In this document: piece by piece, positions 1 through 53,588 of the stretch
How positions within the stretch are numbered: the first letter of the stretch is position 1
Layout of the letters: every line of letters starts with the position of its first letter
IMG/VR virus record: IMGVR_UViG_3300014720_004069
Location: 1-53,588 of that record
Length of the DNA stretch: 53,588 nucleotides
Reading direction: 5' to 3' (one strand)
From: a virus
The notes under the pieces: generated by a model
The model's input: only the letters and a program-made list of their open reading frames with translations
Told to the model about the DNA's origin: nothing
Databases searched by the model: none
Made by a program: the position numbers and the translations under genes

Positions 1-1
1 A

Positions 2-670
2 GCACTTCCTGCAGGATCCGATATGGTGGAGGTGCTACAGGATTCCACCTGCGATGAGTGGATCTCCACCCAGTTCCCCGCCAGGTGTGCCAGGTTTAAT
101 CGAGAGAAATGGCTCAAGGTTACCGATGGCCTAAAGTGGAAACGCCACGGGATGGACTTCTGCATGGACACGTATGAGTTCCCGAACGAGGTGGGGGTCA
201 CACCCGTGGTGTTCATCGATTGGTACTCCGCCAAGAAGACCTGCGAGGCGGTGGGGGAGCGCCTGTGTACTGAGGAAGAGTGGACTTTCGCCTGTGAAGG
301 TGAGGAGGGGGTTCCGTATCCCTACGGGTACGAGCGGGACGCTACCGCCTGTAACATCGATCACAAATGGATTGCTCCTGATGTTGCCGCCCTCTCAGAT
401 CCTCGGCGGCGGGGAGAGGAGCTGCTCCGGTTGTGGCAAGGAGTTCCCAGCGGAACGATGGAGAGGTGCGTGAGCCCGTTCGGAGTGCACGACATGACGG
501 GCAACGTGGATGAGTGGACGAGATCCACGCGGAAGACTGGGTATCGGTCGATCCTGAAGGGTGGGTACTGGTCCGTGGTGCGCACTCGGTGCAGGCCTTC
601 CACGAGGATCCACAACGAATCTTTTGCCTTCTACCAGCAGGGGCTTCGTTGTTGTGCGGATCCCAAATAG
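2..670 (+). CDS. Formylglycine-generating-enzyme (SUMF1/FGE-sulfatase) family protein, 5' end cut
   Basis: The frame is open from base 2 with no stop before the first ATG at 23, so the gene probably begins outside the window; 215 residues follow that ATG. The protein carries typical FGE-sulfatase fold landmarks: FCMDTYEFPN, a CTEEEWTFACEG block, a YPYG turn, a CVSPFGVHDMTGNVDEW block, a LKGGYW strand and a terminal FYQQGLRCC. Family members either oxidise a sulfatase cysteine to formylglycine or use the C-type-lectin-like fold for binding or other oxidations. Several cysteines near the C-terminus are kept, but the metal-binding pair cannot be assigned by eye. The block is GC-rich like its downstream neighbours. 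In a phage it could be a binding module or a modifying enzyme; the family call is firm and the role is open. Confidence 0.8.
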   Translation, partial: ALPAGSDMVEVLQDSTCDEWISTQFPARCARFNREKWLKVTDGLKWKRHGMDFCMDTYEFPNEVGVTPVVFIDWYSAKKTCEAVGERLCTEEEWTFACEGEEGVPYPYGYERDATACNIDHKWIAPDVAALSDPRRRGEELLRLWQGVPSGTMERCVSPFGVHDMTGNVDEWTRSTRKTGYRSILKGGYWSVVRTRCRPSTRIHNESFAFYQQGLRCCADPK

Positions 671-741
671 GTGGAATTCTCCTGAATAATTATTCCTCGT
701 TCTGGATGCAATGTGTCTCCAAGATGTGATAGGATGTTACC

Positions 742-2073
742 ATGTACGAAAACTGTGAAACCGACTTCAACCTCGACCGGCACCTGATCAGCTTCCTCCA
801 GGACAATCCATTCTTCGCGGAGCTGAGCCGGCACATCCACAAGACGCCGACGAAGCAGCTTCCCACTGCTGCCGTGGCGTACAACGAGAAGACGGACGAG
901 CTCACGCTCCTGTGGAATCCGGACTTCTTCGCGAAGCTGTCGCAGTGGGAGGTCCGTGGCGTCCTCACCCACGAGTACTACCACCTCGTCTTCGGCCACC
1001 TCTATGGTCGCCGCCGCACTCCTCCGCAGCTGTGGAACATCGGCACCGACCTGGCCATCAACAGCATCATCATGGACTCGTCGAAGCACGGCAACGGCAA
1101 TCGCCTCAGCGGCGACCGCCCACTTCCTGAGTTCGCCCTCGTTCCAGGTCACCGGCCGAAGCATCCCGACGGCCGTGAGTACACCAAGGACGAGGAACAG
1201 GCGCAGAAGCTCGCTGCAGTGATCGAGAAGCTGCCTCCCATGAAGGCCTCGGAGTGGTACTTCGAGAAGATCAAGGAGGAGTCCGACAAGGACAAGGCCG
1301 CCGGCGGGGAGGGCTTCGAAGGTCCCGGTGAAGGCGGTGAATACGTCATTGGCTCTATGGACGAACACGGCACTTGGCAGGAGATTCCTGAAGAACAGCG
1401 GGAATACGTCGAAGGTCGTGTCAAGGCGGTGATCGAGAAGGCCACGAAGCACGCCGACTCGCAGGCAAACGGCTGGGGCAACATCCCCGTCGAACTCGCG
1501 GACCAGATCCGCAAGTCGGTGTCCACGATCATCAACTGGCGCAACGTGCTTCGTCAGTTCGTCGGATCCATCACCCGCGGTGGTCGGACCACCTCGATCA
1601 AGAGGATCAATCCCCGCTACCCCTACATCCACCCGGGTGTGAAGCGAGGCTACACGGCGAAGCTCCTCATCGCGATCGACCAGTCGGGCTCCGTCTCTAA
1701 CGAGATGCTTGCTGATTTCTTCGGCGAGCTCTCGACCCTCACGAAGAAGGTGTCCATCGACATCCTACCCTTCGACACGGAGGCACATGAGAAGGATCTG
1801 TACGAGTGGCGCCGCGGCACCAACCATCCTGCGAAGCGGGTCCGTGGCGGAGGAACTGATTTCAATGCCCCTACTCGATTTGCAAACGATCCAAAGAAAC
1901 GAGGACGTTGGGACGGCATGCTCATCATGACCGACGGTGAGTGTAGTTCCCCTGGTCCGAGTCGCATCAAGCGCGGGTACGTGATCGGCAAGGGTCACAA
2001 GCTCTACTTCGACACGAACGAAATTGTGATCAAGATGGACGATGTCACCAACACTGAAGGAGCGTGGCGGTGA
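742..2073 (+). CDS. Metallopeptidase / VWA-like domain protein (DUF2201, COG3864 type)
   Basis: 443 residues with two recognisable parts. The N-terminal half has a zinc-protease helix HEYYHLVFGH (HExxH at residues 77-81 and a further His at 86). The C-terminal third has a VWA-like beta strand ending in the metal-ion-dependent adhesion motif DQSGS (residues 313-317), followed by a later GGGTD loop. This pairing is characteristic of the predicted metal-dependent peptidases of COG3864, which in bacteria usually sit beside a MoxR-type AAA+ ATPase; none is visible here. The start is the ATG at 742, with a TAGGA Shine-Dalgarno-like sequence 8 bases upstream. Its stop overlaps the next gene by 4 bp, so the two are probably co-translated. 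Substrate unknown. Confidence 0.85.
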   Translation: MYENCETDFNLDRHLISFLQDNPFFAELSRHIHKTPTKQLPTAAVAYNEKTDELTLLWNPDFFAKLSQWEVRGVLTHEYYHLVFGHLYGRRRTPPQLWNIGTDLAINSIIMDSSKHGNGNRLSGDRPLPEFALVPGHRPKHPDGREYTKDEEQAQKLAAVIEKLPPMKASEWYFEKIKEESDKDKAAGGEGFEGPGEGGEYVIGSMDEHGTWQEIPEEQREYVEGRVKAVIEKATKHADSQANGWGNIPVELADQIRKSVSTIINWRNVLRQFVGSITRGGRTTSIKRINPRYPYIHPGVKRGYTAKLLIAIDQSGSVSNEMLADFFGELSTLTKKVSIDILPFDTEAHEKDLYEWRRGTNHPAKRVRGGGTDFNAPTRFANDPKKRGRWDGMLIMTDGECSSPGPSRIKRGYVIGKGHKLYFDTNEIVIKMDDVTNTEGAWR

Positions 2074-2777
2074 TCAACCAGCCACTCTCTCTTCAATCCA
2101 AGCAGCCGCCCGTGGTGATGATCACTGTCCCCACGGGCGGTTCCATTCACACAGACACTGTAAAGTCGCTGTTGACTCTTCAGGCCGACATGCAGCGTCG
2201 AGGGCTACGCCACCACTTCAACTTTTCCAAGAGTTCTTTTCTTCCTCACGGGCGCGCACAGGTGTGTGGTGCCTCGCTCGAGCGCGGAAAATTCCAGCAA
2301 CCATACAACACCAAGGAAGTCACACACATCTTCATGGTGGACAGCGACATCGAGTTCAAACCAGAAGACTTCTGGCGGTTATGGTCTCACAATGTTCCCG
2401 TGGTTGCAGGCGCGTACTGTTACTCCACAGAGGCCCACTCTAAGGAAGAGGACAAGCGAATCGTTGCAGGTTCCTGGGATGTCGAGTTCTTCAAGAATCA
2501 CTACACATTTCCAGCCTACACTCTCGGTCAGGCACGGGCAATGGCCAATCCCCTCCTCGAGGTGGACTGGTTGGGCCTTGGGTTCGCCCTGGTGAGGACA
2601 GAAGTATTCGCGAAAATTGAATACCCGTGGTTCAATTCAGAATTAATTGTGATTGACGAGTTGCGAGACACCACCTCGGAGGATGTTGGTTGGTGCAGGA
2701 AGGTGAAACGAGCAGGATATAAAATCTTGCTCGATCCTTCCGTGAAGGTAGGTCACCAGAAGAACGTGACGATTTAG
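2070..2777 (+). CDS. GT-A fold glycosyltransferase (family 2-like)
   Basis: 235 residues from GTG 2070. I chose this start because it forms a GTGA overlap with the previous stop and has AAGGAG 8 bases upstream; the alternative GTG at 2064 would be only 2 bases from that site. The protein opens with a VVMITVPTGG strand, has a metal/nucleotide-sugar DxD-type motif in FMVDSDIEF (residues 91-93) and ends with SEDVGWCRKVKRAGYK, the usual acceptor-side acidic motif followed by a conserved VGHQ. This is the short GT-A enzyme often found in myovirus genomes. Donor and acceptor cannot be told. It meets the tail-fibre gene head-on and the two stop codons overlap, leaving no room for a terminator. Confidence 0.8.
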   Translation: MINQPLSLQSKQPPVVMITVPTGGSIHTDTVKSLLTLQADMQRRGLRHHFNFSKSSFLPHGRAQVCGASLERGKFQQPYNTKEVTHIFMVDSDIEFKPEDFWRLWSHNVPVVAGAYCYSTEAHSKEEDKRIVAGSWDVEFFKNHYTFPAYTLGQARAMANPLLEVDWLGLGFALVRTEVFAKIEYPWFNSELIVIDELRDTTSEDVGWCRKVKRAGYKILLDPSVKVGHQKNVTI

Positions 2778-5416
2778 ACAGAATACGTGACAGAGAAGAT
2801 AGCTTCTGAGCCTGTATCCAAAAAATCTGCTAAATCTTGTACGACAGAACCTGCACTAAATCTGTCTATGTAGATGAAGACGTCTGAGGTGTCCAAATAA
2901 CCCATCACTGGGTCCATAAGACCTGATTCAAAGCTTGTTATCCACAATGAAACGGCAGTTTTCTTTGCAGGTAGAGGAATTTCGGCTGTGTTACTTAAAT
3001 CAATAGATAGTCTTCCGCTCGCAGTTGGTTTACCAGCAGTTGTTGCCTTAATGTGGCCTGCGACAGTCACCATTCTGCCTATTCGAGTCATGCTGACCGT
3101 AGTGTAACCTGCCTCCATGACTACACCGGCATCTCCGCTTGAATAAAATCTTATGTTATTAACTGTCTTCTCACTGTAGCAATCAAGAACTTGAGCCCCT
3201 GCGTTGCCGGGCGTATCCGCGAGCTTTATTCCTTGCCCTGAGTTCAAGGTGGCATCGAAGTAACTGTCTGTCCGAACTATCTGAACCAGACCTTCAGGCG
3301 TTATTATGACCGCTGTACTATTGTCTGTAGAGAGACTCAGTTCTCTATTGGCTCCGGCTGCAATGTTCATTCCGGCATTTGATACCAATATTGCACCTGA
3401 AAGCGTGTTGTCGACCTCAAACAAAACAACTGCGCCTGGGAATTCTCCGGCCCCGCTCGATGCAATTGAGACTGTCGTCGCACCCGTTCCAATTGTCTGA
3501 TCCGCATACACAGATTGCGTTGACGTTCCTATTCCAACGAATCCGCTACCAGACACAAACAGGAGCGAATTTCCTGCAGAGTTCTCAACGCTAAGAACAG
3601 GAAGGGAAGATCCATTTGCAACTCCGTGTCTCGCAACGAGAGTTGGTGTAGTTCCCGTGGAGGAACCTGAAACGTAGAGTCGTCCCGTGTATGTGTTCGT
3701 GCCGATGCCGACGCTTCCTGTGGCGTAGATGGACCCTGCAGACGGAGACGTCCAATACACAGGTGACGATCCACCTCCTCCGCCACCTGCTGCGAGATCG
3801 GTCAGTGTGTAGCCGCTGGGATTCGTGATGTCGAAGAACTTCATGTCGTTTCCGTTCTTCTGTATCCTCATGCCGGAGGTTCCGAACTGGATGTCGTTGG
3901 AAGTCAACAATACTGAGCCAGTTCCGATCTTAAGTGAACCACTCACTATTACGTCGCCACCGAATGCTGAGACTCCTCGTGTTGCAGTTCCCAGAGAACC
4001 GCTAGATCCACTCACGAAGAGGAAGACGTCTGTTCCTACTGCTGCAATGTCAGACGTGCCTATTCCGACTCTCCCGACCTCATCGATTCGCATCCTCTCA
4101 CCGCGGTCTGATGTTCCGTTGGATGTTCCAAAGGATATCGCACCCCTGTGGAAAGTGTTATTGGTGTTGATGAATCGAATGTAGCCGTTGGGTTCGTTGC
4201 TGTTGTTGAAGTTGATGAGTGTGGCCGAGTTTCCATCGGTGCTGGATGTGTTCTGCATCGTGATGGTTCTCGCCGTAGCGTTTTCGAATGCATCACTCGT
4301 TGTGGAGGAACCGAAGAGAGCAACGTGGAGGGGTGATTGCGGTGATGTTCCTATGCCAACGTAGTATCCATTGGAATCTAACTTCAACACTGTGTCCCCT
4401 CCGCTCCTGCGGATATCGAGCGCGCTCGCGTTGTCCGGGAGGCTCCAAGTTTGCGCAACTGTGAAAGAGAGATTGCTCGCTTCGCTCGTGATCGTGAGTC
4501 CGCTCTCGCTCAACAGGGAGTTGCCGAGAGTTGATCCATCGGGTGTGAACTTTGCAAGATACGTGTTCGTTCCGCTGCCTCCAAGCCCACCTGCAGAGCC
4601 TGTAATCTGCACTGCACCATTCGAGCCCGTGTTGATCGTGATATTTGGACCTGCGATGAGGTATGAAGTACCGTCTGTCAGCTTAGTCAATGAACCGCTG
4701 ATTCCGTTCGTGACTCTAAGTGAGCCCGTTATCTCGACTTGATCTCCTGACACCTCAAGACTTCCACTCATCACGACGTCGCCACCAAAGACCGCCTTCT
4801 TGTTGTTCAATCCGCTGCCTGTTTTGGAACCACTCACAAAGAAGAACACGTCAGACCCGATGTCTGCAGCTGAGTCAACTCCAACTAAATCACCTTTTAT
4901 TGCAACAGAGCCTGTTGTGTATATCGATGTTGCTGTCGTCGATAACCAAAAAGTGGGGGAGGATGACCCGCCCCCTCCACTTGAGAACTCCGTCCAGGTC
5001 AACGAAGTCGAACCGACATTTATGGGCATTGTGGTCGAGAGTATGTAGATCTTCCCGCCGTTGGTCCCAGCCTCTACGTAGGTTGCAGCCCCCGTCGTTA
5101 ATGTGTTCGTGTTAGCGTCCGACGCTCTGGAAAATACGTATGTACTCGTGTCGCCGTCTACTTCAAAGTAATAGATTCCGTTCTGACTCGCTGTTGACTG
5201 ATCCTTTAGAAGCACCCTGTCTTCATTAACCAATGTTAACCCGCTGAAAGAGAGCGTTGTTCCAGCTCCAGATAGGGAGACATCTGCAGTGGAAGCAGCC
5301 CTGACAGAATTCTTCCAATCAAGCGTCTCATCAACTAAGATCTCGAGAGTGTCCGTTCTCGGTTGGGGTCTGAAGTACGAGTACGTCTTGCGGTATCGTT
5401 GCGCGTCTCTTGGCAT
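2774..5416 (-). CDS. Tail-fibre-like virion protein with repeated beta-rich modules
   Basis: 880 residues, rich in Ser, Gly and Thr. The N-terminus (residues 1-40) is a short adaptor-like region, followed by EDRVLLKDQ...NGIYYF (about residues 65-95), a pattern common in phage tail fibres. Two related modules follow. Each has a Gly/Ser linker, a W-containing strand, an SIYxTGSV strand, a DVFxFVSGS strand and an FGGDVxxSGSL strand (first copy about residues 145-225, second spread over the middle). VGIGTS repeats typical of trimeric fibre shafts are frequent. No intramolecular chaperone (S74) catalytic end is visible; the last 100 residues look like a small beta-sandwich tip. It lies apart from the baseplate operon but on the same strand. 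Receptor binding is inferred, not shown. Confidence 0.75.
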   Translation of the reverse strand: MPRDAQRYRKTYSYFRPQPRTDTLEILVDETLDWKNSVRAASTADVSLSGAGTTLSFSGLTLVNEDRVLLKDQSTASQNGIYYFEVDGDTSTYVFSRASDANTNTLTTGAATYVEAGTNGGKIYILSTTMPINVGSTSLTWTEFSSGGGGSSSPTFWLSTTATSIYTTGSVAIKGDLVGVDSAADIGSDVFFFVSGSKTGSGLNNKKAVFGGDVVMSGSLEVSGDQVEITGSLRVTNGISGSLTKLTDGTSYLIAGPNITINTGSNGAVQITGSAGGLGGSGTNTYLAKFTPDGSTLGNSLLSESGLTITSEASNLSFTVAQTWSLPDNASALDIRRSGGDTVLKLDSNGYYVGIGTSPQSPLHVALFGSSTTSDAFENATARTITMQNTSSTDGNSATLINFNNSNEPNGYIRFINTNNTFHRGAISFGTSNGTSDRGERMRIDEVGRVGIGTSDIAAVGTDVFLFVSGSSGSLGTATRGVSAFGGDVIVSGSLKIGTGSVLLTSNDIQFGTSGMRIQKNGNDMKFFDITNPSGYTLTDLAAGGGGGGSSPVYWTSPSAGSIYATGSVGIGTNTYTGRLYVSGSSTGTTPTLVARHGVANGSSLPVLSVENSAGNSLLFVSGSGFVGIGTSTQSVYADQTIGTGATTVSIASSGAGEFPGAVVLFEVDNTLSGAILVSNAGMNIAAGANRELSLSTDNSTAVIITPEGLVQIVRTDSYFDATLNSGQGIKLADTPGNAGAQVLDCYSEKTVNNIRFYSSGDAGVVMEAGYTTVSMTRIGRMVTVAGHIKATTAGKPTASGRLSIDLSNTAEIPLPAKKTAVSLWITSFESGLMDPVMGYLDTSDVFIYIDRFSAGSVVQDLADFLDTGSEAIFSVTYSV

Positions 5417-5459
5417 TTTACAGTCTTTCTCTTTTAGTGATGTCTACAAAGTATTTCTT

Positions 5460-5491
5460 TTGTATACACTTCGAGTCGTGTGTTATAAATA
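5460..5491 (+). promoter_or_regulatory. Candidate promoter of the lipoprotein/NADAR transcript
   Basis: TTGTAT (5460-5465), an 18-base spacer ending in an extended TGT, then TATAAA (5484-5489). The same bases read TATAAATA at 5484-5491, the exact consensus of T4 late promoters, which need only this octamer. Because the window encodes a gp55-like late sigma factor, either reading is possible. The first downstream gene is the lipoprotein at 5544. Confidence 0.5.
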
Positions 5492-5543
5492 ATGATCACC
5501 GACCGAAACTACACACCTTTGGTCGTTTAGGAGAAAAGAAAAA

Positions 5544-5783
5544 ATGAGATTAGCAATTTGTTCGATCGTGTTTGTCGCTGCATTCGCCCTCGTCGGCTGT
5601 GAGAAGAAGGTGGAGGCACCCGCAGTTGCAGACGCGGGCGTTCCTGAGAATCCAGCCTGCTGCGAGCCTGCCGCGGACGCGGACGCTGCTGCACCCGTGG
5701 CACCGCTCACAGCCCCTGTGTCGCCTATCGTTGTTGCACCAGAGGCTCCTGCTACGACTCCCACCACGACCGTCACCAAGTGA
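5544..5783 (+). CDS. Small Ala/Pro-rich lipoprotein
   Basis: 79 residues. A signal peptide (MRLAICSIVFVAAFALVGC) ends in a lipobox ALVGC, so the mature protein would start at Cys19 and be lipid-anchored. The rest is Ala-, Pro- and Val-rich, with a CC pair and a C-terminal Thr/Pro tail, and is probably unstructured. GGAG lies about 10 bases before the ATG. Small Pro-rich phage lipoproteins include outer spanins (Rz1-like) used in lysis, and superinfection-exclusion lipoproteins such as T5 Llp. No inner spanin partner or endolysin is beside it, so I do not choose between them. The antisense frame over the same bases lacks such features. Confidence 0.75.
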   Translation: MRLAICSIVFVAAFALVGCEKKVEAPAVADAGVPENPACCEPAADADAAAPVAPLTAPVSPIVVAPEAPATTPTTTVTK

Positions 5784-5788
5784 CCAAC

Positions 5789-5852
5789 AAGCCCGGCAGT
5801 TTGAGGGAACACCTCCGGGAGGAGTGGGATTCGATGCCCACCCGGGCTTCCA
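5789..5852 (+). other. tRNA-like structured element just upstream of NADAR
   Basis: An 8-bp outer stem (AAGCCCGG 5789-5796 with CCGGGCTT 5842-5849) encloses a T-arm-like hairpin (GTGGG 5824-5828, 8-base loop containing TTCGA, CCCAC 5837-5841). The T-arm abuts the acceptor-like strand with no gap, and CCA follows at 5850-5852. The middle is too short (27 bases) for normal D and anticodon arms, but it can form CCTC-CGG-GAGG, which hides a GGAGGAG Shine-Dalgarno-like run. It could be a decayed tRNA, a tRNA mimic or a translation-control leader for the gene starting at 5854. Confidence 0.4.
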
Positions 5853-5853
5853 G

Positions 5854-6300
5854 ATGACAGACAGAAAAATAATCGATTCTTTCACATTGGCATCAGGGTA
5901 CGCTTTTCTATCCAATTTTCATCCATCAACCATATGGGTGGAGGGCAAGAGTTATGCCACGATCGAACACGCCTACCAGGCCCACAAGACCCTCAACGAG
6001 GAATCTCGAGAGTTGATCCGCAAGGCGAAGGATCCCTCCATCGCAAAGAAGTTGGGAAGGGGTGTGGAGATACGGCCCGATTGGGATTCCGTGAAGGAGG
6101 GGTTGATGCGAGACTTCGTGCGCAAGAAGTTCGAGTCTCCATTTCTAGCCGACCAGCTCCTCAAGACAGAGGACGCCGAACTTGTTCACAACAACACCTG
6201 GAACGATCGCGTGTGGGGTGTATGCAGGGGAGTAGGTCAGAATCTTCTCGGCAAGATCCTCATGGAAGTTCGTCAGGAATTGAAGAACTCCTCCAGTTGA
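5854..6300 (+). CDS. NADAR family protein (YbiA/RibX-type N-glycosidase)
   Basis: 148 residues. The whole protein matches the NADAR pattern: a beginning FTLASGYAFLSNFHPS, then YATIEHAYQAHKT, a GLMRDFVRKKFES helix, and the end motif NTWNDRVWGVCRGVGQNLLG. NADAR enzymes cleave N-glycosidic bonds of riboflavin-pathway intermediates, and some remove ADP-ribose from guanine bases in DNA. The start at 5854 is chosen because homology begins about 5 residues later; a GTG at 5824 would add ten residues, but it abuts its purine-rich site. The structured leader at 5789-5852 covers the ribosome-binding region. The 3' end overlaps the convergent patatin gene by 28 bp. In a phage the likely use is to undo host ADP-ribosylation (inference). 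Confidence 0.85.
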   Translation: MTDRKIIDSFTLASGYAFLSNFHPSTIWVEGKSYATIEHAYQAHKTLNEESRELIRKAKDPSIAKKLGRGVEIRPDWDSVKEGLMRDFVRKKFESPFLADQLLKTEDAELVHNNTWNDRVWGVCRGVGQNLLGKILMEVRQELKNSSS

Positions 6301-7331
6301 TCGTGCATCCCCTTCGCATCCTCGTAACCTTCTTTCAAGAGCACCTGAATGTAAGGCTGGAATATGAGGATGAATGCGAGGGAAGTCATCCAATTAGAGG
6401 GTATCAAACCCCAAGCGATGTCTTCCTGCACAGTTGCCGCTAGCGAGTCGAGGGATTTGCTTGGACGTGCAAGCATGAGGTTGATCCGTCTGTACTTGCC
6501 GTAGTAGTCCAGACCCATCGAATCGAGGAAATCGTTGATTGTGTTGGCCTTCGATACATCCTGGAAGATGTGGTTCACAGTGAGTGATTCGAACATTCTC
6601 GATGTTTGGGTGAGGATGGTGGGCTCTCGGGTCCAGTCCTGCTTCGTTTCTGGTTCAGGCAGTGTGAGCACAAGGATCTTCACTTCTGGGTCTTCTGCAG
6701 TCTTCACCTCACGATCCCTGTACATGGACATGATCGCGGGGAGGATGGGAGTGTTGTTGCAGAGGCCACCATCGATGTGCCATCCTTCTTCCAATTGAAC
6801 GGACCTGAACGCAACGGGAATCGCTCCGGATGCGGTTGCGTGCTTCGGTCCCAGGTGACTCTTGACGACCTTCCAGTTTGCCGAATCGTAGTTCCTGTCC
6901 TCTTTCGAATCCACCCAGATGTATGCCTTCTTCTCGGAGAGTTCCGTGGTGGTGATGATGTTCGTTTCAACCACACCCGTATCGATGTTTCTCCTGTAAC
7001 TCTCAACATCGAGGTTATTCTGGAGGAACTCCATGAGGGGTGAGTTATCCATGAGGGAGTAGAACTTGAGGGTGAAGATGTCACTCCACGGTACCTTGGC
7101 CACCTGACCAAATGTTACCTTGTTCCATGGTTCGATGATCTTCTCAGGTAGGTTTTCGGACGCTGCGGCCGAAACGTAAGAGACTCCGTTGAGTGCTCCC
7201 GCAGAGGAACCGCACACCGTTGTGAACTTATGTCCCCAATTTTCCGCCACATACTTGAGAAAGCCGGCCTCCCAAGCTCCCTTCACACCTCCCCCCGAAA
7301 GAACTAATGCAAACTTCTTGTTACCTTTCAT
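6273..7331 (-). CDS. Patatin-like phospholipase
   Basis: 352 residues from ATG 7331, chosen over an upstream in-frame TTG at 7346 because GGAG lies 9 bases before the ATG. All catalytic landmarks are present: the oxyanion loop GGGVKG (residues 13-18), the nucleophile elbow GSSAG with Ser43, an ASGAIPVAF block, and the DGG motif at residues 187-189 supplying the Asp of the Ser-Asp dyad. Patatins hydrolyse acyl lipids; in phages they may attack host membranes at lysis or affect lipid signalling. No signal peptide is seen, so it should act from the cytoplasm. Divergent promoter elements lie at 7364-7392. Confidence 0.9.
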   Translation of the reverse strand: MKGNKKFALVLSGGGVKGAWEAGFLKYVAENWGHKFTTVCGSSAGALNGVSYVSAAASENLPEKIIEPWNKVTFGQVAKVPWSDIFTLKFYSLMDNSPLMEFLQNNLDVESYRRNIDTGVVETNIITTTELSEKKAYIWVDSKEDRNYDSANWKVVKSHLGPKHATASGAIPVAFRSVQLEEGWHIDGGLCNNTPILPAIMSMYRDREVKTAEDPEVKILVLTLPEPETKQDWTREPTILTQTSRMFESLTVNHIFQDVSKANTINDFLDSMGLDYYGKYRRINLMLARPSKSLDSLAATVQEDIAWGLIPSNWMTSLAFILIFQPYIQVLLKEGYEDAKGMHDQLEEFFNS

Positions 7332-7363
7332 GGTGTCGATCTCCAATCTTATGATTACTTATG

Positions 7364-7392
7364 AGTGTAGAAAATTTGAAGTACCGTTACAA
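7364..7392 (-). promoter_or_regulatory. Candidate sigma70-type promoter for the patatin gene
   Basis: On the minus strand TTGTAA (7392-7387) is separated by 17 bases from TACACT (7369-7364), with the patatin ATG about 33 bases further on. The plus-strand gene at 7449 diverges from the same 117-base gap. Confidence 0.45.
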
Positions 7393-7448
7393 GTCACCGA
7401 GAAAATTTTACCATTTTTACAAACTAAAATTAGAGTCAGGAGGCCACC

Positions 7449-7844
7449 ATGGCGAACGGAATGAAGCAAGTGATACTTGTGCGTAAGGACCTGAAGATGA
7501 AGAAATCTCAGGTGGCCTCCCTGGTGGCGAAGGCGTCCACCGAGTTCTTCCTCGCGAACGATGAGTCCGATCGCGGAGATGAGCTGACCGTGAAGTTAAC
7601 GCCTGAAGAGACGGACTGGATCAACAGTGGGTCCATTCGTGTCGTGCTGGGGGTCAACTCTGAAGATTCGCTGAGGTTGCTCGGGATGCGAGCCGAGATG
7701 GCAGGACTTCAGTGTTACCCAGTGCAAGGCAAGATCTTTGAGGACACTGTGGATGACGGCATGTCCGAGACCCTCTGCATCGCCATCGGACCCGACGTTT
7801 CTTCAAGGATCGACAAAATAACAGGCGACTTAAAGCTGTTGTAA
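7449..7844 (+). CDS. Peptidyl-tRNA hydrolase, Pth2 (archaeal/eukaryal Bit1) type
   Basis: 131 residues, about the usual Pth2 length of 115-130. It begins with the family signature KQVILVRKDLKMKKSQVASL and ends with a CIAIGPDVSSRIDKITGDLKLL-like tail, matching the Pth2 end in which the Gly-Pro turn and terminal Lys-Leu-Leu are conserved. One change stands out: the histidine found in many members after the first helix (VAHAS-like) is lysine here (VAKAS). Pth2 enzymes release peptides from stalled or dropped-off peptidyl-tRNA. An AGGAGG site lies 6 bases before the ATG. It directly precedes the tRNA/TilS group, suggesting a shared translation-support role. Bacteria normally use the unrelated Pth1, so the source is probably horizontal. 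Confidence 0.85.
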   Translation: MANGMKQVILVRKDLKMKKSQVASLVAKASTEFFLANDESDRGDELTVKLTPEETDWINSGSIRVVLGVNSEDSLRLLGMRAEMAGLQCYPVQGKIFEDTVDDGMSETLCIAIGPDVSSRIDKITGDLKLL

Positions 7845-7868
7845 AGTCTCTCCCGCGTGGAGTATAAC
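7839..7868 (+). promoter_or_regulatory. Promoter of the tRNA-tRNA-tilS transcript
   Basis: TTGTAA (7839-7844, overlapping the end of the Pth2 gene), an 18-base spacer, then TATAAC (7863-7868). Transcription would start near 7875, just before the first tRNA at 7880. Confidence 0.6.
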
Positions 7869-7879
7869 ATACACATCAA

Positions 7880-7961
7880 GCCGCTCTGGTGGAACTGGCA
7901 TACACTCCGGATTCAAATCCCGGCGCCGAGAGGCATGTGGGTTCGACTCCCACGGGCGGCA
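7880..7961 (+). tRNA. tRNA-Leu (anticodon CAA)
   Basis: 82 bases without an encoded CCA. The acceptor GCCGCTC pairs with GGGCGGC (one G-U). The D arm is closed by GTG/CAC. The anticodon loop is TTCAAAT with anticodon CAA. A long variable arm GCC-GAGA-GGC marks the class II leucine type, and the T arm is GTGGG-TTCGACT-CCCAC. The anticodon stem has one A-C mismatch next to the loop (A31-C39), so it may be weaker than normal. It reads UUG codons. Confidence 0.88.
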
Positions 7962-7984
7962 CGAAGAAACAACTTCTTCAACAC

Positions 7985-8058
7985 GGAACGGTAGCGCAAT
8001 AGGTTAGAGCCCCTGTCTCATAAACAGGTTTGTGTGGGTTCGAGTCCCACCCGTTCCA
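7985..8058 (+). tRNA. tRNA with CAT anticodon (Met-elongator or Ile2)
   Basis: 74 bases, no encoded CCA. All arms are fully paired: acceptor GGAACGG/CCGTTCC, D arm GCGC/GAGC-like, anticodon stem CCTGT/ACAGG with loop CTCATAA, T arm GTGGG-TTCGAGT-CCCAC. A paired first base (G-C) rules out a bacterial initiator tRNA. A CAU anticodon can be elongator Met, or Ile2 once C34 is converted to lysidine by TilS. The next gene is tilS, 20 bases downstream, which favours Ile2 reading AUA, but the sequence alone does not decide it. Confidence 0.88.
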
Positions 8059-8078
8059 CAAATTCTCTACGAGGCAAC

Positions 8079-8672
8079 ATGCTGAAGTTCATTGGTGAAC
8101 TACCACGTAAGTGCACGATCGCCTTCTCAGGCGGCATCGATTCCGTGGTGATCTCAGATTTTCTGATGAACGGTAAGCGCGATGTTCAACTCGCCTTCTT
8201 TCACCATGGAACGCTGAACTCGCAGCGCGCTGAGGAGTTCGTGGTGAAGTTCGCATCGGAACGTCGAGTTCCCCTGAGGATTGGACGGATTAATTCCGAG
8301 AAATCCCGCGGCCTTTCCCCTGAGGAGTTTTGGAGGAATGAACGGTATACCTTCCTCGATTCCCTGGGAGGTCCTGTGGTGACCGGACACCACCTGGGGG
8401 ACGCGATCGAGACCTGGATCTTCACCTCGCTCCACGGGGAATCGAAGTTGATCCCGTATTCCAGGGGGAACGTGATCCGGCCATTCCTCATCACTCCCAA
8501 GGAGGAGATTCGGGCCTGGGCATCGCGAAGGAACTTGTCCTGGATCGAGGATGAATCCAACACCGATCCGCGTTACATGCGCAACCTCATCCGGATGGAG
8601 ATCGTCCCGCAGGCCCTGAAGGTGAATCCTGGGATTGGAAAGATTCTTCGCAAGAAGTACTTGGCTTCTTGA
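8079..8672 (+). CDS. tilS: tRNA(Ile)-lysidine synthase TilS, short core form
   Basis: 197 residues. The PP-loop ATP-pyrophosphatase motif is SGGIDS (residues 17-22); a GHHLGDAIET block and the TilS-specific DESNTDPRYMRNLIRMEIVP segment follow. TilS attaches lysine to C34 of tRNA-Ile(CAU), changing its reading from AUG to AUA. Cellular TilS proteins are about 320-430 residues, so this one keeps the catalytic core and lacks the usual C-terminal domains. The ATG at 8079 has GAGG 4 bases upstream; an upstream in-frame ATG at 8034 lies inside the tRNA and is rejected. It follows the CAU tRNA on the same transcript. Confidence 0.88.
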   Translation: MLKFIGELPRKCTIAFSGGIDSVVISDFLMNGKRDVQLAFFHHGTLNSQRAEEFVVKFASERRVPLRIGRINSEKSRGLSPEEFWRNERYTFLDSLGGPVVTGHHLGDAIETWIFTSLHGESKLIPYSRGNVIRPFLITPKEEIRAWASRRNLSWIEDESNTDPRYMRNLIRMEIVPQALKVNPGIGKILRKKYLAS

Positions 8673-8723
8673 TCCAAAAATCTCCTCGCTTCGTTGTAGA
8701 ATACTTACAATGTCGAGGTCAAA

Positions 8724-9245
8724 GTGAAGAAAGTAAGACTCAACCTGAAACGCGGTTCCAAACCGTGGTCATTCACGCTCTACGACTCTGCCGAGTCTGC
8801 CTTCTACCTCAAAGACGAACCTCCTTATCCGGACGGGTTCGAAGAAGAGTATAGAAAAATAGTCTCCTTGCGCCCCGGTGACATACTCGAAGTTGAGTGG
8901 GTCGGGTCCGAGTGGGTCTTCGCGGATGAAGGCGAAGATTTTCTCTTCAACCCGATCACATTGTCGTCAACAGATTACGACAAATACGACAAGGTCCGAG
9001 TTGGAAAGATCACCCCAGCCAAAGGCGCCGAGGAGAAGATGGGATACCTCGAGGTATACAGCGGTTGGATCTTTGGCGGGGACATTCCGTGGCGCCCCAA
9101 GGACTCTCGAGACGGTCTTAAAATAACCGAAGTAAAAGACGCCGTTGTATCTAAATTCGATTTCCCGAAGTTATTCTCGGACCCCTCCATGGGCCTCCTG
9201 CAACAGGAGGAAGAGGAACAGCCCCTGTCAGGGGTTCTCAACTAG
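8724..9245 (+). CDS. Uncharacterised acidic protein
   Basis: 173 residues from a GTG with GAGG 5 bases upstream. I do not recognise a family. The protein is beta-rich by pattern, with a basic N-terminus (MKKVRLNLKRGSK), then alternating hydrophobic strands such as GDILEVEWVGSEWVF and KMGYLEVYSGWIFGGDIPW. The acidic tail QQEEEEQPLSGVLN is probably disordered. TAGAAT at 8697-8702 may be a -10 element, but no well-spaced -35 is seen. It meets the HAD gene head-on with a 4-bp overlap. Function unknown. Confidence 0.7.
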   Translation: MKKVRLNLKRGSKPWSFTLYDSAESAFYLKDEPPYPDGFEEEYRKIVSLRPGDILEVEWVGSEWVFADEGEDFLFNPITLSSTDYDKYDKVRVGKITPAKGAEEKMGYLEVYSGWIFGGDIPWRPKDSRDGLKITEVKDAVVSKFDFPKLFSDPSMGLLQQEEEEQPLSGVLN

Positions 9246-9823
9246 ACTTCTTCACGGTGCACGATGTGACGGGAGACGATCTTCACACCTGGGTGTTTAC
9301 CATTGAGGCCCTCCACGGCCTCCACGTTCTTGGGTGAGTCGTCGAAGAACTCGACAAACTTGACACCGTCTTCGACGATTCGACGCTCTATGTAGTCCGC
9401 TTTCTTCTGCGGGTCGGACGATGCGAGCGCGATCACTTCTATCCTCGGTAGTCCTGCGTCCTCGAGGAACTGATACACAGGCGCCTGGGCTGCGCGGGCC
9501 GTGAGGATGACCACCTCGCCGCCCGTCCTCAGGATGTTTCGAAGTATCTTTCCCACCCAGACGATCTCTCGGGGGTCGATCAACTTGGAGAAGTCTGAGT
9601 AGTCGAACTCGTCTCCCGGAAGTGGATCATAGACGGCGTATTCTCCCGGTGTGAGGTCGAACTTCTCTCCCCACTCGTTCGTGACGTGGATCAAAGAACC
9701 TGTCTTCACGAGGGTGTCGTCGAAGTCGAAGACTCGAAGCTTCCTGACTTTGGCGTCCAAAGGTCGTCCCTCGGACAAAACGTCTCTGACGAATTCTCTG
9801 ATGAGGTTCTTAAAGTTTTTCAT
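9242..9823 (-). CDS. HAD-family phosphatase
   Basis: 193 residues from ATG 9823, with AGGG a few bases upstream; a longer frame reaching 9877 would overlap the neighbouring gene and is rejected. Motif I is FDFDDTLV, with the nucleophile and general acid aspartates. Motif II is VILTARA and motif IV is the FFDDSPKN acidic loop; a Lys of motif III lies in the DPQKKADYIERRI stretch. HAD enzymes with this compact cap act on nucleotides, sugar phosphates or RNA/DNA 3'-phosphates. The N-terminus (FKNLIREFVRDVLSEG) is an amphipathic helix of a kind seen on several phage proteins and may be a docking tag. Substrate unknown. Confidence 0.8.
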   Translation of the reverse strand: MKNFKNLIREFVRDVLSEGRPLDAKVRKLRVFDFDDTLVKTGSLIHVTNEWGEKFDLTPGEYAVYDPLPGDEFDYSDFSKLIDPREIVWVGKILRNILRTGGEVVILTARAAQAPVYQFLEDAGLPRIEVIALASSDPQKKADYIERRIVEDGVKFVEFFDDSPKNVEAVEGLNGKHPGVKIVSRHIVHREEV

Positions 9824-9848
9824 CGTGCCCTCCCGATTTGTCGATCGT

Positions 9849-10130
9849 TTAAGAGTCCCAATAGCTGCCCGTCTCAAGAGCGACTATAGTGACGTTGAGC
9901 TGTGACGATAGCCACGTGTAGATGTAACTGTCGTCATCCCCCCAGACGACGTAGTCGGATCCTGACAACACGTGTGCACCGGACTCATAGTCACGAGAGT
10001 CCACACCATTCTCGCCCATTAGTGACCAGTCTATTATCGCTTTTTCTCCGAGATGGACAGAAATTCCTCTGACCACCATGCACTTTGCATTACCAGTTCT
10101 GTAGTTTATGGGTTCTATCTTCGCAAACAT
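9849..10130 (-). CDS. Small uncharacterised phage protein, possibly virion-associated
   Basis: 93 residues. Notable features are a central GEKAIIDWSLMGENG strand-turn, LSGSDYVVWGDDDSYIYTWLSSQL and a Trp-containing end. The pattern resembles small proteins found beside baseplate and tail genes of T4-like marine phages, but I cannot name the family. GAAAGAAG upstream is a plausible weak ribosome site. It is the second-last gene of the minus-strand virion run before the HAD gene. Role unknown. Confidence 0.6.
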   Translation of the reverse strand: MFAKIEPINYRTGNAKCMVVRGISVHLGEKAIIDWSLMGENGVDSRDYESGAHVLSGSDYVVWGDDDSYIYTWLSSQLNVTIVALETGSYWDS

Positions 10131-10207
10131 GAGTCTTCTTTCTAACGATGATTAACTATTTGAATTGATAATTGAAATATAATTAGCCTTTCTTCTGTCA
10201 TAATAAT

Positions 10208-10441
10208 CTACAATAATTGACCTTCGGACTTTTTCCTCATTAATACCCTGTTTTTCATCTCTTCGATTCCGATAGAGACGACGTTGACCACGCTCAAATC
10301 AAGAGGTCCCGTCAATTGAAGTTCTGAGGGTGTTCCTTGGATACCTACCTGGCAGTCTGACGCGACAATTGTTCTCTTTGGTTTTCCATTCTCGTAGACG
10401 TATACAATTGACTCAATTTCTTTTTTTTTCGAGATTGCCAT
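10208..10441 (-). CDS. Small uncharacterised protein at the end of the virion operon
   Basis: 77 residues, starting MAISKKKEIESIVYVYENGKP. A basic N-terminus is followed by beta-like segments; LTGPLDLSVVNVVSIG resembles short fibre or adaptor strands. No clear Shine-Dalgarno sequence is visible, so translation may rely on the upstream genes. The 76-base gap before the next gene (10131-10207) is AT-rich and I see no gene in it. Function unknown. Confidence 0.5.
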   Translation of the reverse strand: MAISKKKEIESIVYVYENGKPKRTIVASDCQVGIQGTPSELQLTGPLDLSVVNVVSIGIEEMKNRVLMRKKSEGQLL

Positions 10442-10466
10442 TGAGATAACTTTGCTTTGGTGACTG

Positions 10467-13070
10467 TCAAGAACTTAGACCTAGTTGCTGAGTTGTAGCA
10501 CTCACCGATTCAGTGTCTACGAACGACCTTCTATTTATCCCCCTCATCTCTTCTACAGTCCTGTGTTTCGGAACTAAATCGAAATATGGCAGTGATGAAG
10601 TCACTTCAAAGCTCAAGTTTTGAGAAGTCGTCTCGAAAGGTGGGACGACCTGCGTGGCAATTGTTCCTACACCCCTCTGTGTTATGATCGCTGTCTTCCT
10701 GACGAATTTGACTTCTACGACGGACTCGAGGAGACCAGATTCACTTACGTTCTGTTTCGGAAGAGTGGTTGTCAAGTCTTTGTTGAATCCTTCTTCCGAT
10801 ATCGCGTCGAAGTCCATCGGAGACGTGTTGACTTTCACAAACTTTGTGTATTGTCTCTGCTCGAGCATGTCTCTAAACTGTCCGTACTTGCCTCTCCTGA
10901 ATATAACCTTAGTGTGTTGAGGCATGCCATTGACTAGTCCGTACTTCCATCCTCTGATCACAGGAGATACTCCAAACACATATGAGCTGTACATGTCTGA
11001 TGTTCCTGACAGATGTAGACTTGCAACAGTCGGATTAACAGACCATGGACCGTCATTGAGTGCAGTCGATCTAAAGGTGGGATCGATCCTTCTATCTGTT
11101 AATTTGGCAGAATAGTCAGGAAGATTGTTGCTCCCTATCATTTGGCTTTTCTCAATATCGGCGAATGTATAGAATTTTAAGTTATTGATGGCAGCGAAAG
11201 AGGGATTTGTAGTAGTGCTTGATCCGCTACTGTATTGCCAAGATATCTGCCACCTACCTGGTGGTAGAGGATAGTTTTTGTTATAGATGGACCCTGTCAA
11301 AAAACCATCTTCCATGAAATCGTAAGTTTCCATGGCAACTAGTCCTCCGCCTGTTCCGCTTATCTGTTCTATGAAGATCATCGGAAAACCTGCCGATATT
11401 GTCGAAGGTACACCTGGTACGGCCGTAAAGACTACCGTTAATTTGTCAGAAGTAGCCGCACATATGGCCCTGTCGTAGCTAAAAGACCACGGATAAGAAG
11501 ATGTTATGTCCAAAAAAAACTGAGAGAATTCTGACGACCCTAGAGCTCCTGAAGGTATTTCAGAAGGACCGTTCAAGTACTTACTTGTAGCTGACACAAG
11601 TGCTTTAAAGTCCGTAGATCCTGACACCCATTTTATTCCCTTTGACGTGCTGTCGGGTTTTGATCCTGACTTAAAGAAGTAAATGTTTCTATCTGACGAA
11701 GTTGTGGGTACTAATTCGTCATCTCTAGTACTGACTCTCCACGGTCTTAGTGTGTCTGAAATGCTTGAAAATGCCTGCCAGTTTAGCTCGATGTATTGGT
11801 CTTTGTAATTCGGTATTCCATATGTGTCTGTACCGTCAGAATAATCTTCAAAAGACTCGTTGTATGCAAGTCTCTTTTTCGTTGCATCATAGGTTCTTCT
11901 ACCGTACGTTACATTATTCAGGTCTCCAAATCCGAACAAGAATTTTACTAAATCAGACGTGTACATAGAGCCAGTGACGTATTCGAGTCCGGGATCAGGA
12001 GCAGAATAGGGTGCCAGGTAGTCTACATGTGTGATTTTCTTCGATAAGTTTACATCGGACGAAAATAAAAGCGAATATCCTGTTTCCCTCTCAAGTGACT
12101 TATCGGCATATTCACCCACATTTATTGCAACTGTGCCATAACCTCCGTCGAGGAGTGTTTTTTGCCTGAGTCCGTTTATGAAGTTGTCAGCTGAAGTCTT
12201 CTTTTCTAGTAAACCTGGGACGATCGGAATGAAAGAATTTATGATTTTTTGCGGCGAGTTTCTTAAGTTGCTTAGAGAAATGTCGTCTCTTACTGAACTG
12301 GGGATGTCGGTGTCGTATGTCTTGTCAGTGACAGGAAAGCCAAAAAATCCTCCAGAAGCTGTCACTGTATTCAGCAACAGATCGTCTTTTTTTGGTGAGT
12401 CCCAGTTCAAAGTAAGAGTTCTGCTTCCTAGACCCAGTTGACCTTCTACCGACACAAGTCTTTGGACCTCAGAATACCTACTTTCATACGGAAATGATCT
12501 AGTCCAACCATTGAAGACAGTAGGATCTTTTAAGAATCCATCTGAAGACCGGTCTACTTCGATGGAATCAAATAACAAATAGCCCACACTGCTTGTTGTG
12601 ACGTTGACATAAGGACTAAAAGCATTGACTTTATTCTCTATAGACCATATCTGTGATTCATTTCTCTTCAATATAGACGACATGTCGGGAAGACATGAGT
12701 CGTAATATCTCTCATTGTTGTCGTGACATTGGAGAATTCTGTAGGCAGTCCTCGAGACTTGCGAATTCAAAGGTTTTAGTCTAAAAGACAGACTCGGATT
12801 CTTGTTGACAGCTTCTGAACCGTATGTAGAGTTGAGAGGTTGTTGATTAGCAGCATAGAATTTGCTAAAGTACCTACCACGAGACCCAGTAGTAAAAGTT
12901 ACTTTAGAACCTCTTCCTACGATCTTATTTAGGAGAGAACCGGTGACGTAATCGTCCTGGGTGGATCCGTAGTACGAAGCCTCGTAGAAGATATCGAACT
13001 GATCTAGGACGGGATCGTTTCCGATGACGTCCGCCAAGGAGTTTGTGTATACAGATTCGTATATGCTCAT
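10467..13070 (-). CDS. Large virion structural protein, probably baseplate or peripheral tail
   Basis: 867 residues, rich in Ser, Thr, Asn and aromatic residues with many TGS turns, typical of extended beta-structured phage virion proteins. It begins MSIYESVYTNSLADVIGN. Near the C-terminus PVIRGWKYGL and a FRRGKYGQFRDMLEQRQY helix stand out, a pattern I associate with large structural proteins of marine myoviruses. It overlaps the upstream gene by 4 bp, so the three genes covering 10467-16128 are translationally linked. It is the last large product of the run starting with the gp25-like gene. No enzymatic motif is seen. Confidence 0.7.
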   Translation of the reverse strand: MSIYESVYTNSLADVIGNDPVLDQFDIFYEASYYGSTQDDYVTGSLLNKIVGRGSKVTFTTGSRGRYFSKFYAANQQPLNSTYGSEAVNKNPSLSFRLKPLNSQVSRTAYRILQCHDNNERYYDSCLPDMSSILKRNESQIWSIENKVNAFSPYVNVTTSSVGYLLFDSIEVDRSSDGFLKDPTVFNGWTRSFPYESRYSEVQRLVSVEGQLGLGSRTLTLNWDSPKKDDLLLNTVTASGGFFGFPVTDKTYDTDIPSSVRDDISLSNLRNSPQKIINSFIPIVPGLLEKKTSADNFINGLRQKTLLDGGYGTVAINVGEYADKSLERETGYSLLFSSDVNLSKKITHVDYLAPYSAPDPGLEYVTGSMYTSDLVKFLFGFGDLNNVTYGRRTYDATKKRLAYNESFEDYSDGTDTYGIPNYKDQYIELNWQAFSSISDTLRPWRVSTRDDELVPTTSSDRNIYFFKSGSKPDSTSKGIKWVSGSTDFKALVSATSKYLNGPSEIPSGALGSSEFSQFFLDITSSYPWSFSYDRAICAATSDKLTVVFTAVPGVPSTISAGFPMIFIEQISGTGGGLVAMETYDFMEDGFLTGSIYNKNYPLPPGRWQISWQYSSGSSTTTNPSFAAINNLKFYTFADIEKSQMIGSNNLPDYSAKLTDRRIDPTFRSTALNDGPWSVNPTVASLHLSGTSDMYSSYVFGVSPVIRGWKYGLVNGMPQHTKVIFRRGKYGQFRDMLEQRQYTKFVKVNTSPMDFDAISEEGFNKDLTTTLPKQNVSESGLLESVVEVKFVRKTAIITQRGVGTIATQVVPPFETTSQNLSFEVTSSLPYFDLVPKHRTVEEMRGINRRSFVDTESVSATTQQLGLSS

Positions 13071-14773
13071 GGGATGTAACTGTTTCCTGCTCTTACATAT
13101 GATCCGTACAAAGTTATGTTTATGGATCCTGTACTGAGCTGAACGTCGTGTCCTTGAAGTCCTCTCATGTCGTTATAGAAAGAAGAAGATATGAAGGATG
13201 GGATGCCGTATATGTCTGCATTTGGATCTGCTACTGTGTCAACATCAATCTTAAATGATCTAAAAGAAGGTCTATTTTTTGAGACATAAAGAATTAGTTT
13301 CTCTCCCGGGTAGAGGAGATAGGGAGAAGACTTGCTGGCTCCTAGGAAGATGTCCGATACGAAGTAGAAACTTAGAGGATTAGTAAAGAAGTTTCTCGTG
13401 TCCAGCTGAAGACTTTGCGTGACGTAATCGATCAAGGCTTGTCTATCTAGAACATTCTCTATGTAGAACGGATTTCTCATGGCTCCATCAAGTCTAAAGG
13501 ATCCTGTGTTGGCCATCGTGTATTCTCCGCCAAATATAGAGCCACCACTAGGAGAGAAACCTGTCATTCCTCTTCCAAAAGAGTCAACGCCTATGAGGCC
13601 TACTTGATCACTTATGCTATCGTTGCCTGATTTGAAAAATTCTTCACTGAATTTTCTCGTGACCAAGTTTTTAAATTTCTGCTGGGGGCTCACGATGAAA
13701 GAAATAAATCCTCCCGCATAGTCTATTAATTTGCAGCCGTTAGTGATTGAAGCCGTTGATTTTATTTTTATGCTTCCCGTATGAAATCTTGTTAATCCGG
13801 AGTAGCTTGCTGAGACTACAGAGTCATAACTACCTGTGTTGAGTCCGACTGTGTTCGCGTACCAGTAATCTGTGCTGTTGTATCCATCAAATATTTTATT
13901 TAATTTTATTTCAAAAGTTGTGTCTTCTTCGTGCGTGATGACACCTTTGCTAATCATATCTCTAATTTTTCCTGTTCCATAGTTCTTCTGGGACATTAAC
14001 GTCACTGTTAGAGCTGGTCCTCCTTGATCATACAGAGAAAAGATGTTCACAGCATTGTTCATTCCTGATGAACCGTTAAGTGTGTAGTCACCAAGTGAAG
14101 AAGTCGCGGTGCATAGAGTAGACTTGTCATAAAACCATCCGCTTCCAAAGCAAAATGGTATTTCTACCACGACTTTTTCAATTAAGAAAGGGTATTCGTT
14201 ATTTGCGCTAAAAGTCTCACTAGGAGAAGCATCGAACTTCGAAGATCTCTGAGCACTCAAAGAATAGTTCTGTGAAGAAATTTCTCCTTGTTTGTCGAGA
14301 TTAAAATTTTCTCCGCCGAGATTAAAATTTTCTTCCAATAATTTTTGAGTGGGGGTGTTGTCCTGCTCAGGAATTCTGTAGACGCTTAAGTCTCCTATTG
14401 AAAGATTTTGACCTCTAAAGTCGTGCATTAAATGATCTTCCACAAAAAAAGAACCATTCGCAAGACTTGAAGTCTTACCACCAGTATTCACACTAAAATT
14501 TTTGAAAGGACTTAGGCTTCCTGTAAAGTTTATTAGACTCGTCGGCAACGCCCAGGTTCCAGTCGACGAGTTAAAATAGTAAATACTGCTGCTGTTATGA
14601 ATCATTGAAGTCTTAGAACTGACCGGGAATGTCAGTCTTATTACTTCTTTGTTTCTAAGTGAATTCGAGAATGTCTTTATGCTGTCTCCAACCGACGCAT
14701 TCGAGCCTGACGCATAGAATGCGTCGTTTAAGTCTTGATCATGTAGACCATCTTCTACGAAAGATCTCGTCAT
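13067..14773 (-). CDS. Virion structural protein
   Basis: 568 residues with the same Ser/Thr/Asn-rich composition and frequent TGS and SGS turns as its neighbours. An N-terminal MTRSFVEDGLHDQDLNDAF segment precedes beta-rich stretches; the C-terminal part (LYPGEKLILYVSKNRPSF and the following SSFYNDMRGLQGHDVQL) looks like a compact sandwich domain. No catalytic motif. ATGA-type overlaps join it to both neighbours. Position after the gp6- and gp7-like genes suggests a baseplate periphery or short-fibre attachment role. Confidence 0.65.
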   Translation of the reverse strand: MTRSFVEDGLHDQDLNDAFYASGSNASVGDSIKTFSNSLRNKEVIRLTFPVSSKTSMIHNSSSIYYFNSSTGTWALPTSLINFTGSLSPFKNFSVNTGGKTSSLANGSFFVEDHLMHDFRGQNLSIGDLSVYRIPEQDNTPTQKLLEENFNLGGENFNLDKQGEISSQNYSLSAQRSSKFDASPSETFSANNEYPFLIEKVVVEIPFCFGSGWFYDKSTLCTATSSLGDYTLNGSSGMNNAVNIFSLYDQGGPALTVTLMSQKNYGTGKIRDMISKGVITHEEDTTFEIKLNKIFDGYNSTDYWYANTVGLNTGSYDSVVSASYSGLTRFHTGSIKIKSTASITNGCKLIDYAGGFISFIVSPQQKFKNLVTRKFSEEFFKSGNDSISDQVGLIGVDSFGRGMTGFSPSGGSIFGGEYTMANTGSFRLDGAMRNPFYIENVLDRQALIDYVTQSLQLDTRNFFTNPLSFYFVSDIFLGASKSSPYLLYPGEKLILYVSKNRPSFRSFKIDVDTVADPNADIYGIPSFISSSFYNDMRGLQGHDVQLSTGSINITLYGSYVRAGNSYIP

Positions 14774-16128
14774 AGTGTTCCTAGCCTTCTCTTTGAGCTC
14801 AAGATGCTGTCGCTCAGAGGAGTCTCGTAGAGACCCGATTTCACGCCTCTCGTTACTTTTATGCTTCCATTCTTAAAAAGTTCACTCTTTACCGTGCTGT
14901 TTAGCTGAAGACTTGAAGTCAGTTCCAGAGGTATCATCACAGGATATTCTACAGTCTGGAAGTTGCTACCTGAACGAAATAGTACTGTATTGTTGTCGTT
15001 GAATTTTGCGTCGGTCCTCATGTAACTCTCAGACTCCCTCAAGTCAAGCATCGTCTTTCTGTGTCTTCTATTGTCTCTGTTTTTCGAGTTCCACATGGAG
15101 TTTCTATAGGTCACAGAGTCAACACCTTGCTCTATGAACTCACAGTCAAATCCCGCCGTCGCTGACTTTTTCTCTTGGGTGACGTAGTTCTCGGAAAACC
15201 TCGACGCCGTCATGGACATCAGAGCTGCAGTCATCATCGATCCATAAGATGCACTTGGCTCTAAGTTTCTTGGGTAAATAAAGTCCTTGAAAGGCTTTAA
15301 GAAGTTCTCCTCCAAGTTGAAATAACCGTCTGGTGGTCCTACAGGCACAGATCCAGATCCCGACGTTCCTGTGGAAATTTTTCTTACGTCGGACGCGTCC
15401 AAGAAGAAAGCAGAATTTCTGTCGGTGTCGTAGACGAATACAGACTCTACTGAATCGCTCGATAGCCTCCAATTCGTGTTGCCGTTTCCAAACTGACCTT
15501 TGGTAGAATGAGGCTCGAAGGGAAAGTAGAGAGAGAAATTTGCTACTACAGGTCTTATGGAGAAAGGCTCTATGATTCCATTTAGAACTTCGTTCTCACG
15601 TTGATTGACGTCAGAAGTCACTATGGGATACTGAAAATTGTTCGACCCAGAAGACTTTTGAATGTATGCTATCGGGTCGAATACGTCTAGCTCGTAGTAC
15701 GCGGCCGAAGCCGTGATAGGCATGCTATTGACGCCAAAGAAAGTATTCTCATACAAGTGACCTGCTGTTCCTGCTGTAAACTTTGCAAGTCCTGCAGTCC
15801 AGTGCTTGTTTTGTGTTATTTCTATTCCATTCTTGTAAGCGTCTATGCTTGAAGAAGAAAAGTAGTCAACGTTTGGTGAGAGTATCTTTCTCTGATTTCC
15901 TGACGGGTCTGTGTCTATTGAGCTAACTGCGTATACAGATGAGTTTGCAGAAGATTTATTTCTAAATGAGCTTTTGATAGCAAATAAGTTTATTGCTTGC
16001 GAGCCAGATGCGGCGGCCTCAAACCTGTCTTCGAAAGAGCTTTCATTACTCTTTTTGATTTGGTACGACGTGTTGTAGTAATTGTCGTCACCCTGTATCG
16101 TTATTACACTGATGGTATTGTTGGGCAT
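14770..16128 (-). CDS. Virion structural protein
   Basis: 452 residues, starting MPNNTISVITIQGDDNYYN. Composition and TGS/SGS turns match the two downstream genes, hinting that the trio assembles together. A run near residues 285-330 (FIYPRNLEPSASYGSMMTAA and the following helix) may be helical. It starts 9 bases after the stop of the 1165-residue protein. No enzymatic motif and no assigned family. Confidence 0.65.
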   Translation of the reverse strand: MPNNTISVITIQGDDNYYNTSYQIKKSNESSFEDRFEAAASGSQAINLFAIKSSFRNKSSANSSVYAVSSIDTDPSGNQRKILSPNVDYFSSSSIDAYKNGIEITQNKHWTAGLAKFTAGTAGHLYENTFFGVNSMPITASAAYYELDVFDPIAYIQKSSGSNNFQYPIVTSDVNQRENEVLNGIIEPFSIRPVVANFSLYFPFEPHSTKGQFGNGNTNWRLSSDSVESVFVYDTDRNSAFFLDASDVRKISTGTSGSGSVPVGPPDGYFNLEENFLKPFKDFIYPRNLEPSASYGSMMTAALMSMTASRFSENYVTQEKKSATAGFDCEFIEQGVDSVTYRNSMWNSKNRDNRRHRKTMLDLRESESYMRTDAKFNDNNTVLFRSGSNFQTVEYPVMIPLELTSSLQLNSTVKSELFKNGSIKVTRGVKSGLYETPLSDSILSSKRRLGTL

Positions 16129-16137
16129 GGCTCTAGC

Positions 16138-19100
16138 TCAGTATTTCTTTACTCTTCCAACTATTTGCTGGACTAAAAATGTGTCGTCTATCGCTCTTCT
16201 CTCTCCAATGTAGTTGTTCTGATGCTTGTAGAGATGTTTGTGTCTCTCCAGCATGTGTGATTCTATCACGTAGTTTGTTCCTTTGTAGATAGTCTTGCTG
16301 GGTATCAGCTGCTCCACAAAAGATGATATCGATATGTCGAACCATCTGTAGAACTCCAAGAATTTTCTGAAATCAGGTTTTCCTGACAAACGATTGAAAT
16401 ACACGTCTCTCAAGTTTTCTAGGTCCGGGTAGTCTGGAGAGAACGCCATTTCAGGACTGCCCAGAATGTCTCCAAGAAGATCAAATGAGGAGAACATGTT
16501 TACCATATCCTTGTCGAGAGAATCTACCATTGAGAACTCAATGGACAAACGCAAGTCGTCTTGAGGCTCCTCCTGGAGAAAGAATGTGTCGCTCAGGTAA
16601 GTCGCAGAGAGAACAGCTTGTGGATTTTCAAGAACCAAGCTGTTGTCTTCAAAGCTTCTTATTCTTACCTTATCGCTTATTGAAGATTCATCAAAAGTAG
16701 GGGACAGATAGGAATAGTTGAAGATGTCACCTCTCAAGACTTGAGTCCCCGATAAGAAACCTGTGCCCCTTGTGACAACATTATTCTGACTGAAATCCAA
16801 GAATTCTATTTCACCAATACTTGTGGCATTCTTGGTAGGCTGCTTTGTCAGTGTGTCTAGTCTAAGCTTCTGAAAAGATCCTGATATCTTGTTCACGTAG
16901 TTGTAGTTGACTAGGGGATTTGATACTCCTACCGACTTTGGATTTCTTACGTGCTCTTTCCACTCTGATTCGGACAATCCTTTCGACCAAAATCTAAGAT
17001 TTGAAGCCCATCCAAAAAACTGTGTGGTTCTCGCTATGGGATCAGATGACGTAGTATCGTTTAGAAACAGGTAAGATCCCATCGGAGTACCCGTAGGAAT
17101 ATTTTGGTTTTCGCCCATGCTTATGTAGGTTCCCGACACATTGTGTTGCGTGGATCCACTTCTAAATACGTTGCCCTCAGCGAGAGGCTGCTCAAAGAAG
17201 TAAGACGACGTAGTATAAAGATCGTTCAACTCTCCTGATTCCGTCTTTCCTACTCTCAGGTAGTAAGACGATGACCTAACAGAGTCTATCTCATCGTTTC
17301 TCATGCAGCCAATCGCCACATTCCACTTGTCTCCGTCGAAGATACCCTTTCCTTTCATGTCTAGCGTCAAATGAAGCAGAGGAGAAGACGTCGACATGCC
17401 AGGTCTCACGAAAGCCTGAACTGAAGCGATACTGCGCGGGTAATCATTGAATTGCGTCGCGACGACGTTGACCACAAGACCTGGGTCTGCTGTCGCAGAG
17501 CTGCCTGTGACGATCATTCTCATCAAAGACTGGCCGTTGAGATCAGTTATTAGATCGATTCTCTCATTATTGAATTTGAAAAGTCCTTCCATGTTCCAAG
17601 AACCAGAAGTGTGCAAACCGTCCCACACGTAGTCCGTGTCTATATTGGCACCAAGAGATGACTTTACAAATGTACCTCTTGGATGTGGGTAGCCTGGTTC
17701 TGGGCGTGAACTTGAAAGAGGCGTCGTTACTACGAGCGACGAACCAGTGAATTCAGCCATTGAACCCACTTCTATTCTGTTTTCTCTCGAGTCTTTTAAT
17801 TGCTTTACGGTCGATCCACCGTATTCTCTTATTCTCAGGCTATTTTCCGGGTCTATTCCTATGGACCTCAAAAAAGACCTTATGCTGTGCTGTGTTCCCT
17901 TTGACCTGACGATGTCGGGCATGTTGACCAAAACTCTTCTGAGAAGAATAGACTGTATCTTCTTCAAAGGTGTGTTGATGTTCGTTAGACCCGCTATGTT
18001 TTGACCTTCGGCGAATTGCTCGACGTTTGCGTTGCTGAAGAACTTGGGAAGGTAGAATCCGTATTGACGTACGAGGTCTTCTAAGAAGTTGTCTGGTGTT
18101 GTTTCGTTCAGCTCGTAGTCGACAGTTTTTAGAGTTCCAAATGCATCTACGTACATCTTAAGTTCGTCAAAAAACTTTGCCCAGATGTATAAGAAAGTCA
18201 AGATTATCTGAACGGATCCTCTTTTCCCCTGTCCCGGGATGCCTTCACCAGTATAGGGAGAACCACCGTTGCCCTCCACGTCACTGAATCCGTCTTCGAG
18301 CGCTCCTTCGAGAAGATAGTGCTTGGGTACTAGTCTTATGATGTTGTTCGGATTTTTTGCGTCGTAGAGACTTGCTGACGTCAAGAGATCGATGTTGAGT
18401 GAAGTCACATCTGCATATGCAGGAAACAGGACTTTCTTAAATTCATCCCGCTCGTCTGTAAGTGGGCTTTTTGTGTCGTCTTCATTATCACTCCTTAAGT
18501 CGAACGAAAAGTTACTGACATTAGAGTGCAGGGAGTTGCCTGAGCTGTCGAGAACGACCGAGTCTATAGAAGAATTTCCATTGAACGAGAGAGAACCTGA
18601 CGGTTCATTAAATCTATAGTAGAGTTTCAGGTCTGGTGATGAGTATATACCTTTGGAGGCGTACAGTTTTTGAAGTCTCTCGTCTCTCACGGAATGAAAG
18701 ATCCTGACTTCGTCAAGAGAACCACTGAACGTCTGATTGGGAGTGACGAGAGTGTTACTCTTGAAGAAAGAGCTGCCCGATCCTATCACAAAGTCCGAAG
18801 AGTCTATGTTGAGTTTGTCGAATCTTATTCTGCTGACACTCTCAGCAACTAGACCTTCATTTCTATAGAAATCTAGTTTGTGCTCTCGTACGTTTTCTTT
18901 GTTGAGTATGACGCAGACGTGATTGTATTCACCTTTTCTCAGAGTACCTTCCACGTAGTTTCTACTGGATCCTGAGCATACACTGAAAACTGCATTGACG
19001 TCCGTCGTCGACGCAGAAGGTTCTAAGTAAAAAGTAAAAGCGTCTTGTTGCGTTGATCTCTTCTGAAAGATTACTTGTGTACTGTTCGCCATTTCCGGTA

Positions 19101-19635
19101 TGTACACAAGAGCCTCGAGGGACAGTGAAGTCTCATCTCCCGGATTCAGCACTACTTCTCCAGAGTTATTCTTCGATAGCTCAGGATACAGTGTTCCAGA
19201 CTTATCTTTTACGACGATCCATGAGCCATCTATCTGTGTTGTCCCTGAAGAGCCAGAGAATCTCAGAGAGCCAGTCCACGTCGGGAATCTGTCGAACACC
19301 CATTTCTCGAAACCTGTGAGAGAGTCTAGGAAGGATTCAACTTCTCTTTTAGATCCATCGAAAGGGTAACCGTTGATGATCTTGTTGAATGCCTCGTTGA
19401 CTTTTACTTCAGCAGAAGAGAAGAAGCAGTGATTTTCAAAGAACGACCAGTCCAAGTTTAACTGCTGTGTGCTCTTCAGCGGATAACCAAGTGGGTCGTA
19501 CTTGAAAGAGTCATCACTGCCCGTATTTGAATCTGTCAGGTTGAAATCTGAGTAAGAAAGTTGTACGGGCTTGGAGTCCTGTACAGCAGACTTCATGAAG
19601 GACGGTACGTAAGGTGAGTTGGACCTAGTGCTCAT
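16138..19635 (-). CDS. Large baseplate protein with LamG-like and gpI/gp7-like segments
   Basis: 1165 residues. Around residues 165-345 lies a LamG/concanavalin-like fold: LSLEALVYIP, a YNHVCVILNKE strand, SGSLDEVRIFHSVR and the closing LKLYYRFNEPSGS. Around residues 555-600 the segment ILLRRVLVNMPDIVRSKGT, followed by SIRSFLRSIGI, resembles the P2 gpI/T4 gp7-type baseplate wedge core, in which an RSKGT-like turn precedes a helix. After it comes a second LamG-like region (SNLRFWSKGLSESEWKEH). The place in the operon (gp25-like, gp6-like, one gene, then this) agrees with a wedge protein. The LamG parts may bind carbohydrate or pack against fibres. Confidence 0.7.
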   Translation of the reverse strand: MSTRSNSPYVPSFMKSAVQDSKPVQLSYSDFNLTDSNTGSDDSFKYDPLGYPLKSTQQLNLDWSFFENHCFFSSAEVKVNEAFNKIINGYPFDGSKREVESFLDSLTGFEKWVFDRFPTWTGSLRFSGSSGTTQIDGSWIVVKDKSGTLYPELSKNNSGEVVLNPGDETSLSLEALVYIPEMANSTQVIFQKRSTQQDAFTFYLEPSASTTDVNAVFSVCSGSSRNYVEGTLRKGEYNHVCVILNKENVREHKLDFYRNEGLVAESVSRIRFDKLNIDSSDFVIGSGSSFFKSNTLVTPNQTFSGSLDEVRIFHSVRDERLQKLYASKGIYSSPDLKLYYRFNEPSGSLSFNGNSSIDSVVLDSSGNSLHSNVSNFSFDLRSDNEDDTKSPLTDERDEFKKVLFPAYADVTSLNIDLLTSASLYDAKNPNNIIRLVPKHYLLEGALEDGFSDVEGNGGSPYTGEGIPGQGKRGSVQIILTFLYIWAKFFDELKMYVDAFGTLKTVDYELNETTPDNFLEDLVRQYGFYLPKFFSNANVEQFAEGQNIAGLTNINTPLKKIQSILLRRVLVNMPDIVRSKGTQHSIRSFLRSIGIDPENSLRIREYGGSTVKQLKDSRENRIEVGSMAEFTGSSLVVTTPLSSSRPEPGYPHPRGTFVKSSLGANIDTDYVWDGLHTSGSWNMEGLFKFNNERIDLITDLNGQSLMRMIVTGSSATADPGLVVNVVATQFNDYPRSIASVQAFVRPGMSTSSPLLHLTLDMKGKGIFDGDKWNVAIGCMRNDEIDSVRSSSYYLRVGKTESGELNDLYTTSSYFFEQPLAEGNVFRSGSTQHNVSGTYISMGENQNIPTGTPMGSYLFLNDTTSSDPIARTTQFFGWASNLRFWSKGLSESEWKEHVRNPKSVGVSNPLVNYNYVNKISGSFQKLRLDTLTKQPTKNATSIGEIEFLDFSQNNVVTRGTGFLSGTQVLRGDIFNYSYLSPTFDESSISDKVRIRSFEDNSLVLENPQAVLSATYLSDTFFLQEEPQDDLRLSIEFSMVDSLDKDMVNMFSSFDLLGDILGSPEMAFSPDYPDLENLRDVYFNRLSGKPDFRKFLEFYRWFDISISSFVEQLIPSKTIYKGTNYVIESHMLERHKHLYKHQNNYIGERRAIDDTFLVQQIVGRVKKY

Positions 19636-19647
19636 TCTTTGATCCCG

Positions 19648-21156
19648 TTATGATCCGCTCAAGATTCTGAAAGCAGGTGATGAGTTTAGGTATTTTGTCT
19701 TCACGCCGTTGTGGTTTATCATCAAGTCAAAGATGTAAGTTCTTCCTACTATTAGTCCTGATGTGTAGAATTTAAAGAACATTCCTGAGGCATCGCTTGA
19801 AACTTTTGTCGAATTTCTCACGTCGTCGAAAGGAACCACGACTTCATTTGTCACGGCGTCTCTCAACTGGTAGTGTACTTCCCTTATGACGACGCCTGCT
19901 AGCTCGACTGGGGTTTTTGTAACCTTGATCAGAGGAGAAGTTTGATCAAATATGTTTACTCTGACGTATACTTCTTCGTTGTCGTAGTATGTGTTCTTGA
20001 CGTCATACAAGTTCACCACATACTTCTTCAGTCCTCTAGAAGAAGTCCTAGTTGCCGGTGATGACGTTAAATTACTACCTGTAACATATGCCACTGTTTG
20101 ATCGAGCGAAGTCCAAATGGGCGTGAAAACTACAGAACCCGACAAAGCTATCTTTGACTTTATTGTAGCGTCGGACGAAGGTAAAGTCACGGACGCTGTG
20201 TAAGTTCCGCTAACATAATTCGATCCATAAGAGAATTGCGATCCTGAGAAGTAGAGGCTGTAATAACCACCAGATATTTCAGTCGACATCTTGAGGAGTA
20301 GGCTGTTACTTCCTGTCACTTGAGACAAACTACTTCCTGAGACGATGTTTGTCAGACTACCTCCGACGTAATTGTAGAGTGTTATGTTGCACGGAGAGTC
20401 AAAGGTTAAATTCTGAGAATCGTCTGTTATAGAATCATCGAATCCGACAATAAGCCTTGGATGCTTAGACTCATCAAAAGCGTTACGTGAAGCAAATCTT
20501 TTTACGAAATAAGTTTGGGTATTGACTTCCAATGACTTTAATAAAGATATTCTAAAACCACTGTCGGGTATCTCTCCTGTCAGTGTTGCTGACAGGAGAG
20601 ATGTGACGTCCACCACGAGGTCCTCTGTCCCTTTTACGAAAGTTTGATTTTTCTCTGTTGAAGCTAAGCTCAATGAACTTGTCACGTAGTCTCCTGGAGA
20701 GCTTTGAGCATCGCAATCCTTTTCGCTTCCCGTCACATACCACAGAGTTCCGAGCGACGAAGTAATCCAGTTGCAAGAATCTGTGTCAGAATAGTAGGTG
20801 ACGTCTCGTCCTATTCCTTCGTCAAATGAGGCGGACAATGGAAAGACGCTGACAGAGAAGTTAGCAGGAGTAGGCTGCCCACCATACACGTCTTTGAGAC
20901 GAAGTTCACACCAGAAGCTAGAGTCGTTTATGTCGATTTTCCCATCTCGATGGAGTGACTTCAGATCTGTCAAGTCAAAATGAACTAGAATCCTTGACAC
21001 TTCTGTGTTCGGGGAAGAGCCGCTGCTCGTCACGCCGTAAAGCTTGAAGAGATCGAGAGTGCCTGCCGCTCCGACATTGCTCCCCGTCTTCCTGACTCCC
21101 TTCACCACTTTGTTTGTGATGTAAGTGTCTTTGTCTGCTTTAATTAGTTTCAGCAT
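19648..21156 (-). CDS. Virion protein with DNRLRE-like N-terminal domain
   Basis: 502 residues. The first 250 residues resemble DNRLRE-type beta-sandwich domains: DTYITNK near residue 10, VSRILVHFDLTDL, an assembled mid-domain with VDVTSLLS, and HPRLIVGF closing the fold. The remainder is beta-rich with TGS turns and then an NVYDVKNTYYDNEEVYVRVN-like segment. It sits between the gp6-like and gpI-like genes, so it is probably an extra baseplate wedge or decoration protein. GAGG precedes the ATG by 4 bases. Confidence 0.65.
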   Translation of the reverse strand: MLKLIKADKDTYITNKVVKGVRKTGSNVGAAGTLDLFKLYGVTSSGSSPNTEVSRILVHFDLTDLKSLHRDGKIDINDSSFWCELRLKDVYGGQPTPANFSVSVFPLSASFDEGIGRDVTYYSDTDSCNWITSSLGTLWYVTGSEKDCDAQSSPGDYVTSSLSLASTEKNQTFVKGTEDLVVDVTSLLSATLTGEIPDSGFRISLLKSLEVNTQTYFVKRFASRNAFDESKHPRLIVGFDDSITDDSQNLTFDSPCNITLYNYVGGSLTNIVSGSSLSQVTGSNSLLLKMSTEISGGYYSLYFSGSQFSYGSNYVSGTYTASVTLPSSDATIKSKIALSGSVVFTPIWTSLDQTVAYVTGSNLTSSPATRTSSRGLKKYVVNLYDVKNTYYDNEEVYVRVNIFDQTSPLIKVTKTPVELAGVVIREVHYQLRDAVTNEVVVPFDDVRNSTKVSSDASGMFFKFYTSGLIVGRTYIFDLMINHNGVKTKYLNSSPAFRILSGS

Positions 21157-21164
21157 TGGTCCTC

Positions 21165-23036
21165 TTACGTGTTAGACACGCACTTTCCGATTATGTTGAT
21201 GTCAGGATATTTTATCTCAAATATCGATCCCTCTGGTGGGTAGATAATCTGATTCTTTGTGTTTGTGGACACGTCGAAGTTTATTGGTGAGTACTCTTTG
21301 TTCTTCACGGTTCCGTACAGATTATTGAATTTAACTCTGTCCACAGATATCACACCGGGTTTTGAGAATATTGTTGCAATGACATCTGAGATCACTATCG
21401 GCTGTCCTATGTTGAAGTTGGTTAGCTGAAACTGAGACTTGAGGTCCGTTATTATGCTTTGAAGCAAGAGGCTCTTGTTGAGTGACGGATCTACTACTAT
21501 CTGAAAAAATAGCTCTAGATTGACGATCGAAGCGTCCATGACGTCTATTGCGTCCGACACCATTCTGTACGCATTCAAGTATCTCTTGAGATTCAACTTT
21601 AAAGCGTCAGGAGAAGTTATCAATTGATTCTGCGAGTTTCTGGAGACTATGTAAAGTCTCGACGCCAGCGGGTTGTTTGGGTTCTTAGTTATGGCTGCTC
21701 TGAAGACTCTTCCGAAGTTGCTTGGCATCGTGTAGACCCTTGTCAGAAGGTCTTCCTTCGTCACAATTCTCTCTTGCGAGTTCTTGATCGTCGGAACCAG
21801 AGCGAGAAGATCGTCGGCAGTGGGAGCGTCCTCTCCGCCCGATGCAACTTGTGGGTTCGTCGCCTCGACCGTCCTTCTGACTTGTGCCTGTTCTGACGCA
21901 GATGGATTATTAGGAAAAGCTATTCTCAAGTCCGTTATGCTTCTGATCGTATTTACGTTGACGTTGTGGGAGAGTCCGCCGCCGTGTCTGTAGGTTACCG
22001 TGAGAGTAGTGTTTGACGCCGCGATTCCCAATGTTGAAGTCTGCAACATCTTCTGGGGATTCACGGGGACTCTTGAGAAGGTCTGCGAGAAAGGAAGCGG
22101 CAAGGAGAACTCAGATGGGTCAGGTATGACGTCGTCTTCGAGGTTGTCAGCAGTTCCTCCTCCGAACACCAGCGTCGTCTTTCTGTTGCTAAGAGATACT
22201 TCTTTTACAAATCTGTACGGTGCAGGAACTATTTTTAGGTTGTCCTTCACGAGAGAGTTTGTTGTCGAGTTGTCTACGAGGTTGAGGACGTTCCTGTACA
22301 CGACGTCATGCGTTAGACTTCCTACTTCATAATAGACGTTGCCCAGTCCATCGACTACTCTCAGGATCTGTGTCACATCAGACTGTGACAAGGATAATCT
22401 TCTAAACTGTATGAACTCTCCTACAGAGAACGTTTCGGTCGTCAGATTTCCTGACGTGCACAGACCGGTCTTCTTCAAGATCTTGCTGATTATCTTCCCG
22501 CCTATCCGTCTACCATTGACCGGAGGTATGGAAGGATCTAGAATGAGGGCGCCCGTGGAAGAGTCGACTGACCAGAATTTCACGTCCTCTAGAAGTGTGA
22601 ACTGTGTGCCGTTGTCTGCCTGAATAATTGTTCCTTCTTGTACGGTAGGAAGGAAGTCGGGGTCTGGTGAGAGATCTGAGTCTGACAGTACTGGTACTTC
22701 TATGTAGAAGTCTACGTTTGCGAGCGCCGCAGAAGCACCTACCACAGGTACGCCTGCACTTCTCAAGATCTTCTCGACGTTCTGTGTCTCTACGACCGTC
22801 TCGTTGTTTAGCTCTCCGTATAGGTGGTCCAGGTAGAACGATAGATTGTCTCCTACGTATGCCGCCATGTCCAAGAACAATCCTCCCACGGATGCCTCTG
22901 AGAAGTCCTGTATTCTGTCCGGGTAATACTGACGTGCATAGTCGAGCAATACTGTCCTGAAACTGTCAAAGTCTCTGGCCAGGTAGTTTCTCTGTCTGAT
23001 TGACTTCAGTGCTGTCTTGTTGTCGTTGATCGCCAT
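21165..23036 (-). CDS. Baseplate wedge protein, gp6 / gpJ-like
   Basis: 623 residues, close to T4 gp6 (660). The N-terminus is typical of the family: IRQRNYLARDFDSFRTVLLD, YYPDRIQDFSEASVGGLFLD, MAAYVGDNLSFYLDHLYGEL, an acquired N-terminal helix bundle that joins wedge subunits. The C-terminal part (ALKLNLKRYLNAYRMVSDAI and NIGQPIVISDVIATIFSKPG) matches gpJ-like folds. It follows the gp25-like gene as in T4 and P2-type baseplates. This is one of the strongest myovirus markers in the window. Confidence 0.88.
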   Translation of the reverse strand: MAINDNKTALKSIRQRNYLARDFDSFRTVLLDYARQYYPDRIQDFSEASVGGLFLDMAAYVGDNLSFYLDHLYGELNNETVVETQNVEKILRSAGVPVVGASAALANVDFYIEVPVLSDSDLSPDPDFLPTVQEGTIIQADNGTQFTLLEDVKFWSVDSSTGALILDPSIPPVNGRRIGGKIISKILKKTGLCTSGNLTTETFSVGEFIQFRRLSLSQSDVTQILRVVDGLGNVYYEVGSLTHDVVYRNVLNLVDNSTTNSLVKDNLKIVPAPYRFVKEVSLSNRKTTLVFGGGTADNLEDDVIPDPSEFSLPLPFSQTFSRVPVNPQKMLQTSTLGIAASNTTLTVTYRHGGGLSHNVNVNTIRSITDLRIAFPNNPSASEQAQVRRTVEATNPQVASGGEDAPTADDLLALVPTIKNSQERIVTKEDLLTRVYTMPSNFGRVFRAAITKNPNNPLASRLYIVSRNSQNQLITSPDALKLNLKRYLNAYRMVSDAIDVMDASIVNLELFFQIVVDPSLNKSLLLQSIITDLKSQFQLTNFNIGQPIVISDVIATIFSKPGVISVDRVKFNNLYGTVKNKEYSPINFDVSTNTKNQIIYPPEGSIFEIKYPDINIIGKCVSNT

Positions 23037-23069
23037 CTTTGGACCTGACTTTTCATAAATAAGAAATCT

Positions 23070-23537
23070 TCATATCACATACAAAACAATTTGCAAACCT
23101 TTTTTATAGACATCCAAGTTTGGTATGTTGTAAGTTATGTTAACTTTTATGACACCCGTATTTCTGTTGTCCATTCTATCAACTTCTGAAGAGAAGTCTT
23201 CTAAATCTATGAACGGCATCCAAGTGTCGACTGCGTCTTTGATTCTGTTCACTGCCTCGTTGTCAAAGTTGTCCTGAGAGACGAACTCTGTCGTCAGCGG
23301 TCTCAGGTTGGCCCCAAAGTTGTAAAGTCCAAGACGCTCACCCCAGTTTGTTAGGAGTAAATTCCTCAAATTGTCAGCAAACTGCTCCTCAAGGCTGTAG
23401 TTCATCTCGAGGATACCGTCCTTTGCGCCGATCTTCAGAGGCGTCTTTATTCCATAAGGTATCTGGGAAGTCTCGAGACTCTCATCCTCTACGTTCTGTT
23501 GGGTCTTTCCCACACTCTTGAAGCTATACACTGCCAT
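23070..23537 (-). CDS. Baseplate wedge protein, gp25 / gpW-like
   Basis: 155 residues from ATG 23537; an in-frame GTG at 23555 would add six residues, and neither has a strong ribosome site. Family marks: YSLEEQFADNLRNLLLTNWG, then GERLGLYNFGANLRPL (the ERxxxPxFG-like turn), followed by EAVNRIKDAVDTWMPF and a beta strand ending. gp25-like proteins form the inner core of the baseplate wedge and nucleate sheath assembly. It is the first gene of the wedge operon read leftwards. The opposite-strand gene at 23611 diverges from it. Confidence 0.85.
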   Translation of the reverse strand: MAVYSFKSVGKTQQNVEDESLETSQIPYGIKTPLKIGAKDGILEMNYSLEEQFADNLRNLLLTNWGERLGLYNFGANLRPLTTEFVSQDNFDNEAVNRIKDAVDTWMPFIDLEDFSSEVDRMDNRNTGVIKVNITYNIPNLDVYKKGLQIVLYVI

Positions 23538-23610
23538 GTGACTAACTATTGACACGAAAATTTAGTCGACCTCGACTTTACTTGTTATCGTCAAAATCTA
23601 ATATAGACAA

Positions 23611-23937
23611 ATGCCTTTAACGGATGAATTAGCGGATCAAATTGCTTCTAAAGTGAGCAAAGAAATAGTGAGAAGTACTGTTCCTGCTGCAAACAGACCA
23701 CCATCTTTAGGTGCAGCCGAACAAGGTAAAATTGAGAAAAACTGGGAAGAAATAATCAAACTGATAGTGAAAGAAGTTTTCACCCAGATAAAGGCTCAGG
23801 CTGTCATAAAAATAGACAATTTCAGCATTACAGGAGTTCCTTCTGAAAAAGCTACTTTGACGGCCCCACCGGGCGGCGGTCTTGTCGCAGGAACAATTTC
23901 TCCACCTACTAATCCGATTACAGGAAAGATCACTTAA
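23611..23937 (+). CDS. Small uncharacterised protein on the opposite strand of the virion operon
   Basis: 108 residues. An N-terminal amphipathic helix (TDELADQIASKVSKEIVRS), a long central helix (IEKNWEEIIKLIVKEVFTQIKA) and a Gly/Pro/Thr-rich tail. It is the only plus-strand gene between about 9.8 and 46.9 kb. TTTACT and TAATAT spaced 16 bases apart just upstream could be its own promoter. Its 3' end overlaps the hub/spike gene by 8 bp. The protein looks genuine, but I do not recognise it; a chaperone, a regulator or a small tail part are all possible. Confidence 0.6.
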   Translation: MPLTDELADQIASKVSKEIVRSTVPAANRPPSLGAAEQGKIEKNWEEIIKLIVKEVFTQIKAQAVIKIDNFSITGVPSEKATLTAPPGGGLVAGTISPPTNPITGKIT

Positions 23938-24793
23938 TAAGGATCTTTGTGGCAAATTCTCCCGTGGATGCGTTACCCGTTACGCCCATCGCTCCGCCAA
24001 TTGTGTCGACGAGCGGCTGACCGATGACTTTACCTGATGTTGCAGTGGTAACTTTAGAACACAAAACTGCGAGGTCAGCATCATCGCCACCTAGTTTTAC
24101 GAAGCCGTCGTTTGATGGGCTAATGACGATGTCACCGTTCTTCTTTATGACGATCGATGCCCAGTCACTTGTAGCAGTTTTCTCTGCTTTTATCTTCTTT
24201 TTTGTCTCTGAAGGTTTGCCAGGTGGGTCGATTAGTGTTTCTTCAAATCCTGTGACAACAATCTCGATGTCAGAACGTGCTATCAGACGAACTTTGTCAG
24301 ACTTTATCACTATTGCTGCATCACCGTCTTTGTCGTCTTCGACCGTTTGCTTGCGATATTTTGGAGTTCCGTCAAATTTTTCTTTGTTATAACTTTTTAG
24401 TCCAAAATATTCGTCTGTAGAAGTCCTCTGTGATATCAGGACTCTGCTCCTGTCGTTCTTAAAGTCTGGGTCTCCCTCGTTCGGTTTGAGGACGTCGAGA
24501 GATTTATTTAACTCTCTCTTTATCTCTTCGCCTCTGTCTTTACCTTTCTCCTTGAATATGGAGGTCGTCGGAGCTTCAAGTCCAAATGTGTCGTTTATCT
24601 GACCTCTGCCCGCGACTAAGTCTATAGACCCTTGCTCATGTCGAGACTTTTCTATTGATCCGGACCTGTCAGTTCCTAAAACTATGAGGGTATTATTTGA
24701 ACCCTCAAAAGCAATGTCACTAGGTCGTTTCCTGAATCTTGGAACAGCTTCATACGTGACATACTGAGCGGCATTAGACTCAGGACGAGTCTC
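23930..24793 (-). CDS. Hub/spike-like virion protein, 3' part in a shifted frame
   Basis: 287 codons are open on the minus strand from after a TGA at 24796-24794 to the stop at 23930. The first possible start codon is a GTG at 24310, 161 codons in, so the segment can hardly be translated alone. The translated text is clearly protein-like: YVTYEAVPRFRKRPSDIAF, then EGSNNTLIVLGTDRSGS, later DAAIVIKSDKVRLIARSDIEIV and GDIVISPSNDGFVKLGGDDA. Such alternating strands with VKLG resemble the beta-helix part of central spike or hub proteins. It must continue the protein encoded at 24682-25425 by a frameshift, or the sequence has an indel there. Confidence 0.7.
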   Translation of the reverse strand, partial: ETRPESNAAQYVTYEAVPRFRKRPSDIAFEGSNNTLIVLGTDRSGSIEKSRHEQGSIDLVAGRGQINDTFGLEAPTTSIFKEKGKDRGEEIKRELNKSLDVLKPNEGDPDFKNDRSRVLISQRTSTDEYFGLKSYNKEKFDGTPKYRKQTVEDDKDGDAAIVIKSDKVRLIARSDIEIVVTGFEETLIDPPGKPSETKKKIKAEKTATSDWASIVIKKNGDIVISPSNDGFVKLGGDDADLAVLCSKVTTATSGKVIGQPLVDTIGGAMGVTGNASTGEFATKILIK

Positions 24794-25425
24794 TCAAATA
24801 TGTCTTCTTCCTCGCCCAAGAGAATGGTTCCTTCTGATGCTGTTACTCTCTCTTCTCCTTTTTTGACGACCGGTCCGTTTCTCAACTCGTGGAAGACGCT
24901 CTCGCCGTTGTCTACCTGACCCTTTTGCTGATTGTCCGCCCGCTCCTTTGTTGTGGGTGCGAGAGATATCTCAAACATTCTTCCTGGATGAGAATGGTTG
25001 ACATCGTCAGAAGTGTGAGGCTCTATGACTCTCGACATCCAGAAAGCCATGTCTGAGTTTGGGACTTCAGGTTTCTCGAGCATTGCCCACACGCATTCTC
25101 CTGGTTTGCACGGAAGAGATATGTGTGACGGAAAGAACGGAAAGACGAACATGGGATTTACTTCTTCACCGACTCTCTTGGCAATTATTGTATTTCTTGG
25201 AAGGAGAGAAGCATACTGCATGTTGGACACACCCATTGAGTGCCAGATGTTTATCTTTTCATCGTCTACTAGATCAACATTGGGGTCGGTAACAACATCC
25301 ATCACTATCATTCTTATGAAAGTGGAAGCGTAGGAAGGTGCAGCTTCGTAAGTGTCCCTATTGAGACGACCTTCAGCGACTTTTTGTAGATTATTTGCTA
25401 CGTCTGTAGTGGTTAACTTGGCCAT
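24682..25425 (-). CDS. Hub/spike-like virion protein, 5' part with OB-like domain
   Basis: 247 residues as read. Residues 1-205 look well formed: TSTFIRMIVMDVVTDPNVDL-like strand, IIAKRVGEEVNPMFVFPFFP, then LPCKPGECVWAMLEKPEV and AFWMSRVIEPHTSDD, a barrel resembling the OB fold of phage baseplate hub proteins. After about residue 210 the reading (LVLSLMPLSMSRMKLF...) loses protein character, while the frame one base back gives convincing sequence. The full product is probably about 495 residues. The start ATG lies one base after the stop of the upstream gene. Family assignment is tentative. Confidence 0.65.
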   Translation of the reverse strand: MAKLTTTDVANNLQKVAEGRLNRDTYEAAPSYASTFIRMIVMDVVTDPNVDLVDDEKINIWHSMGVSNMQYASLLPRNTIIAKRVGEEVNPMFVFPFFPSHISLPCKPGECVWAMLEKPEVPNSDMAFWMSRVIEPHTSDDVNHSHPGRMFEISLAPTTKERADNQQKGQVDNGESVFHELRNGPVVKKGEERVTASEGTILLGEEEDIFERLVLSLMPLSMSRMKLFQDSGNDLVTLLLRVQIIPS

Positions 25426-25426
25426 T

Positions 25427-25786
25427 CTACGACCCTATCTTCTTAAACATCTCTTCTGGGTCTATGTCTTCTTCTTGCTTCGTTTCAGACTTTGAGACAA
25501 GTTCTGCTAGTCTTATGATCTGGTCATTTGCCTTGCTCATCCTCTCTATGTAAGTCGCTAGGGTCTTACCGTGGATGGCGTGCTCAGTGCTCTTATCTTC
25601 CACTATCTCTATCAGAGTCGTGAAGAGTATGTAAGCATTCTGCCTGTCTGTGACAGCGTTCTCGTATATCTCTCTCCAGAGCTTCTTCTTCTTGTCGGAG
25701 ACGCCGTCTATCTGACCGAGCAAGTCCGAAAAGTCCTTGATCTTGTCATCAATTGTTCCTGTTTTTGTCTTTTGATTCGACTTCAT
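25427..25786 (-). CDS. Helical protein, possible small terminase subunit (gp16-like)
   Basis: 119 residues, nearly all helical by pattern, with a basic N-terminus. The central stretch LWREIYENAVTDRQNAYILF and then HGKTLATYIERMSKAND... with IIRLAELV resembles the central helical hairpin of T4-type small terminases, where a met/leu-rich repeat is followed by Asn and a LKL-like helix. It lies between the late sigma gene and the hub/spike gene. No large terminase is in the window to support the call, and a scaffold or transcription co-factor would fit equally. Confidence 0.4.
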   Translation of the reverse strand: MKSNQKTKTGTIDDKIKDFSDLLGQIDGVSDKKKKLWREIYENAVTDRQNAYILFTTLIEIVEDKSTEHAIHGKTLATYIERMSKANDQIIRLAELVSKSETKQEEDIDPEEMFKKIGS

Positions 25787-25797
25787 GACATGAAATA

Positions 25798-26637
25798 TTA
25801 AGAAATTTTTGAGTCTACCTTCGATTTTTTGTAGTGACGCTTTATGGACTGCATCGCAGTGGTCAACTGTTTCGGAGACAGACCTGACAGCTCTCTCATG
25901 TAAAGCAGAACGGCGCTCTTGTTCAGAAGGTCTATCTCGTCTATGTTTTCAAAGATTGTGATTATAGCATTGATGCAAGTCAATTCGTTCTCAGTCTTCG
26001 CCTTAGAGCGAACTTCGTATAGCATAGTGACAATACTCTCTACAGACGAAGAGGAGTCCATAAAAAAGTCTTGAGGAGGAAGAGTATTGTGCTCCTCAAT
26101 CAAGACTGTCTCATGTACGGTCAAACCGCTGGGGTCGTCTAGGCTTACACTCTTTTTGGTCCTCTGAGTCTTCTGTTTTGTCCTGATTATCAACCAGTTC
26201 TTTGCGACGACGTTGAAGTAGGAGAAAGCGTTTGTGCCTCTCTTGGCGTCGAACTTGTGGATCGTCTCGAACAAGAAATTGACACAGTCATTTTTTAGTT
26301 CCTCGTACGTGTCGTGCATTCCTGTGAACTTGTGAATGTTGATGAGATTCTCTACGAGCTTCTCAAAAGCTGGCATTATCTGCGTGACATAGAGCTTGTC
26401 TTTCTCTTTTCTTCTCTCTTCTTCTTGAAATTTGACTATTGCTTCTTGAGTCTCGGCGTTGAAGTAGAGCTTCAAATTGCTCTTCTCTACCTTCTTTTCC
26501 TTCACTTCAAGCTCTACTGTTACGTCCACACTAATTGACGTCAATTCTAAGGATTCACTTAGAGAATTCTCGACAGACTTTTTGGACTTCTTCGACTGAC
26601 GACGTGTCTCCTTTCTTTCTTTTTGCTGTTTCTCCAT
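25798..26637 (-). CDS. Late-transcription sigma factor, T4 gp55-like
   Basis: 279 residues. The first 60 are charged and low in complexity. The conserved part (about residues 108-165) is the sigma region-2 core: YEELKNDCVNFLFETIHKFD, then KRGTNAFSYFNVVAKNWLI, which matches the helix that binds RNA polymerase clamp and recognises the -10 octamer. T4 gp55 lacks region 4 and instead works with gp33 and the sliding clamp; here too no region 4 is visible. T4 gp55 is 185 residues, so the extra length lies at the N-terminus and in a C-terminal helical part. It precedes the baseplate operon, consistent with a late class of genes read from TATAAATA-type promoters. Confidence 0.78.
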   Translation of the reverse strand: MEKQQKERKETRRQSKKSKKSVENSLSESLELTSISVDVTVELEVKEKKVEKSNLKLYFNAETQEAIVKFQEEERRKEKDKLYVTQIMPAFEKLVENLINIHKFTGMHDTYEELKNDCVNFLFETIHKFDAKRGTNAFSYFNVVAKNWLIIRTKQKTQRTKKSVSLDDPSGLTVHETVLIEEHNTLPPQDFFMDSSSSVESIVTMLYEVRSKAKTENELTCINAIITIFENIDEIDLLNKSAVLLYMRELSGLSPKQLTTAMQSIKRHYKKSKVDSKIS

Positions 26638-26646
26638 GGCTTAAGT

Positions 26647-26937
26647 CTATTCTATGTTTTCTAAAGTCTCGTCGAGAACTTTTGCTACTTTCAATACGGA
26701 ATTTTTTGCGATTACCATGTCTTGTATCAACTCCTTCACGACGGGCTCATCTGAGAAGACTTCTATTTTTGTCTTCTTGTCCATTGCTTCTATTTGCTCT
26801 TCAAGAATGTCAAGAGACTCAGAGAGAGACAGACTTACATCTTCAAGCTTTTCGAACAACTCTATGTTCTTTCTTACACTGAAGAAGGCAACAGCAGAAG
26901 TCGATAGAAGAGTTAATGTTAAGAGAAAAATCGTCAA
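26647..26937 (-). CDS. Small membrane protein with coiled coil
   Basis: 96 residues. One hydrophobic segment spans about residues 2-20 (MTIFLLTLTLLSTSAVAFFSV), followed by RKN and a coiled coil (about residues 24-55), then a conserved-looking EVFSDEPVVKELIQDM and a second helix. The positive charges after the segment suggest the helical part faces the cytoplasm. The start is a TTG forming a TTGA overlap with the stop of the glycosyltransferase; AAGG lies 6 bases upstream. Similar small proteins occur in T4-like marine phages; function unknown. I do not call it a spanin because the topology is wrong. Confidence 0.65.
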   Translation of the reverse strand: MTIFLLTLTLLSTSAVAFFSVRKNIELFEKLEDVSLSLSESLDILEEQIEAMDKKTKIEVFSDEPVVKELIQDMVIAKNSVLKVAKVLDETLENIE

Positions 26938-28130
26938 ATTAGACCTTGTGTGGCTTCATTGTACATTTTTTTGATCGTCTCAATCGAGTAGATTTCTGTT
27001 AATTTCTCTTGAAGCTCTTTAGCCCATTCTCTCGGTATGGAAGAACTATTTTTGAACTTCAAAATTTTTCTCTTGAAATCTTCTTCTTTCGTCTGAGACC
27101 ACTTAGCGTCTTTCATGAATATCTTATTGTCTACACGTGACGGGTGTATTTCGTTCAACGCATAGTCCACAGCCACGTACTTTCCATGGGACAGAAAATC
27201 TACATGACCAGACCAGGCAGTTGCAACTACCGGTAGGCCTGACGCAGCAGCTTCTAGTATCGGGAGACCGTAACCTTCTCCTCTTGTAAGCGACACTAAT
27301 GCCTTTACTTGACTGTGTCTGTAGAGGCTTGCTACTTCTTCATCACTCATGTCTCCATGAAGCAGGTGTATCCTTGGAAAAGGTCCTCTTCTAACTTCTT
27401 TTACGAGACTTTCGAATGTCTGCCTTACTATCTTCTTGTCTATGTGTGTGTTTCTACCGGAGTTTGTCTTTATGATTATGCCGACATCTTTATCGTTCTT
27501 GAAGACTTCACACAACCACTTGACTGTGTAGAAGATGTTCTTTCTCTCATTCTCCGGATTGTTTCCTGTTAGCTGTCCAAAGATTAGAAAGTTGAAAGGA
27601 GTACCGAAGACGACATCATCAACTTTTGTTTTTATCTCTTTAGCAATAGCTTCACAATATGCTTCTGGTATTACGTGAAGTGGTACATTTAACTTTCCTG
27701 TTTGAGTCAGGCAGTTCTTGGTGTGTTTAGAGGGAACAATCACCATGGACATTCTGTTGCAAGCACTCACCCAATCAGGATTACACCTGTCTGTCTCAAC
27801 TCCTGCCGTGATTCCAATGTTAACTTTTGAAAGTCTTGTGTCCCACTCGTTCGGAAGTTGTATCTGAACTGTCGCATCGTAGTGACGTCCACCTGGGTCG
27901 ACAGTCTTCTCCATTATCCTACCAATGAATCCATTGTCTGCATCTCTGTTGATTAGCCATGGAGTCTCTCCCCACGGCATGGCCTGATATTCAACGTCCA
28001 GATCGTCTCTACATGAGAGCCACTTGGCAATTTGTCTTGTGTGGACACCGTAACCAGACTGAGTGAGTACGGGTCCTCGCACAAGGACTCTCTTCTTGTC
28101 ATTGTTTAACTTGAATATTTCAGGATTCAT
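26934..28130 (-). CDS. GT-B glycosyltransferase (GT4-like)
   Basis: 398 residues from ATG 28130, chosen because it forms an ATGA overlap with the previous gene and has GAAGAG upstream; the longer frame to 28172 would overlap by 46 bp. N-terminal Rossmann half opens with KKRVLVRGPVLTQSGYG. The C-terminal half has the donor-site motif RGEGYGLPILEAAASGLPVV, the EX7E pattern of retaining GT4 enzymes. Donor sugar unknown. It is co-transcribed with a second GT4 enzyme. Confidence 0.85.
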   Translation of the reverse strand: MNPEIFKLNNDKKRVLVRGPVLTQSGYGVHTRQIAKWLSCRDDLDVEYQAMPWGETPWLINRDADNGFIGRIMEKTVDPGGRHYDATVQIQLPNEWDTRLSKVNIGITAGVETDRCNPDWVSACNRMSMVIVPSKHTKNCLTQTGKLNVPLHVIPEAYCEAIAKEIKTKVDDVVFGTPFNFLIFGQLTGNNPENERKNIFYTVKWLCEVFKNDKDVGIIIKTNSGRNTHIDKKIVRQTFESLVKEVRRGPFPRIHLLHGDMSDEEVASLYRHSQVKALVSLTRGEGYGLPILEAAASGLPVVATAWSGHVDFLSHGKYVAVDYALNEIHPSRVDNKIFMKDAKWSQTKEEDFKRKILKFKNSSSIPREWAKELQEKLTEIYSIETIKKMYNEATQGLI

Positions 28131-29380
28131 ATCTCTTCGATCTTCCATCGTGGTGTATTGCCGCTTTTCCAATCATCTATTGCTTTTTCAAGGGACTTAT
28201 CCCATTCAGTAACGACTCTTGTCAGGTCGTACTCCTTCTTGGCTCGCTCCATGGCTCTTTTCCCAAGTTCTTCTCTTGCGTCAGGACCCATTTCGTACAT
28301 CTTCATGAAGGAGTCTCTCAGAGTTTTGTGAGAAACAAAATCTTCATAGATGTAGGGAACCATGTGATTTCCTACCATCGTACGAACTTCTGGTTCCATT
28401 CCTATCCCGAACTGCTCACCTGAATCGGGATCTTCTACTTGTCTTGTCAGACCACCCGTTTTTAGAACTATGATGGGTTTACCGCACATCATCATCTCAA
28501 GTGTGGGAAGTCCAAATCCTTCATTGCAACTCCTGTTGACGATAGTGTCGCATGCGTTGTATAACAACTTCATCTCATTGAAGCCTATCCTGTCCTTCGA
28601 GAACATCACGTTATTCTTAATACCGAGGACGTCTATGACCTGGAATAGGTTTGTACCTTCTTGGTCCATCGGATCTGTGTGCATCACAAGAGTTGCATTC
28701 TTGTGACCGTGCTTTTTCTCTAGCTCCTCGAGAAACATCTTCCAGGACTGAAGAATGTCACTTGGCATCTTTCTCCTAGCGTTTCTAGAGACGTACAGGC
28801 AAGTAAAATGATCGACTCTGTCTGCTCCTAGAAGCTTCTTTTTGAATGTCAAGGACTCATCCTTGGGCATCGGATAATACAGGTCATTCGGAACTGCGTG
28901 AGGAATGTAGTTAGTCCTCTCTGGGAACCTTTCTTTAACCATCTCGTATGTCGGATAGTTGATGCAGTTGATCAGATCAGTTGACTCGTACAGCGGTTTA
29001 TTGAAGTCTGGCCACGGTGGATTATCCCACAGGTGCCAGTAGACGATCGGGCAAATCTGATGTAACTCATCTTCCATCTCCCACGCCCAAATGAAAAAAC
29101 GAGGGTCTGTGAAGAGAAACAAGGCGTCTGGTTTTACCTGGGCCAATGTCTTTCTTAGTAAGGCCTTGTCTCCAAATCCGTTCGTGGGCTTGATTATGAA
29201 GTCAGGATTAACTACGACGGTGTCGTAATTGTCATGCTTGATGGCACCGCCAAAGCATCTAAAAGTATACTTGCCTGTATTGATCAGACCACTTATCAGC
29301 CACCTAGCTTGTGTCCCCACGCCCGAAGTTGAGAGCGGATGGTCCGACAGAAATAATATCGTCTTCTTTTGATTCTGCAT
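28127..29380 (-). CDS. GT-B glycosyltransferase (GT4-like)
   Basis: 417 residues. N-terminal half starts ILFLSDHPLSTSGVGTQARW, a Gly-rich phosphate-contact loop. The donor-site half has CNEGFGLPTLEMMMCGKPII, again EX7E. An inserted aromatic stretch (FFIWAWEMEDELHQ, WHLWDNPPWPD) may form acceptor contacts. A possible promoter lies directly before the ATG (29388-29417), and the nuclease gene upstream ends 45 bases away. Confidence 0.85.
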   Translation of the reverse strand: MQNQKKTILFLSDHPLSTSGVGTQARWLISGLINTGKYTFRCFGGAIKHDNYDTVVVNPDFIIKPTNGFGDKALLRKTLAQVKPDALFLFTDPRFFIWAWEMEDELHQICPIVYWHLWDNPPWPDFNKPLYESTDLINCINYPTYEMVKERFPERTNYIPHAVPNDLYYPMPKDESLTFKKKLLGADRVDHFTCLYVSRNARRKMPSDILQSWKMFLEELEKKHGHKNATLVMHTDPMDQEGTNLFQVIDVLGIKNNVMFSKDRIGFNEMKLLYNACDTIVNRSCNEGFGLPTLEMMMCGKPIIVLKTGGLTRQVEDPDSGEQFGIGMEPEVRTMVGNHMVPYIYEDFVSHKTLRDSFMKMYEMGPDAREELGKRAMERAKKEYDLTRVVTEWDKSLEKAIDDWKSGNTPRWKIEEI

Positions 29381-29387
29381 TGTCCCT

Positions 29388-29417
29388 ATATTACCTAAAA
29401 ACGAAAAGTTGTAACAA
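29388..29417 (-). promoter_or_regulatory. Candidate promoter placed almost on the start codon
   Basis: On the minus strand TTGTTA (29417-29412), an 18-base spacer, TAATAT (29393-29388); transcription would begin near 29381, one base before the ATG at 29380. AGGGA between the -10 and the ATG could instead be a ribosome site used by a longer message, so the promoter call is tentative. Confidence 0.35.
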
Positions 29418-29425
29418 AAGTTTCT

Positions 29426-30244
29426 TTAAGTGCAGTGTTCTGTTCCCTTGTACTCGCAATAGGTACAGGAATCACGATTCTTTAAGGCGATTCCTCGCTT
29501 AACAGACGTGATCATGTTGCTGACCACCTTGAGTGATTTCTTGATGGGAACTTCACCCATGGAGACAGAGAACAGCTCGCAGTGTTGACCTGGTTTGGCT
29601 GACTTCTTGAGGATTGCGAAGCCACATCGAATGTCCTTGAAAGGCACCTGCGGATTCTTCTGGTGCCAGTAGTTCTTGTAGAGGGCCAACTGTGCCTTCA
29701 CCATCTCATCCGAACGTTTCTCTCGGCGCCAGCCATTTGCGGAAGTCTTCCAGTCGATGATCCAGTAGAGATCCTCTCCACGCTTACCTTTGCACTTGAC
29801 GACGCCGTCGATGAATCCTTTGAAAGCGTGGGGATGACCTTCCACCGACTCGTATAAGGCGTGCTCAGCATCCACAACGGTCCAGCCAGGAAACTCCCTG
29901 TCCAGGAAGGCAGGAACCTCTAGAAGAATTGCTTCTGACTCTGCCTTGGCAACCTTTAAGGCTTTTTCTGAGAATTCTTCCTGACCGCTGTGCTTGGCCC
30001 AGGCCTCATCGAGGGCATCGTGGCACAGTTTCACATCCATCTCGCGAGTAAGCAGGTACTTTTCACATGATGCGTGAACCGCTGTGCCGAACTCCAGGAC
30101 AGGGGATGGTTTGAAGAAATCGATCTTCTTCACGTGAGTGAGATTGTGTCTGTAGGAGCAGTCCTTCCAGGTCTTCACCTCAGAAAAAGAAACGTGAGGT
30201 TTGCCGGTGGGAAGCTCCTCATAAGAAGTCTTTTGATCTTGCAT
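29426..30244 (-). CDS. PD-(D/E)XK nuclease, RecB/Cas4-like with possible Fe-S cluster
   Basis: 272 residues. The nuclease core has GTAVHASCEKY (His57), GFIDG with Asp146, and IIDWKTS with Asp164 and Lys166, then a QLALYKNYW helix typical of RecB-family motif VI. Cysteines 29, 260, 263 and 271 (C...CxxC...C) match the Cas4/AddB plan of one N-terminal and three C-terminal ligands for a 4Fe-4S cluster. Such enzymes are DNA exonucleases in recombination, replication or host DNA breakdown. It is GC-richer than the glycan genes on both sides. Two perfect palindromes lie just upstream of its start. Confidence 0.82.
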   Translation of the reverse strand: MQDQKTSYEELPTGKPHVSFSEVKTWKDCSYRHNLTHVKKIDFFKPSPVLEFGTAVHASCEKYLLTREMDVKLCHDALDEAWAKHSGQEEFSEKALKVAKAESEAILLEVPAFLDREFPGWTVVDAEHALYESVEGHPHAFKGFIDGVVKCKGKRGEDLYWIIDWKTSANGWRREKRSDEMVKAQLALYKNYWHQKNPQVPFKDIRCGFAILKKSAKPGQHCELFSVSMGEVPIKKSLKVVSNMITSVKRGIALKNRDSCTYCEYKGTEHCT

Positions 30245-30249
30245 TGCAA

Positions 30250-30300
30250 GATAGTACTATCTAAAATTTCTTTAGTTTACTTGCTGTTTCTAGAAACAGC
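30250..30300. repeat. Pair of perfect palindromes upstream of the nuclease gene
   Basis: GATAGTACTATC (12 bp) at 30250-30261, 6 bases from the nuclease start codon, and an 18-bp perfect palindrome GCTGTTTCTAGAAACAGC at 30283-30300. Neither has a run of T on either strand after it, so they are poor terminators. Placement inside a 101-base gap suggests operator sites or an RNA hairpin controlling the nuclease. Confidence 0.5.
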
Positions 30301-30345
30301 ACTATAGATCACTCTCAATAACTGCTATGGTTTTTTGCTCATGTT

Positions 30346-31014
30346 TTAATCCTTCCAGGTCGCGCCTTTTTCAGTCCAAAAATGTCGACATTGTAGTGAA
30401 GGTTCTAGCAAAAAATGCTTCCCTAGTTCTACTTGATAGAGTGCCCAGTGTCTATCTTCTTTTCCGGCTAATGTCTCGTCAAACTTTAACTGATCCCAAT
30501 GTGATATTTTTATAAAAGAAAAAGCGTTGTGTAAAAAATACCTTGTTTCGTCCAATAAGGTATTTTCTTTTGGATTAACAACCAAATTTTCATATTGAAA
30601 ATTAGCCCAAATATAACGTGGTGTAATCTTTTTTCCGTGCCTTACTGGTATCTGTTTTCCCATGACAGCAAAGCACTCTTCGTTAGAAAAATGAAATTGA
30701 AGAAGTTTATAATCAAATTTCGTAATTTCGCAGTGTGACGAAAGAATACCCGCAATATCACAACCTGACTCTTTTAGAAAAGAAATACCCATGTTTAAAG
30801 ACTTACCAGGAGTATATTCTTTTTCTTCTAAATTTAGAATACTGATGTTGAAAAACTTTTTTGGAAAGCTTTTTACTACTTTTAGAGTATCGTCTGTAGA
30901 ATCGTTATCGATTACTACCACGGGTGTTTCGTTTCCAAAACAATCAAAAATTGATTGTAAAGAAAAACCTATATATTGTTCTTCATTGCGAGCTCGAACG
31001 ACGAAGCCTAACAT
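30346..31014 (-). CDS. GT2 glycosyltransferase
   Basis: 222 residues from ATG 31014 (an in-frame TTG at 31023 is the alternative; neither has a clear ribosome site). GT-A opening LGFVVRARNEEQYIGFSLQ, then VVVIDNDSTDDTL and an HCE triad in the place where DxD normally sits (ILSSHCEITKFD), which is a substitution worth noting. It ends with GKEDRHWALY and an acidic motif typical of acceptor recognition. It is the last gene of the AT-rich NeuA/NeuB-containing run. Donor unknown, although a CMP-activated acid from the neighbours is conceivable. Confidence 0.72.
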   Translation of the reverse strand: MLGFVVRARNEEQYIGFSLQSIFDCFGNETPVVVIDNDSTDDTLKVVKSFPKKFFNISILNLEEKEYTPGKSLNMGISFLKESGCDIAGILSSHCEITKFDYKLLQFHFSNEECFAVMGKQIPVRHGKKITPRYIWANFQYENLVVNPKENTLLDETRYFLHNAFSFIKISHWDQLKFDETLAGKEDRHWALYQVELGKHFLLEPSLQCRHFWTEKGATWKD

Positions 31015-31047
31015 GTAGCACAATATAACATGAAAGTATGTTGATGT

Positions 31048-31869
31048 TTATGCTTTATTGTCCCACCGTCCCCTGTATTTTTCTCTCATTTCTTTTTCAT
31101 TTTGAAGAAAATCAAGACCGTGATATTTCATCATCTTTTGCCTTATGCTTATGAAATCAGCAAGTTTTTTGAGGTCCGCCGGGAGAAGAGCAAACTTGTT
31201 GTCTCTTCCAGGTAGTTCTCTATCTATAGTGAAATGTTTTTCAATTACAGTTGCACCCAATTCCGCGGCCACTACTGCATCTTCTATTCCGAAGAAATGC
31301 CCGCTATATCCAATGACATTGTGTAAATTTTTTAGCTCAATAATTTTTTGCATGTTGCAAAACTCAGCGGGTGTTGGGTAGCTTGAAACACAATGCAAAA
31401 GAGAAAAATCGACTTTTTCATCTTTGAGCATATCAACAGCGCTAGAAATTTCTTCCCAAGTACACGTACCAGTAGATGCGTAAACATGGTGTGTACTTTT
31501 TCTTGAAAAATTTTGAATGATGGATCGAATCAAATCGCCGTTGGTTAACTCTGTGCTTGGTATCTTTATTTCGTTTGAAATTTGAGAAACAAATTCAACG
31601 TCTGCCGAAGAAAAACAAGATGTAAAGAAAACAACATTGTTTTTCTTACAAACATCAAGAAGAAACAAATGATCTTCTTTGCTTAATTCTGCTTTTTGAT
31701 AGATTTCTTTTCTTCCGTCGTAGTCCCACGGACCATTCTTTAATCTTTTTGTCGACCAAGTTTGAAACTTTACGTGAGTTGCTCCACTGGTTGCAGCTTC
31801 TTCAATCATCCTTTGAGCCAACTGCATATCTCCCATATGATTCCATCCAATTTCCGCTATTATTTTCAT
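31048..31869 (-). CDS. NeuB-family nonulosonic-acid synthase lacking the SAF domain
   Basis: 273 residues from ATG 31869, with GGAAAG 7 bases before it; a longer frame to 31920 lies in the previous gene. The TIM barrel of the NeuB family is complete: IIAEIGWNHMGD, THVKFQTW, IKIPSTELTNGDL, HCVSSYPTPAEF, and GYSGHFFG followed by TVIEKHFTID. NeuB-type enzymes condense phosphoenolpyruvate with an amino sugar to give sialic or related nine-carbon acids. Cellular NeuB proteins are about 340-350 residues because of a C-terminal SAF (antifreeze-like) domain that closes over the partner active site; it is absent here. The adjacent CMP-transferase gene supports a nonulosonic-acid pathway, but no NeuC-like epimerase is visible. 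Confidence 0.82.
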   Translation of the reverse strand: MKIIAEIGWNHMGDMQLAQRMIEEAATSGATHVKFQTWSTKRLKNGPWDYDGRKEIYQKAELSKEDHLFLLDVCKKNNVVFFTSCFSSADVEFVSQISNEIKIPSTELTNGDLIRSIIQNFSRKSTHHVYASTGTCTWEEISSAVDMLKDEKVDFSLLHCVSSYPTPAEFCNMQKIIELKNLHNVIGYSGHFFGIEDAVVAAELGATVIEKHFTIDRELPGRDNKFALLPADLKKLADFISIRQKMMKYHGLDFLQNEKEMREKYRGRWDNKA

Positions 31870-31870
31870 T

Positions 31871-32818
31871 TTAACTTTCCGTCTGCTGTAACAATAATTC
31901 AAAAGCTCGTTTATATGCAATTTTTTGTGCGTCTACGGAACATCCGCCAATGTGAGGTGTGATAGTAACTTTTGATGAATCAAGATTAAAAAGAGGAGAA
32001 GTTACGTGAATTGAAAATTCATTTTCTAAAACATCACAAGCGTAATGAGAGATTTTCCCGTCTTGCAGTGATTCAAAAATAACTCTCTCGTCCACGATTT
32101 CACCTCTAGATGTGTTTATCAAAACGCAATTTGGTTTTGCATGCACGATATTTTCTTGATTAATCAAGTGATACGTCTTGGAGTTGACGTGCACATGCAA
32201 ACTTATAGCATCGCTAATACTAAGAATTTTTTCTAATGAATCAACCTGATGTATCTCCGGATCATCGACTCTTACATAAGGATCGTATACAAATACTTTT
32301 GAACCAAAAGATTTGGCGTAATTGCAAAACATGGTTCCAAGTCTTCCGTAGCCAACAACACCAACTTTTAAGTCTTTTACTTGTCTGCCTAAGTAAGACT
32401 GCCAACTCCACTCGCCTCTCCTGGCTGATTCACAGGCAGGTATTACATGCCTAATTGAATTCAACAGTAAACAAAAAGCTAATTCTGCCGTAGAAGTTAT
32501 TGATTTTAAAGTTTCTAGCTCTTTGGTTATTGATATGACTTTTATACTTTTTTTCTGACAGTAATTCGTGTCAATATGGTTTAATCCTGTTGAAGCTGTG
32601 CAGATATAAGCAACGTTTGTACCTTCCAGCAGAGACTCGTCTATCACAAACCCTTGTTGATTTGGATTTGTGAATACTATTTTGAAATTACTTTCTAGCA
32701 GTCGACGTCTAAGATCGATTTTTGAGATAGTCGGTGAGTATTCAACTTCATATTCTGAATCTAATAAGCTTTTAAAGCCTTCAATTTGTTCGATTGGCGT
32801 TATGCAGATTAACTTCAT
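31871..32818 (-). CDS. D-isomer-specific 2-hydroxyacid dehydrogenase
   Basis: 315 residues. NAD-binding motif VGVVGYGRLGTMF in the Rossmann insert, catalytic Arg in INTSRGEIVDE, acidic residue in CDVLENE, and catalytic His in ITPHIGG, all in order. Family members oxidise or reduce 2-hydroxy acids such as phosphoglycerate, giving precursors for sugar or lipid parts. The ATG has GGA at a good distance and lies 38 bp inside the upstream neuA-like gene. Within a sugar-acid operon it may make a small acid substituent or precursor. Its AT-rich codon use matches the neighbours. Confidence 0.82.
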   Translation of the reverse strand: MKLICITPIEQIEGFKSLLDSEYEVEYSPTISKIDLRRRLLESNFKIVFTNPNQQGFVIDESLLEGTNVAYICTASTGLNHIDTNYCQKKSIKVISITKELETLKSITSTAELAFCLLLNSIRHVIPACESARRGEWSWQSYLGRQVKDLKVGVVGYGRLGTMFCNYAKSFGSKVFVYDPYVRVDDPEIHQVDSLEKILSISDAISLHVHVNSKTYHLINQENIVHAKPNCVLINTSRGEIVDERVIFESLQDGKISHYACDVLENEFSIHVTSPLFNLDSSKVTITPHIGGCSVDAQKIAYKRAFELLLQQTES

Positions 32819-33503
32819 TTTTTTTCCTAATCATGATTCTGGCTAACTCTAGGTCTATTTCTTCATCTATATTTATAGATCTATTTTCCGGCATGATATA
32901 AGGGCGGCATATGCCACATGTCCTCTTTTTTTCTCTTAAGAAAGCAACTCTATCAAAAGCATAGATCGAACCATTTCTAACATAAGCAGGGGGAGATAAA
33001 TCCTGTCTCCTAGATTCCGGTATTTCTGGATATACATCTACAAGCAGGTCATTTTCAATAAATTTTATCCTGCTGGGATGATGATCCCAAACTCTTACGA
33101 CAGACACCGCCGAATCGGCATTTGATTCAATTAATTTCGAAATTACGCCATCAATGTCTTCTGCGGTTTTCAAAGGATTCGTACACATTATTTCGACAAC
33201 TATAGAATAGTCATTGTCTGTATTTTGCAATGTTTCCAATATTGCGGCGGCTGATGTTGAAGTATCGGTAGAATTTTGCTTCGATCTTTTGAAAGACTTT
33301 ACGTGTTCCTTGCTAGCAAGTTTAATCACATCTTCATCATCGGTTGAAATTACATAATCATCGATATAATTGCTTTTCTTTACTTCATCTATGGTGTACT
33401 GAAGAAGTGGTTTGCCGCAAACATCAATAACGTTTTTCTTTTTTACTCTTTTTGATCCGCCACGTGCTAAAGTAATTGCTAAAACTCTTTTGTCTTTTAT
33501 CAT
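32781..33503 (-). CDS. Acylneuraminate cytidylyltransferase-like (NeuA family)
   Basis: 240 residues. The CTP-binding signature ARGGSKRVKKKNV is at the N-terminus (usual pattern ARxGSKxxxxKN), followed by GKPLLQYTI, DYVISTDDEDV, an EIMCTNPLKTAEDID block and YVRNGSIYAFDR. These enzymes activate sialic-type acids or related sugars as CMP conjugates. Together with the NeuB-like gene two positions downstream it points to an activated nonulosonic acid. It overlaps the FkbM gene by ATGA. A TATAAATA match lies inside this gene, 52 bases before the next start. Confidence 0.85.
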   Translation of the reverse strand: MIKDKRVLAITLARGGSKRVKKKNVIDVCGKPLLQYTIDEVKKSNYIDDYVISTDDEDVIKLASKEHVKSFKRSKQNSTDTSTSAAAILETLQNTDNDYSIVVEIMCTNPLKTAEDIDGVISKLIESNADSAVSVVRVWDHHPSRIKFIENDLLVDVYPEIPESRRQDLSPPAYVRNGSIYAFDRVAFLREKKRTCGICRPYIMPENRSINIDEEIDLELARIMIRKKNEVNLHNANRTN

Positions 33504-34105
33504 TTTTTAAACCAAAGATAATCGTTTTTACCAATCTTTGCTTTTGAATAAAAACCAAGATTGGTCAGCGCTTCAGTCACTTTTAGATTCATCCCAAAGC
33601 TATCGTTATAAAGTAGTTCCACTAATACTGCTTTTGTTTCACTAAAAAAATCTGCACATTGCAAGATATAAAATTCGGAACCTTCTACATCAATTTTCAC
33701 AATGTGCGGTCTAATCTTTTCTTCATTTGCGTTCTTGAATTCAACTTCTATAGAGTCTTGTTTGTCGAAGATTCCAAACGTACCATTATTGAACTTACCA
33801 TCACTTCTCATACCGATAGTAAAAGTCCCATTTGAATTGAATAGACCGTATGGATGTAATACTAGCCTTGAATTATTTAACTTGTCAAGTTCTTGAAAAT
33901 GTAATGGATGAGGCTCGTATGCATGAACTATTGAGTTAGGATAATGCTCCAAAAAACTTTCTGAAAAGTAACCGATATTTGCGCCGATGTCTGCTATAAT
34001 CAATTTATCGCTATTTACATCATCAATCATGTTTTTGAGAAATATGATTTGATTTGATGCACTCTGCTTCAACGCATCTTTCTTTTTTAGAGTTAGTAAT
34101 TCCAT
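33500..34105 (-). CDS. FkbM-family methyltransferase
   Basis: 201 residues. SAM-binding motif I is IIADIGANIGYFSESFLEHY, followed by VHAYEPHP (acidic residue contacting ribose) and the family mark HIVKIDVEGSEFYIL, then VLVELLYND. FkbM enzymes O-methylate sugars and other hydroxyl acceptors in surface glycans and antibiotics. It overlaps the neuA-like gene by 4 bp. The 11-base gap to the upstream gene makes a shared transcript likely. Confidence 0.83.
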   Translation of the reverse strand: MELLTLKKKDALKQSASNQIIFLKNMIDDVNSDKLIIADIGANIGYFSESFLEHYPNSIVHAYEPHPLHFQELDKLNNSRLVLHPYGLFNSNGTFTIGMRSDGKFNNGTFGIFDKQDSIEVEFKNANEEKIRPHIVKIDVEGSEFYILQCADFFSETKAVLVELLYNDSFGMNLKVTEALTNLGFYSKAKIGKNDYLWFKK

Positions 34106-34116
34106 GTTGTTAACTT

Positions 34117-35241
34117 TTATAGAATCAAATTCTTAATATGATTTTTTATAGATTTACAAGAGTTGGTTGAAATGAAAAATTGATTGTCGACATGATGAAT
34201 TTTTTCATCGACTTTGATATCTGTAATTTTTTCTATATGAGTATCGTATAGTTCATCAGGAAAAATGACATCTTTCAAATAAGAAACTTTTGAATAATAA
34301 AGTTTATCCCTATAATTCATCGAATAACTTTTGATTTTCGAAAAATGAGTTTCCCATGCAACATGAGAACCAGACATATTAAACATTGCGTCTGAAAACA
34401 TCATAGCTAAATAATGATCTTGGCTTTCAATTATAGTAGCATTCGGTATTACTTCTTTTAGAATTTGATATTGCGGTTTATGTGAATATATTCTCTTATA
34501 AATTCCCGTGAATTGAGATTCTAATTCATGAAAAATATAATCATGTGGGTACGTTTTTATCAACAGGTTGACATTATTATTGTTACAATGCTCGGATAGT
34601 AATTTCAATTGCAACATATTTTGTTGAAATTGTTCTTTGTGCGAACCTGGGTTTGAAGGGCACACAAGAATAGACTTCGAGTCCATTTTTAGATCGTACT
34701 TGGCAAAAAAGCTCTTCTTACACTCTAGATCATAGACACCTGTAATGTAAGGATCATAATGAGGAGATCCAGTAACATATATTTTTTTCTCATCTATGCC
34801 TTTATTTTGTAACCATTGTTTCCAAATAGGAGCTTTAGCAAAGTAAATGGTAGCAAACATAGTTGCATTAGTCAGAATGTCAGCTCCACCAACGTCCCAC
34901 GCTGCCATAGGACAATGCATCATATTTCTTATTTCTTTAGGATAACGAGTTTTTGGAGCTATATGAGTTGATGTAACTACAATAGAATAATCTTTAGAAA
35001 TGTTGTAAAGATCACCCCAGTTCTTAATAGTTCTTAAGTTTTTTTCTTTTGTAAAGACATCAGTATTAAAATAATACTTTTCATTGCCTTGAAATTTTTT
35101 GTTGAGTCTAATGTCTTTTTCAAACATCAAGAGATCAACTTGATCTTCAAGTTCTTCTTTCAAAATCTTTAAAAGACTGATTCCATCGTAAGGAATGCTG
35201 CTCCAAAAAAAGTCTCCCAGTAAAATTGCTACTTTCTTCAT
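34117..35241 (-). CDS. GT-B-like polysaccharide biosynthesis protein
   Basis: 374 residues from ATG 35241, which makes a 4-bp ATGA overlap with the upstream methyltransferase; the frame also reaches an ATG at 35259. N-terminal half starts KKVAILLGDFFWSSIPYDG. The C-terminal half has VTGSPHYDPY, LVCPSNPGSHKEQF and ESQDHYLAMMFSDAMFNMSG, which resemble the CDP-glycerol/teichoic-acid transferase and other GT-B folds where a Gly-Ser loop holds the nucleotide. No exact family is clear. It is the most AT-rich gene of the block. Confidence 0.6.
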   Translation of the reverse strand: MKKVAILLGDFFWSSIPYDGISLLKILKEELEDQVDLLMFEKDIRLNKKFQGNEKYYFNTDVFTKEKNLRTIKNWGDLYNISKDYSIVVTSTHIAPKTRYPKEIRNMMHCPMAAWDVGGADILTNATMFATIYFAKAPIWKQWLQNKGIDEKKIYVTGSPHYDPYITGVYDLECKKSFFAKYDLKMDSKSILVCPSNPGSHKEQFQQNMLQLKLLSEHCNNNNVNLLIKTYPHDYIFHELESQFTGIYKRIYSHKPQYQILKEVIPNATIIESQDHYLAMMFSDAMFNMSGSHVAWETHFSKIKSYSMNYRDKLYYSKVSYLKDVIFPDELYDTHIEKITDIKVDEKIHHVDNQFFISTNSCKSIKNHIKNLIL

Positions 35242-35978
35242 TTCTTTACTATGAGCCATCTTTCGAAATCGCCCGTTAGATGCATTTTTAATTCAAATGT
35301 ATTGGTGTCCAAAGAGCTAAGAAACTCGTCAACAGCTATTCGAGCGCCTGGATACTTTAAGGAATAGTATTCATCAAGTACTATTATACCGCCTTTAAGG
35401 ACATTAGAAAATTGTGTCTCTAAGCAAATTTTGTAAGGATCGTATAAGTCACAGTCTATGTGAAGAACAGCTATTTCTTCTTTAAGATAAGGAAGTGTGT
35501 CTGCAAAATTACCTTTTACCAAAGTTATCTTTCTATCTTTTGACTCAGTGAATACTACTTCTTCTGGATTTGAAAAGTACTGTGTTGTGAGATGTTCTTG
35601 ACTAGATAAAGAAACTAGCCTTTTCTTGCTTAATTCATAGTGAATTTTTGTTATTCTTCCTTCACTATGTAACTTTTCAAACATCTCGGGCTTGTCATTT
35701 TTGTTGACTTCTTCTGACTCAGGAAAACCTGAAAAAGTGTCATAACCGATAAAATTCCTGTCTATCTTTCTTAGTCTGCAAAATTCATTTGCTGTTAAAA
35801 GAGTGGTTCCCTTAAAAACACCACACTCAACGTAAGACCCTTTCAAATTTTTTGTTTTTTCAAGAGCATAGCATATTGTGAATACGTTGTCTCCAACTGA
35901 GAGACCCATATTTCTAACTGTCTCTCTTGACTTTAGAATATCTTTAGAAATCAAGTCGTATAATCTATCTTTTGACAT
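35238..35978 (-). CDS. TylF/macrocin-O-methyltransferase-family protein
   Basis: 246 residues. Family marks in order: GSYVECGVFKGTTLL (motif I), NFIGYDTFSGFPESE, VKGNFADTLPYL, IAVLHIDCDLYDPY and VLDEYYSLKYPGARIAVDEF. The DCDLYDPY acidic motif normally binds a metal ion. Members of the family methylate sugar hydroxyls. It begins the AT-rich run after a 42-base gap from the GC-richer dehydrogenase gene. Confidence 0.85.
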   Translation of the reverse strand: MSKDRLYDLISKDILKSRETVRNMGLSVGDNVFTICYALEKTKNLKGSYVECGVFKGTTLLTANEFCRLRKIDRNFIGYDTFSGFPESEEVNKNDKPEMFEKLHSEGRITKIHYELSKKRLVSLSSQEHLTTQYFSNPEEVVFTESKDRKITLVKGNFADTLPYLKEEIAVLHIDCDLYDPYKICLETQFSNVLKGGIIVLDEYYSLKYPGARIAVDEFLSSLDTNTFELKMHLTGDFERWLIVKK

Positions 35979-36020
35979 CTCTGATAATTCTTGTTCTGAG
36001 TATTGATTTGGTTAAAATTT

Positions 36021-36935
36021 CTATTCTCTTCTTTTAGAGACGGCCCGACCTATTTGCTCTTCCCAATCTCTCTCTTCTTTTCTTCTCACTTCAAGATTCT
36101 TTTCCCAAGCTGCAGTGAGGACTTTTGGGTCTACGCCGTTCTTCTTGGCAACATCGATCATTGCATTGATGTCCTTTGGGAAGCAGTGTCCTCCATAGCC
36201 TCTCGCACCATCAGGTCCTGGTACATTCCAGTGACTGTCTCCAAGACGTCTATCATACTTGGCATATTCTATCACCTTGTCGTAGTCTACGTTGAGGCCC
36301 GATGCATCCAGAGCTTCACAGATCTGTGCCATCTCGTTGGCGAACGCAACTTTGACAGTTAGAAAGTTGTTTGTGAGGTACTTCACCATCTCAGCTGTCG
36401 TAGAAGACGTCTTGACAATGGGAACTTTAGGAAAAGCCGACTGAAATACCTGCTTTACGACATTTATCCAAGGTCTTGGACCGCCTAGAACTATTCTATT
36501 CTGATTTCTCATGTCGTCTAGCGCGTTGGCTTCAGTAAGAAATTCGGGGTTAAAGATCACGTGTAGTCCACGTTGAGAAAACTTTCTATTCCAGGCTTCT
36601 GTCGATCCAGGCGGTACAGTTGATTTTACTACTGCTATCCGCTCTCCTGGGATCAGAGATAGCTTTTCTAAAACTTCTTCAACGATGCTAAGGTCTGCCG
36701 ATCCATCTTCGTACATGGGGGTCGGAAGACACACGAAATACACATTCGAGAAGTCATCTACGCTTTCTGCATATGACACTAAATCACTCAGATTTTCTGT
36801 TCTGTACTCGTGAGACTCTTTCACGTACTTTCCGGCCTTGTCATATGCTAGAACTCTGAATCCGTGCTCAGAAAATACTGTCGTAAGAGATCCACCTACA
36901 AAACCTTGTCCTATAACAGAGATGCTTTTGTACAT
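36021..36935 (-). CDS. UDP-glucose/GDP-mannose 6-dehydrogenase family, short form
   Basis: 304 residues. NAD-binding GQGFVGG at residues 9-15, VCLPTP, VVKSTVPPGST, FNPEFLTEANA, KYLTNNFLTVKVAFANE and the catalytic cysteine in YGGHCFPKD (Cys251). Full-length enzymes have 390-450 residues with a C-terminal UDP-binding domain, which is missing or very short here. The reaction gives a uronic acid from a nucleotide sugar, if the shorter enzyme is active. Several marine phages carry similar short forms. Its GC content is higher than that of the neighbouring AT-rich run. Confidence 0.85.
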   Translation of the reverse strand: MYKSISVIGQGFVGGSLTTVFSEHGFRVLAYDKAGKYVKESHEYRTENLSDLVSYAESVDDFSNVYFVCLPTPMYEDGSADLSIVEEVLEKLSLIPGERIAVVKSTVPPGSTEAWNRKFSQRGLHVIFNPEFLTEANALDDMRNQNRIVLGGPRPWINVVKQVFQSAFPKVPIVKTSSTTAEMVKYLTNNFLTVKVAFANEMAQICEALDASGLNVDYDKVIEYAKYDRRLGDSHWNVPGPDGARGYGGHCFPKDINAMIDVAKKNGVDPKVLTAAWEKNLEVRRKEERDWEEQIGRAVSKRRE

Positions 36936-36943
36936 TTTTATCT

Positions 36944-37498
36944 TTAGACGTTTCTGTTCTTCAATAAGAGACAGTATATGTCGTCTTTTATGAAGGATTT
37001 AACAATTAGGCCGCTGAAAATTTCATCAATCCTTTCAACTGTCGCATCTTTCCAAAAATCTTTGCCGAAGAGTCTGACGTCGTCTATCAGAACAAGACAA
37101 CTAGTGTTCTTTGTTCTGCAAAAATTAGAAACTATCAGGCATTCTTCGATCAAGGGACAGTCCTTTTCACCTCTGCCCGTATCTCCCATGGACCAATGAC
37201 CGTCAAGCCAGAAAACAGTTTTCTTTTCTATGTTTTCTAAAATAGAAGACAGAACTTTAATGCTATCTCCAAGGTACTGTTTGGCGTTCTTGATGTTACA
37301 CGCCAAAAAGTTCTGTCGAGTTATGTTGTAATACTTTTCAGAAATTTCTATTGTGTGCATCTCATCGAACAGAGAAGATACTTTTACGCACGTTTCGCCT
37401 ACATGACTTCCTGTCTCTACAAAAGACTTGTAATCTTCTAAAGAAACTTCTAATTCCTCAGAAACTATTTTTAAGTAATCTACGTTGAGTCTTCCCAT
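36944..37498 (-). CDS. Probable SAM-dependent methyltransferase
   Basis: 184 residues from ATG 37498, with AGAGGG 6 bases before it; a longer frame to 37579 runs into the previous gene. A Rossmann-type motif FVETGSHVGETCVKVSSLF is followed by HTIEISEKYYNITRQNF, then VFWLDGHWSMGD and SCLVLIDDVRLFG, the pattern of class I methyltransferases acting on sugars or small molecules. WLDGHW resembles the metal/substrate loop of the TylF-like group. Acceptor unknown. Confidence 0.7.
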   Translation of the reverse strand: MGRLNVDYLKIVSEELEVSLEDYKSFVETGSHVGETCVKVSSLFDEMHTIEISEKYYNITRQNFLACNIKNAKQYLGDSIKVLSSILENIEKKTVFWLDGHWSMGDTGRGEKDCPLIEECLIVSNFCRTKNTSCLVLIDDVRLFGKDFWKDATVERIDEIFSGLIVKSFIKDDIYCLLLKNRNV

Positions 37499-37523
37499 GT
37501 TTCCCTCTATTAATTTAATTAAT

Positions 37524-38483
37524 TTAATCTGACTTTGTCGAGTGTAAAAGATCAGTCCAGTCGCCTGGTTTTGCTTCATTTGGTCGAATGGGATTTTTCA
37601 ACCATACGCCATCACTCCCTATAAACTTGGAGAATCCAATAGGATTTGCCACTGTTTCTATTGAGTTTGGATAGTCCAGTTCGTAATCCGACTCTTTAAT
37701 GTAAGAGTAGTACTTCCACCCAGTATCATCTTTTGCTTGCCAATAATCACCATACCTTTTGTTTCCTCTGACTCTTCCCTGAGTCCCTCGAGGATCTGTG
37801 TATATTGCAATTGACTGAGGAACCGATGACAAAGCTAAAACATAGTTCCTCAAGTACCCATTCTTGATCATATTTCGAACTCTGTATCTCATCTCATTCT
37901 CGGAGTCCATTCCTCCTTCGTGATTTAAATTATTTTCAGACCACGGAAGAACTTTTTCAAGAATGGATCTTTTGAAAATTACGTCGGCAGCTGGGCTTAT
38001 TGGGTCTCTTGAAAGATCTGCAAAGAACTTGTTCTTTTTCGACAAAGGTTGTCTCTCTTCTGGGAAAGATCGAATGTCGTGCCCCTTATGTGTGGTTTTT
38101 CTCTGTGCGTCGAGCATGACACATCCGACTATGTCATCATTCTTTTCATAGAAGTTTATGACATCTTCGAGCCAGCCAGGTAGCACAAATTGCATGTCAC
38201 CCTGCAAGAGGCACAAATACTCTCCAGACGAGTTTGCAACGATCGTATTGAGACCTCTAGCATATTCATTAGAAGGGTCTCTCTGACCAATTCTAATGAC
38301 CTTTATTTCTCTTTCTTCTAGATTCCTTAGGTACTCTTCGAGACCTGGTTCTACCGAAGCATTATCTACCACTATTATTTCTTTGTCTGTGTAAGTCTCT
38401 GTGGTGTCTAAGAGAGACTCGAGACAGCTTTTCAAGTAAAACAGTCTATTACAAGAAACTATGCCAAACGTTACCTTTTTCAT
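37524..38483 (-). CDS. GT2 glycosyltransferase
   Basis: 319 residues from ATG 38483, which overlaps the previous stop by ATGA (a start 12 bases earlier is less likely). The GT-A opening VTFGIVSCNRLFYLKSCLES, VVDNASVE and LLQGDMQFVLPGW (Gly-Asp-Met in the DxD position) are present, with a C-terminal HEGGMDSENEMRYRV acceptor-side motif. The last 100 residues, with DYWQAKDDTGWKYY, seem specific to this protein. Part of the operon with the epimerase. Confidence 0.82.
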   Translation of the reverse strand: MKKVTFGIVSCNRLFYLKSCLESLLDTTETYTDKEIIVVDNASVEPGLEEYLRNLEEREIKVIRIGQRDPSNEYARGLNTIVANSSGEYLCLLQGDMQFVLPGWLEDVINFYEKNDDIVGCVMLDAQRKTTHKGHDIRSFPEERQPLSKKNKFFADLSRDPISPAADVIFKRSILEKVLPWSENNLNHEGGMDSENEMRYRVRNMIKNGYLRNYVLALSSVPQSIAIYTDPRGTQGRVRGNKRYGDYWQAKDDTGWKYYSYIKESDYELDYPNSIETVANPIGFSKFIGSDGVWLKNPIRPNEAKPGDWTDLLHSTKSD

Positions 38484-39523
38484 GTCGTTAGACAAGATTC
38501 TATAATCTCATTCAGTATTGTATTCAAGTCTCTCGTGATAGTCCAATTTGGATAATGAGTCTTGAATTTTGTCATATCACTGATGTAACAGATGTGATCA
38601 CCAATCCTCGATACAGGATTGTAAGAATAATTCAATTTATACCCCAGGTTACTAAGAAGGTCAATTATCTCAATTAAAGATGCGCTGTTTCTTCTGCACC
38701 CGCCTATGTTATAGACCTCACCGGGCCTCGGAGCTTTCATAAATTCATGGAACGCTGTGCAGACATCGTATGAGTGAATTTGGTCTCTTACCTGCTTTCC
38801 TTTGTAGCCAAAGATAGTGTAGTTTTTATTTTTGACTGCGCACTTGGTTATGTAAGACAAAAATCCGTGCAATTCGACACCTGCGTGTTGAGGACCAGTT
38901 AGACAACCACCTCTAAACACTCCAACAGGCATGCCGAAATATCTGCCGTACTCTTGGGCTAATACGTCTCCCGAAGTCTTTGATGCTCCAAAAAGAGAGT
39001 GGGTCGTTTGGTCAATGGACATGGATTCGCTTATGCCATTCTTGTAAGAGACATCTTCGTATTCGTATCTCTTTTCCATCTCTATCAAACCAACTTTATT
39101 GGGAGTGTCACCGTAGACTTTGTTTGTACTCACGTGAATGAATGGAGACTCTGGGCAGTTATTTCTTGCTGCTTCAAGGACGTTTAGAGTTCCTACTGCG
39201 TTTGTGCTAAAATCTTCGAAAGGAATTTTTGCAGCAAGATCGTGTGATGGCTGTGCAGCTGAATGGATGACAAAATGAGGTCTATGGATGCTGAATAACT
39301 CATCCATCTTTTTTGCGTCTCTGATGTCACAATTTTCATGATGGTAGTTTCTGTTTTTTGTCAACTTCTCTGTTACTGACGAAGTGTCACCTCCCTCTCC
39401 GAAAAATACTTTTCTCATGTTGTTATCGATTCCGACAACTTCATGTCCTAGAGACAAGAAATATGAAGATACTTCTGACCCAATTAGTCCTGACGCACCT
39501 GTAACTAATATTTTTTTCATCAT
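38480..39523 (-). CDS. Extended SDR nucleotide-sugar epimerase/dehydratase
   Basis: 347 residues from ATG 39523 (another ATG lies 3 bases further; a TTG at 39532 extends the frame). NAD motif VTGASGLIGS, then HSAAQPSHD, HVSTNKVYGD, and SLFGASKTSGD, EYGRYFGMPVGVFRGGCLTG and GKQVRDQIHSYDV. The set is closest to the CDP-tyvelose/paratose 2-epimerase-like group. The residue at the catalytic tyrosine position of YxxxK is phenylalanine (FGASK). I recall related bacterial proteins with the same FGASK, so it may be a family trait. Product sugar unknown. Confidence 0.8.
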   Translation of the reverse strand: MMKKILVTGASGLIGSEVSSYFLSLGHEVVGIDNNMRKVFFGEGGDTSSVTEKLTKNRNYHHENCDIRDAKKMDELFSIHRPHFVIHSAAQPSHDLAAKIPFEDFSTNAVGTLNVLEAARNNCPESPFIHVSTNKVYGDTPNKVGLIEMEKRYEYEDVSYKNGISESMSIDQTTHSLFGASKTSGDVLAQEYGRYFGMPVGVFRGGCLTGPQHAGVELHGFLSYITKCAVKNKNYTIFGYKGKQVRDQIHSYDVCTAFHEFMKAPRPGEVYNIGGCRRNSASLIEIIDLLSNLGYKLNYSYNPVSRIGDHICYISDMTKFKTHYPNWTITRDLNTILNEIIESCLTT

Positions 39524-39535
39524 ATTGAACAACTG

Positions 39536-40177
39536 TTAGTCTTTCTTTTTTACTAAAGTCATGATATACAATTGTGGTCTATCAGGCCACAAAAATTTTG
39601 TTCTCATTTTGTCGACCGGGTAGTCTATTAGACAAGGTACTTCTAAAGAAACAACATTTTCAATGTTGTCGTTGTTGTTGTAACCAAAACTGGGTTCGGA
39701 CTTTACTGCCAACCAAAATTTTTTTGTTTCTTCGTCTTTCTTGAGATTATCATTCCAATAACAAGAATAAAGAAGATTATCTTCAGCATATGCGTGCTCA
39801 TGCTCTCCATTCCTTACCCAACCAACTTTATAGTCTCTAAATCGCCAATGGTCTCCGAGACCCCAGTCTACTAATAGACGACCTCCTGCTTGAAGACTAT
39901 TCATGCATCTATAGAAAAAGTCCTGTGGGTCTTTAGAGAAGTATGCACACCTAGTGCATACGATTAAGTCATAACTTTTCTGCAAAGTCCATGGAGAATT
40001 GATTTCCCAATTATCGATCGAACGATCGTAGAAGTGTCTCGTTCTACCGTTAATATGCCGTGTGAGATTGTTCTCACACGGAAATCCTAAGAAGGCAACT
40101 GAGTTCACAGAAGTGTCGTTGTAATCTCTTAAAACACTCAAATATTCTTCGAATATGAACGGATCAGACTTACCCAT
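39536..40177 (-). CDS. Class I SAM-dependent methyltransferase-like protein
   Basis: 213 residues. The fold is suggested by VAFLGFPCENNLTRHI (altered motif I without the usual GxGxG), YDLIVCTRCAYFSKDPQDFF (motif post-II strand with the aligned helix) and LQAGGRLLVDWGLGDHWRF (motif III). The weak glycine motif means it may bind SAM poorly or not at all. AAGAAG lies before the ATG. It stands between the deacetylase and the epimerase and probably acts on the same sugar chain. Confidence 0.6.
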   Translation of the reverse strand: MGKSDPFIFEEYLSVLRDYNDTSVNSVAFLGFPCENNLTRHINGRTRHFYDRSIDNWEINSPWTLQKSYDLIVCTRCAYFSKDPQDFFYRCMNSLQAGGRLLVDWGLGDHWRFRDYKVGWVRNGEHEHAYAEDNLLYSCYWNDNLKKDEETKKFWLAVKSEPSFGYNNNDNIENVVSLEVPCLIDYPVDKMRTKFLWPDRPQLYIMTLVKKKD

Positions 40178-40204
40178 TTGATCTTACTTCTTGGTATGAC
40201 TCTA

Positions 40205-40906
40205 TCATAAATTTCCTATAAATTCAAATTCGACTACTTCTTGTGAGCCTATCCAAAATTGTAGTTGCTCACTTAGCGATTTGCTTAAGTAATTTTTGTC
40301 CCACTCGCATGCGTGATAAACAATTTCATTCTTTTCATAAGCAGCTAGATCTTCGAAAGGAGGCGCCGAAGTATAATAGACAACTTTATGAAAGTTATTC
40401 TCCTCTCCAGCATAAGTGGATTTTGCGTACTCTTTTGGAGACAATGCTAAAACTTGTATGCCGGCATCTTTAGCAGCAAGGATAGACCCAGGAGACATTC
40501 TCCATGCCGGAGGTCTAAACACTGGGGAGAAGACATCTTCTAATCCACTTTCTACCACTACTCTGTTGATTTCTTTAAACTTTGCATATGCTTCTTCGTA
40601 CGACAAAAAATGAAACTCGTCGTTGTCGTTTTTTCCTGGTATTCCATGAAAGTGGCCGTGAAAACCTACTTCGAAGTTTTTCTTAGATAGACTTTTCAAA
40701 GCTTGACAAAAATGTGGGTGTTCGTACAAGTACAAGGGTTTCTCTGTTTTTACTCCTTCTCTAATAGACCTCCAGTAAGCTGTAGGAACGAAAAGCGTAA
40801 ATTTAATGTCAGGAAACTTATCGATTAACTCATGACATCTATCGAGTACATTTATGGAGGAATAAGGGTGTGGAGATACGTCGTCAATGCTTATGTTGAT
40901 TTTCAT
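40205..40906 (-). CDS. Polysaccharide deacetylase (NodB-like)
   Basis: 233 residues from ATG 40906, with GGTGG 4 bases before it; the upstream extension to 40975 lies inside the neighbouring gene. Motif 1 ISIDDVSP supplies the catalytic Asp pair, motif 2 is FHGHFHG (metal-binding histidines), and motif 3 is FRPPAWRMSPG. Such enzymes remove N- or O-acetyl groups from sugars. No signal peptide is seen, so it would act on cytoplasmic intermediates. The 23-bp overlap with the upstream glycosyltransferase suggests coupled translation. Confidence 0.82.
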   Translation of the reverse strand: MKINISIDDVSPHPYSSINVLDRCHELIDKFPDIKFTLFVPTAYWRSIREGVKTEKPLYLYEHPHFCQALKSLSKKNFEVGFHGHFHGIPGKNDNDEFHFLSYEEAYAKFKEINRVVVESGLEDVFSPVFRPPAWRMSPGSILAAKDAGIQVLALSPKEYAKSTYAGEENNFHKVVYYTSAPPFEDLAAYEKNEIVYHACEWDKNYLSKSLSEQLQFWIGSQEVVEFEFIGNL

Positions 40907-41816
40907 GTGCCCACCTTTCAAAAAAGTCCACGTACTCTCTTGCCATGTCCAAAGAAGTCCTTTCATATGAGACATTTTGCAAGTCTCTTATTCTTGATTT
41001 ATCCGACAAAATCTCTATCAGATGATCAAAATCTTCGTATTCAATTCCTCTACTCTGGCAGTACTCATTGATGCTTCCACCATCTTTATGATATAGGATT
41101 GGTAGACCTAATGCCATGGCTTCCAAGACGTGGTTCGCTCCGGCTTCTTTCTTAGATGCTGTAACATACACGTGATTTTGTGCTAGAAGTCTAGACAAAC
41201 TCTCTACGTCTTGTGGACCTATGCTGTTCTTTAGAAAGACTCCCGAAGGTTTTCTTCCGATGTATGTGAATGTTGTGTCACCTTTCGACTCACAAAATTT
41301 GTCGAGTTTTTCGTAGACGTCAAATCCTTTCATGTTGTTGTCAGACCAGTGGTGAGTCACCAACTTCATCGTTCCACCAGAATATTTTGTTGACTTCTTT
41401 GAATCAATAAATTTTTTCAGAGGAGCATTTGGAATAACAACTGAGTCTTTGATTCCGCTGATGTTGGTGAGATAATTTTTCGCCCATTCGCTGGGGAATA
41501 TTACTTTGTCCACAACGCTAGAAGTCCTCTTTAGCACTTCTAGCAAGTCAGGTTTCCCATGCGTCCCTAAATCACCTACTCTCTGTACAAAAATGTTACC
41601 GGAATTCTTTTTTGACATCAAGTCATAGAAATTCGATGCATGATTAGGTCTAGGATCCATACAAAAAATGACATCAAAATCTAAGCTAAGCTTTATATCT
41701 TCTTCAAAAAATAACTCATGACTCCTAGACTTGCATTCTTCAACTATTTCGTTTAAGACTTTAGACCCACCTCCCCAAGGACCAAGAATAGGTCTTCTGT
41801 TAAAATAGATTTTCAT
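40884..41816 (-). CDS. GT-B glycosyltransferase (GT4-like)
   Basis: 310 residues. N-terminus MKIYFNRRPILGPWGGGSKV with a Gly-rich loop, IFPSEWAKNYL, and the donor motif KKEAGANHVLEAMALGLPIL (EX7E pattern). Shorter than typical GT4 enzymes of about 370 residues, so the acceptor half is reduced. Beyond its start an 88-base AT-rich gap holds no gene. Confidence 0.8.
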   Translation of the reverse strand: MKIYFNRRPILGPWGGGSKVLNEIVEECKSRSHELFFEEDIKLSLDFDVIFCMDPRPNHASNFYDLMSKKNSGNIFVQRVGDLGTHGKPDLLEVLKRTSSVVDKVIFPSEWAKNYLTNISGIKDSVVIPNAPLKKFIDSKKSTKYSGGTMKLVTHHWSDNNMKGFDVYEKLDKFCESKGDTTFTYIGRKPSGVFLKNSIGPQDVESLSRLLAQNHVYVTASKKEAGANHVLEAMALGLPILYHKDGGSINEYCQSRGIEYEDFDHLIEILSDKSRIRDLQNVSYERTSLDMAREYVDFFERWAHENQHKH

Positions 41817-41904
41817 TAAAAATTTTGCTCTTTTCTTTAATGTGTGTTATTTCATCTTAGAGTGATAGTAACAAATTTCTATAAGACAGACGAATAACCT
41901 GCTA

Positions 41905-42012
41905 TCAACTTAAGAGATCAGTGATGTCAAACCAATTTTGAAACTTGACCATGTCGTCTCTAAAGTTTCCTGGTGTGGATCTCCAGTTATCGTAAATTTC
42001 ACTTTCGTTCAT
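41905..42012 (-). CDS. Possible 35-residue protein
   Basis: An ATG 2 bases after the stop of the upstream glycosyltransferase opens a 35-codon frame ending at 41905. The text (ESEIYDNWRSTPGNFRDDMV, then FQNWFDITDLL) looks protein-like, with an amphipathic C-terminal helix, and it fills a gap that would otherwise be 200 bases long. It may be a small protein or the remains of a longer gene. No ribosome site stands out. Confidence 0.35.
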   Translation of the reverse strand: MNESEIYDNWRSTPGNFRDDMVKFQNWFDITDLLS

Positions 42013-42014
42013 TC

Positions 42015-42947
42015 TCAAATCTTTTCTATTAGATGTCTATAGGACTCGTATCCTCGAGGTATCAACCATCGATCGTCTATCCGAGGTATTTCGGGAAGTG
42101 AAAAATAAACGTCGTCGTTGATCGATTCTTCAGGAAGTACTTGACTTGCAATTCCTACGTCTCGGGACACTACAGGAATTTTTAGCAAGCCACACTCTAT
42201 TAGTGACTGTGGTCCACCTTCGTCTCTTGAAGTGACTGGGTATAAATCTAAAGTCTGATAGAGATCTTTAAGTACAGACTGATTTGGTCTCTCAAAATAC
42301 GTGTAGCTTACACCGATTTCTTTTAGTCTCGATATGACGTACTGGCGCCGCCATCCCGCCAAGACAACGTGAACTTCACGTGGATTAACCTTGGTATCTC
42401 CGTAATCTTTTCCCTCTTTGAATAACTTTTCAACGAAGTCTGCAAAGAGATCAGGACCCTTTTCCAGTTTTGGTGACCTAAGATCAAATCCTTCGGTGTC
42501 TCTCTGAAATGAACCTACGAGGAAAGAATCTACCGGAAGAGAATACTTCCTTCTCAACTGAATTCTGTCTCCTGTGGAGGTCCACAGTCTTTGGTTCGCC
42601 CAGTACGGGATGAGAATCACAGGTTTCTTTGTGTGTAACTCTACGATATCTTTCGTCTTTTTGTTGTAGACGTGATACTCGGTGACGTACTGGTCTCTTT
42701 CCCTAAAGTCTTTCTTCTTTGATTCGTCGAATTTTTCAGGTACAATGTGATGAACCGTCGCTATCACTTTTTTCTTGGAGAGAACATCGTGAGGAACGTG
42801 TCTCCAGCACCAGCTTGCAAGCAACCAGATAACGTCTGCGTCTCTTGGGTCAGCAGTTGTAATGTCGGAGTTATCTTCAGACCACTCTTTGACGAATCTA
42901 TCGACTATCCAATCCTCATTTGCTGTCAATAGAAAAACTTTTCTCAT
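42015..42947 (-). CDS. GT-B glycosyltransferase
   Basis: 310 residues. The N-terminal half has VFLLTANEDWIVDRFVKEW and DADVIWLLASWCWRHV; the second half starts LVGSFQRDTEG and has the donor-site motif TSRDEGGPQSLIECGLLKIP, with the acidic residues of GT4 enzymes. It overlaps the upstream gene by ATGA. Donor and acceptor unknown. Confidence 0.78.
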   Translation of the reverse strand: MRKVFLLTANEDWIVDRFVKEWSEDNSDITTADPRDADVIWLLASWCWRHVPHDVLSKKKVIATVHHIVPEKFDESKKKDFRERDQYVTEYHVYNKKTKDIVELHTKKPVILIPYWANQRLWTSTGDRIQLRRKYSLPVDSFLVGSFQRDTEGFDLRSPKLEKGPDLFADFVEKLFKEGKDYGDTKVNPREVHVVLAGWRRQYVISRLKEIGVSYTYFERPNQSVLKDLYQTLDLYPVTSRDEGGPQSLIECGLLKIPVVSRDVGIASQVLPEESINDDVYFSLPEIPRIDDRWLIPRGYESYRHLIEKI

Positions 42948-43303
42948 GATCGCTTCTTGACTTCATGAACAAAAATTGGAGAGAACGCAGTTCCATTGAA
43001 CATCGTAGCGAGCATCGCCAGTTCTTTTGTCGTTATGTTTTCTAGCTTGGCCCTCTTGTCAAAGATGTTCGGATCGAGATCTTCATTTCCGTTGATGTTG
43101 ACGGAATCGTAGTACATCTGTGCGAGTAAATTGACTGCCTCGTTTGTGATAGGTATCTGCGACTCCTGAAAGACCTCAACGAGACAATTGAATATGTCGG
43201 TGTAGATGGAGATACACGTGGAGGAGTTGAGCTTCTCCTCCTTGTAACCTTCTAGTTTATTGATTAAAAGTTTGCTTAATGACTCATGTATTTGTTTCTT
43301 CAT
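42944..43303 (-). CDS. Uncharacterised helical phage protein
   Basis: 119 residues, mostly helical. Notable segments: SLSKLLINKLEGYKEEKLNS, YTDIFNCLVEVFQES, EAVNLLAQMYYDSVNING and TTKELAMLATMFNGT. It lacks enzymatic motifs and is clearly unlike the glycosyltransferases on either side. AGGC lies 5 bases before the ATG, and it overlaps the upstream gene by 20 bp and the downstream one by 4. I have the impression of similar proteins in T4-like marine phages but cannot name them. Confidence 0.6.
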   Translation of the reverse strand: MKKQIHESLSKLLINKLEGYKEEKLNSSTCISIYTDIFNCLVEVFQESQIPITNEAVNLLAQMYYDSVNINGNEDLDPNIFDKRAKLENITTKELAMLATMFNGTAFSPIFVHEVKKRS

Positions 43304-44198
43304 TTTTGCCTGACGTCTCCCAGAGGCAATCGATGTACTTCTTTGCTACCTCTTTTATGTCCACCGTAGATTCTAATCCATTCCTATTCGACTTGGACAA
43401 ATCGAGTTTGGGAGGTCTGTACAGGTCGAGAGGTCTCATGTCCCACTCAACATCTTGTATCACTGTGGAGTCAGGACCTGATATCTCTCTTGTTCCTCCC
43501 GAAGACGAGACGACTATGTCACAACCGGATGCTCTTGCGTCCACCACGACATTTGGGCAGTGATCTAAGAATGCGAGGTGGATGAAAACTTTCGATCTCT
43601 TGTAGAGAGATATGCACTTCTCCCAGGGAAGGTGGCCTGTGTAGAGTATTCTCGGATCGTTCACGTAGTGATCGGGATTCTCACCTGCAACTACGAGACA
43701 GGCATCGCTCGGAGCTTTCTCGAGGAAATACCTGATGTTCTCGCTCAAACGCTTGTGAGGACGCCAGGAAGACGAGCAGGTCCACACCTCTGAGAACTTA
43801 TCGAGTATTGGATCCTCGAGCGGCTCGATTCTCGTCACACAGTCCAGACAAGTTCCATTGCCTATCACGACGGACTTTTTGACTCCGAAGTACTTCTCTG
43901 TGAGATTCCTGTTGAATTCAGACTGGTACACTATGAGATCTGCAGCTTCGAAAGACTTCTTGATCGGAGCATTATTAAACTCCCAGTCTTGTCTTGTGTT
44001 GAAGTAGATGCCATCGAGTCTAAGAGCAAGTGGTGCAATTTTTCTCGATGCCGTTATGAAAGAGAGCTGTACATCGGCCTCTGAGTCGACGAACCTGAAC
44101 TTATCTCCCATCTTCATGATCTGAGTCTTGAGTCTCTTGCCAAAAGAATTAGGACCGGACGAAGAATTCAGATCGACATTGTCTAGAAATATCTTCAA
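43284..44198 (-). CDS. GT-B glycosyltransferase
   Basis: 304 residues from a TTG that overlaps the previous stop by TTGA; AGAGGG lies 8 bases upstream, supporting this unusual start. The protein has MKIFLDNVDLNSSSGPNSFG (Gly/Ser phosphate loop), VVIGNGTCLD, TCSSSWRPHKRL (start of the second Rossmann half) and FLDHCPNVVVDARASGCDIV, a donor motif in which the usual Glu pair is partly replaced by Cys/Asp. It probably transfers a nucleotide-activated sugar; the altered motif leaves activity uncertain. Confidence 0.75.
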   Translation of the reverse strand: MKIFLDNVDLNSSSGPNSFGKRLKTQIMKMGDKFRFVDSEADVQLSFITASRKIAPLALRLDGIYFNTRQDWEFNNAPIKKSFEAADLIVYQSEFNRNLTEKYFGVKKSVVIGNGTCLDCVTRIEPLEDPILDKFSEVWTCSSSWRPHKRLSENIRYFLEKAPSDACLVVAGENPDHYVNDPRILYTGHLPWEKCISLYKRSKVFIHLAFLDHCPNVVVDARASGCDIVVSSSGGTREISGPDSTVIQDVEWDMRPLDLYRPPKLDLSKSNRNGLESTVDIKEVAKKYIDCLWETSGKNEETNT

Positions 44199-44938
44199 GG
44201 AATGTACCCTCTTGCTCTTATTGTCTCAGCTGACATCTTCTGTTTGATCGATCTCTCGTTCGTGAACAGATTCTTGTTGGACAGGTCTATGTTGTAATGG
44301 TATCCTAATATGGGAACGAATTGCAATTTCTTCCCTTCGAGGTGGGAGAGGTACATCATAGGCAGGAATACAGCTTGATCGCATGCGATCATGATGTAGT
44401 CACCATTTTCGTCCCGAAAGTTTGCATCAGGGACTTTCTTGAGTTGTCCGCATCGAAAAGTCTTTAGATGACTGGACACCCATGGATGTTGGTATACCGT
44501 CTGTCCTGCCTTTAAGTTCATGTGTCCCGATATGTTTTGTGTAGTGTAGCTCCAACGATGTGCAGTCCATGCAACTGCAACTGAATTATCTCGATAGACA
44601 TCATTTAGTACGTAGAGAAGGTCGTTCTCTGTCAACCAATCTCCGCCGTCAAGTCTACATACCACATCTCCGTCATCAATGGATTTGACAGACTCGAGTG
44701 TGTTTCTTACCTCTCCGTGTTTTTCTCTGTTGTCTATCAGAGTGAACCTATCTCTAAATTTCTTGGGTAGAGATCCACATGTCTCTCTCACAAGTTGATC
44801 AGTTCCATCGGTCGACATGTCATTTATGAGAACAGCTCTCCAGTTGTCATAACTCTGAGACAGCATGGAAAATATTGTTTTTTCCATGTCTTCTATGCAA
44901 TTGAAGTATGGAATTATGAAAACGAATTTATTGATCAC
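44195..44938 (-). CDS. GT2 glycosyltransferase
   Basis: 247 residues from a GTG overlapping the previous stop (GTGA). GT-A motifs: FVFIIPYFNCIEDMEKTIFS, INDMSTDGTDQL and CRLDGGDWLTEND in the DxD position, with an Asp-Gly-Gly-Asp loop. The C-terminal half includes MIACDQAVFLPMMYLS, in the place of the acceptor-side acidic motif. Co-translated with the large fused glycosyltransferase upstream. Confidence 0.83.
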   Translation of the reverse strand: MINKFVFIIPYFNCIEDMEKTIFSMLSQSYDNWRAVLINDMSTDGTDQLVRETCGSLPKKFRDRFTLIDNREKHGEVRNTLESVKSIDDGDVVCRLDGGDWLTENDLLYVLNDVYRDNSVAVAWTAHRWSYTTQNISGHMNLKAGQTVYQHPWVSSHLKTFRCGQLKKVPDANFRDENGDYIMIACDQAVFLPMMYLSHLEGKKLQFVPILGYHYNIDLSNKNLFTNERSIKQKMSAETIRARGYIP

Positions 44939-46872
44939 GATTCTGCTTTCTTGAAAAGAAACAGCTGAGTCATGTAAGAAGGTTCATTCTTCTTCAACTT
45001 CACCCAAGGCGTGGGTTTATTGAAGTCTATTCTGTCATGAAAGATCCAGCCACCCATTTCATTTTTCATCCTAGCAGCAATGTTTCTAATCTCGTCGTCA
45101 CTGACGTCCGACCATTTCTTGTCGAAGAACTTGTTGTTTTCAGGAACATCTTCTTGCACTTGATTATAGAGACTAGTCCAATGTTTTGACCAGAAATTCT
45201 TGTATGTGTGAATCTTTCTCTCTAGATCGTACCAAGAATAGTGATAAACGCCTGGTATGTTCTCGACGACATTATTCATCCAATTTTCGTATGACACTAG
45301 AGCATCCTTGTTACCCATGAGAGCATGCCGGCGAGTATTCTCCACTTCATTGTTGTAAAAAGTAACATATGGAACGTTCTCTAGAGTATCGGAGTAGATG
45401 TAGTCGTCTCCGTCAGATCCAGCAGAGTACATCGTACCTTCAGCGTCAAATCTTCTATGACTTTTTGGAAGACCATGAGTTATCTTTGGATTATTTCTGC
45501 TGAGACGCCATTTCCATGGATTGACGTCGACTCTAATTTTGTCACTTCCACCCCAATACTCTATTACAGGAAGAGCTATGAGATCGACTCCCTTTGGGAA
45601 ATTTTTTGCAAGATCTATTATCTTCAGTGCGTCGTCCTCATGGACAACTTCGTCAATGTCTACTTGCCAACAGAATTCTCCTGTGCACTTCTTTCTCGCT
45701 TCTGCTTTTTGCTGACCGTTGAAGAGAGCAAATCTCTTGTCATCCCAGTCTCTGGTGAACTGGAATGGTTTTACTCTTGGATCTATCAACTGTATCTCTA
45801 GAAGACGCTCCCATGTACCGTCTGTAGAACCTCCGTCTACAACTACAACTTCATTACAGAAAGCTAAGATAGACTTAATAGACTGTTCCCAAGGATATTT
45901 CTGCTCTATGCAATTTCTGGTCTGTGTATAACCGCTTATTGTAGGTTTGTAGTCCATTATTTTACTAATTGCCTTCCAAAAAAGATCAGGTGTCGTCGAC
46001 AGATAGTCTTCTATCAAAGATACGTCATCTGTCGAGAACCATTCTTCATCTTTGTGTTGAACATGTTCATTTATATGAAGCTTGCATCCAAGAAGTTTAG
46101 CTTCTATTACCATCCTGGGGCAAGTGTCTCCTCCTGCTGGCAGGTATACAAATCCTTCAGCTGCAGACATCTTCGCAAGTAATTTGTCATAAGGAATATT
46201 CCAAACTACTTCATATTCTTTCTTGTTATCTTCGCACCACTTCTTTGCAGACTCAAAGCCTTTGACCCAAGACTGAGAGCCAAGAACTATCCAACCTTTC
46301 TTCTCTTCTGACTTTATAGACTCGCGCAAGATTCTGAGAGTTGATAAAGTCTTTTTTGAGAACACAGAAGAAAGAACTATGTTGTCTTTCTCTGACAAGA
46401 ACGGGAATAAACAATGATACTTATCTTTTTGCTTCTCAGACATCCACCAAAGAGCTTGAGCACCGTAGTAGAAAGCTGATATCAACTTTCCATTGATCTG
46501 TTCATGGCAGTCACAAATACTTCCTGTTGCAAATTTATGTTTTTCTGGGGACCTAAACTTACAGTATTTGTAGTCGTATTCCAGGACAGTGTACTTCAAA
46601 TTTGCTACGATGCTTGGAATCAACTCGGGATTCATTTGTGAAAAATTACCAAAGATCCAAAATTTCTTTACACCTTGACTTAGAGTTGCCAAGTTTACAT
46701 CTCTTGAATGTAACTTCTGAACCTTGTAAGGTGAAGAAGAGATGATTGACTCTGAAGTCATCTCTGCTCCTCCTGCATAGTCTTCTTCAAAGAGATCTGC
46801 CACAAAAACTACGTCGACATCTTCTCTTATTATTTTATTTGGGTTCACAAATATCTGATCAGCAAAATTCAT
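44935..46872 (-). CDS. Two-domain glycosyltransferase (GT-B plus GT2)
   Basis: 645 residues with two catalytic folds. Residues 1-310 look like a GT-B protein (VVFVADLFEEDYAGGAEMTS, a central GSQSWVKGFESAKKW and FVYLPAGGDTCPRMVIEAKL). Residues 320-560 are a GT2 domain (EVVVVDGGSTDGTWERL, CWQVDIDEVVHEDD with DxD-type acids, and an HRRFDAEG turn). A linker rich in aromatic residues closes the protein. It is the first gene of the leftward run and would be made in highest amount. Two-headed enzymes often build disaccharide units. Confidence 0.82.
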   Translation of the reverse strand: MNFADQIFVNPNKIIREDVDVVFVADLFEEDYAGGAEMTSESIISSSPYKVQKLHSRDVNLATLSQGVKKFWIFGNFSQMNPELIPSIVANLKYTVLEYDYKYCKFRSPEKHKFATGSICDCHEQINGKLISAFYYGAQALWWMSEKQKDKYHCLFPFLSEKDNIVLSSVFSKKTLSTLRILRESIKSEEKKGWIVLGSQSWVKGFESAKKWCEDNKKEYEVVWNIPYDKLLAKMSAAEGFVYLPAGGDTCPRMVIEAKLLGCKLHINEHVQHKDEEWFSTDDVSLIEDYLSTTPDLFWKAISKIMDYKPTISGYTQTRNCIEQKYPWEQSIKSILAFCNEVVVVDGGSTDGTWERLLEIQLIDPRVKPFQFTRDWDDKRFALFNGQQKAEARKKCTGEFCWQVDIDEVVHEDDALKIIDLAKNFPKGVDLIALPVIEYWGGSDKIRVDVNPWKWRLSRNNPKITHGLPKSHRRFDAEGTMYSAGSDGDDYIYSDTLENVPYVTFYNNEVENTRRHALMGNKDALVSYENWMNNVVENIPGVYHYSWYDLERKIHTYKNFWSKHWTSLYNQVQEDVPENNKFFDKKWSDVSDDEIRNIAARMKNEMGGWIFHDRIDFNKPTPWVKLKKNEPSYMTQLFLFKKAES

Positions 46873-46894
46873 CTAAATTTTCTCTATTCTGATT

Positions 46895-46902
46895 TATTTA
46901 CA
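46895..46902 (-). promoter_or_regulatory. Possible late-type promoter for the glycan operon
   Basis: Read on the minus strand the octamer is TGTAAATA, one base from TATAAATA, and it ends 23 bases before the ATG at 46872. The divergent plus-strand gene at 46936 starts from the same 63-base gap. The match is short, so this is a weak call. Confidence 0.3.
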
Positions 46903-46935
46903 CTCTAGAAAGTACTGACAGCTGAGGAAATGTAT

Positions 46936-47445
46936 ATGAAGAAAAAGCCATCATCCACCGCTTTGTCTGTTCAGAGATCACTAAAAAAAACAGACGCTCT
47001 TGATGAGATTAGTAAGAAACTATCATCAAGCTCGGCTCTCAACGGTGGATTTGAGACTCTTCTCTTCAAGATCGACAAGATTGAGCAGAGTCAAGGGCAG
47101 CTGGTCTCTAAAGTCGATAAGATTCATGATGCAATCTACGATCCTTCTGATGGAATATTTTCTAAGCTAGGTGAATACAAATTAGAGAATGCAAGTAAAG
47201 TAAATGAGATAGAACAGAGTATAAATGAGCTTAGTCTTTGGAAAGAAACTAAGAGTAAAGAAGAAGACAAAGCTGAGAAGATAGAAGACAAGACAAAAGA
47301 AAAACTGTCAAACTTAGAAAAATCTGTCGACTCTCTTGTGAGGAACAAAAATAACATTTGGGACATCTTAAAGTGGCTTTTTGTTGCAATTGGAGGAGGA
47401 ATTATAACTTTGACAGTGAAATGGATAGAGTCGAAGATTCATTGA
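46936..47445 (+). CDS. Coiled-coil protein with C-terminal membrane anchor
   Basis: 169 residues from ATG 46936. I prefer it to the ATG at 46930 because GAGG (46924-46927) then lies 8 bases away. The basic N-terminus is followed by helical heptad-like stretches (LLFKIDKIEQSQGQLVSKVD, then a Lys/Glu-rich coil with EEDKAEKIEDKTKEK) and one hydrophobic segment near the end (WLFVAIGGGIITLTV) closed by KWIESKIH. It resembles phage proteins anchored by a C-terminal helix with a cytoplasmic coil. Function unknown; a role in membrane or lysis control is possible. Confidence 0.65.
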   Translation: MKKKPSSTALSVQRSLKKTDALDEISKKLSSSSALNGGFETLLFKIDKIEQSQGQLVSKVDKIHDAIYDPSDGIFSKLGEYKLENASKVNEIEQSINELSLWKETKSKEEDKAEKIEDKTKEKLSNLEKSVDSLVRNKNNIWDILKWLFVAIGGGIITLTVKWIESKIH

Positions 47446-47471
47446 ACATTTCTGTCTAGTATGTGTATAAG
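47442..47471 (+). promoter_or_regulatory. Candidate promoter of the chaperonin-like gene
   Basis: TTGAAC (47442-47447, overlapping the previous gene's stop), an 18-base spacer and TATAAG (47466-47471). The start site would be near 47478, at the GTG start codon 47477, so a message would be leaderless or the gene would also be read from upstream. Confidence 0.4.
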
Positions 47472-47476
47472 TTATT

Positions 47477-48604
47477 GTGGAAACGGAAGCTATAATAACA
47501 ACACTCAAAAACTTCTTACATAAGAACGTAGACATTGAGTTTTCTTTAGAAAACATTTCTGGGCTTCTTCGTTCTAGAAGAAGACTACAGCATGTCATGC
47601 TCATGAAGCACCACGATATTGAAGTTCAAAAGTTTTTTGAGCTACTTTTAACTTACGCAATAAACGCTGAGAAAAGAACTCCTAGCGCAGGATTAACTTT
47701 TTTGAAGCTCTTCTTGACGAATAAAAAAGATGAACAAAAGACAATCCGGACCAGAAAAGAACTAGAAGTCCTTCTCCGGAGTCTAGGTCACGAAAATTTC
47801 GTCTCTCATATGTTGCTAGAGAGCTTAGACCTAGTCGACTCCAATACAAGATTTTCTGTAAGAAAATCTTCCAATCAAAAGTCGTACATCGAAAAAACTG
47901 ATGGATACAAGTTTTCTGTAAAGAGTCTTCTAAAATCAAAAAATTTGTCTTTAAAAGTCTGCAGAGTTTTGTGTGTGGACGGCTACATAGAAAACGTTTC
48001 CGAGATACACCATTTACTCACTGAGCTGAGCGAAAAAAAAGTACCTTGTCTATTTTTTACTAGGGGCATGTCTGACGACGTTCTTCACACAGTTAAAGTC
48101 AACAATGACAGAAAGACCGTGCATGTAGTTCCTTTTTCAGTGCCTTTCGATGCTGAGAATGTCAATACGATAGTAGACATTGCTGTTTCAACTGGTACGG
48201 ATGTAGTATCTTCTCTCAAGGGAGAATTGATATCTTCTTGCAAGTACGAAAATCTGGGGCGTTGTGAAGAAGCAATTATCGATGGAGGAAACGTCGTAAT
48301 CAAGAACGCTAAAATTTCTAACAGGGTCGATCTTCATATTTCTTCTCTAAAAGAACAATTAGAATCGAAGAAAGGTCTGGAAGAGATACTCAGTAAACGT
48401 TTGCAGAGCCTATCTTCTTCTTGTGTCGACGTCTATATCCCTGACGACTTCTCTTACTTCCACAGAAGTAGTCAATTCGACGAAGGAATAAGGATCATAT
48501 CGTCTGTTCTCAACAACACTTTCTCCCCAGAAAAAGTTGCGAGAGATACTCTAGAATCTTTTGAAAAATTTGTAAGTAGCGTCGCTTTGTTTACTGTTTC
48601 TTGA
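47477..48604 (+). CDS. Divergent GroEL-like protein keeping the apical domain, ATPase part degenerate
   Basis: 375 residues from a GTG. Residues 141-320 line up with the GroEL intermediate and apical domains: DGYKFSVKSL (GroEL GMQFDRGYLS region), VLCVDGYIENVSEIHHLL, VPCLFFTRGMSDDVLHT-VKVN, VHVVPFSVPF, NTIVDIAVSTGTDVVSS, then a LGRCEEAIIDGGNVVI segment and a helix pair ending LSKRLQSLSSSCVDVYI, as GroEL has RVAKLAGGVAVI. The end VARDTLESFEKFVSSVALFT matches GroEL's last equatorial helices. The N-terminal 130 residues lack the GroEL GPKGRNV and DGTTT nucleotide loops (TPSAGLT stands in place of the latter). GroEL has about 548 residues; this is much shorter. It is probably not an ATP-driven folding ring by itself. 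Possible roles: a subunit joining host GroEL, a substrate-binding adaptor, or a virion protein. Confidence 0.6.
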   Translation: METEAIITTLKNFLHKNVDIEFSLENISGLLRSRRRLQHVMLMKHHDIEVQKFFELLLTYAINAEKRTPSAGLTFLKLFLTNKKDEQKTIRTRKELEVLLRSLGHENFVSHMLLESLDLVDSNTRFSVRKSSNQKSYIEKTDGYKFSVKSLLKSKNLSLKVCRVLCVDGYIENVSEIHHLLTELSEKKVPCLFFTRGMSDDVLHTVKVNNDRKTVHVVPFSVPFDAENVNTIVDIAVSTGTDVVSSLKGELISSCKYENLGRCEEAIIDGGNVVIKNAKISNRVDLHISSLKEQLESKKGLEEILSKRLQSLSSSCVDVYIPDDFSYFHRSSQFDEGIRIISSVLNNTFSPEKVARDTLESFEKFVSSVALFTVS

Positions 48605-48846
48605 AACTTTCTAATGTAGATTACATGAATACGATAGACAAGATTTCACGGGATGCAAAATTACTTTTTGTCGACAGCATGAAGGATGCTGTCAGTTCTA
48701 ACTTGGTCACAGCTGCTAAGAACGGAGACATTAGCTTAACAGAAGATCAGCTTCGACATTTAATCAATGTCTTTATTCTTTCTGTAGATCAGACGTATCA
48801 AAAAACTCTTCCGAACTTTCAAAACACAATCAAGAAGTACTTCTAA
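48601..48846 (+). CDS. Small uncharacterised protein
   Basis: 81 residues if it starts at the TTG at 48601, which makes a TTGA overlap with the previous stop; an ATG at 48625 is the alternative. Neither has a clear ribosome site. The protein is helical: NTIDKISRDAKLLFVDSMKD, then LTEDQLRHLINVFILSVDQT and a basic end. It is followed with no gap by the next gene. Function unknown. Confidence 0.55.
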   Translation: MKLSNVDYMNTIDKISRDAKLLFVDSMKDAVSSNLVTAAKNGDISLTEDQLRHLINVFILSVDQTYQKTLPNFQNTIKKYF

Positions 48847-49319
48847 TGAGAGGTCAGAGACATCTCATTAAGTGTAGGTGCGTCCTACCTCAATACAAAG
48901 TCTTTCCTAACCCACCAGTCCATCAGTTTTTGGTATTTTCTGTCATAGGAGATGACGAAAGTGTGAAGGTGAAGTTTGCTCAGTGCAATAACTGCGGTAT
49001 CATCCATAAGGTGACAGATATATGCACTTCTGAGATCCTTCCTGGCAAAGAAGCCATGGGTTCCATTGTCAAGATTGAAGACGTGAAGACATCTCTTCCT
49101 CCCAACCTCTCTGACATCCTCGAGCGCAACAATTGTGATCTTCCAACGTGGGAACAAGCTCAATTCATCCTCGAGAACAAGCAGTGGGGAAATTTTGTCG
49201 TCCTCGCCGTCGAAGAAGAGGCTGGTATAAAGCAGGGAAAGTATGTTAGGATCATGAGTGAGACTTTCTTCAAGGTGGAACCTTTCACAAGAGAAGAAGT
49301 CGCAGTACCATCGGAGTAA
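48846..49319 (+). CDS. Uncharacterised protein with a four-cysteine zinc site
   Basis: 157 residues; the ATG overlaps the previous stop codon by one base. Cysteine pairs CRC (residues 10 and 12) and CNNC (47 and 50) sit in strand-turn contexts typical of a zinc ribbon; a fifth Cys lies at about 60. The second half is helical and acidic (DLPTWEQAQFILENKQWGNF and a VRIMSETFFKVEPF strand). It could be a transcription or replication co-factor. I do not recognise the family. Confidence 0.6.
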   Translation: MRGQRHLIKCRCVLPQYKVFPNPPVHQFLVFSVIGDDESVKVKFAQCNNCGIIHKVTDICTSEILPGKEAMGSIVKIEDVKTSLPPNLSDILERNNCDLPTWEQAQFILENKQWGNFVVLAVEEEAGIKQGKYVRIMSETFFKVEPFTREEVAVPSE

Positions 49320-49321
49320 AC

Positions 49322-49570
49322 ATGTCAGAGATATACGGACAACTGGAGTCTGAGAAGCTGGCCGCCGACAACAAGGTGGCCCACGAGATAGTTCGTGAGA
49401 TCAACCACTTCGGAATCAGCGACCGGCAACGGTGGCTCATCATCTACTACCTCGGCCTAGAACTCGAGAACGTGGAAGAGATGAAGGAGCTCACAGGTTT
49501 CGTGAAGGAGTTCAAGGGGTCGGACCTCTTCATCTCCAAGATCTACGGTGCAAACGAAGGAGACGAGTGA
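49322..49570 (+). CDS. Small uncharacterised helical protein
   Basis: 82 residues, GGAG 5 bases before the ATG. Helical throughout (KLAADNKVAHEIVREINHFG, RQRWLIIYYLGLELENVEEM) with an acidic end. The text FGISDRQRWLIIYYL recalls sigma or HTH-type dimer helices, but no clear DNA-binding motif can be defended. Its stop overlaps the clpP start (TGATG), so the two are translationally coupled, and it may act as a ClpP partner. Confidence 0.6.
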   Translation: MSEIYGQLESEKLAADNKVAHEIVREINHFGISDRQRWLIIYYLGLELENVEEMKELTGFVKEFKGSDLFISKIYGANEGDE

Positions 49571-50169
49571 TGGGAAGACAAGTTACAAACTCCGCGAGAG
49601 TGACCAGCAACAAGAGTAACAGCGATGAATCTTCCACAACCATGGGCATCGCGATGGGAGACTCTCAACGCCTCGTGGTCCTCCACGGTGAAGTTAACGA
49701 GGCGTCCATCTCCTTGGTGGTTGCTCAGTTACTCCACCTCGCATCGCAGAATCATAAGCCCATCCACCTCGTGATCTCTACGTATGGCGGATCGGTGGAC
49801 GAGATGTTCACACTGTACGATACCATCAAGTTCCTCCCATGTCCAGTCCACACGATTGCCCTTGGAAAGGTGATGAGTGCAGGAGTACTCCTCCTCGCAA
49901 CCGGTGCCAAGGGAAAGAGGATGATCGGTCGGAATGCTCGAGTGATGATTCATCCTATCTCCGGTGGAGTTGGAGGTAATGTGTTCGAGGTGATCAATGA
50001 GTCTAAGGAACACAAGCGCATGCAGGACCAGATGGTGAATGCTATCGTCCGCGAAACAAAGGGCTCCAAGACCGAGATCGAGAAGATCATGAAGTCCGGA
50101 CACGACTTCTACCTCCTGCCAGAACAGGCCGTTAAACTCGGGATCGTGGACAAAATCATCGGTGACTGA
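49570..50169 (+). CDS. ClpP-like serine protease
   Basis: 199 residues, close to cellular ClpP. The start is the ATG at 49570 with AAGGAG 9 bases upstream; a longer frame from 49432 is a shadow of the preceding gene. The fold is clear: LHGEVNEASISLVVAQLLHL, VISTYGGSVDEMFTLYD (oxyanion strand), ALGKVMSAGVLLLATGAKGKR with Ser103, RVMIHPISGG with His128, and Asp179 in SGHDFYLLPEQA before KLGIVDKII, giving the catalytic triad. No ClpX/ClpA-type unfoldase is in the window, so it may use the host's, or mature phage proteins such as prohead components. The N-terminus (residues 1-25) is a disordered Ser/Asn-rich leader instead of the usual short propeptide. Confidence 0.88.
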   Translation: MGRQVTNSARVTSNKSNSDESSTTMGIAMGDSQRLVVLHGEVNEASISLVVAQLLHLASQNHKPIHLVISTYGGSVDEMFTLYDTIKFLPCPVHTIALGKVMSAGVLLLATGAKGKRMIGRNARVMIHPISGGVGGNVFEVINESKEHKRMQDQMVNAIVRETKGSKTEIEKIMKSGHDFYLLPEQAVKLGIVDKIIGD

Positions 50170-50193
50170 CACCTGTGCAAACTGTACCTCACG

Positions 50194-50202
50194 TGGTATA
50201 AT
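50194..50202 (+). promoter_or_regulatory. Candidate extended -10 promoter of the helicase gene
   Basis: TGG followed by a perfect TATAAT (50197-50202) just after the clpP stop; the -35 region (TGTGCA) is weak. Transcription would start near 50209, 5 bases before the helicase ATG. Confidence 0.45.
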
Positions 50203-50213
50203 GTCAGGCCAAC

Positions 50214-51863
50214 ATGCCTAAACATGACTACGTGAGGTATTTTCCATTTGACCGTATCCGTCCCGAACAACGAAAGGCGATTGAATTCGCTCTCGATGCT
50301 TATGAGTCCGGCAAGAAGGCAGTCCTCCTAGAAATGGGAACGGGGACGGGAAAGTCCGCCACAGGTATCTGCATCGCCCGTTACATGGAGGCCCACGCCC
50401 CTGTGATTAAGGATGAGGAGGGAATGCCTCTCACCGGTGCATACGTGATCACCACCCAGAAGATTCTCCAGGAACAGTACATGGATGACTTTGGGCCTCA
50501 ATCCGGACGAAACCTCATCCGCACCATCAAGTCAGCATCCAACTACCGATGCAAGCACTACTCCGATAATTCTTGTTCTGAATCGAAGCGGTTGCTTCAG
50601 AAACTTGGCAAGCAGGTGGCCGGCACAGACTTCGCGAAGACTTGCAAGAATGAGTGCACGTACTCCCTGGAAAAACAGGACTTTATCGAGTGTCCAATCT
50701 CCATCACGAATTTCTCCTATTTTCTGGCGGAGACCACGTACGCAGGAAAGTTAACTCCTCGAGCCCTCCTGGTAGTTGATGAGTGCCACAACACGGAAAC
50801 AGAGCTGGGTAAGTTCATCGAGGTGAGTTTCTCTGAGAAGTTCGCTAGAGATGTTCTCAAGTGTAAGATACCGAAGCTGGACACACAGGAGGCAGTTCTC
50901 GAGTGGGTGAAGGGCCCGTACCGCAAGGCGGTGAACAAGTACGTTAGAGAGTTGGAGAAGAACCTCGTGAGGCTCTCAGATTCTGAAGGCCAAGGTGAGT
51001 TCTCGAAGCAGTACGAGATGCTCGAGAAGCACACAGGTAAGATTGATCAGTTCATCGAGGTGTACAACCCAACCAATTGGGTGATGAATGTGGCCTATCC
51101 ACAGGAGGGCAATCGCAGGGGAGCCCGTAAGTTCGAATTCAAACCTGTGGATCTGGGACCATACTCACAGAAGGTGTTCCTTCGATCTGGTGCTCGAACG
51201 CTGATGATGAGTGCCACCGTTGTGGACCACGAGGTGTTCTGCAAATCCATCGGCCTAGATCCTGCCGATGTTGCCTACCTCCGCATCGGATCTCCCTTCC
51301 CCGTGGAGAACAGGCCGGCACACTACATTCCCGTGGGTTCCATGGGCAGAGATGCCATCGACAAGACCCTTCCGGTGATGGCCGAGGCGGTCATGATGAT
51401 ACTCGATAAACATCCGAATGAGAAGGGCATCATCCATACTGCCAACTATAAAGTTGCCAAGTATCTAGTCGAGAACGTAAAGACCAACAGGTTCCTCACA
51501 CACGAGTCTGGCAACAGGGACGAGGTGCTTAAATTCCATGTGACCTGCTCCGAACCTACGGTTCTCTTGTCTCCATCGATGATGGAGGGCGTTGACCTCG
51601 CCGATGATGCTTCACGTTTTCAGATACTCTGCAAGGTTCCCTTTCCGTACCTCGGAGACCTCGTGATCAAGAAGCGGATGGAGAAGGACAAGATGTGGTA
51701 TCCCTACACGACTGCGAAGTCAGTGATCCAGGCCTTCGGTCGATCCATCCGAAACGAGAAAGACCACGCAGTCTCCTACATTCTCGATGCCGATTGGGAC
51801 AGGTTCTACTCTCGAAACCTCCACATGTTTCCACAGGAGTTCAGGTCATCCTTCGTCAAATAG
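50214..51863 (+). CDS. XPD/DinG-family DNA helicase with Fe-S-type cysteines
   Basis: 549 residues. Walker A GTGTGKS at residues 42-48 and DECH at residues 189-192 (motif II), SATVV as motif III, and QAFGRSIRNEKDH as motif VI near the end. Between motifs I and II cysteines 113, 121, 144, 148 and 160 provide more than enough ligands for the 4Fe-4S cluster that XPD-type helicases use to open DNA. Length is shorter than E. coli DinG (716) but close to XPD-like phage helicases. Expected role: 5'-3' unwinding during phage replication or repair, including R-loop removal. Confidence 0.85.
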   Translation: MPKHDYVRYFPFDRIRPEQRKAIEFALDAYESGKKAVLLEMGTGTGKSATGICIARYMEAHAPVIKDEEGMPLTGAYVITTQKILQEQYMDDFGPQSGRNLIRTIKSASNYRCKHYSDNSCSESKRLLQKLGKQVAGTDFAKTCKNECTYSLEKQDFIECPISITNFSYFLAETTYAGKLTPRALLVVDECHNTETELGKFIEVSFSEKFARDVLKCKIPKLDTQEAVLEWVKGPYRKAVNKYVRELEKNLVRLSDSEGQGEFSKQYEMLEKHTGKIDQFIEVYNPTNWVMNVAYPQEGNRRGARKFEFKPVDLGPYSQKVFLRSGARTLMMSATVVDHEVFCKSIGLDPADVAYLRIGSPFPVENRPAHYIPVGSMGRDAIDKTLPVMAEAVMMILDKHPNEKGIIHTANYKVAKYLVENVKTNRFLTHESGNRDEVLKFHVTCSEPTVLLSPSMMEGVDLADDASRFQILCKVPFPYLGDLVIKKRMEKDKMWYPYTTAKSVIQAFGRSIRNEKDHAVSYILDADWDRFYSRNLHMFPQEFRSSFVK

Positions 51864-51864
51864 G

Positions 51865-51892
51865 TTTACTTTGTGGAGTGTGGCCATATATT
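51865..51892 (+). promoter_or_regulatory. Candidate promoter of the histone-like gene
   Basis: TTTACT (51865-51870), a 16-base spacer and TATATT (51887-51892). Downstream come AGGAGG at 51901 and the ATG at 51919. Confidence 0.4.
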
Positions 51893-51918
51893 CCTGAATC
51901 AGGAGGTCACATTAACAA

Positions 51919-52122
51919 ATGAGTGATAACCCAATTGCATCGAAGTGGAGTGAGTTGAAGTCCCTAGTTGAAGCTCTCGAGGCCGATGTTGCCAAGAACG
52001 CAAAGGGCGTAGCGGCTGCTGGTGTCCGGGCTCGTAAGGGCCTTCGACAACTTCAGACAAGCGCTAAGGAGCTTGTGAAGCTAACGCTCGATACTGATAA
52101 GACGAAGAAGGAAGATAAGTGA
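51919..52122 (+). CDS. Histone H1-like (Hc1-type) DNA-binding protein
   Basis: 67 residues. The stretch WSELKSLVEALEADVAKNAK, followed by AAAGVRARKGLRQLQTSAKE, matches the Hc1/H1-like pattern of bacteria: a charged helix, an AAGxRxRKGLxxL turn-helix and a basic Lys-rich end (TDKTKKEDK, mixed with acids). Such proteins coat DNA. A terminator follows directly, so the gene forms its own small unit with the promoter at 51865. A role in packing phage DNA or shaping the infected-cell nucleoid is inferred. Confidence 0.7.
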   Translation: MSDNPIASKWSELKSLVEALEADVAKNAKGVAAAGVRARKGLRQLQTSAKELVKLTLDTDKTKKEDK

Positions 52123-52128
52123 AAAAAA

Positions 52129-52158
52129 GATGAAGCTCCTAACGGAGCTTCATCAGTT
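52129..52158 (+). terminator. Rho-independent terminator after the histone-like gene
   Basis: A perfect 11-bp stem, GATGAAGCTCC (52129-52139) and GGAGCTTCATC (52144-52154), encloses the loop TAAC and is followed by AG and TTTT. A run of seven A lies just before the stem, so it could also act in the other direction. The T run is short, which lowers strength. The next gene starts at 52170, so readthrough may feed it. Confidence 0.7.
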
Positions 52159-52169
52159 TTGAGGTCAAC

Positions 52170-52490
52170 ATGAACATGAGAGCAAGATCAGTAATACTCA
52201 GAGACCTTGCCGATAAAGGTCTTGATACTAGCGTAGCTTATACTGCTGGGAAGAATGGATCCTATGTGCAGAAAAAGAAGTCAGAAGTGAAGACGGCAAA
52301 AGCAGATGTTTCAAAAATAGAAACGACTAACTCTGAAAAAGAGGAATTGGTCGTATCGCAAGAAATTGAAGCTATAAATGTTGTCAAAGAAGAAACATCT
52401 TTAACTGAAAAGTCGATTAAGAAGAAGTCTCCTCCTCCAAAGAAGAAGAAGTCTGAAGAGCCGTCTCCTACTGCTCCTATTGACGAATAA
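52170..52490 (+). CDS. Low-complexity Lys/Glu-rich protein
   Basis: 106 residues. The first 30 (MNMRARSVILRDLADKGLDT) could fold into a short helix pair; the rest is Lys/Glu/Ser/Pro-rich and ends in a KKKSPPPKKKKSEEPSPTAP-type tail, probably disordered. GAGG lies 5 bases before the ATG. Such charged, proline-containing tails suggest nucleic-acid or protein contact, not catalysis. It overlaps the convergent gene by 14 bp. Confidence 0.55.
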   Translation: MNMRARSVILRDLADKGLDTSVAYTAGKNGSYVQKKKSEVKTAKADVSKIETTNSEKEELVVSQEIEAINVVKEETSLTEKSIKKKSPPPKKKKSEEPSPTAPIDE

Positions 52491-52746
52491 AACTTCTAAT
52501 CTTCTGATAGATGTTCTTTTCTATCTGACAGATCCTCATCCTCGTCAGGCCGTAGATCTTCCCTATCTCGTTTAGGGTTAAAGGTCCGGCCTGAGTTGTT
52601 ATCATTAGACAATTTTTTCCTTGAGGGAAATCTACCCATTGCTTGCACGACTTTCTCTCACACTTGCTGTTGTGCTTGTCAACAGCCTCATAGCAAGTCA
52701 TTCCAACAACAGGTAACTTTATTTTTTTCTCGTGTGTGTTGCTCAT
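52477..52746 (-). CDS. Small zinc-type / sigma region-4-like regulator
   Basis: 89 residues. The first part has cysteines 18, 29, 34 and 46 (CYEAVDKHNSKCERKSC and NCLM), enough for a zinc site. The second part (residues 56-84) is LTLNEIGKIYGLTRMRICQIE followed by a basic helix, which is the sigma-70 region-4 helix-turn-helix pattern that normally contacts the -35 element and the polymerase beta flap. In T4 the gp33 protein fills the place of region 4 beside gp55. This protein may be the functional partner of the gp55-like sigma factor at 25798-26637. It lies alone on the minus strand, divergent from PIN-PhoH. A TGCTAAAAT extended -10-like sequence lies about 20 bases before the ATG. Confidence 0.7.
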   Translation of the reverse strand: MSNTHEKKIKLPVVGMTCYEAVDKHNSKCERKSCKQWVDFPQGKNCLMITTQAGPLTLNEIGKIYGLTRMRICQIEKNIYQKIRSFIRQ

Positions 52747-52806
52747 AGTTCTGTGTATGATATTTTAGCAAGGAACAGCTTTTGTATAAGTTGCACTTGA
52801 AACCAC

Positions 52807-53588
52807 ATGAAGAAAACATATGTCCTCGACACCAACGTCCTTCTGAGCGACCCCAACTGCCTCAATAACTTTCAGGACAACGACCTGATCATTCCGATCC
52901 TCGTCCTGGAAGAACTTGACAAACACAAGGGGCGCTCCGATGAAGTGGGTCGCGCCGCTCGAGAAGTCAACAGGATCCTCGACAAGATCAGTGAATCTGG
53001 TTCCCTCAGGGACGGTGTGTCTCTTCCTCCCGGTGGTACTCTCAAGGTGATGTCATCTCCTACAGGGTACAGTGCACTTCTTCCACCTGAACTAGTCCTT
53101 GGCTCCTCAGTGGACAATATGATCATTGGTTTTGCACTGATGCTTCGTAAAGAGGTACCAAAGGCAATCCTTGTGTCTAAGGACATCAACGTCCGTGTCA
53201 AGTGTTCCTCATTAGGACTCGAAGCGCAGGACTATCTGTCCAACAGGGCTACTGATTCTGCCGAACACCTCTACACAGGCGTGAAGGTTTTTACTGTTCC
53301 TTACGAGACTGTGGACATGTTCTACGCCTCTCGTGAATCGATCCACGTGGACAATGTTACTTCTGAAAAGCTATACCCAAACCAGATCGTGGTGATCAAG
53401 TGCGTGGACCCTGATGGCAACACCATCAAGTCTGCGATCGCTCGCGCAAAAGGCGACATGCTCCACCACCTCAGAAAAATCGATCAAGTCTTTGGTGTGA
53501 AACCACGGAATAAAGAACAGACATTTTCCATCGAACTCCTGATGGATCCCAGTGTCAAGCTGGTGACCCTCACAGGTAAGGCCGGCTG
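52807..53588 (+). CDS. PIN-PhoH protein (PhoH2 type), 3' end cut
   Basis: 260 codons are seen before the right edge. The N-terminal PIN domain has the acidic residues of this RNase fold: TYVLDTNVLLSD (Asp8), VLEELDKHKG, SVDNMIIGFA and LVSKDINVRVKC. After a linker with a beta-barrel-like YPNQIVVIKCVDPDG, the PhoH ATPase begins at FSIELLMDPSVKLVTLTGKAG, whose Walker A would continue outside the window. PhoH2 proteins join an RNA-cutting PIN domain to a helicase-type ATPase. TATAAG at 52785-52790 is a weak -10 candidate; no clear ribosome site is seen. Confidence 0.88.
   Translation, partial: MKKTYVLDTNVLLSDPNCLNNFQDNDLIIPILVLEELDKHKGRSDEVGRAAREVNRILDKISESGSLRDGVSLPPGGTLKVMSSPTGYSALLPPELVLGSSVDNMIIGFALMLRKEVPKAILVSKDINVRVKCSSLGLEAQDYLSNRATDSAEHLYTGVKVFTVPYETVDMFYASRESIHVDNVTSEKLYPNQIVVIKCVDPDGNTIKSAIARAKGDMLHHLRKIDQVFGVKPRNKEQTFSIELLMDPSVKLVTLTGKAG

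Follow-up and report, generated by a model that had tools for sequence, protein, structure and literature searches.

The presence of a tRNA with a CAU anticodon immediately upstream of a gene resembling tRNA(Ile)-lysidine synthetase (TilS) raises the question of whether the two form a functional pair devoted to the reading of AUA codons, and of how a TilS of only 197 residues should be understood. The window, that is, the whole virus record analysed here (53,588 bases), belongs by its gene content to a contractile-tailed phage and includes genes for a baseplate wedge, a T4-like late sigma factor, a glycosyltransferase and a helicase. Its host was not assignable through relatives, since the best phage helicase matches showed less than 33% identity.

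Layout of the block and identity of its TilS

As the preliminary description had proposed, a tRNA with a CAT anticodon lies just 5′ of a gene with TilS motifs, both SGGIDS and DESN...RNLIR being present. The gap between the tRNA and the tilS ATG is 19 bases. The terminator scan of this gap gave no terminator-like site, its sole match being the anticodon arm of the tRNA itself, and a sigma-70 promoter scan around the block yielded nothing exceeding chance. The features of the block are collected in Table 1; the 173-aa ORF at its 3′ side had no Pfam match. A patatin-like phospholipase gene (window 6273-7346, minus strand), divergent from PTH2, is kept in L002-L005, L077 and L078 (L numbers denote loci and G numbers records).

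Table 1. Features of the block in the window, and introns in the CAU tRNA genes of related loci
Feature	Position	Strand	Basis
PTH2, peptidyl-tRNA hydrolase type 2, 131 aa; opens the block	7449..7844	+	Pfam PF01981, 69.3 bits (cut-off 23), E 4e-19
tRNA-Leu(CAA), reads UUG	7880..7962	+	ARAGORN; Rfam RF00005, 42.3 bits
CAU-anticodon tRNA, most likely tRNA-Ile2	7985..8059	+	ARAGORN and Rfam, 63.4 bits, E 1.7e-11
CAU anticodon of this tRNA (loop CTCATAA; G1-C72; A73)	8019-8021	+	sequence
GAGG, probable ribosome-binding site of tilS	8071..8074	+	sequence
tilS, tRNA(Ile)-lysidine synthetase consisting of the catalytic domain only, 197 aa; no AUA codon	8079..8672	+	ATG start at 8079
PP-loop SGGIDS of tilS	8127-8144	+	sequence
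Conserved 173-aa ORF, syntenic 3′ of tilS in close relatives	8724..9245	+	L002-L006, L067, L068, L077, L078
Intron in CAU tRNA of L006	284-470
Intron in CAU tRNA of L068	G026:85825-86067
Intron in CAU tRNA of L117	G018:9278-9517

The product of tilS consists of the catalytic domain of TilS and is maintained by purifying selection. It reached 108.6 bits against the TIGR02432 profile (lysidine_TilS_N, cut-off 93.6) and 108.7 bits, far beyond chance, against PF01171, and it has in common with 15 cellular-type sequences the SGGxDS motif together with H104, D108, E111, D158, N161, R168, N169 and R172. Its AlphaFold2 model (pLDDT 92) found its best PDB matches in Aquifex TilS, with TMq values of 0.82-0.85, and the dN/dS of the gene was ∼0.07 when compared with L004 and ∼0.10 with L005. 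Assignment to TtcA or to another PP-loop enzyme was rejected on the basis of far weaker profile scores and lower structural similarity.

A single-domain class of phage TilS

Cellular TilS proteins are of type I, with a catalytic N-terminal domain followed by two C-terminal domains (NTD+CTD1+CTD2), or of type II (NTD+CTD1), and these are the only two types described in the literature that we found (PMC12514573). The enzymes use their C-terminal domains, residues of CTD2 being essential in type I, while discrimination against tRNA-Met has been attributed to contacts with the acceptor stem (PMC12514573). The ORF of the window ends after the NTD, and hence without even one of the C-terminal tRNA-binding domains of which both types possess at least one, so that it belongs to neither type, though its catalytic domain is that of TilS. 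The earlier claim that only the catalytic core is kept was borne out, but as the property of a widespread phage class rather than of a local truncation; the accompanying estimate of about half the cellular length is right for E. coli TilS (432-aa CDS), whereas the protein has ∼62% of the length of the type II enzyme of Aquifex (317-residue chain).

All 87 phage-type ORFs, which come from loci of IMG/VR, from PA5oct, from two huge phages and from three contigs assigned to bacterial genome bins, encode ∼194-214 aa and end after the NTD, while the bacterial proteins ranged from 251 aa, in a sequence cut off by the end of its contig, to more than 430 aa. The IMG/VR family search returned 535 relatives at its threshold, and 80 loci were kept; the underlying records are fragmentary. 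In a FastTree tree, the phage-type sequences form one side of a long branch, with a modest support of 0.715. The uniform length, the separate branch and the low dN/dS point to a maintained single-domain form. Delivery of the C-terminal domain as a separate protein was rejected, as no match to the TilS_C model PF11734, the one model used, was detected in the window.

Bacterial TilS of type I (E. coli, G. kaustophilus) and type II (A. aeolicus, M. smegmatis) have the same PP-loop ATPase fold as the phage proteins and share with them the motifs SGGxDS, HH..D..E and DESN...RN.IR. In contrast to their NTD+CTD1+CTD2 or NTD+CTD1 composition (PMC12514573), the phage enzymes consist of the NTD only and exhibit the family-specific residues W85 (within EEFWRNERY) and F136. 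The TilS of the Pseudomonas jumbo phages MIJ3 and PA5oct, 44% identical to that of the window, is single-domain as judged from its length (CDS of 612 bases, ∼203 aa), but no tRNA adjoins tilS in these phages, whose CAU tRNAs lie kilobases off, unlike in the window. It was reported as a putative TilS, and in the searched part of this first report of a phage TilS neither domain loss nor a role in AUA decoding is discussed (PMC6892783). Ralstonia phage RsoM2USA likewise combines many tRNAs with a TilS, which with 349 aa is near the length of cellular type II and is not of the short form (PMC8504454). For chloroviruses, which infect algae, the viral TilS was proposed to assist with AUA codons, whose frequency is 12-13 times that of the host, and is transcribed very early (PMC7589089). 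Viral TilS serving AUA-rich genomes (chloroviruses) and TilS genes in MIJ3 and RsoM2USA were thus already known, while the catalytic-domain-only class, its linkage to a tRNA, the introns in the tRNA and the AUA-free tilS described below are new.

Identity and conservation of the CAU tRNA

The CAU tRNA of the window folds into a full cloverleaf with the features expected of tRNA-Ile2, namely the CAU anticodon in a CTCATAA loop, a paired 1-72 position and A73. An initiator tRNA-fMet, with an unpaired 1-72 position, G9 and a GGG/CCC anticodon stem, does not match these features: the first base is paired (G1-C72), as noted in the preliminary description when it dismissed an initiator, and the fMet score lies 15 nats below that for Ile2. 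Scores came from a profile classifier built on 35 bacterial CAU tRNAs, labelled by us from the E. coli annotation and genome logic, which recovered 35/35 labels in leave-one-out tests. With this classifier the window tRNA was neutral between Ile2 and elongator Met, favouring Ile2 by +1.0 nat and showing no Met preference, while the syntenic tRNAs of L004, L077 and L068 clearly favoured Ile2 (+13.8, +13.8 and +9.9 nats, respectively). A non-Watson-Crick 27-43 pair occurs in 12/14 Ile2 references and in none of the Met (0/11) or fMet (0/9) ones; it was found in 12 of 23 phage CAU tRNAs and is absent from that of the window. The latter is most likely a tRNA-Ile2, a sequence-based identification that leans on the orthologues, on the intron sites of relatives and on the linkage to tilS, its own sequence being neutral.

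Two side observations concern the shape of these tRNAs. A G27-A43 mismatch recurs in the CAU tRNAs of L005, L006, L009, L066, L117, L018 and L019, leaving four-pair anticodon stems. The CAU tRNAs of L008 (4825-4910), L070-L072, L010 (4014-4097) and L075 (3891-3973) extend to 83-86 nt, with an apparent long variable arm or extra bases, and possess GGAACGG or GCAACGG acceptor stems as in relatives of normal length.

Several relatives have a group I intron in the CAU tRNA gene. It follows U36 in L068 and L117 (Rfam scores of 87.8 and 93.6 bits), with UCAU lying opposite GUGA, and in L006, L066 and L069 it is inserted between U33 and C34, with Rfam scores of 39-41 bits that fall below the cut-off despite an E value of ∼1e-10 per record. 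All four spliced forms tested (L068, L117, L006 and L066) were read by ARAGORN as CAU tRNAs, and genes split at sites 33/34 or 36/37 were missed or misnamed by tRNA finders. The tRNA-Ile2 gene of Azoarcus also carries a group I intron. Bacterial group I introns in the tRNA anticodon loop have been reported for fMet and Ile2 genes, those in the tRNA-Ile2 of Acidovorax and Burkholderia being likewise located in the CAU anticodon loop (PMC8450103). The introns described here differ from these bacterial tRNA-Ile2 introns in residing in phage tRNAs and in using a second site, U33/C34 (PMC8450103).

Linkage of the CAU tRNA to tilS is conserved in the clade of the window, where the tRNA was found upstream of tilS in 21 of 24 loci, intron-split in five of them; L007, on whose contig no CAU tRNA was found, and the truncated L067 and L074 are counted among the 24 without one. 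Distances are mostly within ∼1 kb, reaching 5-8 kb in L065, L066, L069 and L117, and the order PTH2-tRNA-Leu-tRNA(CAU)-tilS is kept in L002-L005, L068, L077 and L078. ORFs that look like homing endonucleases, a name resting on sequence appearance (YYPDF...VEVKG), lie between the tRNA and tilS, in each case on the minus strand, in L077 (4171-4932), L010 (4108-4992) and L075 (3986-4930). The gap of L006, L008 and L009 contains a strong terminator-like hairpin (AAGGAACCTTTAGA...TCTAAAGGTTCCTT, then a T-run), so that separate transcription of tRNA and tilS is probable in these three loci, in contrast to the window.

The association does not extend to all phage TilS. In clade B, the Rfam tRNA search found no tRNA in two tilS-bearing records, G017 (230 kb) and G019 (264 kb), and the only CAU tRNA among the 12 tRNAs of G020 and G021 is Met-like (score of -4.3 in G020). 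An intron-split tRNA could evade the Rfam search, but no group I introns were found in the clade-B records. The idea that the tRNA is part of every phage TilS system was rejected on account of G017 and G019.

AUA usage and the proposed role of the pair

Counting AUA codons in the phage genes, as suggested in the preliminary description, identified AUA as the commonest Ile codon of the window, with 388 of 943 Ile codons (41%; 25.6 per 1000) in gene calls made with our own simple codon-score caller. Relative to the expectation from A at fourfold-degenerate sites, the AUA share was 1.11-fold in the window, 1.01 in G003, 0.82 in G018, 0.47 in lambda and 0.19 in KVP40. Window AUA codons aligned to AUU/AUC 71 and 78 times and to AUG 5 and 3 times; AUA means Ile here, since its columns pair with AUU/AUC and almost never with AUG, and its reassignment to Met was rejected for the same reason. 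G068 (273 kb), AUA-rich and with an Ile2-like tRNA, yielded no short TilS match, and neither did the AUA-poor G067 (369 kb). A strict link between TilS and AUA use is rejected by G068, and the short TilS appears not to be strictly required, but to be one solution among several.

The tilS gene itself avoids this codon. It contains zero AUA codons in the window, and across the family AUA accounts for 16 of 501 Ile codons, against fourfold-A expectations of 0.33-0.43. In seven loci of the window clade, 3 of 105 Ile codons of tilS are AUA versus 27 of 88 in PTH2 and the downstream ORF (p of 1e-7, a nominal value and no strict probability because the loci are related), and the other A-ending codons compared, seven in all, did not differ significantly between tilS and its neighbours in these loci. 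The bacterial tilS set showed 73 of 322, with 0.288 expected. Such avoidance fits a need to produce TilS before lysidine is plentiful, and an AUA-free tilS flanked by AUA-using neighbours is a clear signature of selection for producing TilS ahead of its product.

Taking the locus as a whole, we consider it very probable that a large myovirus carries this pair as a translation aid, in which a phage tRNA-Ile2 lysidinylated by the 197-aa TilS reads AUA. Sequence establishes the family, fold and catalytic residues of the enzyme, its linkage to the tRNA, the usage and meaning of AUA and the depletion of this codon in tilS, whereas lysidine synthesis, the choice of substrate, the benefit to the phage and a role for PTH2 are inferred. 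The phage TilS would place lysidine on C34 of the phage CAU tRNA, which host IleRS would then charge with isoleucine, allowing the reading of AUA, which is used especially in tail and baseplate genes and in those for glycosyltransferases. The host supply of tRNA-Ile2 and TilS would otherwise be limiting, and host tRNA-Ile2 may be a further substrate of the enzyme. Its nearly AUA-free gene would permit synthesis before lysidine becomes abundant. The neighbouring PTH2, an enzyme known from jumbo phages (PMC7824862), would probably recover tRNAs after peptidyl-tRNA drop-off; AUA misreading promotes such drop-off and peptidyl-tRNA hydrolase recycles the product (PMC10192219), which makes a part in the same AUA task plausible. 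The preliminary description had spoken of a self-contained AUA-decoding unit. A phage-borne AUA pair is indeed the best reading, but ‘self-contained’ is too strong, because host IleRS and the host enzymes for t6A37, a modification reported to favour lysidylation strongly (PMC11938285), would still be required, and because clade-B phages have TilS with no Ile2-like tRNA found while G068 has the tRNA with no short TilS match.

Several observations count against this translation-aid reading, namely the neutral score of the window tRNA together with its lack of a non-Watson-Crick 27-43 pair, the absence from its TilS of the C-terminal domains used by published enzymes, the AUA-rich G068 with no short TilS match, and the locally low AUA of several window-clade loci that have a CAU tRNA (L008, L070). 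The neutral score would agree with an elongator tRNA-Met, TilS being a mere neighbour that acts on host tRNA-Ile2, as would the clade-B phages in which the same TilS occurs without a tRNA (G017, G019) or with no CAU tRNA other than a Met-like one (G020, G021). We regard this as improbable, since the syntenic orthologues are clearly Ile2, the introns of relatives interrupt a CAU loop whose bacterial counterparts belong to fMet and Ile2 genes (PMC8450103), and CAU tRNA and tilS are kept together over 21 loci.

The missing domains bear on two further alternatives, both of which we hold to be very improbable. A decaying or repurposed TilS fragment devoid of lysidine synthetase activity would be in line with the loss of domains essential in the type I enzymes tested (PMC12514573), but does not agree with a near-constant length in 87 phage-type loci, a dN/dS of ∼0.1, invariant catalytic residues and an AUA avoidance specific to tilS. 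Alternatively, a short TilS that had lost discrimination could also modify host tRNA-Met, shifting host translation toward the phage. The parts contacting acceptor and anticodon stems are missing in all family members, and it is to acceptor-stem contacts that tRNA-Met discrimination is attributed (PMC12514573). Nevertheless, the phage itself needs AUG decoding, and lysidine on tRNA-Met would cause misreading, while recognition of the anticodon loop and stem may still be within reach of a single-domain enzyme.

In the current view, TilS separates tRNA-Ile2 from tRNA-Met by means of C-terminal domains extending to the anticodon and acceptor stems. As both domains are missing from this large natural family, which in one clade is paired with its own tRNA, recognition by the catalytic domain alone becomes testable, and the window-type TilS, the smallest in this analysis, could be used for AUA-decoding experiments. 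A more far-reaching version of the translation-aid reading, rather unlikely in our estimation, combines a third lysidine synthetase architecture, selecting its tRNA without a C-terminal domain, with a lysidine supply that gates the infection cycle. If so, the nearly AUA-free tilS and the replication genes would be made first, and AUA-rich baseplate and tail genes would be translated well only after enough tRNA-Ile2 had been modified. AUA is almost absent in G018 from the genes that encode DNA polymerase, ribonucleotide reductase, DnaB and the major head protein, although other A-ending codons are common there, and baseplate-type genes show AUA at or above expectation. The prediction of a strong switch, that AUA should be the most gene-variable codon, was rejected, as CTC, ATC, AGA and AAG vary more; part of the pattern is hence ordinary codon optimisation, and the gating idea stays weak. 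As a further observation on AUA use, the 40-80 kb stretch of G018 (278 kb, otherwise AUA-rich; L181/L182), in which many genes are short or missed, has a higher GC content (51-57%) and very low AUA in its called genes.

Follow-up and report, generated by a model that had tools for sequence, protein, structure and literature searches.

A shrunken GroEL-like gene on a viral contig

The stretch of DNA analysed here in full (hereafter, the window) is a virus record of 53,588 bases. The frame proposed in the preliminary description was recovered where it had been placed, from its GTG start to a stop codon ending at position 48604, and a second IMG/VR contig encodes the same 375-residue protein at 100% identity. 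The gene is flanked by small genes of its own strand, followed by genes for a protease and a helicase (Table 1).

Table 1. Features of the GroEL-like gene, its product and its neighbours in the window
Feature	Position	Strand	Remarks
Coiled-coil-like protein cc171, C-terminal hydrophobic segment (by eye)	46930..47445	+	phrog_1193, phage 'hemolysin', weak match, E 5.3e-6
Shrunken GroEL-like protein	47477..48604	+	375 aa, GTG start, without ATP site
Shrunken equatorial remnant, residues 1-90	47477..47746	+	Alignment to E. coli GroEL and secondary structure of the model; GPKG and DGTTT loops absent
Intermediate domain, N-terminal part, residues 91-142	47747..47902	+	hhalign to GroEL from 135 onwards
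Apical domain, residues 143-314	47903..48418	+	5cdj_B, Z 24.0, rmsd 1.8 over 172 residues
Altered apical groove, residues 168-212	47978..48112	+	Corresponds to GroEL helices H and I; top conservation
C-terminal intermediate segment and terminal helix, residues 315-375	48419..48601	+	GroEL 414-492 missing
Small protein g81, no known family	48601..48846	+	Overlaps the end of the GroEL-like gene
g157, invariant C-x-C and C-x-x-C pairs	48846..49319	+	Model with pLDDT 89.7
Small protein g82, no known family	49322..49570	+	
ClpP-like protease, ATG 49570	49570..50169	+	PF00574, E 2.5e-41 (queried from 49564)
DinG-type DNA helicase	50214..51863	+	phrog_2488, E 6.5e-108

The relationship to GroEL claimed previously is borne out by several independent profile searches, which exclude chance or composition as the source of the match. 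Residues 94-321 match phrog_5725, 'chaperonin groEL' (E 2.3e-19), whereas among NCBIfam models GroEL3_Chlamy (E 1.7e-16) and the GroEL model TIGR02348 (E 3.6e-13) are retrieved, all NCBIfam scores lying far under the curated cut-offs. A phmmer search against PDB chains yields a best E-value of 4.8e-10. With a profile of the whole family of short forms (see below) the best PDB match is again GroEL (E 7.7e-27), and profile-profile comparison with hhalign aligns the family to GroEL residues 135-415 (E 6.4e-18). Pfam Cpn60_TCP1 is absent among the matches of the window protein and, at E 0.01, matches one of the 53 family members, while phrog_5725 is matched by 42 of them at the same threshold. Judged from these comparisons, the short GroEL is a distant relative by descent, and one that is easily overlooked. 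A match to UMPH-1 (E 0.017) was rejected: its score does not reach that family's own cut-off, and the 50 fold matches listed include no UMPH-1 protein.

Predicted structure

The AlphaFold2 model of the window protein, built from 53 family members, has a mean pLDDT of 90.7 and a pTM of 0.78. All 50 Foldseek matches listed for it are chaperonins of the GroEL/Hsp60 type (best E 2.2e-22). VIA-align superimposes residues 1..375 of the model on residues 10..525 of 4v4o_C, the Thermus Cpn60 in its GroES-bound complex, with Z 24.9 and an rmsd of 3.7 Å over 374 residues, and the apical part of the model agrees with GroEL apical fragments at 1.6-2.5 Å. Overall the model is nearer to the raised-apical form (TM 0.75 to 4v4o) than to apo GroEL (0.47 to 1ss8). 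Strands 22-27 and 30-35 are kept where GroEL has its equatorial hairpin. A search of a viral structure library gave nine matches under E 1e-3, all of them 511-782 aa long.

The preliminary description had aligned residues 141-375 with the intermediate, apical and terminal helices of GroEL. That alignment stands, but its extent was too narrow: because residues 1-90 match a shrunken equatorial domain in the model, the whole protein is, on this prediction, chaperonin-derived, with an equatorial domain of about half the usual size. Over residues 141-320, for which a missing apical fold or an unrelated family had been considered, the model contains an apical domain and the profile searches lead to GroEL. 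The intermediate domain is split into residues 91-142 and 315-345 and is followed by the terminal helix (346-375), all borders being approximate.

ATP site and ring contacts

To compare functional positions, 53 distinct short forms were mapped on E. coli GroEL (L084). The DGTT motif is present in none of the 53, an absence that is independent of the alignment. G32 and P33 of the GPKG loop are deleted in all 53 and no short form has Asp at position 52, 87 or 398, although at such low identity the exact placement of single N-terminal columns is uncertain. Columns 414-492 are reduced to a median of 3 residues. The lack of the DGTTT and GPKG loops noticed earlier in the window protein thus extends to all 53 distinct relatives. 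In the inter-ring region 434-461, E434 and E461 are deleted in 53/53 short forms and R452 in 52/53; of the other ring contacts, by the alignment used, R197 is changed in 53/53 and K207 and E386 are deleted in 52/53. Taken at face value, these sequences would neither bind nor hydrolyse ATP, and the short form would not be an ATP-driven folding machine. The inter-ring interface likewise appears to be lost.

A conserved apical groove with altered contacts

In GroEL the apical groove binds greasy peptides and GroES, and polar changes of single contacts abolish client binding. The corresponding residues 168-212 are the best conserved part of the short form, with a mean JSD of 0.60 compared to 0.45 in the rest of the apical domain and 0.33 in residues 1-90. 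They hold 18 of the 38 most conserved columns (P 5.7e-9, an optimistic value since the region was picked after seeing the alignment). We considered eight positions, which we take to be the classic GroEL contacts: Y199, Y203, F204, L234, L237, L259, V263 and V264. Only three are clearly lost. Y199 is deleted in 49/53 short forms, the equivalent of L234 is His in 38/53 and Asn in 15/53, and that of V263 is basic in 41/53 (Lys in 37, Arg in 4). Four stay mostly hydrophobic: the L237 equivalent is Leu in 42, Phe in 10 and Met in one of the 53, that of V264 is aliphatic in 44 (V 39, I 4, L 1), that of L259 is aliphatic or Met in 38 (L 26, I 8, V 3, M 1), and the commonest residues at Y203 are L (18), I (10), F (5), V (3) and Y (3). 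The F204 column is a gap in 21/53 sequences, and N265 is kept as Asn in all 53.

Because the strictly conserved surface has its central contacts turned polar, we infer that the groove would accommodate one specific ligand and not many unfolded clients. Peptide binding may persist, as the equivalents of L237, V264, L259 and Y203 are mostly hydrophobic.

Relatives, distribution and selection

A single-sequence scan of viral contigs returned nothing beyond the identical copy. Scanning via the neighbouring DinG helicase gave 18 loci, 12 of which hold a short GroEL at the equivalent place (L007, L008, L010, L011, L014-L018, L020, L023 and L024). Five others (L009, L012, L013, L019 and L021) end before that position, and L022 has no short GroEL within the locus, the same contig carrying one further on. 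A search with an alignment of 11 sequences then extended the family to 58 viral loci, the identical copy of the window's gene included, with 53 distinct proteins.

The open reading frames are intact at all 58 loci (369-436 aa), and dN/dS is 0.07-0.18 in 11 measurable pairs, some of which share near-identical members. The short form is under purifying selection. A FastTree phylogeny over 374 columns, with 86 full-length and 54 short proteins, places all short forms in one clade (support 1.0). The stem of this clade is very long (1.5) and its sister placement is unreliable, so that descent from a particular GroEL clade was rejected as a conclusion. Gene decay or faulty assembly could be suspected from the loss of about half of the equatorial domain; either explanation is extremely improbable in view of the intact frames, the low dN/dS and the single well-supported clade, and a pseudogene was rejected on the first two of these.

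A tblastn search of 50,697 phage records with the window protein matched 10 records. Four of them are annotated as GroEL, five of the six unannotated ones contain a frame of 537-541 aa with DGTT and thus encode full-length GroEL, and the sixth (H9) has the same match coordinates and record length as H8. Hence only full-length GroELs, established for nine of the 10 matching records, and no short form were found in this collection; tblastn with g157, or with the L062 and L083 short forms, matched none of the same records. The first scan of prokaryote genomes gave no confirmed short GroEL and the second a single locus, in a metagenome-assembled genome (MAG) of Halobacteriovorax; a single-sequence scan with the short form of G011, a distant phage, retrieved only itself. 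On the MAG contig, seven of the 183 ORFs match window proteins and further ones, such as PhoH and PrkA, resemble phage genes by eye, so that a phage has probably been mis-binned here. This 101-kb contig (G072 contig 25, PBIO01000025.1) resembles part of a giant-phage genome and may hint at the host.

No report of an ATPase-less or short phage GroEL was found among the titles and abstracts listed in literature searches that took in few subscription papers and preprints, and we know of no earlier case in phages of an ATP-less chaperonin branch with a rewired binding face. The view that the protein is a new type is supported inasmuch as these searches found no counterpart among named phage proteins; 'new' here means absent from the literature and sequence searches made in this work.

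Gene neighbourhood

At the 58 loci, some of which are cut by contig ends, the short form is accompanied by g157 (58/58), g82 (54/58), DinG (53/58; upstream in L083), ClpP (50/58) and g81 (43/58), whereas cc171 (49/58) and a divergent glycosyltransferase gene (52/58) lie upstream. The distant phage G011 keeps the order short form-g81-g157-g82 and has no ClpP and DinG between, and the MAG contig carries the same unit with one insert. In both, a g81 profile detects the gene behind the short form (E 5.6e-5 in G011, E 3.9e-9 in the MAG contig) and profiles of g157 and g82 confirm these two genes, while cc171 and ClpP profiles have no match at either unit. The short form-g81-g157-g82 array is the old core of the unit. 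As the companion found at every locus, g157 represents a conserved orphan family; its invariant cysteine pairs likely form a zinc site, and its model has no match in the PDB (best E 0.12, Z under 5).

Comparison of the window with the close relative L038 reveals an uneven pattern of divergence: identity is 99-100% in g82, ClpP and DinG, 82% in g157 and 91% in the glycosyltransferase, as opposed to 56% in cc171, 41% in the short form and 38% in g81. The cc171-short form-g81 segment is a variable block. Fast positive selection behind the 41% identity was rejected, dN/dS being low in the measurable pairs, though these are other, more alike pairs. Because of these low values, exchange of old alleles is likelier than fast divergence. 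Of the 21 gene pairs compared, the short form and g81 show the strongest co-variation (partial rho 0.69); g82-ClpP reaches 0.62 and GroEL-g82 0.60. Linkage correlates neighbours anyway, and neither these values nor the shared neighbourhood prove contact.

In L062 and L045 a minus-strand gene of 364-529 aa, low-complexity by eye, is located between the short GroEL and g81, and tblastn finds it at 15/58 loci.

Full-length GroEL in the same phages

Beside the short form, G010, G014, G015 and G017 encode a full-length GroEL (open frames of 545-552 aa, phrog_5725), and records G011 and G060 also carry both forms. Full-length GroEL is thus present in 5/5 short-form records of at least 250 kb and in 6/8 of at least 200 kb (G010, G011, G014, G015, G016, G017, G018 and G060), with the qualification that G060 was found via its full-length GroEL and G011 via DinG, so that neither is an unbiased draw. 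In G016 (213 kb) and G018 (200 kb), perhaps fragments, it was not found. Conversely, G061 and G062 (at least 200 kb) and nine smaller records have the full-length form only, and all of these may be fragments. G014 (L032), the nearest large relative of the window, whose short form is 41% identical, is among the records with both genes; the window itself is a 53.6-kb fragment.

The full-length GroELs of G010, G011, G014, G015 and G017 keep G32, P33, D52, DGTTT, D398, G414, G415 and D495, and all five keep the hydrophobic groove. In the six records with both forms the two genes are 86-178 kb apart. GroES (PF00166) was found in 0/59 records, which are mostly fragments and do not include G060-G071, whereas the control search matched 11/14 genomes; a co-chaperonin as divergent as T4 gp31 could go undetected with PF00166.

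Proposed role and alternatives

Our preferred reading of the sequences, to which we give slightly less than an even chance, is that this ATPase-less chaperonin paralogue is a dedicated, ATP-independent docking adaptor beside the phage's own GroEL. In one lineage of giant phages, a single ancient event would have produced a second, half-size GroEL that kept the intermediate and apical domains together with a portion of the equatorial one, but could no longer bind or hydrolyse ATP or form the inter-ring interface. Its apical groove would have turned into a more polar and strictly conserved surface on which one particular partner docks, and the protein would act as an adaptor or holder beside the complete GroEL, most likely in complex with the small proteins encoded next door, g81 in the first place. 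The computations themselves show the fold, the lost ATP site, the conserved and altered groove, the co-occurrence with full-length GroEL, the conserved gene unit and purifying selection; that the groove serves for docking, which partner it has and whether the protein touches full-length GroEL is what we infer. Among the three roles proposed in the preliminary description (an adaptor, a poison or insert of host GroEL rings, and a virion protein reusing the fold), the adaptor agrees best with the data, since conservation is highest in the groove and two of its central contacts have turned polar. It fits less well with the partial persistence of the equatorial remnant, which a pure apical adaptor would not need, and with G016 and G018, where full-length GroEL was not seen.

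The main rival, and the most interesting one, is that the short form is a subunit, cap or regulator of the phage GroEL ring, which binds via its equatorial remnant or closes the ring as GroES does, without ATP. We assign it a modest chance, well below even. Co-occurrence of both forms in all the largest short-form records, the raised-apical, GroES-bound arrangement of the model and the retained strands of the equatorial hairpin speak for such a part, which would also explain why GroES was not found. However, the chaperonins of phages EL, OBP and AR9 reportedly work without a co-chaperonin (PMC9598537), so that the lack of GroES needs no substitute, and co-chaperonins resembling T4 gp31 could have escaped the Pfam model. 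Moreover, in the alignment used the residues that make contacts within and between rings are replaced or missing, and the two genes lie far apart. The short form may also insert into the phage's own GroEL ring. A combination of docking and ring function may also be envisaged, namely a two-part chaperonin without GroES, in which an ATP-driven GroEL would be joined by the ATPase-less paralogue docking as lid, selector or regulator and presenting one dedicated phage client or membrane partner; we consider it rather unlikely.

It is unlikely, too, that the short form is a natural minichaperone, that is, an ATP-independent holdase for phage proteins comparable to the isolated GroEL apical domain. 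That isolated domain recognises non-native proteins (PMC4973282), the apical fold of the model is close to it and half of the eight contact positions are mostly hydrophobic, but most short forms carry His/Asn in place of L234 and Lys/Arg in place of V263. A virion protein, or an assembly chaperone dedicated to the adjoining tail/fibre region, would suit the location at the border of a long minus-strand block of tail and glycosyltransferase genes. It would also suit the strong divergence of the variable block between close relatives, since host-range parts often differ in this way. However, the gene is on the strand of the ClpP and DinG genes downstream of it, whereas the tail genes run the other way, and we regard this role as quite unlikely. 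A poison or hijacker of host GroEL rings would share the fold of its target, and a phage with its own GroEL could afford blocking that of the host; yet the ring-contact residues are not kept in the alignment used, nothing here ties the short form to host GroEL, and any such activity must allow for the phage's own full-length protein. This role is very improbable.

Comparison with known chaperonins

The short form has the intermediate and apical domains and the whole-chain fold in common with Group I GroEL/Cpn60 (phrog_5725, TIGR02348). It differs from these proteins of about 540 aa in its length of 369-436 aa, the missing ATP site, the missing region 414-492 and the altered groove. EL gp146, OBP gp246 and AR9 gp228 are likewise GroEL relatives of giant phages, for which activity without a co-chaperonin is reported (PMC9598537, PMC7185714); the phage chaperonins described in these papers are full-length and ATP-dependent. 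Those proteins are full-length ring ATPases, a type that the phages studied here encode in addition, by another gene, and the short form, by its length and lost ATP site, is no full-length ATP-dependent subunit of their kind. Soil viral chaperonins are covered in PMC8390657.

Diverged paralogues beside a canonical chaperonin are also known as MKKS, BBS10 and BBS12. According to PMC2846930, MKKS and BBS12 have an altered Gly-Asp-Gly-Thr motif, and the prediction is that they do not assemble into the usual ring. MKKS, BBS10 and BBS12 belong to the eukaryotic Group II lineage and keep the three-domain structure. On our side, the best 60 of the 67 PDB chains matched by the family profile are all Group I, and the tree held Group I sequences only. 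The Fab1_TCP domain of PIKFYVE, which has a binding role, differs from the short form in residing inside a lipid kinase and in being of Group II type. This domain is likewise chaperonin-derived and sits in a protein that is no folding ring (named in PMC2846930). The GroEL minichaperone (apical domain 191-376) shares with the short form an apical domain without ATPase; it is engineered and has the full hydrophobic groove, whereas the short form is natural, has a partly polar groove and contains further domains.

Few molecular machines have been studied as thoroughly as chaperonins, whose essence is seen in cycling driven by ATP. A widespread, conserved phage branch that has dropped the ATP engine while retaining a rewired binding face, accompanied by a normal GroEL in the largest records, would allow clean tests of what an apical domain achieves by itself and of the way in which a folding machine becomes an adaptor.

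Other observations on the phage genomes

On the minus strand of the window, positions 26934-46872 hold glycosyltransferase-like genes beside tail genes. Those at 26934-28172 and 44935-46872 were recognised by profile and those at 43284-44198 and 44195-44938 by eye; a profile search with 34117-35259 remained without match. Positions 51919-52122 encode a small basic protein that is Hc1/histone H1-like by eye, and 52477-52746 a small minus-strand protein that resembles sigma region 4 by eye. Look-alikes of both are found in L088 (5071-5268 and 5346-5600), behind the same short-GroEL unit.

Many otherwise unlike small proteins of these giant phages share an N-terminal helix-like motif of the LRxxIxE type (e.g. 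LRRIIKEE, LREYIREL). It occurs at L175-L179 (G072 contig 25), in L086 (208-549, 4240-4458 and 4852-5139) and in L087 (4970-5185), and within the first 60 residues in none of the 57 window ORFs. On G072 contig 25, it lies in the first 60 residues of 18/183 ORFs, as against 2 matches in the 19,487 residues elsewhere, and has the appearance of a common tag for targeting, the capsid being a conceivable destination.
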